Positions 1 to 64,000 of a stretch of 64,000 nt of DNA are shown here, in pieces. This stretch comes from Atherix ibis. Lineage: Eukaryota > Arthropoda > Insecta > Diptera > Athericidae. Below the pieces are notes generated by a model. The model worked only from the letters and a program-made list of their open reading frames with translations. It did no database searches and had not been told where the DNA came from. The stretch is taken from contig CATQJD010000001.1 in NCBI GenBank assembly GCA_958298945.1, positions 1,095,773 through 1,159,772 of the forward strand, written 5' to 3'. Position numbers and translations under genes: made by a program. Each line of letters starts with the position of its first letter. Positions within the stretch are counted from its first letter, which is position 1.

Positions 1-110
1 TTTGGCAATGAGTACTACAACTCTTCTCTATTTATAATATATATGCATATTTAATGTTTAGCAAAATTTTGATAATATAAAGGAGGAAATAAAAAAGAAA
101 ATTATTTTAC

Positions 111-257
111 TCTGGCCATCCTTCAAATGTTGATACAGTAAATAATGTTAACATTGCTTTTCCAACGTCATCAAAGTGGAATCGACTATTTTTCCATTCA
201 CGTTCCTTTACAGTTGGATTCATAACATCGTCACCTTCAAACACTAAATATGTCCCC
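111..257 (-). CDS. Ca-alpha1D: Calcium channel alpha-1 exon: domain III pore loop
   Basis: Coding exon of 147 bp. It encodes the extracellular turret and pore helix of repeat III of a voltage-gated calcium channel alpha-1 subunit, a plasma-membrane ion channel. Visible motifs are GTYLVFEG, then [14 protein letters not shown]; the glutamate codon of STFEGWP is at 122-124 and is the repeat III member of the EEEE calcium selectivity filter. The TFEGWP form (F before E) is typical of L-type (Cav1) channels; Cav2 channels carry TGEGWP. The acceptor is CTATAG before base 257 and the donor is GTAAAA after base 111. One base at the 5' side completes the CAG codon begun in the preceding exon (1275-1327); two bases (GA) are left at the 3' end for an exon outside the window. 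Family certain; Ca-alpha1D orthology inferred from the L-type signature. Confidence 0.95.
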
Positions 258-439
258 CTATAGTTATGGAAATAAAAATAAATTAAAGTGTTTTGCATTA
301 TAAATTAACCAGATATTACAAATTTTGGTTGTAAATTTTAAATATTCTCGTATTTAATATATAAAGTATGTTATTGTACACATAAATTAAACAACACGAA
401 AAATTTACGGCGTTTTGGTCTTTTATATAAGGTTTTCTT

Positions 440-1080
440 AATAACGGTGATTTTTAAATGAATTATGTGGCCATATTTGAAATGTGAAAATATTCCGTTA
501 CTGTCAGTTATATTGAATAAACTTTTGCAATTTATTCATGAAAACATACACGCCTCAACAACGCTTGAAAACTATCTAATTTAAAAAAAATCGTAATTTT
601 GGTTGCAACTTAACGTGCACTTCTTCCAATTTATGGTCATCATAATTGGCCTAATAGTGAGCTGTGAAGATTGATGATAACAAACTTTCTCTGGCCTAAA
701 TAGGAAGGTATTGATTTAACGAATATGTAGTTTCAAGAGGACGATAAATTTGGATTTTCATTAACACGTGCCTGAACGGCAACAATATTCTCGGCGCTTC
801 GACTAGATTTTTATTTTACTTGGACGCGAACATTATGTAAAGAAAAATTGCGATCAAAATTGTTCACAATTCAACAAACTGCGAACACACTAGGCCGATG
901 ATGACGATCATAAATTGGAAAAAGTGTACCATAATTTGCATTAAAAGAACGATTTTTTTTTAAATTGGATGGTTACCAACCGGTGTTGAGGCGTGTATAT
1001 TTTCATGAATAAATTGAAAACCTTAGTAAATACAACTAACAGCGAGAGATTTTAACATTTTAAATATGGCTACACGTTTT
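440..1080. mobile_element. Long-inverted-repeat MITE, Tc1-like derived
   Basis: Two arms of roughly 230 bp face each other. The left arm has a tract around 516-560 (ATTTATTCATGAAAACATAC and on) matched in reverse by 975-1012 (TATTTTCATGAATAAATTG). CCATATTT at about 471 is answered by AAATATGG near 1064. Inner parts also pair: a stretch ending at about 663 with its inverse starting at about 880. Spacing between the arms is about 200 bp. The outer-arm sequence recurs at 61308-61385 beside a Tc1-like transposase fossil, so this is probably a non-autonomous relative. It lies in the intron between the last two channel exons of the window. Exact ends and target duplication were not resolved. Confidence 0.7.
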
Positions 1081-1274
1081 GTTTGAATGATTATCTCTGC
1101 AAACGTCTATTGAAAAATATACGTATATTTTTGCAGAGATATGCATTTGCACTAATAAGTACAAATATTAAAAAATATAACAAATATTAAAATACATAAG
1201 TCTGATGTGAATAGTACCTGGGTATTGGAATATTAATGCAGTGTAACTAAGAACACAAAGTTGATAGTACTTAC

Positions 1275-1327
1275 TGGCAATCTTCTCTTCTCATTTTGGA
1301 TCCATCTGTGCATTTGAAGAATTTTCC
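1275..1327 (-). CDS. Ca-alpha1D: Calcium channel alpha-1 exon: start of IIIS5-pore extracellular loop
   Basis: Small exon of 53 bp encoding GKFFKCTDGSKMRREDC plus two bases of a glutamine codon. The peptide matches the stretch directly after S5 in repeat III of L-type channels (GK-F/L-ThisCysteine-T/S-D pattern), including the conserved loop cysteine. The acceptor is AAAATAG before 1327 and the donor is GTAAGT after 1275. It enters in phase 0, fitting either IIIS5 exon, which both end in a complete AAG codon. The two trailing bases CA join the G at 257 to give CAG. It is separated from the pore exon by a 1.0-kb intron carrying a MITE. Confidence 0.93.
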
Positions 1328-4300
1328 CTATTTTCATTTTGTTTTTAAAAGAAAAATAAAAGGTTTCAAAAATTATTATTGATAAATCTTTTGATTCACA
1401 TAATGTTATAATAATACAATACAAGACATATAAAAAGCAATAATTTAATGTAAATAAAAATAAAATAAAATTATAACAATAAAGTATTTTCATTAAACCA
1501 AAATTATTATGATTAATCGCAGAAAAAACGAAAAAAGTTAAGAACAAAATGAGCATACTTTTGAAAATGTATTATACAAATAAACTCGCAATAAATCTAC
1601 AAATCAGGTTAAAAAACTGCTAAGTTTTTATTTTTAGAAAATCGTTTCATTTGCAAATATGTGTATGTATTGTTTTAAATCAATAATTTTTTTTTCATTA
1701 ATCAACCATGTATTAAAATTGTGTTTATTCTTTTTTTTATTTTAAGCGCAAAGATTGTTTTCTTACTAAAAACATCGTTTTGTATTTATAAAAATAATAA
1801 TAGGATGAAAAATCTAATCTATAAATTGGTATATAAGATAATTCAAAAATAAATTCATTATAACAAAAATGGCATCGTAGTTTGATTTTTTAGCCATTAC
1901 TATTTATTCGTATTCGAACCTCAATATTTTTAAAGAATATGTGGTTTATAACGTATTGCTTAACAGATTTATTTCTTGTTAATTTTTTTTAAATTGAGGC
2001 GTTCTCTTTAAAAAATGTATTTTAGTATATTCTGTTTAATCTGGCGCTGGATAAGAGCATCCGTTGTATGTGGAACTGTTCTCATAAAGTCAACATGGAA
2101 GCGCCAGATTATAATTTAAATTTTTTTTTATATAGCTCCACCATATCTTTTACAGTATTTTTGCTGACCTTAAAACTGAAAATTTGATTTTTTTTCAATA
2201 CTAAGCACAGGAAATATCGTTTTTTCCCTTTTAATTGCTTTGTAAAATACTTCAAATGCGCCGAGAGAAAATTGCCTACAACTTAATTACCCAAAAACAC
2301 ATTTTATTAGGAAATTATAACTAGTATACTACAATCTGGCGCATTAAAATAAAAAGAACTTTAGTCGGATAAATTCCAATTAGTTACAATTGAAGCCAAA
2401 ATTTGCAAATAAATCAAAAAAATTTAGTTTGAAGGTGTTCTGAAATAGAAATATTTTTGCTGAGGAATTTAGTATCAAATTGTACAATTGTCTTCTAAAC
2501 GAATATACTGCTCGTTGTTTTAATTTATTGATTTTAGAAGGTATGACTTGATTTCTGCATTTCTGCAAAGTGGCGGACGACTTTTAAGAAACGCCATGTA
2601 CATCAGAGGTGGTGAATAATAGACCATCCCAACCCATACAATTTCTTTAAGGACATGAACCAAGGAATCATCTCTTTCATTTATGATAATTAGGTCGGGA
2701 CCACTTTATATATGATGCCGTTATTGTGAAAGGAAGGCTACTTTTGGTAGTATTGTCTAAACTTACAAAATTTAGACAATTTTGGTAATGATGCTAAAAA
2801 TAATTGATAGTTTATTGCACTATTGATTAAGTTAGCAGATTTTTAGAAATCGAAATATTGCTTAATTTCTGGCTTTTAGAATATCAAGATGAAGCAAAAC
2901 TAGTAATCTTTTAAAAGTTTTAATGAATAGTAACACCTGACAATTGCATTTGTAGATGACTGTAGCCTGCTATTATATGGACATACTAATGCGTTGCATT
3001 CCAATTAAACAAGGAGGTTATTTAAGAGGAAATAGCTTACATAACTTAACGACTCACATGGATTTGCTCTTCTGGGTATTTCTAAAAAATATTATTGGTT
3101 TGGCAGTATTTTAAGATTCTTGAAACAAAGATCGAAACAAACGACAGAATTTTAAGATTCTTGAAACAATGAACTTATTGTCGATAATATGGTTTTTTTG
3201 TTATTTGTTTTAATTTTAATTTTTTTTTCAAATTATTAATAGAACATTATATTTCTTTTTTTTAGCCAAAATAATTTTAATACGTAATAATTTTTAAAAT
3301 TACGAGCACGTATGATACTGAATTATTGATAATCATTAGTTTTCAAAATTACTATTTAAAATCTATAAATATTTATGCGTTTAAACGGTTTAATGAAATA
3401 AGTATAAATAGAACGCAATGACAAAGCGAATGTTTGCATTCAATTATTGAGCAAATGTTGTTTACACTATCAGAAACAATTAAAATCTAGTGATTGGCTA
3501 TCATAAAATATGCACATTAATCTAGTTGTTTTCAATAAATTTCAGTTTGGAAACCACTTTATTTATTTTTAGAGCAAAATATTCCACACTAAAGTTATTT
3601 TACACTGTGTCATAATAATTATTACTTTACAAATAAAATCTTCTTTATACACTGCAGCAGAACAAAATAACTTTTCATGATAATAACACAATGGGGAAAT
3701 GTTTTGGGACACAGTACAATTTGATTTACACAAATTCATTAAACAGCAATTTGCTACAATTCACTATATTTAAATATTGTTATTCCATTATTTTTTTAGA
3801 GTTCTCGAGATACACTTTTTTCGCAAAGCACTTAAATATGGGTTCGATGGTATAACTATAAAAGAGTCTCGGTTTTAAGATAAATGGATAGGTTTTTTTA
3901 AAATATAGGTATATGATTTTTATTTACTTTTATAAACTGATTACAAATACGAGTTGTATTTTATTTTTATAAAAATTCATATATATTTCAATAAACCTAT
4001 ATGAGTACAATTTTATATTTAATTAGGCGTATAAAAGAAATTTAGAAAAAAAACACATATTAAGAATTATAAGATAAATGAATAATATTCAACAGTACGA
4101 AATAAGAGCTTATATGATGTACACATATTAATATATATGTAAATAGTATATATGTTGTGCTTTTGAAATTATTTTTCCTATTATAATGTGTATGTGTGAG
4201 GAAAATACTATAAAATTAATTATATTTATATTCTATTTTAACATAGAAACAACAATTATCTAGATGGTATATAAAAGTGTATAAGTGTGTATGTGTATAT

Positions 4301-5380
4301 AATTTAGTTTGAAAAATTTTACTTTGTTATCTAATATAATAGACAAAAATAAAAGTGTAAAAAGTATGTGAGAACATATGTAATATAATTATAGCAAAAA
4401 ATGTATTTAAGTACATTAATATTGTATTGAAAAGAAATGGGAAAAATATATCGAAAATAAGTAATCCGAATAAAAATATAAATCTAAATATATTTATAAA
4501 TATCGTATGCAGCAAATAAATATGTAATAAGAGAAGAAAAATTTAGGCAATACAAAATTAAATTACATATCTGTTATATAATATAAGTTTTTTAAGTACG
4601 TCTAGACTGTAAATTAATGTTCAAAATGTTTAATAAAACAGAAAATAAAAAATTAAAAAATTGTGTACTCTCCATTTCATTGTTGTGATCTGAGTTTCAC
4701 ATTTCACAAAATTTCATTATTGTAATAATTTTGGAATCTAAGTGTGCAGTACTTTTATAAATGTATATTAATGATTATTTAAAAGTACAATGTATGAGTA
4801 GTTTTTAATTATTTTAAATTCTATATAGTTTAGAATATATATAAAATAATTATATTATATGTTATAAGTTGTTATAATTGTTTTCAATTCTTTATACACA
4901 TAATTTAAATTATATACAATTGAAAATTGTGAATATATGAAAGTGGAAGATAAAACTTGAAAAAGATAATAAAACATTAAAAACAATTTTAGGTTAAATA
5001 TTAAGAATACAAGGAGTTTTTTTAAATAATTTTTTTTTTCAAATTTAAATATATGTGCAAGGAGTTTTTACTCTTTTTTCATATTAAATTATATTAGCGG
5101 CGAAAACTATGTATAATCAATTATAATAATATATTATATACAGTGTGTACCAATTTAAAGTGTTTGACTAATTTAAATACATTGTACCTACAGTTAGAGA
5201 AGATGGCGGCGTTAAAAAATTGAAATATTAATGAGTTACAAGGTAATTTGAAAAAAAAATTATTAAATATAAAATCATCACAACAAAAGCTGTGCACTGT
5301 TGTTTGCCTGCATGGGGCTAAATAACCAAATCTTTTCATTATATGATTAAGCTCAAAATAACTTTATGGATTTTTTTCAT
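1328..5380. other. Intron, AT-rich, with minor repeats
   Basis: Channel intron sequence rich in A and T. It holds a small palindromic element at 2038-2110, flanked by inverted AATCTGGCGCT, with a further copy of that motif at 2333. A short duplicated phrase (ATTTTAAGATTCTTGAAACAA) occurs near 3109 and 3150. A CAGTGTGTACCAATT stretch near 5140 resembles a transposon terminus but has no partner found. Apart from the RT relic listed separately, no coding region is supported. Confidence 0.6.
2930..3120 (+). pseudogene. Non-LTR reverse transcriptase relic
   Basis: On the plus strand the sequence reads TIAFVDDCSLLLYGHT, resembling the catalytic box of reverse transcriptase (F/Y-x-D-D flanked by hydrophobics). 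About 35 codons later, in the same frame but after stops, SHGFALLGISKKYY recalls the H-G-L-x-L-x-x-x-K-T block that follows in non-LTR elements. Several stops interrupt the frame. Too short to assign to a clade. Confidence 0.4.
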
Positions 5381-5596
5381 AAGGGGTAATGTCCAGTAAG
5401 TCAAGCCGACTTTTGACGTTCGCGAACGAAATCGACATTATGAGTCAATCGGGAAAATTTAGCCAAGAGGTTGTCGCTAAGATTCAGTTGACGGTAAGAA
5501 ATCTTCGGCTTCAGTGAAGAAGTTCAGACCAAGTACATCGTAGCAGCTTCGACGAAATCTGGCCATGATCATATATATCGTCGATAGGAAATTATA

Positions 5597-6855
5597 CGTG
5601 GGCTACTATATATATTTCTGGCCTAATAATGAAAATGCGAATATTTATCAACGAAAAAGGTTTTATTGTTTTTCAAAATATTCTCCATCAAGATTTATAC
5701 ACTTTTGCATGCGCTCAAACCAATTTTCGAAGCACTTTTTCCACTCCGATTGAGACACCTCCAAAACATGGTTTTTGAATGCTTCAACAGCATCTTCTGG
5801 CGACGAAAATCGTTGACAAGTCATTGGGTGCCAAGTCAGGGCTGTACGGAGGATGACCCATCAATTCGACGTTTTGTCCGGTCAAAAAGGCGCTGGTTTG
5901 AGCCGATGTGTGAGAGCTCGCATTGTCATGGTGCACAATGATTCGACTTCTCTTGTTCGTTTTTCGAATTTCTCCGAAGACTTCAGGCAAACAAATGGTG
6001 GTGTACCACTCAGAATTGACCGTCCTACGTTGCACAAGCGGAACAGTCGCCACATGACCAGTTTTGCCAAAGAAACAAGCGACCATTTGCTTCGAAGTGC
6101 TTCTTCCACGAACAACTTTCGTTGGATTTGACTCGTCTTGGAAGACCCATACGGTCGATTGCTGTTTTGTTTCGGGCTCATACGCATAGATCCATGATTC
6201 GTCACCTGTGACGATCTTATAAACGTCTTTTGAAGCACCGCGATCGTATTTTTTCAGCATTTCTTTACACCAATCCACACGAGCCTTTTTTTGAGCGATT
6301 GTCAAATTGTGCGGGATCCAACGAGAACAAACCTTTTTTACGGCCAGGTGTTCATGCAATATCGAATGTATGCTGGTGGGAGAAATGCCTAGGCATGCCT
6401 CTATCTCACGGTATGTCACATGACGGTCTTGCATTATCAGTTCACGTACGGCATCGATGTTTTCTGGAACAACGGCTGTTTTTGGACGACCTTCACGGAA
6501 TTCGTCTTTGAGCGAGCGTCGGCCACGATTGAATTCGTTGTACCAGTTTTTCACAGTGCTATAGGATGGTGCTTCATAGCCATACAAAGATTTAAGTTCA
6601 TCGATGCACTCTTGTCGTGATAATCCACGTCGAAAGTTGTGAAAAATGATCGCACGAAAATGTTCACGAGTTAATTCCATTTTTTTGCCAAATTGATTTT
6701 TTCAAGTCACTGTAAACAACACAAATGATAGTCGTACGTCAAAACGTTCTGAGTACGTTTATGCTAAAAAATGTCAAACTTTCCAATGGAAATGTCAGAT
6801 CGCACCTGGCAACACTTAGTGTTGCCTAGGCCAGAAATATATATAGTAGCCTACG
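5597..6855 (-). mobile_element. Mariner transposon, 1.26 kb, with TIRs and TA duplication
   Basis: Terminal inverted repeats of about 28 bp (CGTRGGCTACTATATATATT and on to GGCCTA) are at 5597-5625 and 6827-6855, with one mismatch. TA dinucleotides flank both ends (5595-5596 and 6856-6857), the normal mariner target duplication. The interior encodes one transposase on the minus strand. Near-perfect ends and a long open frame indicate a recent insertion into the channel intron. Confidence 0.93.
5656..6680 (-). pseudogene. Mariner transposase (DD34D), frame broken near C-terminus
   Basis: The frame from ATG at 6680 to the stop at 5784 gives 298 residues. An N-terminal helix-turn-helix region (residues 1-110) is followed by WIPHNLT, a mariner signature. 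The catalytic triad is intact: D160 in TGDESW, D252 in HHDNASSH and D287 in SPDLAPND, with 34 residues between the last two. Right after D287 the frame changes to LSTIFVARRCC and stops. The normal C-terminus resumes in another frame from RFSSPEDAVEAF and ends at a TAA near 5656 after GEYFEKQ. The shift fits a deletion of about 40 bp in the region that normally follows APND. Typical mariner transposase is about 345 residues. The copy is probably inactive but could be mobilised in trans through its TIRs. Confidence 0.93.
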
Positions 6856-7033
6856 TAGATTTGCAAAAGTTAAGTCGTTCTACTCTCTGGGGTCAGAAAT
6901 AAATAGCCATCGTAGTATTGTTGAAGTAATCCGCGTACATTTGCCGGCAGCAAATCGACCTAATTTAAATCAGTCTAACCTTTTTCGCTTGATACTTCTC
7001 AGCATAAAGTGTAAGGTATTGATGTTGAAGACC

Positions 7034-7298
7034 TCGGTCTTCTGATCGCAGGTGGGAGGTAACTGGCAAATGTAGCAATGCATTGCACTTATCTCGGGCA
7101 CTGTCACTGCTAATGACAGTAGAGGTTTAGATAGTCCTCACCACCAGCAGGTGGAGAGTCAGCTTGTAACTGATTCTATTTGTTAACTGCTAGTAATGGT
7201 GGTGCGTTTGATTGAGCGTATCTCGATTCCTATAGTCGTAGGCGACTCGTGGTTTAATGCGCGGGCAACTAAACCACGTTAAATAATAAAACTATAAC
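7034..7298 (+). mobile_element. 5'-truncated R1-clade 3' end with 14-bp target duplication
   Basis: A 265-bp segment nearly identical, in inverse orientation, to 37550-37800, the 3' untranslated part of the R1-clade element farther on. It is flanked by direct copies of TGATGTTGAAGACC at 7020-7033 and 7299-7312. The segment ends GTTAAATAATAAAACTATAA, a simple A/T-rich tail. This is the expected structure of a short, 5'-truncated target-primed reverse transcription product. Confidence 0.88.
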
Positions 7299-7312
7299 TG
7301 ATGTTGAAGACC

Positions 7313-9433
7313 CTGAATTGCCGATCTGTCTATAACATATAGTTCCAAAACTTGGGGATGAAATAATTATACGTAATGAGCTTTTAGTCGTGTTAGATAG
7401 GAGGATACTTTAAGGAATGTCGGACACCTATATGCGGATGTACAATTTGATCGTCTATTTATTAATGAAATCTTGATGTGCTATCATGATCGTTAGAATG
7501 TTCATAAAATTAGCATTAATAACTCGACTGAAAACCGGACGATCGTGATAGTAAGGGACACACTTTATCCGTATGAATAAGTAAGATCCCGTTCAGAAAA
7601 TCTAAAGCAAATACGTTTATGCTAGCCGCAGAAAAGGTAGACCCTGCCTTCGATGGTGTGATTTGCACAGTTTTTGTGCTGCCTCTTTTCTTAATAAAAT
7701 TACCAATCAGGATGCAATTATATCATTTTTTCATATAACAAGTATTAATTTAGTTATGCTATGATTCTTTATTACAGTGGTTAATAAGTTTTTGGGAAAA
7801 AGATAATATATATAATAAATACACATATTATTGCTTTCTGGATTTTGGAAAATCTGAATGAAAACGATGAGAAAGCTCATTCCAAAAAACAAACGATTTT
7901 GGAATAAATGTTTGAAGATTTTCCTAATTAGTGTCTTGGCAAAACTATAATTTAAAAGTGGTGTTGTTCATATTAGCAATCAGTGAGTGTACAGTTGAGT
8001 CTGTTTCCATTCTTCTGAAACATTATTGAGAACTTTGAAAAACTTGCACTTGAATGTGAACAATTGAACAAAAAACTAATTAGTTGCTGAATAAGTCTAG
8101 TTGGTAAGAAGCTATCTTACCAACTAGATTTATTCAGAAAGGAAGAGTGGTAAAAAGAAGATTCATGTGTATATACAATATATGTAAATTTTAAATTCGT
8201 CAAGGAAATATTACTTTAAAATAGAGCGTTTCTTAGAATCTCACCCTGTATTAATGTATGAAATTAGTTTTTTTTGTACAATGAAATATTGCCTATGTAA
8301 AAAAATATTTCGTTTTGTTATTTATCATTTTTTTAATAAAAATAAACAGTGAAAAAAATTATATAAACTTAAAAAGTTAATTTCTTTTATTACGGTTTTT
8401 TCTTAATTATGTAGCTGAAATAAGACTAATTCTTGACAGTATTATATAAGTACAAATATAATTAAGACTTTATGAATAATAATAATTTTCTAATTACATT
8501 TATACATACGTGTACATGTCACAAAACTATTTTTTTTTTGTAATATTGAAATAAATTCCAAAAATATATTAAATTTGATATCAAAAAGTTTCAAAATGTA
8601 TCTTGGACACTATTAGAATGAGACCTCAGACACTGTTAAGCACGAGTTCTAAGCAATAATGCTGGAGTATTAAAAGACAATTATGGAGGAGAAATATGGG
8701 AGAAGTGGTCGAGAGGATTTTTATTCTCTCGGATAACAACGCTTCTGCTAAAAACTCCGGTTGTGATTGTTGTTGTGCACAAACACGTCTTCCAACCATA
8801 AAATAATACTTCCTATAGTCTAGATCTAGTCCACTGTTAGCTTTATTTATTTATAAAAATGATAAAAGTTATTTATAGAAATTAATTTCAGAAGCAATAA
8901 ATGCGTAATTCATTGATTTTGGATATTTTATGCTAAACATGTAACATTCATTTTATACGGTACTAATAAATTTATTGAAAATTACAAAGGACTTATGTTA
9001 GGGAAAATAAATATTACACAAACTTTCCCACCTACCTTCGTAACATACAATACAATAATGTCACTACTTTTATTTCACATTTAAAACTGAATATAGGTCA
9101 GAAAATTTTATAAACTCTATTGTTGTTGGCTTTTTACCTAAAATGATCATACATGCCAACATGTATCAACTCTGTTGTTGTTGGCTAAAATGATCATACA
9201 TGCCAACAAACATAAAATCCTATTTATTATAGGATTTTAATATTAATTGGCGTATATAATCTTACTATATCAAACGAGAAAAGAAATGTCATAAATCAAA
9301 TAATATAAAATTCAAATAAATTTTCTCAACATTATTTGCATTGTTTTTGTTTCGTTTTCGTTTTTTGTTACTAATTTTTTGTGATTTGTTTAATTTTTAA
9401 TTAATTTTGTTATTATTTTTATTAGTGAATTAC
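7313..9433. other. Intron, no gene seen
   Basis: AT-rich channel intron. The stretch at 7380-7690 is less AT-rich and may be an unrecognised element relic. A 22-bp inverted repeat with a 7-base loop occupies 8087-8137 and is listed separately. Two near-copies of a phrase containing AAAATGATCATACATGCCAA lie at about 9120-9165 and 9170-9208, followed by a 10-bp palindrome. No coding sequence is supported. Confidence 0.5.
8087..8137. repeat. Snap-back palindrome
   Basis: CTGAATAAGTCTAGTTGGTA begins a 22-base arm at 8087-8108. Its inverse is at 8116-8137 with one mismatch, around a 7-base loop. It could fold as a hairpin. No terminator or RNA gene role is suggested by the context, which is intron. 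Confidence 0.8.
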
Positions 9434-9541
9434 CTTAAAAAGCTGGACTCCAATCACGGCAAACATGAACTGTAGCAGATACGTAACCAACATAATGTTG
9501 CCGATCGTTTTGATCGCAACAATCACACATTTCACAACATA
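9434..9541 (-). CDS. Ca-alpha1D: Calcium channel alpha-1 alternative exon: IIIS5, copy B
   Basis: Exon of exactly 108 bp (36 codons), phase 0 at both ends, encoding a complete repeat III S5 membrane helix. Motifs are [19 protein letters not shown] and IGVQLFK. The acceptor TTTTTTTTCTAG lies before base 9541 and the donor GTAATT after 9434. Compared with the exon at 30116-30223 it differs at only five residues: 1 H to Y, 4 Q to K, 10 V to I, 17 V to M and 21 F to Y. By hand count about 28 of 108 bases differ, and most changes are silent. Including both copies would give two S5 helices in a row, so the two should be used alternatively. Copy A is closer to the vertebrate L-type sequence (HVVQC start), so B is probably the derived form. 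Use of B cannot be proven without transcript data. Confidence 0.9.
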
Positions 9542-12256
9542 CTAGAAAAAAAACATTACAAAATGCGGGCGAGAAACAGAAATTGTGTTCGATATTTTGT
9601 TCTTTTTTAATTTTTGATTAAAATTTAATATAAGTACAACATAAATATATATGTACATGGATACAATGTATGTATGGATGTACATAACCAAACATGCAAG
9701 AATAAATACTCAAAAATATAAAATATTTTCAAAAAAATTTTGTCTTTTATCTCTTTTATTTCGGAATTTTTTCCCACCATTCAAGTATCATTTTGATATG
9801 ATACAATTGGGGTTTATCTTAAACAAATGGAAAAAAGCACACCAAATGTGCAAGGAGAAAGAGAAATAATATCGTTTCCGTCTACGAAGAACTGAGTGGT
9901 ACAATTACATAAGACGTTACAACACTATTTGCAAAATTTAGAAAATTATGGACGCCAGTATTTCTCTGTCTCCCACATTTATTGACTGTATTTATTTTAC
10001 TGTTGGTTTAATTTTATTTTGTTGTTTTTTTTAATTTTCATATTTATTATTTTGTATTTTTTTATATTTTATTTCATTATAACTATTCTCCTTTATTATC
10101 ATTACTTTTCGAATTGATTATAACAGGATTTACGTCCACTTACCTTCAATTCGAAATATAATTAAATGGTTTTTGCTTGTTTTGCGTACACATATGGTTT
10201 TAGATAAGAGAATTTTTGATATACACATATTGCTTTGAATATGAAAAACCTTTGAGTAATTTTACATTATATTATTTTTTGACGGAAAAAATAAAAAAAA
10301 ATAAAATTGAAGCAACTTTTTTATAATCTATTTCATTATAATTGTTGTTAAATATAATTATTGTTTGTATTATAAATTTATTATAATTATTATTTCTTTT
10401 AGGAACCTATACTAATATTACTTCCATAATCAATAAATTTTTTAAGTTATATTGTATATAATGATCATTTTTTACAGTCTTTTCCTCAAATTTATTCGAA
10501 AATATTTTTTTTGTCATCTAATGCATGAAGGAAAAAGCATTAACAATTTATTCCAAAATTAAACAAAAACTGGAAAGATTTTGTTTTGTTACATTATTTG
10601 AATTAAGCGGATATGCGCGTGAGTAAATAATTTTTTTAATTATTGGTATTGTCATCGGTGATTCATTATAATTAAATATTTTTATGATTATAATTATAAT
10701 TATTATTTATATTATTATTATTATTATTTTCAATTTTGTTTAACTTACCATAACTTTAACATTATATGTTTATATTTAAGTAAATTTTTAATCATATGGG
10801 TAAATTTCATTTTTCTTAGTAATTAAACGCTCACTAAGAATATCAAAAGCTTTTTTAAATAAAATTTGAACAGCATTTGTATTTTTATAAGCGAATATTG
10901 TATAATTTTTTGTATATGCGCGTTAATTTGAAACCAGTTTAACTTTATTTCAAGTAATTTTCTATTTATCAGATCTACGAAAAATTGATCTAATATTCCA
11001 TTTAGCATATTTAACAATTAACTGATTAGTTTTCATTTTAACTTATATTTAAAAAAAATTTTAAATATTAAAAAGAAAATTGTGTATTTTATGAGCTTAT
11101 ATCTATATTATGGCAGGTTTAAATGTGTTTAATTGATAGCCTTAGCAAACATAAAAAACCCGAAAGCAATTTTTGAAGTTGAAATAAGGCTTAATATATA
11201 CTTCACAGTTAAAAATTTAACATTTTGGTATTTGTAATAATCAGTTCTAAAGATATTAATTTTAAAATTGAAGTTTTACATTTTTCAAAAAAATTTTGAT
11301 TAATTTAAATACAGTAAATCTTTACAAATTGTTTTAAGTTTTCCGCTAAGATTCTTGGATTAGTCTTACGGTTTTTGTGTGACTGTTAATCGATTGAATG
11401 TTGTTAATTTATTATATTAAAGGAAATATTCAAAACCATGCACTTTTTATGATATACATTCTTATGTCAGAAACTATGTAGTAATACGTCAATTTTCATT
11501 TCCAAGCACTTCTATAAATATTAATTTATATTATTTTACATATATTGCTCTGGTATTGTATATCAATATTATGAAATATACTGCATAAACGAACTTTTGA
11601 ATTCTGAGAGCAAATACTTGTAAACTTCAGTTAGTACATGAAGGCGGCAGAAAGATTGCTTCCGAGAAAAATGGTGAAGAATTAGAAAAATCATAAGAAA
11701 ATATTGTTTAGTTACAATAATTAATATGTTCGTGTAAAACAATGTTTGCAATCGATTTAACAATGGAACATGGCTATAGTAGAACTAAATGCAACCAAAT
11801 TTCGGCGGAATTCGATCGGTACGGTCCGTGTTGTGAATGGACATTGAGAGTTTAATGTTTTGTGTTCGATAGAGTGAATTAATTCATATAGTTTAATTTG
11901 TACAAAGTACATTTTAATGAAGTGGAAAAAACTCCTTTCCATACGCATTCCTTCGCTCCATGCACATTCCTTCGCTGATTATAATTTGCCTCGCTACTTC
12001 TTGCACTATACCGTAGTGCAGTAGTAGACAGTCGGAAAAACATCGAATATATAGCGGTCTATGACTAGGAATTTATCTTAGGTTTTACCACATTTAGTGT
12101 TCGAGTTTGCGCAGAAATAGCTGTTCTATTTGTTTGCTATTTTATTGTGCAATTATTTAACTCTTATCTCTATTTGTATGTATATATGTACGACTATTAG
12201 TTTTTTAATTAACATTATTATTGCTATTATTACTTTTGTTATGTATTTAAATTTTG
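9542..12256. other. Intron, no gene seen
   Basis: AT-rich channel intron between the IIIS5 exon B and upstream debris. Long T and A runs give several spurious frames. Around 11580-12080 the composition is more balanced and includes a repeated phrase (CATTCCTTCGCT at about 11945 and 11967), perhaps an unidentified element relic. No coding region is supported. Confidence 0.45.
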
Positions 12257-12500
12257 TTATTGTGGTGAATAAATTCCGAGTTGACGTATGTAACATTCGT
12301 GGTTTAAGAAGGCATCACATCGCTGCGTGCGTTTATAATTCTCAAAGCAAACCAGCCATGTTGGCACTGAGTGAAACTCAGATAGACAAGAATTATAACT
12401 TTTCAGATTTGAGCTTACCACTATTTTTTCCTTACCGAGGCCTCGCCATTTACATCCGCAATAATGTATCCTATAAAATTTTACCACAACCCAGAATTTA
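12257..12500 (+). pseudogene. Non-LTR retrotransposon endonuclease relic
   Basis: The frame reads VDVCNIRGLRRHHIAACV, PAMLALSETQIDKN and later RGLAIYIRNNVSY. This is the start of an apurinic-type endonuclease domain as found in non-LTR elements: an N-I-R-G-L start, an L-x-E-T-Q catalytic glutamate motif and a G-x-A-I/L-Y-x-R block. The rest of the domain and the reverse transcriptase are missing. It is probably the truncated remains of an RTE- or Jockey-like element. Confidence 0.6.
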
Positions 12501-12509
12501 ATTGGATAT

Positions 12510-14570
12510 AAATCAAGTATAATGTCCGAGTGAATGAATAGTAGCTTTACCAAAAATGAGTTAAATGCATTATCCGATGCTATTGCAAGAATTGTATTCC
12601 ATTACAGGCGCACAAAAATTGTATATCTGATAAGCCGAGCTGTTGAAATTAATCAAGTGAATACCCACAGAACTGAAAATTCCTATACGTTGAAATTTAT
12701 CCGCAATATTAGAAAAATTAGCAAGTGGTACTGATAAGCTCCTTGCTTTATGTTATGTTAGTAATAGCAATGAACCAGTTATGGAATACCATTAAAAGTA
12801 TAACACCTAAAATATAATTATGCAATATACATTGCATACATACAGACTCGAGTGGGTTAATTTTTATTTGCTTTTTTTCCAAGTAAATAAAAATCTACCA
12901 TCTACTTAGGCTTATAATTAAAATGAAATTTACTTTACAAATTAATGAAGTGCTTGTTTAAAATCAAGTACTGCCCCAAACATATTGTTGAATCCTTTAA
13001 TAAATTATAGATTCTTCTAATCCATTATATTTTTTTAATTTTATTTATTTAGTGAAGTAAACATTTTAGTGTTGTAAGTCTATTTAAATTTTTAGCATGG
13101 AATCTATTGGTCAGAAATTGTAGTTCCTTTATTCTATTATTTAAAATATAGAGATAAAAGGAAAGGTAAAACTATCAAAAAGGCGAGACATATTTGTAAC
13201 ACTTCCACAGGCTACCTTTTATTCTGAGTATATAAAGAAATAATGATTATATATATTGTAATAATTATTAATTAATATTTTAATCATTAATTAATTATTA
13301 TAATTACTAATAAAGATATATTGTAGTATCAGCATATTGTTTCTTTTTTCTTAACTGCTTTGGTCTTAACCGCTACTTCGTTAATCGAAATACTTTGTTT
13401 CATGTATTAATATACAGAATTAATGCAAAGATATTGCAATTCTGTCCGAATCATTTAAAGAATTACAAAAGGTGAACCGAATATAGGTATCATTCGCCCG
13501 CGCAACTATATGGATATGTGCTTAGAATCATATTCAAGATACATCGGGAGTCTTCTACATATAAAGCGTATTTTCACTATCCATATAATTCCATTGAAGA
13601 TCAAAAAGTGTCGCAAGACACTGATAATAGCAGGCATCTTCAATGGGTAGTCTACAGAATGAAGTAACCGTAAACATAATTGACAAGGCATGATTTTGCT
13701 GGATGCTTTTGCTTTACTAGATATTCTTTTACCGAACACAGGTAACAAGCCAACTTTTAGTAGATAGAACATTTATTAGTGAGTGTTTTCCCGGCAGGGT
13801 AAAGTCATGGGAGGTTGGCGACTTATATACTTATATTGACCATAACGCTTTCGTATTTTAAGATGATGAAATGCAGCAAATATCAAAACAGTCGCTTGAT
13901 ACAAGTGAACTATGAAATCTTTTCAAAGAGAAACTTTTAAGGCGGTTATGTTTAAGCTTAAAACTTGCATACATTTCGCGAACAGAGTAACAATTGGTCG
14001 TTTCTCATATCAGTTGGTAAAAATATCAGACATATTCCTAACTGTTAATCAAGACGATATGCCTCCGTCACTAATGCTTCCGACACTACTAAAAGTCTAC
14101 CACGAAATTGAGGATGTTAAAGCCTCAGTACTGCATTACATAGTATATTTTTTAGAAGTTATTGTACATGCACTTAATTGTAACGCGACATCAGCAATTG
14201 TGAATCACAATGTTCTGGATGTTGCCTGGTTCCATGTTTATAATATGTAAAATATAAATTCTCCTGATTAATACCGAACTATCAACTATTTATTTTATAT
14301 ATTTCTATAGATAATTTGTAATAAATCATAATTATTTAGTCAATTATCAAAAGACTTTAATTTTTACTTGATCAACTTACGGGGTCTAATGAATAGCTTG
14401 AAATCAAGAGAATTTTATGGTCCAACAATTTTTTTTAATATAAATAATTTGTAAGGTATTTTGTAAGTACGTTGTATAAATTTGTATATAAAACACAAAA
14501 TTCAGTGTAGAATGCTGCTTTTTATAATTAGAATTAGAACACGACCAGAGAACTCTTTAGAAATATATAA
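12510..14570. other. Intron, unrecognised sequence
   Basis: Mostly AT-rich. Around 13440-14250 the composition is closer to coding DNA, with an open frame on the plus strand at 13912-14250 (112 residues) and one on the minus strand at 13506-13772 (88 residues). Neither has a motif I recognise, and both lie inside a region full of element remains. They may be relics of an unidentified transposon. Confidence 0.35.
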
Positions 14571-14571
14571 T

Positions 14572-15168
14572 TACATATACCTCTATATATTACATTGGCG
14601 TGCGGCATAAAAGAGGAATACGAGAAGAGGAAGCAGAATATACCAGCAAAATGAACCGGGAGAGCTCATTGAATTTTCTTTCCAACAAAAAGTAATTGAA
14701 AACAATGTTTACCAATTCCTCAATCGAAGAAAAATAAGTAAGGATAAATAACCGATAAGTTGAATGCAGCATGAGTGAGTGAATGATATGCAAAAAACAA
14801 ATTGCATGTGAGTAAGGGCTTTTTTTTTGGGAAATGATTTATTATAAACAAATGTATGTGGTATATGTGGTCTTCTTTTCAAAATACACGAGGAAACAAA
14901 ATACGAAAATTACAAAAAATGAAACAATAAAAATTGAATAGAACTAAATTAAATTGAACAGGTAAACGGTTTCCGAAATGCGTTATATTTATAAAGATTG
15001 CGACCATACTATTAATCATATAATAAGATAAATCGAAAATAAAAGTAAGACTTTTAATTATATCAAATAAGGGACTGACAAGAAAATTACAAATGCGGTT
15101 GATTACGAACAGCAACGAACATTAAGAGAATATCAAATGCAATTGCACCAATTACGCAAAATTAATCC
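14572..15168 (+). repeat. Direct repeat copy 1 (retroelement fragment, about 600 bp)
   Basis: This stretch is repeated in the same orientation at 24649-25236. Shared landmarks are TTGGCGTGCGGCAT near the start (resembling an LTR end plus primer-binding site), GAATGCAGCATGAGTGAGTG, and an ending frame TNAVDYEQQRTLREYQMQL. A shorter third copy of its latter part is at about 19540-19620. The most likely source is the 5' leader and first codons of an LTR retrotransposon, but the family is not recognised. Confidence 0.65.
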
Positions 15169-16928
15169 AAAATACTACGAATAGTTACTGTTGACAAATT
15201 TGCTGAGTATCGATGCTACTTGCATACAGATGGCTCTAAAAGTCTTAATCAATGTTAACAGGAGTTTAGACTATTGCTCCAAAATTCGTAATATTTTCTT
15301 CCATTTGAGCAATTTTGTAAGTATCGGTTAACAATACCATTAATTTGAGAATATAAAATCAGAATCAATTTGTGATTCTTTGCTTTTATTTCATCAAGCA
15401 TGTTACGTTGACCGGAGGAAAAATTTATAATAATTTGGCCGGTACTTAATCCTATTCGTACAGTTGCCGTATAGTATTTTACCCAGTCGTACGACCAATT
15501 AGTTTATTTACGCCATCAGTGCGTTTACTTTCCGTAGACGGCTAAAATTTTCCAAAATCTCATATTTGCGATCTTGACATATACGTTATTTGATACAAAA
15601 AAATTCTGAATAGCATAGATACGGTTTTCAAACTTTTCACAAGCTATCAGTTGGTGTGCAACCCGAGATTGGAAATTACGCTATACATACATACGACTTC
15701 ATATGAATATAAAATAACTTTTTACGTACCGTATACAACCGTATATGTAGACAGCTAATTATAACATCGGTGCGATTCAAGTTATCCGAATTACCAACGT
15801 TGTAATAAGTTGATTATTTAATTTTCACCTTCGATTTCAACTATTATCAACGAAATCCCTTACCCAAGAACACCAATAGTTTAGATCCGGTCGATCATTT
15901 CTACATCTAAAACTGAACCTACGCTTTATATACTTGTTCCTTTACACAGTTTTATCACATTGTAAAGGAAAGTGTTACTTTACAACAAGTCGAATAAGCC
16001 GATGCCTGCAGCGGGCCTACTGATTCGCGTTGTTAATTCTTCGGTTTGAAGAATATAATCTTCATAGATGTCTGTCAATCATTGGAGCTTACTATCATAG
16101 CAAGACGTCGGCATACCTTGACATCTGATATCTAACCGTAAATTATCTAAAGAAAGTTCCGCCCCGGATCCTTGAAAACGAATACACTGTGAGTAATGGA
16201 GAAACTCATAGCCGAACAGGAGCCTATTGATATGCATTTTAATAAGGTATTAAGCCGTTTAAGACGCGAAACTAGTTTAATATTATTCACTGCTAGCCTC
16301 AAGGATAAAGTTCGCGAATACAATTATTATATATAGAAATAATGGCTCGCCTAGCAGATACCAACGTATAACTAAGAAGATAGGATCACAAATCGGATGG
16401 ATGAGAATTCTAACGCATTTACTTGCTGAAAAAATCGGTTGTTCGAGTCCTACAAAAATTAAATCGTATTGCAGAGTTAGAATATCTAATCTGGAGAGAC
16501 ACTGGTATACATCTATCAGCCATGGCAAAATTATCAGTGGGCGATTTCACATTGATTATCAGCATGAACAATTTTACGATCCAGAGCTTAAATACCAGCA
16601 CGTTATGAGTAACTTAGAGGACTACATAATTACTCAGCATCATAGCCAAGTGTCATAATTTCCGAACGTCTTCATTAGGCCGCCAAGCATTTCTATGGCA
16701 AGGGTTGATGGAAATAACCAATTTGATAATAGTTACTAACCCATCCAAACTTCCGATCGGCAACTTTTTCTACTAGTATAGCATCACCACTTTCAAGTGG
16801 TGTAAATTACCAGCCCACTTCAACTTCCATGCTTGAAGACTGTCCAATCTATCACGGGTTTCACCTGATAGTTAACTGTAATAGACTAATAAGAAAGTCA
16901 ATAAGTGACAGAATATCTTATGTCAAAG

Positions 16929-17177
16929 GCTTAAAGTTATGTTATAACTTTTATGGAAGCTGATCATCAATCATCTGCTTGCACCTCTAGATTGTGCTAT
17001 TATTGCAAAGAAGAACACCACACTCTGCTTTATTTAAGGGAACTTAATAGTGGTACAACCTCTAAGCAATCAACGTCGTATTCCGATGTCCCGTTGAAAA
17101 TGAATCGGGATCCTCATCCTCAGTTTCAACCATACATTATCCATAGGACTACCAGTGTACCGACCAAGAGCAATTGA
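16929..17177 (+). pseudogene. BEL-like gag zinc-knuckle fragment
   Basis: An open frame of 74 residues contains CTSRLCYYCKEEHHTLLYL, matching the C-x2-C ... HHTLL knuckle of BEL/Pao gag proteins. Upstream in other frames is RIAYVKGLKLCYN, normally the first half of the same knuckle region, so at least one frameshift has occurred. Confidence 0.55.
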
Positions 17178-17541
17178 GATGAACTAGAGCAAGGTCGAGC
17201 ATTGTTGGACTCTGAACCGTCAATTAGCAAATCAACATTTCGGACGTTATGAACCGTCAATTATAGACGTTATAATTAGCAATCAACATTTCGGACGCTA
17301 ACATAGAAGATGTTCCTACCACTGCCCCTTGTGCCCACCAATAAAATCTGAATCACAATATACAAGCGATACAACAACAAACTACATCGAAGGAAAAATG
17401 TATGCCATACATACAAGACCCTCGCAGACGTCTGTTTAAATCATATAAATCAGATTCTTCAGCTATAGGTCTCACTCATTTTGATACACTGCGAACAAAG
17501 GTGTGTTTTAAGAAAGATGAAATGTTAAAGGTCGGATACGA

Positions 17542-17914
17542 AATGTTAATACGGCCGAATATTATCTAGTTTGCCTAACATAACAGAATCTTCGTACCAT
17601 CATAGCAATAGTCATACCAATTGACCAAGCTATCAAGAAAGAAAATGTTTTTCAAAATGACAGCATATTAATAAAAAAACTCCACAAAAAGGAGATTTAC
17701 CTTTGAATAATGATAATGTCCCCACATAAGAACTTTTTACTAAAAAATGTTAATACGGCCGAATATTATCTAGTTTGCCTAACATAACAGAATTGACCAA
17801 GCTATCAAGAAAGAAAATGTTTTTCAAAATGACAGCATATTAACAAAAAAACTCCACAAAAAGGAGATTTACCTTTGAATAATGATAATGTCCCCACATA
17901 AGAACTTTTTACTA
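17542..17914. repeat. Tandem duplication, about 200 bp, inside the BEL-like relic
   Basis: A unit starting AATGTTAATACGGCCGAATA at 17542 and ending with TTCTTACTA-like sequence near 17742 is repeated at 17745-17914. The second copy lacks an internal block of about 36 bp (the TCTTCGTACCATCATAGC section) and otherwise has one or two differences. It is a recent local duplication. Confidence 0.85.
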
Positions 17915-18725
17915 ATCCAAAATTAGGACAATTTTAAAGAATTATGCCTGTACCAATACGGTCCCGACAAGATTTAAAAAAAAACACTAACATACCAACA
18001 ATTTAACAAGAATAAGACGCAGATTATGTCCAAGCTTCAATGATTACCGGTTTAAATTGGTCACTCATGTACAAGCACCTGAAGAGACAAGGTCCGTCTC
18101 ACCTAAATCATTACGCTTTTTATGGAAGATGGTGGGGAAATCAAACTATTGCGCAGCTGCTCGAAAATCGTCTTATCAATAAAGGAATATTCAGCATTCT
18201 GGGAATCATCAGTATCATCACCTACTACTTCAATGCACCCGCTACGCAACCTCAGCATCAGGCAGACCAGACATCGTCAACTCCAATAGTTTGAAACAAT
18301 AATACGAACCACCAGATGTAATAATAGGAATCACTTATGTAAAGTAAAATACTTAAACATAAGATTAAATAATTTGAAAAAAAATTGTAATGAGAAAAAA
18401 TAAAATTAATTACAACAAATGTTCAAATAAAAACCATAAAATGTAAGAAAATAAATAAATATTGAAATATGTAAATAAATATATATTAAAAAGAGTAAAG
18501 AATATATTAAAAAGAATAACTCGGTTTATACACAGTGTCAGGGAAATATTACGACTGATTACTGAAGTTTTACCATAGTTACATTAATCTGTAACGGTGG
18601 CGGAGAATGTTGACCCATTTGTTCGATGCCGACGCTATTTGCGATGGTACTGTATTCAGTAAGTTCATCTGTGCATAGAATAATACCTAATCAATATTAT
18701 TTTCCGCCCCTGCGGATGGATGATA

Positions 18726-18776
18726 AGTATATAATTGCTTCTCATCTTTGAAGAAATAGAGAAGCAATTATATACT
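18726..18776. repeat. Snap-back palindrome
   Basis: AGTATATAATTGCTTCTC at 18726-18743 is perfectly inverted at 18759-18776 around a 15-base spacer. It is inside the second terminal repeat of the BEL-like relic and absent from the first copy. Confidence 0.85.
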
Positions 18777-19576
18777 CTTGTTAGTTATAATAGAAAGGTG
18801 AATTATAGCTAACAAGGGGCAAAATTAAATTCGTGACAACTCATATAAGAAATTCAAGTAATGGTACAAATAATCACGCAACTCAACTCAAGGTCCGACC
18901 CAATAATTGATCCATAGTCAGACCCTAGCTGTGGATTAGCTAAAAAAGCTTGTCTTCGAAAGGAGAGGAGGGTATGGCCAATTGGCTAAGGCATCTCCCA
19001 TTCAAGCAAGCATGAAGTAGCATGCACACAAATAATCAATATTAATAGGAATTTAGACTATTATTTTAACAGTCGTAACATTTCCTTTATTTTAAGCAAT
19101 TTTGTAAGTAGCGGTTAACAATACCGTTAATTTTAGACCATAAAACCAGAATCAATTTGTAATTCATTACTTATATTTCCTCAAGCATTTAACAGGTAAG
19201 GAGCTCGAACTAGTTCTAGTCTAGTTCAGTAAAAATAAAAACATAAGTTCGGACAGTATTGTCGAATTCCCTTAAAATAAACAAAACAAGACTGATACTT
19301 AGTTGTTAGTTTATACATTGGGCTCGGTTAATATCCGGTTCAATTGATAACAATAATTTAGTCTAACTAACACATCATTAGAATTAATTACTTGGGCCAT
19401 AATACAAACAACATTTAAAACAATAAATTTTATATAGTCAGATAAAAGAGCGCCTTTCAATACAACTCTTCCCAATCCCAGTTCCTAAAGTAAAATAAAA
19501 TAATTCTACGCAACAGTTGCGATGGATTAAGATATAAGATTTAGTTAATTTATAAAGATTGCAACCATATTATTAA

Positions 19577-19710
19577 AAAATAATAAAATCAATCCAAAAT
19601 AAAAGTAAAACTTTTAATATTGTTTGACATTATTAAAAGTTTGACATTATTTAATATTGTTTGACATTATTAAAAGTTTTACTTTTATTTTGGATTTATT
19701 TTATTATTTT
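19577..19710. repeat. Snap-back palindrome, 42-bp arms
   Basis: The arm at 19577-19618 contains CCAAAATAAAAGTAAAACTT. It is inverted at 19669-19710 with one mismatch, around 50 bases that hold a short TTTGACATTATT repeat. The left arm belongs to the third copy of the 14.6/24.6-kb repeat, so the inversion arose inside that element. Confidence 0.85.
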
Positions 19711-20128
19711 GTACAAAGCATTTAATAATAAAATTAATGAAATGATGAGAAAGGCAAATACCAATCCGTTACGCACATTACTATACAGGCCGCTAATTAA
19801 AATAATGGAGATGGATCAAATGATCGAAATTATAAAGGAGTATTCGACTCCATAAGAGGGACATAATGGTATAAAGAGATGCATTCCTAAAGTAAAGCAA
19901 CATTATGTCTAGAAAAATATGAACAAAATGGTTAAGCAATACATCATATGTTAATTGCAAAAATTGTTAAAAAGATAAAGTTGTAAAATACATTAAAGAA
20001 CTTTTAATAATAACGGAAATTTCTAACTGTAGCTTTATTTTATCAATAGATACAGTGGGACTACCAAGACTATCGCAGGGATATAGATATATTCTGTAAG
20101 CTTACGAAGCATCCTCGATGGCATCAAA

Positions 20129-20193
20129 AGGAATAGGAAAAGTAAAACGATTACAAAAAAAAAAATTGTAATCGTTTTACTTTTCCTATTCCT
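20129..20193. repeat. Snap-back palindrome, 28-bp arms
   Basis: AGGAATAGGAAAAGTAAAAC starts the arm at 20129-20156. Its perfect inverse is at 20166-20193 around a 9-base A-rich loop. The right arm abuts the end of the Gypsy pol relic. Confidence 0.87.
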
Positions 20194-20204
20194 CAAACAG
20201 ATGT

Positions 20205-22440
20205 ACATTTACATGTGTATGACTACTTTGAATACCTTATCAGTTTTACGTCGGGTTATATTTTTTTTGGCAAATTTTGCTTCTATGGCTTTCATTCCAT
20301 GTGAAAGAAAATTTATGTTTTTTGGAATGAGTTTTTCGAGTTCTGTATATCCAACCATCTTTATTCGTGATAGTGCATCAGCATTGACATTTAATTTTCC
20401 TTGTTTATAAACTATCTCGAAGTCATAGTCTATTAGGTCTGATCTTGTTCGAGTTAGTTTGGATCAGGGGTTTTTATGACTAAACACACTTACGAGCGTG
20501 ATTTATGACTAAACACACTTACGAACGGTGATCTGTTACTATGGTAAATCTTGTCTCATAAGGATATGGCCTAACGTAATTTATACCCTAGTGGATACCG
20601 AGTAGTTAATTCTCAATAACTGCTTTTTTAAATTAATATATGTTTCAGGTTCTACTTGCGTAGGCTATTGGCTTCTTTCCAAATTTCATCTTGTGACAAA
20701 ACTGCACCCAATACATAATCTGAGGCAACTGTACTAATTATAAACGTTTTGTTAAAATTGGGGTATTGCAGTAGAGGTGGACTTATTAACATCTTTTTTA
20801 ACGTGTTGAGGGACTTTGAGCATTCAGTAGTGCAATTAAGGAGTACATTCTTCTTTGTTAGGGCATTTAGAGCTTTTGCAATATCAGCAAATCAGGGGAT
20901 AAAACGTCTATGGTAGTTACAGAACGCCACGAATCTTTTAATTTAATCAATGCTTTTTGGTATTGGATAATTACTGAAAATCTTGTTTTTGTTGGGATAT
21001 GTTTTATTCCAATTTCAGTTATCAATTGTCCAAGAAATAATACTTGTGATCTTAGGAAATTGCATTTGTCGGTTTTATTTTGAGATTGTATTCTCTTAAC
21101 TTAACGAAAACCTTTTTCAAGTTGCCATTATGACTCTTGAGATCCTTGCCAAAAACTATGATATTATGGACATAGATGAATGCGCAAGAGTCTAAACCCG
21201 CTAATGCTCTTGATAGCATACACTGAGGGGTGTTCGTCGATATTTTCAGACTAAAACGTCGTCTTTTGAATTGATAGTGCCCCCAATTGTTGAAAATGCT
21301 ATGAGGGATCTCGACAATTTATTAAGCTCTATCTGGTGGAAGCATCTCGTCATGTCGACAGTCGAAAAGAACTTAGTTCCTTCAAACATATCCAATACGT
21401 CCTCGAGACGCCGCGTAAGTGGGAACTTATAATTTGCAATCTTCTTGTTTAGCTGTCTATAATCTACTAGTCTCCAATCGTTGCTCCACCCCGAGTTATT
21501 TTTTGGAACAATAAGTAAGAGAGAGTTAAATGGCCTTATAGATGGTTATATATTATTCCCTCTTCCATAAGTTTCTGTACTTGTTCATTTAGTTCGTCAA
21601 TATGACTATGTCTATCATTTATATAAACTGATATTTATAAAATTTATTGGTAGAGTGTTGTTCACCCGGTAGGTGAAATATATCTTGATATTTCCCACAT
21701 ATACTCTTCATGTACTCCCGATCTTTTGCTTTTGACAGGTGTAACTCACCGAAAAGCGTGTATAATCTACTTGCTTTTCTTGTTATATTTGTATATAAAA
21801 TATTGTTTTTTATTGCAGGTGAGTTATCTATATCGCCCCTCATTTGTATTACAATAACTTGAACATCCCAGTTTATCTCTAGGGTGAATGTTTCATATTT
21901 AATCTTTGCGAAATATTTTACTGGGAAATCTCTTCCTAATATGCCATCTATGAATATTTGCAGGTTATAGTTCATTATTGCTGTAGCCTCATGTAATAGA
22001 TTTATATTTAACGCGCGCTATGTATAAATGTTTGTTTCGTGATTACCGATATTGTACATATTTGTGTTTTATTTCCCGTTATATTTTACGTCCTTAGTTT
22101 AAATTCTTTTGCCTATTGTTGCTTCCTTTATTGTAATTGGTATTATTTTTATTATTATATCTTTTATTATATTGATGTATTTATTATTGTGCCCCTTATT
22201 ATATTTATATATTGTTATTATTACTATTCCCATTTATATATATATTGCTATTTTTATTGCAATACCCATTGTTATATCTATTGTTGTTATTAATACTATG
22301 CCCATTGTTATATCTATTGTTATTATTGCTATCATATTTATCAAATTATTTCTGGGAGTGTTGAAGTTGTTATTGGCTTCAAATTCTTTGGTTCTTATCA
22401 TTTTGGTATTTATTTCAGAATTACTATTATAAGTACAGCG
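20205..22440 (-). pseudogene. Gypsy-type LTR retrotransposon pol relic (gag end, protease, RT, RNase H)
   Basis: Read on the minus strand the region has, in order, these parts. An asparagine-rich gag tail (22100-22350). A frame with ILGRDFPVKYFAKI and DIFHLPGEQ (21619-21975), the protease-to-RT linker of Gypsy elements. RT fragments RLVDYRQLNKKIANYKFPL and KFFSTVDM (about 21400-21470). An RNase H end with TRTRSDLIDYDFEIVYKQGK and NVNADALSRI (about 20370-20450). Many stops and frame changes separate these parts and the integrase is missing. It is oriented opposite to the neighbouring BEL-like relic. Confidence 0.78.
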
Positions 22441-24648
22441 ACCACTTTCATCAATGAACTGCAGTATTTTGTTTGTTATCAGATTGAACTTAAAATGTAT
22501 TTTATCTATTTATTGTTTGTTGAGCAACTTAATGTAGCTCGATTAATTTTTTTAAAAATACTCTGCTAAGAGATTTACCTACTCGGATGTTTAGTAAATG
22601 AATTTTTTAATTTTTGGAAATTCAAAAATACTTCTTCTAATTTATCCCTACTAATAATTAAATATTTAGTTTTTCTAAATTTGAAAATACTTCTTCCAAT
22701 TTAAATACACAAATTATGTGCTTAAGCCTCACTGATGTCAGCCAGGCTGCGAGTTACATTTTTTTTCTAAAGATTTGTTTATACATCTTTTTAATAAAAA
22801 TAAAGCAGCAATCCATAAGGCAAACAGTATTATTAAGGTAATTACGGTTATCAAATGGAAAAATGGCTCCTCTGATGTTCTATTAATAGTATTATTACCT
22901 CCCGCCTGACTTAACATTATTCTCCTTTAGAGCTTTAACTTCCCATTTTATAGTTTTGTTAATTATATACACTTTTGTACTAATTTATATTTTTATATAT
23001 TTATGTGTACAAGTTTCTTATTTTTATTCATTATAATTTTATTTCGACTTATTTCATATATATTTTAAGCGTTAATTATTTTGTAAGGTTTTTTTAATTT
23101 GTCAGATAGAAGTTCTTTTATGATAAGGGTCTTCCGTTAAATTTATGTTAACTTTAGAATTTGTTTGGTAATACTTAAATTAAATTTAAGTGTAACTGTG
23201 AACGAGCCTGGCTCGGCGAAGAACTATTTTCTCCTACATGGTTCGTGGATTTGTTAATGGATTGCATGAAGGTGGATTGATCTGGCTGTCGTCCATGTGG
23301 GTTAACCTGGCTGTCGTCCGAATTGATAGGTTGAGAGTAGGTTGTGGAATATGGTTGCTTCTTCTTCTCTTATTGATCGTCTTCTTACATCAATTGACCC
23401 GTAATTTGACAGTAGTAAGAGTAGGCTGCTGGATATGGTTGCTTCTTTTCAGCTCGGTTGGATATAATCGTAATGTAGTGTTTTATTTTATTAGTTTTCA
23501 TTTATATATTTCTTTTTTTTGTTAGTTATTTTTATATTAAATATAATGTTTGGTTTAATTTAGTTTCGAAGGCTCATGGGAATATGACACTTCCAAGATA
23601 AACATTCAGCAGTGTTAACTGGCCAACTGCTATAAGATTTAGTGGGCCATGAAAATAATATTATTTCCTTCTGAACATTAGGACGCCTGAACTGGCCAAT
23701 GAGAATAAAATAGAAGTGAACTTTAGTAGTATCTTGATAAATTGATTCTGATTTACTTACAATATTCTTAGCCTATTTATATAAAATTAATTACATGCAT
23801 TATGCGTTTTCGCTTATTTATTTTTTGTGATAATTGTTTACTTATTCGCCTCAAATTTTTATTCAGTTCCCCAAAAAGAATATGTTCCACATTTTTGGGG
23901 TGGCTCAAACACTGGTTTGAGCAACCCCTCCGAACATCCGTTTATTCTTCCTAGCCCAATACTTCGGAGAGGCTGAATCAATCCATCCTAGCTAGGACAC
24001 GAGCTTATTTACATGATGATCATGGAGAGTGAGATGCTCATTTGAGTTAAGTCGCATGCTCATTAAGGAACTCTAAGCACCAGACCATTGGTTTTACATC
24101 TTACTAAGCCTTACTTGGGAGCCACATGGTCACTCATGGATCCTTCTATGAATTGATTGACAAATTGAAACAGTTTGGAGATAAAATCGTAGTGACACAG
24201 TCAGACAGAATATGTATCATACACAGGGAAATACAAAAAACTTAACACGGGCGCTGGATCAGGGTACCGGACCATATAACCTAAGAGTCAAATCCGTAAA
24301 CTTTACAGTTGGACAAGAGGGTTATCGTTGTAACATTCAGCAGAGTTCGTTTTCAATAAAATGTTGAGGAAAGTTGAGCCAAAAATTCCTGATTGCATCA
24401 TAAACTTTCAAGTAGGATTCGTCATTTTTTTTATAGACAAATATTTCTTTAATAAATGAAGACTATGCAAATTATATATTTAACAATCTAATCACATAAA
24501 GAATAAAATAGAAATATTGATTAAACAAATTAATGAAATAAAAATTGAATTTTGGCATAATATCATCAAAATAGTAATAAACACTTCAAAAACCATAGAA
24601 ACTAAATAAAACAAAGAAAAAACAACAATATTGGTAATGGTATGCTTA
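22441..24648. other. Retroelement debris, unassigned
   Basis: Mixed AT-rich and more balanced sequence between the Gypsy pol relic and the second copy of the 600-bp repeat. A short repeated phrase CTGGCTGTCGTCC occurs at about 23283 and 23308, and AGAGTAGG with TGGNATATGGTTGCTTCTT at about 23333 and 23417. CATTCAGCAG occurs at 23604 and 24336. An open frame at 23238-23525 is hydrophobic and repeat-derived. Nothing is assignable to a family. Confidence 0.4.
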
Positions 24649-25236
24649 TATATACCTATATATAGTACGTTGGCGTGCGGCATATAAGAGAAACACGAGG
24701 AGGGGAAGCAAAATATACCAGCAAAATGAACTTGAAGAACTCATCAAATATATTTTTTCAAACAAGAAAGTAAATGAAAACAATGTTAACCAATTCCGCA
24801 ACCGAAGAAAAATAAGTTAGGATAAATGACCGATAAGTTGAATGCAGCATGAGTGAGTGAATGATATGCAAAAAACGAATTGCATGTGAGTAAGGACAAT
24901 TTTTTGGGAAATGATTTATTATAAATAAATGTATGTAGTATATGTGGTATTCTTTATAAAAGGAAAAGTAGAAAAAGAAAAGTAAAAATAATTAAACATT
25001 AGTAAATGAACAGAACTAGATCAAATGAAAAGGTAAACGGTTTCCCAAATGCGATAAACTTATAAAGATTGCGACCATACTATTAATCAAATAATAAAAT
25101 AAATCCAAAATAAAAGTAAAACTTTTAATTATATCAAATAAGGGACTGACAAAAAAATTACAAACGCGGTTGATTACGAACAGCGACGAATATTAAGAGA
25201 ATATCAAATGCAATTGCACCAATTACGCAAAATTAA
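24649..25236 (+). repeat. Direct repeat copy 2 (retroelement fragment, about 590 bp)
   Basis: Second copy of the sequence at 14572-15168, same orientation, with scattered substitutions and small indels. It includes TTGGCGTGCGGCATA near the start, the GCATGAGTGAGTGAATG phrase and the final MQLHQLRKIN frame. After 25236 the two copies diverge completely, as they do before about 24649. Confidence 0.65.
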
Positions 25237-25624
25237 TCTCTCAGAATATTCGCCACTAGGTGCACGTATGCACTCTGTAAATTATAAATTATCCCATGAA
25301 AGTGTACGAAGATTCATTGTGTGGCTAGCGCGGTATCTACATGGTTGGTCCTACATATGCATTACAAGTACGTGTGAAAGTTTGTGTGTATTTATTAATA
25401 TTTATTTACTATTGAGTGCATTCTTATGTGATTAAAAATGTTTTGCTACTTTGCCAATGCTTACCGTTAAGATAAATACTGTAAAAATTAAAGAAAAAAA
25501 GATACATTGTGATCACACTCAAATAAACTCGTTTAACCTAAAAACGGTTTTAACATTTTTATATAATGTACATGTAAGTAAAATATTAAACAGCAAGAAA
25601 TAGTTTTTTTTCCAAACTATTAAT

Positions 25625-25994
25625 AGGCGAATTCGATTGGACTAATTTTGCTACAGCGCAGTACTGACCAGTAGACTCTCAATAAAATGAACATATCACT
25701 GACAGCAGTAAAATACAACCTCACAATAGTCACCAACAATACTGAGTTTATGCACACATAAACAATAAAAACTAAGTTTACGCACACATAAACAACAAAA
25801 ACAAAAATATGACGCTTCAACATAACCAACAAACCCGCTAAGCCATCTATAGTTAGTTCGGAAACTACAATCCCCTTACCCTAAGGGCAGAAATGCAACT
25901 CCTGCTACAATTTTACTGTTTTGTTAGAGGTACTGTAGATTATGACAGCTACACAACAGTAGTTGTAGCAAAATTAGTCCAATCGAATTCGCCT
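25625..25994. mobile_element. Harbinger-type MITE, 370 bp
   Basis: Terminal inverted repeats of about 30 bp: AGGCGAATTCGATTGGACTA and on to TTGCTACA at the left, the exact inverse at the right. The core GGACTAATTTTGCTA resembles the TIR core of the neighbouring Harbinger transposon (GGACCAATTTTGCTA). An internal stretch near 25790-25840 (CTTCAACATAACCAAC) also recurs, inverted, near 26265-26285 inside that transposon. It has no coding capacity and is probably an internally deleted relative. No clear 3-bp duplication was found. Confidence 0.82.
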
Positions 25995-26099
25995 GATATA
26001 AACCATATATATTGCTAATTTTCTGTTAGATACATTGTTTTTTTGTTCTTTATTTCATATATCATATATTTTAAATGAAAAAAATTCTCTAGAAACATA

Positions 26100-27434
26100 A
26101 GGCGTTTTTCTTTGGACCAATTTTGCTAGTCCGGAGTAGTTGTAGCTGTCATCATCTAGTCCACCTCGAACGAACGACCACTTCGAACGGTGAGTTACGC
26201 ATACAATTAACTGTAGGGGGATTCTAGTTGCTAAAGTGAAAATAGATAGTTTTGCGGGTTCGTTGGTTATGTTGAAGTGTCATATTTTTGTTATGTTTAC
26301 TTTATTCGTGCAGCAAAATCGAAGAGAAATGGAGTCAAATATTAATCGAGTGCGTTTTTACCTAAAAAATAACTGAAAATTTATTAACTGCCCGCTTTAC
26401 AGGTTATTATGGAATTGTTTCACGTTCTGGGAGGTAGGGATGATTTACTTTTATGTGATTCTTCAGAGTGAAGCGAGACATGATTCTTCAGAGTCAAGCG
26501 AGACACCAGATTCTGATGATGATGAGCCCCCATGCATGAAGAGAACTAGTGTTGAAAATTATACATATATAATTGTGAAGTACGCAGATGGTGAATTTAA
26601 GAAACACTTCAGATTGACAAGAGTTGTCGCAGAGACGGTTATCGGTATGTGCTTTTCATTTTAAACAATAATTTAAGGAATAAGTGTTGTAAATATCGCA
26701 CTCTTTTAGGTGAATACAGTATGTTTTTAAACCGTCCAAGGCGTGGAGCACGTGCTGCAGTTGGTGCTGGTGTTGAAATATACATAACGTTATTTCATAT
26801 AACAGAAAGCTCTGTCCATCGAATTTTATACCGCGTCGTGAAATGGCTTGTCGAAGTGAGTCCCAAGTACATAAAATGGCCAACAGCATCCGAAATGCAA
26901 AATAACCAGAACCAATTCGCAGCTATGAAAGGTGTGCCAGATGTTGTTGGGGCTATTGATGGTTCCCATATTAAAGTCAATCCTCCTAAACGTGTCAAAC
27001 AAGCATACTACAATAGGAAAAAAATTTGTAGTGCGCTTTTGCAGGGAATTGTAAACGCCGAGAAAAAATTTATAGATGTGTACTGTGGTGAACCTGGTTC
27101 ATCAGAACTAATGCTTTTGTGTGAATTCATATTTATTATTATAATAAACGCCTCCTCGGCTTACAAAAACGAAAGTATTTTTTTTATTATATTTATAAAA
27201 TATGTTAAGGCAATTTATTCAACGTTTATATTAAATAATTTCCGTACAAAGTTTAAATTAAATAATTTGAACGTTGTCCGGAACACACCCACGCTACTTC
27301 ACGTTGACAAGTACAAGAAGTATTGTCAGATTGTTGCTGACTGTTTTGAGGTTATGGTTTACTAGAGTTTAGAATTTGGCTTTCCTTTGCTCATCTACTC
27401 CGGACTAGCAAAATTGGTCCAAAGGAAAACGCCT
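26100..27434 (+). mobile_element. PIF/Harbinger DNA transposon, 1.33 kb
   Basis: Inverted termini start AGGCGTTTTTCTTTGGACCA and include TTTTGCTAGTCCGGAGTAG; about 40 bp match in inverse at 27395-27434 with one mismatch. The 3-bp target duplication ATA is present at 26097-26099 and 27435-27437, as usual for this superfamily. It carries one damaged transposase gene on the plus strand. Confidence 0.92.
26409..27364 (+). pseudogene. Harbinger transposase, defective, with a 65-bp intron
   Basis: Exon 1 ends in LTRVVAETVI and exon 2 continues GEYSMFLNRPRRGARA after a consensus intron at 26645-26709 (GTATGT donor, TTTTAG acceptor); removing it keeps the frame. Next come SSVHRILYRVVKWLVE (DNA-binding end), VPDVVGAIDGSHIKV with the first catalytic aspartate, YYNRKKICSALLQG and FIDVYCGEPGSS with the second. 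After GEPGSS the family resemblance stops, and the third acidic residue and C-terminus are missing. A short stretch seems deleted between ARAAVGAG and the ESSVHR block. A small in-frame duplication of the SSE region is present near 26450-26510. Confidence 0.85.
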
Positions 27435-27589
27435 ATAATAAATAGATATGTATGTGTATGTACGTGTATATAAATGAATTATAAGCGAGAGCTTAAAATG
27501 CATATATATTTAGACTTATTTTAGATATTTTCTTATATTTCAATTTTTATATTCAAATAATTCAAATCCATTATGAAAATGGTTGATCT

Positions 27590-28095
27590 GTGAAAGCTGG
27601 TTTTTAAGAAAAAATCATCCTCGTGAACGAAGCTCATTTTTACTTCGACTTCTCTGCTAACTAGCAAAATTCTTCAAAGATCAGTTATTGGAAAACCATT
27701 ATATTTATCACGTGCAACTGTATGGTGCGATTTACAAGCTGGACCATTGGTCTGTATTTTTTCGAAAATGAGGTTGGTGCTACAGATACTTTCAATAGAG
27801 TGCGCTAAAGAGATATGGTAACTAATTTTGTATGCCCTATTTATGATGTATGGATGTCGATTACTTGTGGTTTCAACAGGACGTCGTTATCTTATAAGGT
27901 GGCTAAGAAACAATCGATTTATTGAAAACCAAATTCAATGGTGGGAGGCCATGGGAAAGATGACGTTTATGAGAATAGTCTATACACAATTCAAGTGCTC
28001 AAAACAAATATCATGGTGGAACTTAGCCTAAATTTATTTCTTTATTCATGAATAGTAATGTCTCTACATCATAGTGCAATAAAAAATGACGGAAT
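27590..28095 (+). pseudogene. Tc1/mariner-like transposase fossil
   Basis: Across frames the plus strand reads EAHFYFDFSAN, LYFFENEVGATDTFNRVR and RDMVTNFV. These recall the E-A-H-F ... V-N-K-Q-N block and the FFENE-G-x-x-x-T-V-N-x-x-R-Y motif of insect Tc1-like transposases. Stops and frame changes are numerous. No termini were found. Confidence 0.6.
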
Positions 28096-28559
28096 TCAAC
28101 AAATTAAAAAAAAAAGTAGGTCCTGTATATAGATTTATTTATACTTCTAAAAATGATATGAAACCAAAAATATGAGTACATGCAATATATGGCTCATTTC
28201 TAAGAGAAATGATTATTCAAACCACTTCTCTGCATAATTTTTGAAAAGACCAGAGAGGGAAGAAGGGTGCTTATAATTCTTTTTGGTGACTTTGTTCTAT
28301 CTTTTACATGGTAATAACTCACTTGCTTTAAGCTATTGCAAAATATCCGTGCTTATAAAACGTATCGTAAAATTTGAAAAAGTAAGACAATTTTAAAATC
28401 ATTTATTATGCAACTATAGCTGTAGACTAAAGTAAAATTTATGGTACACATTTAGCTTAATTCTTCAATAAAGAATCAAGTAGTTGTGATATTTAGAAAT
28501 ATCTATTCTGGGCAGCAAATTACCAAAAAAAGTAAAGAAATTCTTTAAAAAAATGAGCA

Positions 28560-29195
28560 AGATCGGCATATCAGCAGTTAAGACATATCTTATAAATTAA
28601 ACAGTAATTTTGAAATTGTTTTTAACCATTTGCGAAATGCTGAATTTACAAAAAAAGTCGATGTTTGGATGACTTATGAATTAATAATGTTTAAACAGTT
28701 GCGATATGCTGCTGAAGCGCAATCAAATAGAGCCATTTCTGAAGCGAATCATAACTGGCGATGGAAAAGGGGTAAATATAAGAATATCATACGATTGAGA
28801 TCATGGAAAAAGAAAGACCAATAGCGTTAGGATGTACGTATAATGAGACTGGAACGGAATCGTTCATTATGAACTGCTACCGTTTGGTGAAACTATTAAC
28901 TCGGTACTGTACTGTAACCAACTCAAGAGATTACGTCCATGTCTATTGAGAGAGATTACCTGGGAAGTTTTGATGCATTCACCGTATAGCCCAGTCATAG
29001 CAACCTCCGACTACCACTTATTTCGATCACTGCAGAACTCTCTTAATGAAACCATGGTGACTTCAAGAGAGGTCTGTAAAAAAAACACTTGATTCAGTTT
29101 TTCAGCTAGAAACCACAGAAGCTCTAGAATCATGGCCCTCTCTGAAAAATTGCAAAACATTCTCGATAATAATGAAGAATATTTCGTTTGAAAAA
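28560..29195 (+). pseudogene. Mauritiana-type mariner transposase fossil
   Basis: Segments on the plus strand include IVHYELLPFGETINS, then WEVLMHSPYSPVIATSDYHLF and SLQNSLNETMVTSREV. The order and spacing match the central and C-terminal parts of mariner transposases of the mauritiana type, whose last catalytic block is YSPDLAPSDYHLF; the first aspartate of that block is valine here. The N-terminal part is unrecognisable and several stops are present, so this is an old copy unrelated to the mariner at 5.6 kb. Confidence 0.68.
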
Positions 29196-30115
29196 TTTAT
29201 TTTAACACTCTGATTTAAGCGTCTCTATTTAACTGAAAAACTTTTTCGACATACCAATATTTAAGTTAACAAATTCGCTCTTCACTTATATTTTTTGTAT
29301 GTAAATTTTAATTTCGCATTTTACATTGTAAGTTAATTTAGGTTATGAAAGAAGTAGTTGATTTAATAAAGCAATAGTAAAACACTCAACATTATACTTA
29401 TACGAATAGCGAATCATAACTTGTATGACTATACGACTGAGGCTTTGAAAGCGTAAGTACAAAATAATGGTTTGTATATAAATGGACATTTTTTCGTTGT
29501 GTGCCTTTATTTGCCATCTCCAAGACCTTTACTATTCACAAAAAACTAGTTTCAATCAATGCGCTGTAATCAATGGAATAATTTAATAACTGATTTCCAA
29601 TGTAAATCTAAAGCACTATAATAAATAGAAGAAAAGCAATCTGATTAAAAAAACAAATAGATATACGACTTAATATTATTATAATTTTAAAATTAATTTG
29701 TGTTTTTATAAATATTCTCGAAAATAAGTTATTATATAAAAGAAAAATATTTCAAACATAAAATGTAAACAAATGTAAAAACTTAAATAAAAAAACAACA
29801 CAAAAATTCAATCCATTTTTTTTGTTTCAATTATTTTACTTTTTCAAAGTGGTGAAAGATTTAAATCCGAGGACGAAAATATTTCTTAATTTAAGGATTG
29901 GTATGCACCACAAACATAATTTTTTTTCATCTCTCCAATAAACAAATTAAAAAATGCCAAAATAATAATGAAAAATAACAGAATATATACAATAAAAAAA
30001 TTTAAACAAAAGTAAAACCAAAAAAAAAAAATTGAAAAAAAACCTTTCACTATAATAAATTAAGTGTAAAAAAGCCTCTGTTTGCCGGTTTGTTTTTTCA
30101 TAACCGAATTCCTAC
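29196..30115. other. Intron, no gene seen
   Basis: Very AT-rich sequence immediately downstream (in gene direction) of IIIS5 exon A. Long A runs are present. No motif or coding region is supported. Confidence 0.55.
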
Positions 30116-30223
30116 CTTAAATAATTGGACTCCTATAACCGCAAACATGAATTGCAGTAGAAATGTAACAAGAACAATATTGCCGATAGTCTTAACTGCG
30201 ACTATAACACACTGCACTACATG
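30116..30223 (-). CDS. Ca-alpha1D: Calcium channel alpha-1 alternative exon: IIIS5, copy A (canonical)
   Basis: Exon of 108 bp, phase 0 in and out, beginning [17 protein letters not shown] and ending IGVQLFK. It encodes the S4-S5 linker end and the S5 helix of repeat III, and matches the canonical L-type sequence at these positions. The acceptor ATAATTCATAG precedes base 30223 and the donor GTAGGA follows 30116. It joins upstream to the IIIS4 exon, which ends in the complete codon series for AKGLK, and downstream to the GKFFKCTD exon. The second copy of the same length and phase lies 20.6 kb downstream at 9434-9541. The two form a candidate mutually exclusive pair. Confidence 0.94.
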
Positions 30224-31100
30224 CTATGAATTATAAAAAAAGTATTTTGTATTCGTTAAAGTAAACAAATTAAATCAAAAATAAAAGTAACAATAATAAA
30301 AATCAAAAAATTATAAAAATTTAAAAAAAAGTTTTGTAAATAATTTAACAATTACATTTACATTGAATAGATTCAGTTTAAAAGTATTGAATAGTATTTG
30401 AAAAACTAATAATTTCAAAATGAAAGGTTTATTTGGATGGCAGCATACGTGTATTCAGTATTCATTAACAACTTTTTTATCAGCATTGAACAATATCTAT
30501 CAATTTGTACAAAATGCAATCAATTAGGCCAAAGTAAATTGGATATTGTGTATTAATTACCACTTGTTTGCTTATTTATTGCGATACACATTCAAATGTA
30601 GTTCTCTAGCTTAATTCCTATTTGTTTTGAGAACCAAAAATTTGAATTATTAGAAAAGTATGCAAGTGTGCATAGAATGCAACAAATGGTATCCCAAAAG
30701 TAGTTATTGAAAGACCATATTGATCAATTAATCTCTTAATTTACACTGACATAGATAATAAATTTTCTAGAATAGGTCATACATTTTTTCTTGAAAATAT
30801 TAGCATTTCTTTTACAATCCTATAAGTAAAGGATTCAATATGGAAAATCATAAACAAAAATAGTTTTCGTGTGTATGAAATTTATTTTATAAAATTTTGA
30901 CCAGGACTTTTTCGATGCAAAATTGAAAAATTAAGCTCTTTTGTCCTATATGAGGTCTTCCAATTAAAAATTCGTTTTACAAAATTTAATTTCGAGGTAT
31001 TTTGGTAACTTTTAAAACAAAATAATGAAAAATTAAATTTTAGCTAAAGAACTTTTTTTTGCATTTTTTTCGAAATTTTTTTTTGCCAAATGATACTTAA
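30224..31100. other. Intron, no gene seen
   Basis: AT-rich sequence just upstream (in gene direction) of IIIS5 exon A, including the likely branch and pyrimidine region close to 30224. No further feature is supported. Confidence 0.55.
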
Positions 31101-31460
31101 ATATGCTTTAAGATATATGGTATGACCACCTCAGCTGTTCTTGATAAAGTTCATCCTTTCGACCCAATCTCTGACCTACGTTATGACTCTCTCAATGTTG
31201 ACTTTGAAGACGTCAATCAATCGATGGTTTCGCAACATGTATGGGTAGCAGCGCTATACTGGTAAAACCAAATGTCATTCTTGTTGATCATGGTGCGGTA
31301 ACTGGTGGAACCACATGAAATAATTGTTGATCATGGTGCGGTAACGCTGCCCATTAGCATAACTCTACCCTCGGCCTTATTTCAAAAGAAAGTGGGACCG
31401 ATGATGCCGCCAGCATGCAAACCATACCAAACAGTGAATTTTTGTTGATGTTGTCATAAT
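31100..31460 (-). pseudogene. Tc1-like transposase fossil
   Basis: On the minus strand the sequence reads MNDIWFYQYSAATHTCCETID, close to the W-F-Q-Q-D-G-A-x-x-H-T catalytic block of insect Tc1-like transposases, with the aspartate replaced. A phrase with GTTGATCATGGTGCGGTAAC occurs twice (about 31278 and 31324), a small internal duplication. It is heavily decayed. Confidence 0.5.
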
Positions 31461-31499
31461 GATCAACGGCACAAAAACCAGCAGTTCGGCTTATGCCTA

Positions 31500-31874
31500 C
31501 TGAAGCAAAAAACTCCAGCCGACCCGTGGACTACCAGTTCTTTGCGCCACGCACTCCCAACAGTCTACCTCCTTTTCTAGAATGAAAAGTGGAGCCACTA
31601 TAAACTTTTTGGACAGGATCTTCTTCATTCATACGAATTAAGTCTCCAGCCTGCGGCAGCCTCTTGAGGTTAATTTTACCCACAACCAGGCAGTCGCGGT
31701 AACGCTCCAATATCTCGTCATTAAAAAGGCTCCGCAATCGTCCATCCTCATGTAGGAGGCCAAAGATCCTCGAAGGTTACTCCTCCCGAACGCGGACAAG
31801 AGTTCACAGGGATTTTTGCCAAGGAATCGGAAGATTAGTGTCTTAAACAGCAGAAGTTTCGATGTTATGGTCAT
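31500..31874 (-). pseudogene. Non-LTR retrotransposon C-terminal fragment
   Basis: The minus-strand frame at 31531-31737 reads RLRSLFNDEILERYRD-like sequence, then KINLKRLPQAGDLIRMNEED and PVQKVYSGSTFHSRKGGR. This is the familiar C-terminal block of many insect non-LTR polyproteins: an R-L-x-W-x-G-H-x-x-R-M-x-E-x-x-P pattern followed by a K/R-G-G/R-R-P segment. The preceding part continues in another frame up to about 31870. It is truncated and broken. Confidence 0.6.
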
Positions 31875-32213
31875 AATTTTCGAACGAAATAATTTAGACT
31901 GACTATTTTAAATATATTAATGTAATAGTATCCCTTTTTTTGTCTCACTCCAAAAATCGAAAATTTTTTTTTGTTAACAAAACCAATGCGGCAATTAATG
32001 AGTCTCATGTATAAACACAATTTTTTGTGTCATGAATTGATGATATATTTGGATAATTTAGAAACGTTGCTCCAGCATGAGTCTTTTTGTGAGAAACTCG
32101 ATAGTTAAGCCTATTAGAACTTATACCCGATATAGCCATAAAAAATATATTGTAATTAAAGTAATCAGACTATTTCCTTTGTCACGCAACAATATGCGTT
32201 CAGTTTCGGCAAG

Positions 32214-33457
32214 AAGACTTTTTTGTATATTTTCTTTTACTAAAATATGGGGCGAGTATCAGACACAGTATTTCTCCACTTTTGTACGAACTGTATATCG
32301 CCAGAAAGTGTATATCAGAATTGCGACCTTCATGACGAGAAACTTGCTCAAATACAGGCAGAAACAAGTACTGCATGAAGGATACACAACTATGTTTAAT
32401 TTCTGCAGACACTACAAATTTGATATTAATCCAATTCATTCCTGAATATAAACATACGCTAGGTAACTTAAATTTTTTTAAAGTATAATATCCAATTCTC
32501 TTACTTTAAAAGATATTGGTACTGCTAGTAATCTTTTCTGATGAAGTTTAATTTAAATTAAAAATAATGAAGGAATTAAATTGTCGTGAGTATTAAGAAA
32601 GTCAATCAACTGATGCTTAAAATGCGTATGATAATTAAAGTTTTCGAATGATTGTCAATCAACTGAACTTTATTAAAGCAATATTAATAAGTTTTCTTTA
32701 CCTATAGTTAATTATATGGTTACTATTTTTTTATTACAACAGTATATTTTTAAGATAACCATAAACAGTCAAATACTGATCAAAATAATATTGGGTAATT
32801 GAAAAAAATGCATATTTTTAGGACTATAGACACTGGATTTATAACGATTGTTTTTAACGTCCTTATCATTAAAGATTCTTAATAATTTATTAACATAAGT
32901 TATATTGGTTTTTAACAATGACCTGTTGTAAGGAGGTTATATTGGTATATAAGAATGACCTGTTACAAGGAGTTGCAACTATAAGACGCATAATTGTATA
33001 ATATTATTTTAGATTAACGAAAATTAGAAATAAAAAGTTGTGAAAAGACAGGGTACTATTTTATTATATAATCTTATGTTAGAAGCTTAAAATTTTTTGG
33101 AAAATTTCACATTTGTTCACATAAAAAGAAATTTAAACCTTATTTATCTATATTATAGAAAAGTATTACATAAATAAAAGGCAATTGGGTACTAATGAGT
33201 TAATTAACTATACAGGATAAAGTGATAACCCCTAATAAAAAATAGAGGAACATTTCTTTAAAATTTGAATAATATTAAATATACAAATGTTGAATCATGT
33301 ATATACAAAATAATGTTATTTTTCCTATTAATTCTATTTTCTTATGTAAGTATTTTTTGTAAGTTCAATAGATAATATTAATAATCAGTAGTCGATTTAT
33401 TTACTCATTGTCTAAAATTACAAAAAAATTTCATCATCCAGTTAGCAATTTTGTTGT
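32214..33457. repeat. Tandem duplication, unit 1 (1,244 bp)
   Basis: The sequence from AAGACTTTTTTGTATATTTT at 32214 is repeated head to tail from 33458. The unit contains a more balanced 220-bp section (32214-32440) that is open on both strands, then AT-rich intron sequence. No protein family is recognised in the open section. Confidence 0.95.
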
Positions 33458-34695
33458 AAGACTTTTTTGTATATTTTCTTTTACTAAAATATGGGGCGAG
33501 TATCAGACACAGTATTTCTCCACTTTTGTACGAACTGTATATCGCCAGAAAGTGTATATCAGAATTGCGACCTTCATGACGAGAAACTTGCTCAAATACA
33601 GGCAGAAACAAGTACTGCATGAAGGATACACAACTATGTTTAATTTCTGCAGACACAACAAATTTGATATTAATCCAATTCATTCCTGAATATAAACATA
33701 CGCTAGGTAACTTAAATTTTTTTAAAGTATAATATCCAATTCTCTTACTTTAAAAGATATTGGTACTGCTAGTAATCTTTTCTGATGAAGTTTAATTTAA
33801 ATTAAAAATAATGAAGGAATTAAATTGTCGTGAGTATTAAGAAAGTCAATCAACTGATGCTTAAAATGCGTATGATAATTAAAGTTTTCGAATGATTGTC
33901 AATCAACTGAACTTTATTAAAGCAATATTAATAAGTTTTCTTTACCTATAGTTAATTATATGGTTACTATTTTTTTATTACAACAGTATATTTTTAAGAT
34001 AACCATAAACAGTCAAATACTGATCAAAATAATATTGGGTAATTGAAAAAAATGCATATTTTTAGGACTATAGACACTGGATTTATAACGATTGTTTTTA
34101 ACGTCCTTATCATTAAAGATTCTTAATAATTTATTAACATAAGTTATATTGGTTTTTAACAATGACCTGTTGTAAGGAGGTTATATTGGTATATAAGAAT
34201 GACCTGTTACAAGGAGTTGCAACTATAAGACGCATAATTGTATAATATTATTTTAGATTAACGAAAATTAGAAATAAAAAGTTGTGAAAAGACAGGGTAC
34301 TATTTTATTATATAATCTTATGTTAGAAGCTTAAAATTTTTTGGAAAATTTCACATTTGTTCACATAAAAAGAAATTTAAACCTTATTTATCTATATTAT
34401 AGAAAAGTATTACATAAATAAAAGGCAATTGGGTACTAATGAGTTAATTAACTATACAGGATAAAGTGATAACCCCTAATAAAAAATAGAGGAACATTTA
34501 ATTTGAATAATATTAAATATACAAATGTTGAATCATTTATATACAAAATAATGTTATTTTTCCTATTAATTCTATTTTCTTATGTAAGTATTTTTTGTAA
34601 GTTCAATAGATAATATTAATAATCAGTAGTCGATTTATTTACTCATTGTCTAAAATTAAAAAAAAATTTCATCATCCAGTTAGCAATTTTGTTGT
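33458..34695. repeat. Tandem duplication, unit 2 (1,238 bp)
   Basis: Second unit of the 1.24-kb duplication. I see only a few single-base differences (for example CACTACAAA versus CACAACAAA near the start, CATGTATAT versus CATTTATAT, and ATTACAAAA versus ATTAAAAAA near the end) and one 6-bp deletion in the ACATTTCTTTAAAATTTG region. Identity is therefore above 99%. The open frames crossing 33408-33689 arise only from the junction. Confidence 0.95.
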
Positions 34696-35467
34696 TTTAA
34701 TTAAATTATTTATGGTAGGAAAAAAAGAGCTTATTTTATTCTTATATTTTAAAATTCTTACAAACCTAATTTATTGTTTCCTATATGGTATAAATTTTTA
34801 TATTCAAAAAATAAATTCTTACATTTTTATAATAAAAATTTTAAAACTTTTTTTTGTCATTTTTAAAATAATAATATTTAATTATAATTCTTGTACAAAT
34901 CATGTTTATTTTCACAAGTAAAATAATTTTTTTGCAAAATAATTAAACTGAAAGTAGTTGTATAATTTTTTTTATGATTATTACATTTCAAAATTCGATT
35001 TATTTTCAATAATTTAAAAAAAATTTTATCACAATTATTATTTTGTTATTTTTAATTTTAATTATTATTTTATTTTATTTTATGACTACTTTTATAATTT
35101 TTTAAATATTTTTAACTATTTACTCCTGGTAATATTTATTGTGAATAGAAAATTTATATTACTTCATAGATTTTGTTTCTCAGTTTTAGAATTCAACTCA
35201 CTTTTTTTTCTGGTAAGCAAGTAGATTTTTATTTAATTGTAGTAATATCAAATTTTCTATTGTAGTTTTTTATAAATAATTTCTAACAAAGAAAGCGTTT
35301 TTTTTAATCTTATAATTTGAATACTTTTTTTAGGAAAAAAAATTGTTCAAAATAATTTGATGTAATATTTCACCTATTTAAAACAATGATTATATAGTTT
35401 TTTTAATATACAATATTATTTTAAAATTTTTTAAATAAATTATGTTTGTAAATAAAAATAATATTAC
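34696..35467. other. Intron, no gene seen
   Basis: Extremely AT-rich sequence between the tandem duplication and the IIIS4 exon. It has long T runs and no coding or repeat structure that I can support. Confidence 0.55.
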
Positions 35468-35555
35468 CTTCAATCCTTTTGCACGATTAATTGCCCTCAA
35501 AGGTCTCAAGACACGTAGCACACGGAGAATTTTTACGAACTGTATGGCTGCCGAA
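35468..35555 (-). CDS. Ca-alpha1D: Calcium channel alpha-1 exon: IIIS4 voltage sensor
   Basis: Exon of 88 bp. It encodes the S4 voltage-sensing helix of repeat [19 protein letters not shown] followed by [13 protein letters not shown]. Positively charged residues recur every third position (K, R, R, R, R), as expected for gating charges. The acceptor AAATAAACAG precedes base 35555 and the donor GTAATA follows 35468. The first base (T) completes the AG left by the IIIS2-S3 exon to give a serine; the exon ends in phase 0. The upstream intron is 20.6 kb and contains the R1 elements and the GATA array. Confidence 0.95.
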
Positions 35556-36189
35556 CTGTTTATTTTATAAATTATATTTTATATTAATAAATATATTGAA
35601 ATATTCTTTCTAAGTATTTTTTATAATTATAAAATTCCTATATAAACTATATTCAACCTTCATGAATGGTTATATTAACTATACCACATTTATCATGAAT
35701 GTATAATGTGTAACTGCATTTATACTCTTAGAATATGGATTGTAATTATTTAGTTAGAATAAAAACAAACAGAAATAAAAAAAAAATGTTATTTTCAAAA
35801 TTATTTGTGGAACTAAAATTATATAATAGAAGATAGTCACTGTATAGTGGTATATCGGCCAATACTCTGTTAGTTAATAATTAAACTCTATCATTTATAA
35901 TTCACAAATAACAATTTTATTTATTCAAAAAGAATAATTTGTTTAATTTTTAATGTTATTAACTCTCTTGATAACTTGAAACTCCATTAATTTAACTAAT
36001 TTATTCTAATGATAACACAAACAAAATTAAAACTTCAGTCAACTTGGTTAAAATAAGTAATTTTCTAAATTGTAGTGTATATTGAATTATAGTTTACTCT
36101 CATTGCAATACATACGTAGGCACCAGCACACTTTATCATTCCAACTCCAAAATAACGGAGTTATGGATACAGATTAAAATTTACCTACT

Positions 36190-36990
36190 TTGACATCATA
36201 GAATTTGTATTTATATAAGCGAGTTTCAATCCGTCCAGCGGAATGTTTTTACAAATATTGCCGACTTGAACTATGGAAGTTTCAAAATCGCTCTTAATCA
36301 GCTTATATAGTATCTGGTAGGATGGTGTTAAAGACGGAATCTATCTATCTATTGCGATTATAGTGTGAGAGCAGTTTTTAAGTTTCGTAGGGTTAAAATT
36401 GAAAATTTTTATCTCGATGACGTGCTTCTAAGTTGCTGAAGTGTGGTAGCTGTGAGAACTAATGTTGATGGTGGTATTGAAAAATGTCTGTGATTTATAA
36501 GGTTTGATCGCATACTAACTCTGCTACATAACAATATAAATCATCTTAAACGGAAATATGAAAACCTAGTAACAATAATGGAAATCTATATGACCAATTG
36601 TTAATGCAGTTGAGTGATTTCTGTGCAGCTTTTGTTATCTGTTCATTCTTCCAGATAAACCATTTCTTTATGTACCGTAGTTTGTATTATATGTGCGACA
36701 ATATCGTTAATAATTAAGTTGAAGAACTATAACTGGAAAGGAGTATATTGATCCGTTGTGATGGTGAGTGATACTCTAAATCGAGAAACAAAATGTTGAT
36801 CAAAAGTTTTGGCAATAGTTTGAGTAGTACAATCTTCAACCGGAATTGCTTTGGACCATCTACTGTATTGAATTATTATGGTTAAAATGTATGCAAAACC
36901 TTTATAAGAAATGTATACAAAACCTATATAAATATTTTTTTTATATATAAAATGTATGCAAAACCTATATATCCATATGTAGATGCTCAA
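36190..36990 (-). pseudogene. Gypsy-type integrase relic
   Basis: The minus-strand frame at 36727-36990 contains IIIQYSRWSKAIPVEDC, TTQTIAKTFDQHFVSRFR and SLTITTDQ, the first part of an LTR-retrotransposon integrase core (D in the first line, TTDxG-like second block). Toward 36200 the same strand gives DGLKLAYI, resembling the D-R-L-K-P-A-Y-I end of some Gypsy integrases. Stops separate the two and the middle is lost. It abuts AT-rich intron on both sides. Confidence 0.6.
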
Positions 36991-37257
36991 ATTATTTTTA
37001 GTAGGGAAAATTTTTAAAAGGTTTTTGTGTTTAAATTACTGACACAAAACGGTGGAATGGTTGAGCTGCATTTCTTAGGCCACAAGACTTACGGAAAAAT
37101 TCTTATACTACAAATAAAGTTGTAATAGCCATCATGTGAACATATTCCGGTACGATGGGAAGTTAGTTATATTCTCGGAATAAATTACTTTTGGAAAGAA
37201 TTTACTATGCACGTGAAAATTAGGTAAATATATAAATATAGATAGGTAGGTGGTAGT

Positions 37258-37542
37258 TTTTTTTTTTTAGTTAAGATTAATGAAGACCTTCTACCTGCCA
37301 GAAGACCTTCTACTTCGCTAAAACCTAACCTGTACCTCTACCCTTGCTTCCGGAACGATGGTTCCCCGGCGGCACTCTTTGTTAATACTACTTCGCCGGC
37401 GCGTTCTTATTTGATATTACTACTGTATGCCCGAAAGCATCCATGCCCAGTCAAGAGTTGGGTGATATTAAACCCGACATCTCCGTGCACGCGAGTGACC
37501 CAATTGGTGACATCTGGGATCAGCCGATGACAATGAGAAATT
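37258..37542 (-). mobile_element. R1-clade element B, 3' remnant with poly-A end
   Basis: Minus-strand sequence encodes NWVTRVHGDVGFNITQLLTG followed by HGCFRAYSSNIK, the conserved block near the C-terminus of R1-clade reverse transcriptase proteins. It then runs through non-coding sequence to a run of about 14 A at 37258-37271. It is GC-richer than its surroundings. It is probably the 3' part of the element whose RT domain lies at 42038-42622, with element A between them. The flank beyond the A run is TAGATAGGTAGGTGG, a GATA-like stretch. Confidence 0.7.
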
Positions 37543-38194
37543 GTTATTTAACGTGACCTAGTTGTCCAAACCTCAAGACCACGAGTCGCCTACGACTATA
37601 GGAATCGAGATACGCTCAATCAACGCACCACCATTACTGGCAGTTAACAGATAGAATCAGTTACAAGCTGACTCTCCACCTGCTGGTGGCGAGGACTATC
37701 TAAGCCTCTACTGTCATAAGCAGTGACAGTGCCCGAGATAAGTGCAATGCATTGCTACATTTGCCAGTTACCTCCCACCTGCGATCAGAAGACCGTACCC
37801 GCGACATGGGTATTAACCACAACCACCACGTTGCTGCCAAATGGCGCCTCACCTCGATCGGGCATAGTATATTCTACTGTGGGGCTCCCGATCCCCGCGG
37901 TACCCATTTTTGTTTTAAGAGTACTTTGGTTTGTACTCCGCTCATAGAGCTACGGTAAGGAATCTTGTAAACTCATAGGCACCGCTAAGCTAGCTCAGGT
38001 ACGCGGGTTCGCCAAAACCCGAAGGTACAACCGGAATCGACCTTGGTCTTTCACCCGGTTGTAGCCACCCTGCGTGTCATTCACGCACTCATTCACGCAC
38101 CATTCTCATTCTTTTCTCAAAAAGTGGCACGGCAAATCTGTTCAGACATTCATACCTTTCTCTCACGCCCAATACACCACTCACATCCACACTT

Positions 38195-41114
38195 TCACCA
38201 TTCACTACGATTCCACAAGCACCCATTAAGGCCACACTCCACGAGAAGGTGCTTAGCACTCTCCTCCGCTGCCCCGCAAGGGCATCTAGCCTCCGTGGCC
38301 AGCCCACGCCTGTACAGGAACCCATACATACTGCCGTGCCCCGTGAGCAAATACCCAAGGGACAGACCAAACTCAAAACCATACGCAGATGCAAAGCACA
38401 CATCCGGAATGAACATGTGCGTCCATCTGCCATTCACACTCTCATCCCATCGTCGCTGCCACATTTCATACATTTTGTTCAGGACCAGTACACGCTGATG
38501 GCGCGAACTAAGATCCTGAACATCATCATTCATAACCGTCAACCTTCAAGCGGGATGCCCCGCCATAGACGGTAGTGGATGCTTCCACGAAGCACCTCCA
38601 GGTCCCATGGAATTTCTCCCATGAGAACCTGCATCGCCTCAGTTGAAACGGTTCTACACACATTCAAACACGCATACAGAACCAAACGCTGGACCGAGTT
38701 TATGCCCACCCTCGCGTACTGGTGGCGCATAGTATCAGCCCACACACACGATGTATACATAGCACACGGAACAAACACACTCCTATACAGGATCCTCATC
38801 GCTCTGGCTTGAAGCCCCCATTCCTTGCGGAGCACTCGCACCAGCATGCCAACCAAACCGGCTACGCGACCCCTTAGACGTTGCAAGTGAGGCCGAAAGC
38901 TCAGCCTCTCTCCAACCTTCAGTCCAAGGTACTTCACTTCCAGCGCGTATCGGACCCCAACCGTCTCCAAACGAATATTGGGCGGCCTACTGGCCGCTAA
39001 GAATCCCTTCAGGAGCATACATTCTGTTTTCCTTTCGGAAACTTTCACACCCATTCTATTCCCCCATTCACTCACCATCCGCATGTAGCGGCTTCCCGCC
39101 ACCTCCACTGCAGACCTACTCCACCCCTCAATCAAGAGCAGAAGATCGTCCGCATATGCGACCACAACACAACCGGTCTCCTCCAACTGAACCAGGAGAC
39201 CATTCATCATCATATTCCAGATGGCAGGACCGGCCACAGATCCCTGTGGACAGCCACGAACCATCTGGCGAACAATTCTCCCATTGTTCCCACACACTAC
39301 TGCATACCTTTCGTGGAAGTAACTCTGCCATAGCGGAGCCTCTTCACATGAAACCTCCTTCAGTCGCTCAAAGATACGGTCCCATCGCAGGCAGTTGAAC
39401 GCACTCTTGAAGTCAACAAACACACCACATACGTATTTACTCACACTTTCATCCACATACTGTGTCACACGCATCCAGGCGTCCTCGGTCGATTAACCTT
39501 TCGTAAACCCATACTGAGAGCCGGATACATTGAAGTCTGCTAACTTCACATTCAACCGGTGTACCATCATTCGCTCGAGGACCTTGCCGAATACTGGCAG
39601 TGAGCATATCGGCCTGTAGGAGGACGGGTCAGTCCGTATCCCGTCCGAAGACTTGGGAAGGATAACCACGTCTCCTACTTTCCATTCACACGGAAACACA
39701 CCACTCTCCAGGCATTCACCGTAAAGGCTACTCACATGTGCGAGAATAGTCCGCCAAACACTCCTCATCATCTTGCCAGTCACGCCATCTAATCCTGGGG
39801 CACCATACCGATCGATCAATTTCTTCCCATTCAAACGGCAGGGGGTACCTCCTGCCAACATTCACCTCTTCTTGACTCTCAACCCCAGGAAAGAAATCAT
39901 TCATCAGTGCATTCACACTGTCCTCCCAATTACTCGTATACCCATCATTCACTCTGATACTCGAAATATCATTTCGAGCACCTTTGCGCATACATAAACG
40001 ATACACCGGACCCCACACATCCGCATTTCCAATTTCATTCACATACTTCTGCCAGTGCTTTTCCTTGGCAAGTCTAATACTTGTCACATACTCAGCTCTG
40101 GCCGCCCTGAAGGTTACACCTTCAGTGTGCGCATCTACACCACGGCATCTCCATCGCTGGTAGATCCTACGCAATCTACCAACTTTTCTTTTTTCCACAC
40201 CTAGCGCACGGTTCCACCATGGCGCCGATTTCCTATTCCCCTCTACTCTTTTACTCATACATCTGTCATTCACCGCATTCACGCACCTGCTCAGTTCCTC
40301 CAACCACATCGACTGAAACCTCACCAACTCACAGATCTCAGCCGCGACCTCTTCCCCGTAGACCATCCACTCTACCCCACCGGTATGCCACCGTCTACCA
40401 CGGGCAGAAACCTCGCAATGGTCATCCACTGGCACAGTCACCACCAGTTCAATGAGGTTGTGATCGCTCACCCCCCACTCAGGCAATATTCTCCACTCAT
40501 ACTCGTAACAGTCAGCAGCACGATTGCACAGTGTGACATCAATGTCACTCTGCCCATTCGGTCCGCTGAAAGTATACCATTCACTCGAAACATTCAGTAC
40601 ATTCATACTACTGGCCATAATCCACTCTTCGAGCTGCCTGCCCCTCACACAACTCGGCTGGTCAGTATCTCCCCTCTTGCTATACCAGAGAGGAGAAACA
40701 GCATTCGCATCCATACCGATCAGCACAGGCGAGCGTCCACACTTAGCCAACACTGTATCAAGATACCGCAGGTACGGCTCTATTTCAGAGCTAAACCTGC
40801 AATACACCGACACAGCATAGAGCTCTTCCTCACCCTTCTTCACATAAACGCACACACCAAATTCATTCGAACACTCGTCCACTCTCATTACATCCATACC
40901 CACACCAACGACGGAGACGGCCGAGTCAATTCTAACCCCAGCCTTGGCACTGGTAAAAATCCTGGCGGATCTACCCAATCCGCACACTGATCCACCATAC
41001 GAATATGGCTCCTGGATCAGTGCTACATCCACCCCATTCTCACACATATACACACTCAACTCATTCATAACCGCAGCAGACGCATTCGCATTCAATTGGA
41101 TGCACCTAATCATT
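38195..41114 (-). pseudogene. R1-clade ORF2: endonuclease plus reverse transcriptase, interrupted
   Basis: The first ATG (MIRCIQLNAN) lies one base after the ORF1 stop. The endonuclease domain shows DVALIQEPYS, GMDANAVSPLW, SDIDVTLCN and WGVSDHNLI, the expected metal- and DNA-binding residues. The frame then shifts near 39820, where FEWEEIDR in one frame is followed by APGLDGVTGK in another. Reverse transcriptase continues with DPSSYRPICSLPVFGKVLER, a TAA stop at 39493-39495 in the FTKG-STEDAW motif, then VFVDFKSAFNCLRWD, GCPQGSVAGPAIWN and the catalytic VVAYADDLLLL. A second frameshift near 38540 leads to a C-terminal domain with YLLTGHGSMYGF and a zinc-binding RCPCGAAEESAKHLLVEC pattern. 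It nicks target DNA and reverse-transcribes element RNA in intact relatives. Confidence 0.9.
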
Positions 41115-42023
41115 TTAGGCGACAATCCTCATTCCCTCTCTTTCACACAATTTGACATACACCGGGCAATCCTCCGACATGACGGAGTGCGCACCCGGAA
41201 GACCCCGCAGATGGCAGTTGCGGCAGCACTCTACGTTCGGGCATTCCCGAGCGAGATGGTCACTACTACCACACCTACTGCAGAGCCTTCCAGCCCGCCT
41301 ACAGCCATCACGAAGGTGCCCGAAATCCAGGCAACCGTGGCACCTACGTACCAATTCGTATTCACGAATTGGTAGACACAACCATCCCACAAACACACGT
41401 CTCTCACACAACATTTTCTCCTTAGCTTTACCACTTACCTCTATGACAACCATATGTTTTCCGTCTTTACCGGTTGTCCTTCTGAGCACCGCTACTTCCT
41501 TTTCTGCCTCCATCGTTATGCCACGCATGTTTTTTTCTTGCAGCTGCTGCACCAGTTCGGCGTTGTCTACCTCTGCCGGTACGGCGTGGATGACGAGCTT
41601 TGGCCTCGCCCTCTTTGGCTCGCTGGTTACCAAACCAGCCTTGGCCAAATCAGCTGATTCGACAACTCGGCGCAACTCACCACTGCTGCAAACCTCCACC
41701 GCAACACCCTCCTTCAACCGCCGTACAGCACGGACGCGTACGTCCGCCAGCGACTTTCCCGCCTGCAACACTCTCTTCTGGACCTCTTCCGCCGCCGCAC
41801 CCGCTGCAGTGGCTTTCACCACCAGCGCGAAAGTTTGTGCCGGTGCAGGCGGAAAAGGCACCAGCTTCCTCGGCCTTGGAATAGGCCGTGGCACAATCCA
41901 TGGGTTCGCCGGTACGACAGCTGGCGCAGTGGCGGGGACCACCATCCCCCCGCGGATCGGGTGAGTGCTGCGAGTGGTAGTCGCAACAGCTGGAACACGC
42001 TGTGATGAAGAGGCCGTCGCCAC
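41115..42023 (-). pseudogene. R1-clade ORF1: gag-like RNA-binding protein with three CCHC knuckles
   Basis: Open frame of 302 residues ending TAA one base before the ORF2 ATG. An alanine- and proline-rich first third is followed by a conserved block (VRAVRRLKEGVAVEV, PKLVIHAVPAEVDNAELVQQ) and three C-terminal zinc knuckles: CHGCLDFGHLRDGC, CSRCGSSDHLAREC and CRNCHLRGLPGAHS. This arrangement is typical of R1-clade ORF1 proteins, which bind element RNA. R1 ORF1 proteins are usually longer, so the N-terminus was probably lost at the junction with element B. Confidence 0.88.
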
Positions 42024-42036
42024 ATTCTCCAGCCTG

Positions 42037-42622
42037 GTGCTCCGTATAGCAGGACGGAGGTAACTACAGTTGCCATTAGTCGCCTTCGGATTTGCCTGGG
42101 GCCTCCGATATTGGGCATTATCCGCGGAAGCGCGCCCTGTACTGCTGATGCCTTTCTGCTGACGCTGGAGATGTGCTCCTTGTAGTTGAGTCTGGCATCC
42201 AAGACTACTCCTAGATACCGGATGTAGGGTAGCGACTGGATGTCGTGGTCGCCTACTCTTATGGTGATGGTCTCCATTTTCTTCCGGCTACTCACAAGGA
42301 GTGCCTCGGTCTTATTTTCCGCCCAAGGCAGGTCTGCCAATGTCATCCACTGTCTTATCCTCCGGATGGTGGTGGAGAATGTGGCTTTCAGTTCCTCCAG
42401 GTGTTTGGCTACAAGGACAACCTCTACGTCGTCCGCGAAAGCCACGAGTGTTGTATTCGGCGGTGATTCCAGATGGAGTAGGCCGTCGTACATGACGTTC
42501 CATAAGAGTGGCTCCAGGACAGAGCCCTGAGGTACCCCTCCCGTGACCCCATACTCCGCTGGTCCATCCTCCGTTTCGTAGTGTAGTAGTCGGTCACTGA
42601 AGTATGATCTGACCATCCTCCG
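42037..42622 (-). mobile_element. R1-clade element B, reverse transcriptase fragment
   Basis: The minus-strand frame encodes YLRRMVRSYFSDRLLHYETE, TGGVPQGSVLEPLLWNVMYD, the catalytic VAFADDVEVVLVA, WAENKTEALLVSSRKK, LPYIRYLGVVLD and TSVLLYGAP. These are successive motifs of R1-clade reverse transcriptase, distinct in sequence from element A. The frame is open through about 193 codons. At the high-coordinate end it stops exactly at the GATA array: the codons for YL (TATCTG) overlap the repeat sequence. At the low end it switches to element A after LLYGAP. Both flanks are therefore rearranged. Confidence 0.85.
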
Positions 42623-54171
<11,549 letters not shown>

Positions 54172-54689
54172 TAATAATGAAACTTAAATATTTGGTCTGT
54201 CTTTGACAAAATTTAAATATTTGCGCATGGAGGCATCGGCAACACGCTATAGAGAATCCGTCGGTATTTATATTAGCCCAGGATAGTGAGCAATGTTAGA
54301 TAATAAATTTCAAACTGCGGTATATGTAGTGAAACGGCAGTCTCAAATAATTTGCTACACCTGCTATAATAATTGTTACTATACGTATCAATTAATGTAT
54401 GTCATAATCATATATTATTGATAATTGAAAACAATATATGATCATAACATATATATATATTATTGTTATAGAGTTTAAGTGAAATGAAGCCTATAAAATG
54501 TGTGGCATAAATAAATAAGAACAAAGAACATATAGACAGACGACAAAACTTTGTTTTTATCATACTATTAATATCGTTAATATTACAACACCCATATATA
54601 AGTAGAAGACCACCCAGAAAACGATCCTGATAACAAATTTACATAAATCTATAAACGTTATTTTGAAGAAAATAACCTGTTCTAATAGT
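54172..54689. other. Intron flank of the array, unassigned
   Basis: AT-rich sequence after the GATA array with a TATATATTATTG stretch near 54400-54470, including inverted ATCATATATT/AATATATGAT. No coding region is recognised. Confidence 0.45.
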
Positions 54690-55390
54690 ATTAGGTTACA
54701 TCTTCAAATTCACCAGTCTGAAACTACTACGAAAAATTTATGGTTCATAGACCGGTCTTAATCTGGAAAGTAAAACGCTTTACTTTTTTGGCATGCCCGA
54801 AACCTTAGATTCCGATAATGGCGTTCAATTCTGTTCAAAGTAATTTTCGACTCTGTTAAACAGATTTGAAATAAAACATATTCGGTCAGCATAACAGGAT
54901 AATGTATCCAAACGAATCAACCCATCTATAATACTGCAACACGGGATTACCTGAAGGAAGATAACAGGACCTGGCATTTGCACTTGAGTGGAAAAGCGTG
55001 CACTTCGGTACCCATATAGTAATTGAGGAATATTTGAATTAATGAAAAAATTGGAGAAGTTCAGAATTGACAACAAGATTGTTCAATCTTGGAAGCAAGC
55101 CCTTCGCTTTTAGAGTAGAACAGGAAGTATACCGGCGAAATTTCCAACAAAGCAGCTTTTTCAAACAATTAAGTGGGAAATTAAGTTAGAACTCTCTGAA
55201 GTATCAATTACGAACTGGAGGATTCAGTTCCTAAAGTATCAAATAGGAACTGAAGGGGCAATGAACTGGAAATTTACGAGGCCAACCGTTGGGAACCTTC
55301 CACGTCAAGAATATAAGACTTAGAAAATTACCGACTAGCTAAGCCCTATCTGAACACCTTTCCTCTATCGTCCGGTCACCACCAGCCCTA
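54690..55390 (+). pseudogene. Gypsy-type integrase relic
   Basis: On the plus strand the sequence reads FGMPETLDSDNGVQFCSK (starting one frame off), then NRFEIKHIRSA, later VEQEVYRRNFQQSSFFKQL and LGTFHVKNIRLRKLP. These correspond to the second catalytic block of the integrase core (S-D-N-G-x-Q-F) and to the C-terminal RRNF ... F/Y-H-x-K-D-I region of Ty3/Gypsy integrases. At least two stops and frame changes are present. The opposite-strand frame at 54825-55076 is only its shadow. Confidence 0.7.
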
Positions 55391-56154
55391 GGGATGTATA
55401 CTGTCTCATCATATCGTGGACCTGAGAATTATTCGACTGTTTATGAGTGTTTAAACAGACTGGTCAGGCAAACATTACTTTTCTCAGCTTCTTCTACTTT
55501 GCGTGTACCTGTAGAAGAACAACGCGAAATCGAACTGATAGACTAAGTGACTAACGAAGAGTGATATCCCGTTGTAATGGTATACCATAGGAAATTTTGA
55601 AAACGATCTACGGCGGTGCACGTAGTAGTTCTATGGCGACGACCGGATGATCGTAGGAGAAGGATCGACTACAAGAGCTCAGTTATTCTTGAGAGAAGGT
55701 AAACACGTTCAATAATAATAATTCAAGAAAATAAATTAAGGTAAATAAAAATTACGCGATATATTAACAACAAATTCAACAAAAGACATTTGATATAAAA
55801 TAGAAATTATTTAAAATTTTAGTCGAAATGGGTAATAGCTACCATAAAAATACTTGTTAATATATGCATTTAAAAAATGCTTTAATTCGTAGTGTAAAGA
55901 ATATCTTCTTATACTCAAATTACAATATATTAAACTTGTGCCTAAACACTCGAATATGTAAATATTACTGAATTAATATAACCGATATATTTATGTACAG
56001 AAGCGCCTCTATATATTGATATATTCTTATTACACAAATTATTTTGATACAATTATAGTTTAAATACTACTACTAAAATGGTATAAAATTCCAAGAATAA
56101 TAAAAAAAATAAAAATAATTTAAATAAAAGTAAATTCAATCATGAGCTAATTAC
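55391..56154. other. Retroelement remains then AT-rich intron
   Basis: Up to about 55690 the composition is balanced and may be the 3' part of the Gypsy relic (possible LTR). From there to the IIIS2-S3 exon it is AT-rich intron. No gene is supported. Confidence 0.4.
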
Positions 56155-56321
56155 CTGAGGAATATCGAAATGAGTGACACACAAACGACTAGTAAATCGA
56201 GTAAATTGAATGCCGATCGACAAAATGATCCTTTGTGTAGCACAAAACCATAGGATATTAATTTCAATAATAATTCAATTGTAAATATCGTGGTAAAAAA
56301 GTAATCAAAATAGGAGAGAAC
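56155..56321 (-). CDS. Ca-alpha1D: Calcium channel alpha-1 exon: IIIS2 and IIIS3
   Basis: Exon of 167 bp encoding the S2 and S3 helices of repeat III. Visible motifs are [37 protein letters not shown] and [16 protein letters not shown]. The acidic residues of the charge-transfer centre (E in FTIE, D in NLLDLL) are present. The acceptor is TTTCAG before 56321 and the donor GTAATT after 56155. It enters in phase 0, matching the ENK end of the IIIS1 exon, and leaves two bases (AG) that pair with the first base of the IIIS4 exon. No duplicate of this exon was seen. Confidence 0.95.
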
Positions 56322-59300
56322 CTGAAATGATTTAATAAATAAAATAATAATAAGAATAAATAATTAAAATGTTTTTAATTACTTTAAATTAAGGCATATG
56401 AGTTGATGGCTGGGATATTGAAGTCTTTATTAAGTGCAACCCAAAATACTATATAATAATTTAATATTAATTGTAATAAGACATAATTTTATGTTAAGTA
56501 ATTATGTTGTTCGTTAATAGGAAATCATAACAAAAAATTTAACTCTATGGTATTGCATATAATCACTTTCAGGTACTAGTATAATATCTTAATTCACCTA
56601 AGTTCTGAAACGCAGCTCTAGAATAAAGTATACCGGAACATTTCATGGAAAAGGCTACAGAATATTCTTTTTGTAGGTAACAATTATTTGAATTCAACCA
56701 CTTATGAGCCTGGTGGAGTGTCATGGATTTTATAAATAAGAGGTCAAATTGGACAGGTATATGTTATTATGGATCCTTGCAAAATAATAGTATGCCGCTA
56801 ATCTAAACTTTTTTATTAAGAGCGTTTCGATTTTTTTTTGGGAAAATAAATTAATTTTTATTCTTTAAGAATTATGCCTTGAGTTTGGTAACAAACATAA
56901 ACTTGCAACTTTATGTAAATACATATTACCTTTTAACTTTACAAACAATAGTTTAAAAAAAAAACCAAATTATGATCTCTAGCTACAAGAGGTTAAAATC
57001 AGTAGATGTAAATTACTAAAATCAGTAGGTGGTAATTAAAAACATTTACGATCTTTATGAAATTTCAATTTTGAGACATGTGAAACATAAAGAAAACGGA
57101 TTCTCAAAAAAGAAACTTAATTCTAGTGTTTGAAAAAATTGGTATGTATTGGTTTTAATTATTGAAAGGGAAAAAATTATTAAGTATGGATCGCGTTTCA
57201 AATTTGAGAAAATACTAAGTTAAATAAAATAAAGCAAGATATTTACACTATGAATCGATCTTATGTTCTCTGCACAACTTTCCACATTCCGAAAAAATCT
57301 CGTATACTTCATATACTGAAGATATTAAGCGTAAGAAATGTATGCAACAAAAAAATACCTTTAATTATGCAGTTGTATACTCAAAGAAACGGACCCATAA
57401 ATATTTAACACAATAACGTCCTGCTTAATTTTTTAAGTTACATCTTGAAGTTAAGTTCAATTTAATTGTTTAGTTAAACAGTTTTTACTGCTCATAAATA
57501 TACATGTTTTTATATCAAACGGTCTAAATTATCAACGATAATAATTTATTAGCATATATAAAATCAAAATTAAGACTCATTTATAGGTCAATTATACAGT
57601 TATCCTCTGCACAAAAATTCACAACTTAATCCAAGATTTTAATTTTGATTACAGCATTTACTGCAGCATTTAAATAATAAAGAAATAGTCTTGGAATTGA
57701 AATTTGCATTTCGTATTTTAAAATAGTTCAAAATAAAAAAATTTTAATCATTTACTTATAGTTTCAATACAAAATTTATAATGAATAAATTTTGCATTAC
57801 TATTAGGAAAAATACATTTTGCTACAATTTTTCCTGCCAATCACATCTTTATGATAACCAAAACAAGTTTTCTTTTCCTTATGAGTTTTGAAAATTATGT
57901 GTATGTATCTCATTCTAAACTATAATAATGCAGATAGATAAATTCTTATATAAATATTAATTGACAAATATTTAAATAACATAGTTTATTATTTTAATTC
58001 AAACATAACCTACAATATATTTAATACTTTTGTTGTAAATTTGGCGTTATTAAAATATCGTCTTAATACATTGTTTCTAATACAATAAAAAATATCTTTA
58101 TAAAACAAAATTTATTAATTAATCTTTTATAAATATCAGCAAATTTATAAATATCGTCTTAATATAATATATTGTTATCAAAAAGTTATGAGCCTTGATT
58201 TTTAGCATGAAAGATTTGAGCAGGTAAAAATATAAATGCATAAATAAGGTAACAGCTACTCATTATTTAAGCTAAGTCATTAAAAACTTGTGTACATATA
58301 TAAAAGAAGTTTTAAAAATACTGATGCATTCACTATTACATTTTAGTCTTATCGGGACAAGGTTACCTTTAAATAGTTTCGTTCCTTTCAATAATAATAT
58401 ACCCATATAAATATTTCTTATCTAATATCAAACAAGTGCTCATTAAAAAATTATACTCAAAAGCTGTAGAGAGTTGGTTACTCATTAAGGGACATCATGA
58501 TTTCAATTTTATATGTGTTTAATATCCGTCCCAATTTCGCTTTATTTTATGCATACTTAAGACACCATTTTCGAAGACTTTTTCGTATAAATCGTACGAA
58601 ATATTTTCAATTGTACGTGTTATGTTTGTTGTAAAGATATGATGTTTTTTTTCTCATAGAATTGAGATTCTGTGAATCTTTATGGAGAAAAGACGACGAT
58701 GCGTTACAATTTGCATAATGTCAATTTCCTGAAACCACACGTTCGGGTAAGTTTTTGTTACGATAGTTAATTGTTTGGGCAGTTTTGTGTCTTGTTAAAA
58801 AAAATATTGTTTCTGTCATTGGAGACAGTAAATGACAAAAATATTCGGTTCATCAATTTCTTTCTTAAGAGAAGTATGAACTTATCACGTCTTTTGCTTA
58901 AAAAAGCTTACCGAACAGTAATGATCCAGTAATTCGTGCTTTCACAGAAGTCATCCGTGTGTATCTAATATTAATGTTTTAATCGGTATGTTAGCACCCA
59001 ATCCTCAGTTTCGGTGCTTATAATGATCTACTGACTTAGGCTCTTGGTAATATATAATTTTATGTAGCTTCTAATACAATTTTTTTTATAAATTTGGATA
59101 ATTTCTTTATACAAACTTATAATCGGTTGCTTTTTGTATATTCTTTCGAGTGGTATTCAACAACTATTGTGAGGTGTTGTATATTTTCAATACAAAGATA
59201 TTTCGAAGAACTTCAATTTTCCATCTATATAAATAAACTAACTAAAATGTGGAATGAAAATTCCCTTTAATTTTTTATTAAATATTGCCTTTATGCACAT

Positions 59301-59564
59301 ACTGTAAATATAAAAATCCATTTCAATGAAAATATATTTGTATATTTTACAAAGCAAAATTATATTGAACCGATTTACTTATGCTAAGAATTCGTGTTAA
59401 TTTACCATATAAAGTCAAAATTACAAAATGAAATAATAGATGGTTAAAAAATGTAAAAGTGATAGTAAACTCGTATTATTATTGTTATATATACAAAACA
59501 CTTCTTATATGTATGTGTCTGCGTTCTTATTATGCTGAGACAGGAAAAAACTTGTTATACGTAC
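56322..59564. other. Intron, no gene seen
   Basis: Intron between IIIS1 and IIIS2-S3 exons, 3.2 kb, very AT-rich. A stretch at 58660-59050 is somewhat more balanced but has no open frame or motif that I recognise. No transposon was identified here. Confidence 0.55.
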
Positions 59565-59694
59565 CTTATTTTCGGGTGCATTTGCTTTAAGTGGATTTTC
59601 GGCAGCCAACATAGCTGACGAAAACATAATGCATAAAAGCATAATATTGCCAAAATATGAATGATTACAAAACCAATGGCAAAATACACGAACT
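59565..59694 (-). CDS. Ca-alpha1D: Calcium channel alpha-1 exon: IIIS1
   Basis: Exon of 130 bp encoding 43 full codons after one split base. The peptide begins [16 protein letters not shown] and continues with the S1 helix motif [15 protein letters not shown], typical of repeat III S1 in L-type channels. The acceptor is AAATTCTAG before 59694 and the donor is the near-consensus AAG/GTACGT after 59565. The first base (A) must complete a codon begun in the II-III linker exon; AG plus A would give the arginine expected in the conserved TNR motif. The exon is intact. The intron to the next exon (56155-56321) is 3.2 kb and contains no recognised element. Confidence 0.94.
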
Positions 59695-60230
59695 CTAGAA
59701 TTTAAAAAATTATAATTAGATACCATTATTACTAGATCAATATTTCTTTAATATCATAGAAAAGCAATCTACTCAAATTTGCAAATAAATTTATCACATC
59801 ACAAGGAAAACAAGTCGAGAAATAAAATTTAATTTCACATATAAAGTGTTAAAAAATTATATAATTACTTATACTATAGAAAGTAAGCAAATTAAAATAC
59901 AACACAATCCGATCGCTACTATACCCCTGTCAGCAAAAATATAGCATTGCTTTGTATGTGTGTATATAAATTTTTACATAGTTTTAAAATTTTTTTGTCA
60001 ATTATTAATTCAAAAAATTTATCTATAAAATAATCTGTACTTTTAATATGAGTCATAAACATAATACGTACACTTTATGGACTTTTTAAAAATTAAAGTT
60101 AACAATGTTGGTGATGAAAATCTTAGTAATATTTAAAGACAAAAATATTGGTGATGAAAAGCAATATTTCAACAAATCACATTTGTTTCACATAAAGCTA
60201 AATTGTTTGCTAAAAAAATTATTAAAACAG
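59695..60230. other. Intron, no gene seen
   Basis: AT-rich sequence upstream (in gene direction) of the IIIS1 exon. A small duplicated phrase with AATATTGGTGATGAAAA is visible near 60110-60160. Nothing else is supported. Confidence 0.5.
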
Positions 60231-61390
60231 AATTGACCTGTTGTGTAGCCTTTATTAATGAAAATAACTGAAGATCCATTTGGCATAATGTTGACTAACT
60301 GTCTTTAATGCTTCGCATTGTTCAATGAGCGCCCTAATACTTTCGATTAGGTTCTAGTTAAGAAATTATGTTGGCGTCTCCATAACCTCGAAAACATTTC
60401 TTGGCTAATTTGCTAGCTTGTTTCGGACAAATTACACGTTTTTCGCGTACATTTTTAAGCCTGTTGAACCTTTACTGCAATTCAAAAACTAACACAGCCC
60501 CATAATACGAAAAGCAGCACCGTACATATATTATCAGCCTTTTTTATCGACTTAACTGTACACCGTGCATTAAGCAGAGTTTTTCTATAAAAAAGAAATG
60601 TGGCACAGAAAAATTATTTTTCAAATAAAACAAAAAGAAGTGTGCCAGAGCCAAATTATTTTGAAGTATAATCTATGCGATTATATTTTGGAAATAATAT
60701 CATTCCAATAGCCGCCTCTACTTTGTTTACAAAACCTAATATGATGGTTCGTATTTTCGACCACTTTATGCAATAAAGCTAGCCTTAATTCACGTATTTG
60801 GCGTTCAATATTAAATTTTAATGCATCAATTTAATCTTGATGTTTAATTAATTGACATAGACCAATAACTTCAAATAACCGCACAAGAAGAAGTCCAAAG
60901 GTGTTAAATCACAACTTAATTTCTTGAAATTATCGACTCGTCAAACTTTTTTCGCAATAAAAAGAATATGGCATGGGCTGTGTGGCACGTAGTACCATTT
61001 TGTTAAATCAATATCTTTCAATTCAGGCCATACAGAGTTCGTTACCTCCTTCTTCATTTAAAAAAATATTAGGACCGATGATAAGCCACACCAAAAGCAA
61101 CTTTTTCAGAATTATAAAGGTTCCTTATGACTAATTTGTGGATTGGCTTCAGCCCAGTAATGACAATTAAATTTATTCACCGATGCAGAGCGATGAATAT
61201 GCACCTCATCTGAGAAGATGATTTACTTGGAAAAATAATTTTAAGTTGCAATAGAAAAAATATTATTTTGATAAAAAAACTGGATAATTTTCAAGCGTTG
61301 TTTCTTTCCATGAATAAATTGCAAACCTTACTGAATACAACTGACAGTGGCAGAAGATTGTGACATTGAAAATATGACCATATAGTCCAT
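60231..61390 (-). pseudogene. Tc1-like transposase fossil with MITE-related terminus
   Basis: On the minus strand the best segment (61090-61225) reads IFSDEVHIHRSASVNKFNCHYW followed by AEANPQISHKEP. This matches the I-F-S-D-E-A-H-F ... V-N-K-Q-N-C-R-x-W block of a widespread insect Tc1-like family, carrying a catalytic aspartate. Downstream pieces VWPELKDIDLTKW and LTPLDFFLCGYLK belong to the same protein. The stretch at 61308-61385 matches the outer arms of the MITE at 440-1080, suggesting a shared terminus. Many stops are present; the N-terminus is lost. Confidence 0.72.
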
Positions 61391-62893
61391 TTGACAACAT
61401 ATCACCTTTATTAACAAACCCCTTACCAAGTATTTGGCGAGGTTCTTATATACTGACTTGCCCACTGTTACAAAGTAAAACTATTTGATTTTTCAGTTTA
61501 CGGAATATTTTAAATTCTGCCGTTACAATAATACAACTTATCTTAGACTTCTTTCGAACAACTTAACTTCTCCAAGTTTCCTTTTAATTGTCGAAGAGTC
61601 CACAGTAAACACTAACTTTTGCTTAATTTTTGTCAATAATGTATTTATTTAGGTCTGGGCATGTGTTTATTTTCCGACCGCATGTTTTTGCATTTTGGGC
61701 CCGCTATTTAGCAAAACTAATAGTTCGTATAGTCTATTTCATACGACACCAAAAACAAGAACTATCATTTGTGGCATTTAATTGATTAAGAGAAATCATA
61801 TCAAATCGTTATGGCTGAGTTTCGATGATGTTATTAAAATTTAAAAAAATATTGATTGCAATTTGAAAATTACGTGTTTAAGCCATGAATTGCTATTATT
61901 TTGTATATTACTTCTACAAGTTTATTGAGTAAATTTAATATTAATATACAACAGCAAAAATAAAGTATTTAAGGGAAGCGTGGATGTTTAATATGCTCCC
62001 CTCTAAAATATCGGTTTTTTTTTCTTTACTAAGGTTTTACTTTGATGTAAACAGACAAGTGATTGACATCTTTATTTAAAAAGGCGGCTTTTAGTGTATA
62101 ATTAATTGGCATTATTTGTGCAAATGGCTACGAATCTTTTTTGACTCCTAGCACACGAATAGCCATTGTCAGTTTTCTTTTTTATATAAATGTTCATTTT
62201 TAGAAGTAGTCCTTTTTCGCATTATTAAGTTTTTAAATAAGTTATAAACTCTTGTATGCTTGGAATGGAACCTTGTTTGTTATTTATGTTGCCAAAACCT
62301 ATTCGCTAGGTGATAGCTTTGATGTATCTACCCATGACTAACTCTTTTGTAATCTTTGTCGTCCTTTAAAATATATCTTGCATAGCCTCTTATTTTTTTA
62401 ATGGGATATAATTAAAGAAAGGAAATGATAATAAAAATGTCTTAAAACATATACCGTAAAATACAAAAAAGACAGAATAGAAAAAAAAGAGAAAAGAAAA
62501 AAATTTGTACTAATCTACAATTAAAACGAACAATATTAAAAATTCTGAACAGAAACAATAAATAATGTGCATACGTTTTAGTGTCATTTAATTATTGATA
62601 TTTTCAATAAACAAATTGTAAAAATTGAATATAATAATTTTGAATTGTATTGTTTCAGTTTTTGTTGTTAATATTTTTTGTACAATACATAAAAATAATA
62701 ATAACACCAACAATAGAATTAAAAGAATTTTTTTTTACTGCTACTATAATTGATTCGATAATATTTAAGAAAATAAAAACGGCATAACTAAAAGGGGATG
62801 GGAGAAAATAATATAAAATTAAAACTTAAAACAATAATTATTGTGTTTTTAATTAACGATAATATAATACAAATACATATTTTTATTAAAGCC
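61391..62893. other. Intron, no gene seen
   Basis: AT-rich intron between the Tc1-like fossil and the linker exon. No coding frame or repeat of note was found. Confidence 0.5.
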
Positions 62894-63010
62894 CTATTTG
62901 TTGGTTAAAATATAAAAAAGGATGACGCTGGCGGTATTGGCACGGTTTTTGTTGGCTGTTTATTTAATTCAGATACACGTCGAGGACATGCTGTACCAAT
63001 TCCTGTTTTC
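62894..63010 (-). pseudogene. Ca-alpha1D: II-III linker exon of the calcium channel with in-frame stop and no GT donor
   Basis: On the minus strand this stretch reads GTACPRRVSELNKQPTKT, then PIPPASSFFIF, a TAA stop at 62905-62907, then PTNR. The P-x-P-x-x-S/A-FF-I/L-F-S-x-T-N-R motif is the conserved end of the II-III linker just before IIIS1 in L-type channels. The serine expected after FFIF is the stop codon here. After AATAG the sequence continues GGCTTT rather than a GT donor. Upstream lies a good pyrimidine tract followed by AG near 63003-63010. Similarity that continues past the stop argues for recent decay, an unusual truncating isoform or an assembly error. If decayed, the working copy should lie beyond 64000. 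The 5' boundary is approximate. Confidence 0.6.
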
Positions 63011-64000
63011 TTAAAGGGTAAAGGTGCGTAAAAAGGAAATTTAGAAATGAACGGTTGTAAGGGTATTTGTTTTTTTTATATTTTGAAAATTTCGTTTATG
63101 TATGTTTGTGTTGATGTTTAATAAATTTGTGAACATGAAAATGTTCAGTTCGAATTTGACTCATTTGGTAGGTGTTTTTTTATTATTATTTTAAGCACCA
63201 AATAATACGTCTAAATGATGTTTGCTCACTGAAAATGATAGTCAAGTATTGTTATTTTTTTTTTAAAATAAAAATATTTTAATGTAAAGGAAGTAAGAAA
63301 ACGTAAAGTAAAAAGAAAGACAAAAAAACAATATTAGTAAATCTTATATATTTGGACCATTGAACTAGTTGATTTTATTATATTGTTAGTTATTCTCATA
63401 TAGTAATGGACTGTTTCAGAAGTTTACTTTAATATTTGTAAGACCCCCAAAATCATGACTCTACGAGTTATAAACACGATGCAAACTCTTAGGTTATTGT
63501 TGGTAAGGTTATTACTTCCAATATGTGCACATAAAACTTTATTCAATGTTATTTTACCACTTTTATTAAAATCCACTTGAATTAGGTTGGTTATAACTAA
63601 AGTAAAGACTGAAAATTCTACTTAGCAATATTGTGCAAAGCAAGATAAAAGCTTCTCATTCGCACTATTAGAGCCATTCAACATTTGCATTACTCTCTGG
63701 CAAGCAAATCTTATTTGGCGGTTCTGTTTACGTTCATTATCATGATCGCCTAATTATAATTTGGCGCGTTCAGAAAGCATAAAAGAAGATAAGGTGAAAA
63801 ATCTTAGACTGCAATATATACGGAATTATATCATGGTCAAGTTGTTAATCGAATTAAGCTCAACAAGCTTTGGTCTATGCGACACTCAATTCCTACGTAT
63901 AGCAAATTTTTGTTGTTGAAACTATACAATGGTGATTATATTTATAGTAGAAGAATATCACTGAAATAGTTTTTTAAATAGAAAAAGATGATCAACTGAA
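63011..64000. other. AT-rich sequence to window end
   Basis: Presumed channel intron upstream of the linker exon. It includes the pyrimidine-rich stretch just beyond 63010 expected of an acceptor region. No further channel exon could be recognised up to base 64000. Confidence 0.45.

Follow-up and report, generated by a model that had tools for sequence, protein, structure and literature searches.

Two IIIS5 exons in an L-type calcium channel gene

The window, a 64,000-nt stretch of Atherix ibis DNA, carries on its minus strand exons of a gene that, judged by sequence similarity, is that of an L-type (Cav1) calcium channel alpha1 subunit. Among them are two exons, A and B, for helix S5 of domain III (IIIS5). 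The following features were located:

62893..63003, minus strand: decayed copy from a second exon duplication, II-III linker region ahead of IIIS1
59565..59694, minus strand: IIIS1 exon of the same Cav1 gene, borders placed by eye
56155..56321, minus strand: IIIS2-S3 exon of the same Cav1 gene, borders placed by eye
35468..35555, minus strand: constant exon upstream of A and B, with the IIIS4 voltage sensor and the beginning of the S4-S5 linker
30116..30223, minus strand: exon A, IIIS5, H/Q type, 36 codons, phase 0/0
9434..9541, minus strand: exon B, IIIS5, Y/K type, 36 codons, phase 0/0
1275..1327, minus strand: constant exon downstream of A and B, with the beginning of the IIIS5-P linker
111..257, minus strand: downstream constant exon, IIIS5-P linker and start of the P-loop (Pfam Ion_trans, 9e-07)

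The exon order in A. ibis is second pair, IIIS1, IIIS2-3, S4, A, B. The joined exons matched Cav1.2 (2.8e-81), Cav1.3 (1.3e-79) and Cav1.1 (7.9e-79) more closely than Cav2.1 (1.1e-55, the best Cav2), Nav1.7 (5.4e-46) or Cav3.3 (1.7e-43), which upholds the first-pass annotation of the gene as an L-type channel and of both exons as its IIIS5. The decayed copy at 62893-63003 holds an in-frame TAA and has GG in place of its donor GT; its intact partner lies at about 64522-64632, beyond the window. Neither Rfam (gathering threshold) nor ARAGORN gave a match in the 64-kb window. Transposon remnants were seen in the introns of the Cav1 gene.

Exons A and B are each 108 nt long, lie 20,574 nt apart and have an AG acceptor and a GT donor (exon A: acceptor ...ATTCATAG, donor AAG/GTAGGA; exon B: acceptor ...TTTTCTAG, donor AAG/GTAATT). 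Being homologous, equal in length and phase, bounded by GT-AG sites and flanked by exons of one gene, they have the makeup of tandem-duplicated alternative exons. They differ at 28 bases and 5 residues (H1Y, Q4K, V10I, V17M and F21Y). The coordinates, phases and splice sites agree with the first-pass annotation, whose hand count of about 28 bases and 5 residues proved exact on recount.

Constraint and copy number

The third codon position takes 21 of the 28 changes between A and B. Synonymous sites were changed at 20.5 of 25.3, so that dS is saturated, and nonsynonymous sites at 7.5 of 82.7 (Fisher p = 3.5e-11). When 28 random substitutions were simulated, at least 10 residue changes resulted in 20,000 of 20,000 trials, and a stop codon arose in 52%. 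Judged by these counts, both exons are under strong purifying selection at the protein level, in keeping with the earlier proposal that selection has retained the two copies as protein. The strong match between them (E 5e-18) spans 114 nt, i.e., the exon and 3 nt on either side; otherwise the 1.5-kb flanks share short matches of 13-40 nt, at E 0.008 or worse. A search of the 670-Mb assembly at E <= 0.001 gave two matches (7 candidates scored), which were A (8.4e-15) and B (8.4e-13); a third S5 copy was found neither there at this threshold nor in the 64-kb window at E up to 10.

Structural placement of the differences

Residues were mapped such that exon position n equals Cav1.2 residue 1036+n and Cav1.1 residue 915+n, which puts T1056/T935 at position 20 and Q1060/Q939 at position 24, in agreement with publication. 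These dihydropyridine contacts of IIIS5, Thr (20) and Gln (24), are identical in A and B of A. ibis, so that any effect on drug binding may be small. The drug-pocket residues include I1046, I1049 and V1053, corresponding to exon positions 10, 13 and 17, according to passages of PMC10981686, and Val932, corresponding to position 17, according to passages of PMC10761187. Two of the five differences, V10I and V17M, fall on dihydropyridine-pocket residues of solved Cav1 structures, and H1Y and Q4K are located at the S4-S5 linker. In its remarks on function, the first-pass annotation had passed over V10I and V17M, although these are the changes that have structural support. It had also assigned changes to the pore-lining helix. 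S5 is the outer helix of the pore domain, and S6 is the one that lines the pore. The idea that exon B copies the known Thr-to-Tyr change conferring dihydropyridine resistance was rejected, because the Thr concerned is that at position 20, which is the same in A and B, and the exons differ at position 21.

A and B types in public protein models

We assigned IIIS5 segments in 215 representative proteins (isoforms collapsed at 90% identity) to type A when they had H1 and Q4 and to type B when they had Y1 and K4. A alone was present in 82 models, B alone in 64 and A followed by B in 62, a count inflated by a ranking on summed score that favours proteins with two S5 copies; 7 were of other kinds. 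In all 62 models holding both, A preceded B, and in 61 the two directly abutted. The H/Q versus Y/K contrast divides 208 of the 215 proteins, a figure that is not independent as the types are defined by these residues. M17, Y21 and Q24 were each found in 126 of 127 B segments. Position 21 of the 149 A segments was C (55), S (40), F (37), T (15), N (1) or L (1), and 70 of them had M17, so V17M is no fixed contrast between the types.

The B exon of A. ibis matched a B segment at 36 of 36 residues in 69 of the 215 proteins. Annotated proteins of both types occur in hexapods, myriapods and chelicerates. Type B, mostly carrying M17, is annotated for many insects, for two myriapods and for spiders and scorpions. 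The first-pass annotation had proposed looking for B in relatives, and these models supply it; they also remove the novelty that it had thought possible. Drosophila models P0069, P0071 and P0075 have a B-type S5, D. melanogaster by name not being among the proteins listed. Type B was found in none of 33 named non-arthropod representatives, outside arthropods type A being present, and in none of 17 crustacean representatives after the same collapsing of isoforms at 90% identity. A springtail, a damselfly and a flea, with one representative each among those listed, had A only. Two Psylliodes models, P0074 (B) and P0195 (A), whose contigs have equal stated lengths, agreed at 1770 of 1796 aligned residues, with differences at S5 and one other alternative region.

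Comparison with known alternative exons

The mutually exclusive exons of vertebrate CACNA1C and CACNA1D sit in IS6, IIIS2 and IVS3; as in A. ibis, tandem homologous exons swap a transmembrane segment of a Cav1 channel, but the segments are other than IIIS5. Passages of a 2022 survey (PMC9741552) state that, among the calcium channels of human and fly, each of the ten independent events hits a different exon, and credit Drosophila Ca-alpha1D with two tandem exon-substitution events, the helices being unnamed in that text; this, too, speaks against novelty. In the insect Cav2 gene cacophony, channel diversity likewise comes from homologous exon pairs, although gene and regions differ: one pair encodes IS4 and has been functionally tested (passages of PMC11828482), and another the beta-subunit binding region (passages of PMC9741552).

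The gene of A. ibis resembles Ca-alpha1D in similarity, in having two duplicated exon pairs and in the +5 exon spacing between them, as far as the source passages describe it. It differs in the 20.6-kb separation of A and B, plausibly a result of intron growth through transposons, and in the decay of one copy of the other pair. In passages of PMC4174434, Drosophila exons 15/16 are mutually exclusive, and by EST exon 21 is skipped and exon 20 skippable, with a numbering that disagrees by one between text and figure legend. Exons 15/16 were rejected as the IIIS5 pair by exon count and fit the II-III linker pair. Correspondence of A and B to exons 20/21 fits the exon order, from which it is inferred. 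IIIS5 is not named in the passages of PMC9741552 and PMC4174434 used here, and no insect IIIS5 exon switch was found by name in the literature searched.

Probable choice of one exon per transcript

The first-pass annotation had expected mutual exclusion. Neither frame nor distance enforces it, as the reading frame is preserved in all four combinations (A, B, both or neither), the exons are 20,574 nt apart, and public models show A-only, B-only and A+B forms. Pairing-type intron elements have been proposed in drosophilids around exons 20 and 31 (passages of PMC4174434). In A. ibis, the one species examined, a low-power test of 15 pairs of 200-nt flanks, with 12 shuffles each, gave no signal of RNA pairing able to enforce such a choice, the lowest z being -1.63.

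We consider it very probable that A and B are ancient, tandem-duplicated alternative IIIS5 exons of Cav1, in an orthologue of Drosophila Ca-alpha1D, and that normally one is joined per transcript, giving two channel forms. It seems unlikely to us that they are instead optional cassettes, with A and B in series a real, regulated product, e.g., a channel that carries an additional membrane helix and is non-conducting or dominant-negative. Such use would agree with the frame surviving every combination, with the 62 models holding both, among them automated isoform predictions of several insect orders, and with passages of PMC4174434 that call Drosophila exons 20 and 21 skippable rather than mutually exclusive. 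However, these models may reflect prediction chaining or rare splice products, their number is inflated by the ranking, models with a single type exist as well (82 with A, 64 with B), and an extra helix should upset the topology of all downstream parts. That a single exon is in use in A. ibis, the other being a relic still intact in appearance, is highly improbable. The decayed copy at 62893-63003 demonstrates that copy loss does happen in this gene, but both S5 copies, unlike that neighbour, keep frame, splice sites and type residues despite near-saturated synonymous change, and B is found residue for residue in 69 other models.

The presence of B-type S5 in hexapods, myriapods and chelicerates makes the duplication ancient. 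Under alternative use of A and B, either exon would be spliced between the IIIS4 exon and the exon at 1275-1327. Two changes, H1Y and Q4K, would set the channel forms apart at the S4-S5 linker, and three more, V10I, V17M and F21Y, in helix S5, in part towards the III-IV fenestration; the choice would probably be regulated, tuning gating and/or dihydropyridine sensitivity. There is somewhat less than an even chance that the main effect is on expression or voltage coupling through the linker rather than on pharmacology: the linker residues separate the types (by definition) in nearly all models and both exons keep T20 and Q24, but M17 and Y21, nearly invariant in B segments, are located at the drug pocket or next to it. 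More tentative is the proposal that the switch is at least as old as the chelicerate-insect split, resides in one Cav1 gene and alters both the domain-III S4-S5 linker and the dihydropyridine fenestration, hence yielding channels that differ in gating and drug sensitivity. In spiders, a pair of paralogous genes may have come to divide the A and B forms between them; among the chelicerates listed, type A carries Asn at the site of the drug-binding Gln that type B retains.

As exons of this kind can already be found in the annotation of insects, myriapods and spiders, the switch is old and little-studied, and not a discovery of the A. ibis genome. IIIS5 is a dihydropyridine-binding helix that links the domain-III voltage sensor to the pore, and a conserved pair of S5 exons offers ready-made natural variants for studying gating and drug sensitivity. 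The numerous public models in which one S5 helix follows another represent either a systematic annotation problem or a real product. The pair could explain pharmacological differences among L-type currents within one arthropod.

Two IIIS5 exons in an L-type calcium channel gene

The window covers, on its minus strand, the greater part of domain III of an L-type calcium channel gene (source assembly, 670 Mb). When the IIIS4, A, 1275-1327 and 111-257 exons were joined, the predicted product matched Cav1.2 with E = 2.8e-81 and Cav1.1 with 7.9e-79, versus 1.1e-55 for the best Cav2. With 40 kb added on each side, parts of the gene were traced from about 90,400 to -25,400 in window coordinates, and among the listed proteins those of Hermetia and Drosophila were the most similar to its exons, which marks the species as a fly.

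Domain III exons in the window, in exon order
about 59565-59694, minus strand, IIIS1
about 56155-56321, minus strand, IIIS2-S3
35468-35555, minus strand, IIIS4
30116-30223, minus strand, exon A (S5, with H1 and Q4)
9434-9541, minus strand, exon B (S5, with Y1 and K4)
1275-1327, minus strand, exon following B
111-257, minus strand, last of the exons found

The A/B pair is real. Both exons have the same length and phase and are flanked by GT-AG sites, and the 28 base and five residue differences counted in the first-pass annotation were reproduced; the residue changes are H1Y, Q4K, V10I, V17M and F21Y. Between A and B, about 81% of synonymous sites differ versus 9% of nonsynonymous sites; random change of the same size, when simulated, gave at least 10 residue differences in all 20,000 trials. 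A genome-wide search at E <= 0.001 found no S5 location other than A and B.

Comparison of near-identical isoform models revealed a second duplicated exon pair in the same gene, an alternative region in the II-III linker just before IIIS1. One copy (about 64522-64632, outside the window) is intact; the other (62893-63003) has an in-frame TAA and GG in place of the donor GT. Neither defect occurs in A or B, making the decayed exon a useful contrast to them, and an assembly error could account for its defects.

Possible choice between A and B

A and B are separated by 20,574 nt, which rules out simple crowding as the enforcer of choice, and the reading frame permits any combination of the two. 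RNA pairing in the short flanks of A and B did not exceed that of shuffled sequences. Candidate regulators are trans-factor splicing and long-range RNA pairing of the kind proposed for drosophilids. Transposon pieces in the introns plausibly account for the A-B distance.

Transposon-like pieces
20652-21545, A-B interval, fragments of reverse transcriptase and RNase H
26601-27365, A-B interval, DDE transposase match (weak, E 2.3e-4, not reaching the curated cut-off)
5785-6701, between B and the next exon, Mos1-like mariner
38539-41128, intron of the gene, non-LTR-like element (endonuclease, reverse transcriptase)

The IIIS4-A intron also contains direct repeats about 1.24 kb apart (32214-34695), with stretches of 300 nt at 100% and 196 nt at 99% identity.

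Position of the differences relative to the drug pocket

By alignment to the solved channels, position n of the 36-residue S5 corresponds to 1036+n of Cav1.2 and 915+n of Cav1.1, a mapping borne out by the published drug contacts, with T1056/T935 at position 20 and Q1060/Q939 at position 24. The hydrophobic pocket described for the Cav1.2-benidipine structure includes I1046, I1049 and V1053 (PMC10981686), and Val932 lies in the pocket of the Cav1.1-nifedipine structure (PMC10761187). These residues are positions 10, 13 and 17; V10I and V17M, mapped onto the published structures, are therefore predicted to sit in the drug pocket. F21Y adjoins the contact Thr at position 20, and H1Y and Q4K lie at the S4-S5 linker end. 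A simple drug switch is opposed by the presence of T20 and Q24 in both A and B of this fly, and by M17 in 70 of 149 A-type segments elsewhere. At position 24, listed chelicerate representatives had Asn in all 11 A-type and Gln in all seven B-type segments, but the spider A and B forms compared belong to different genes, so that this contrast may not reflect a splice switch. All 17 crustacean A segments have Glu at this position, and no B was seen among the crustacean representatives.

Spiders possess two Cav1 paralogues, whose identity in the main alignments is 64-76%. In the pairs P0121/P0133 (Oedothorax), P0104/P0134 (Uloborus) and P0100/P0138 (Nephila), one representative was B and the other A (3/3), which suggests that the two forms are split between genes; against this, two representatives from Tachypleus each had A. 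Anopheles also has two Cav1-like genes (P0025/P0026 and P0163/P0166), about 74% identical. One contains the A/B pair; in the models listed for the other, S5 occurs once, as an A type identical to the window's exon A.

Distribution of S5 types

Three protein searches, of which the first two started from B-type queries and the last from a B-carrying mollusc channel, yielded 215 distinct representatives. As these are 90%-identity clusters with isoforms merged, each list being the best 120 of >6,500 matches, the counts are not frequencies. Segments were typed by positions 1 and 4: 82 proteins had A only, 64 B only, 62 A then B, and seven another type. Groups were assigned by hand from protein names.

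S5 types among the proteins listed
Hexapods (135): A and B 61, B 56, A 16, other 2
Chelicerates (20): B 7, A 11, other 2
Myriapods (2): A and B 1, B 1
Crustaceans (17): A 17
Named non-arthropods (33; nematode, acoel, nemerteans, molluscs, amphioxus, frogs): all A type
Without group (8): A 7, other 1

Where both types occurred, A came first in 62/62 models, as in this fly. The absence of B from the 17 crustacean representatives may reflect loss or hidden isoforms. No mollusc B was found among the matches listed, although one should have ranked high given these queries.

In this fly the two copies of the second pair are followed by IIIS1, IIIS2-3, S4, A and B, in that order. If the second pair corresponds to the mutually exclusive exons 15/16 of Drosophila Ca-alpha1D, this order would make A and B exons 20/21 (numbers are lower by one in the figure legend of PMC4174434). 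Besides the mutual exclusion of 15/16, section 9 of that paper reports exon 21 as skipped and exon 20, on EST evidence, as skippable. Section 16 of PMC9741552 describes two tandem exon-substitution events in Ca-alpha1D, in text without helix names. B is present in Drosophila models P0069, P0071 and P0075; no protein named D. melanogaster was among those listed. The pair is thus very probably already annotated in Drosophila, and the literature searched yielded no text naming or studying it as a IIIS5 switch. The first-pass annotation was mostly right about what the pair is, and the mutually exclusive use that it proposed is putative, but the novelty it had entertained did not hold: the pair is known, ancient and apparently unstudied.

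Two models had unusual S5 segments. P0062, from the acoel Convolutriloba macropyga, contains two in series, both H/Q, which may stem from a separate duplication of this exon or be an artefact of the model. In P0067 (Maniola jurtina) an A-type S5 precedes a divergent Y/K-type S5 that does not resemble the B exons elsewhere; this model shares only 67% identity with P0112, the other from Maniola, and so perhaps represents a second gene.
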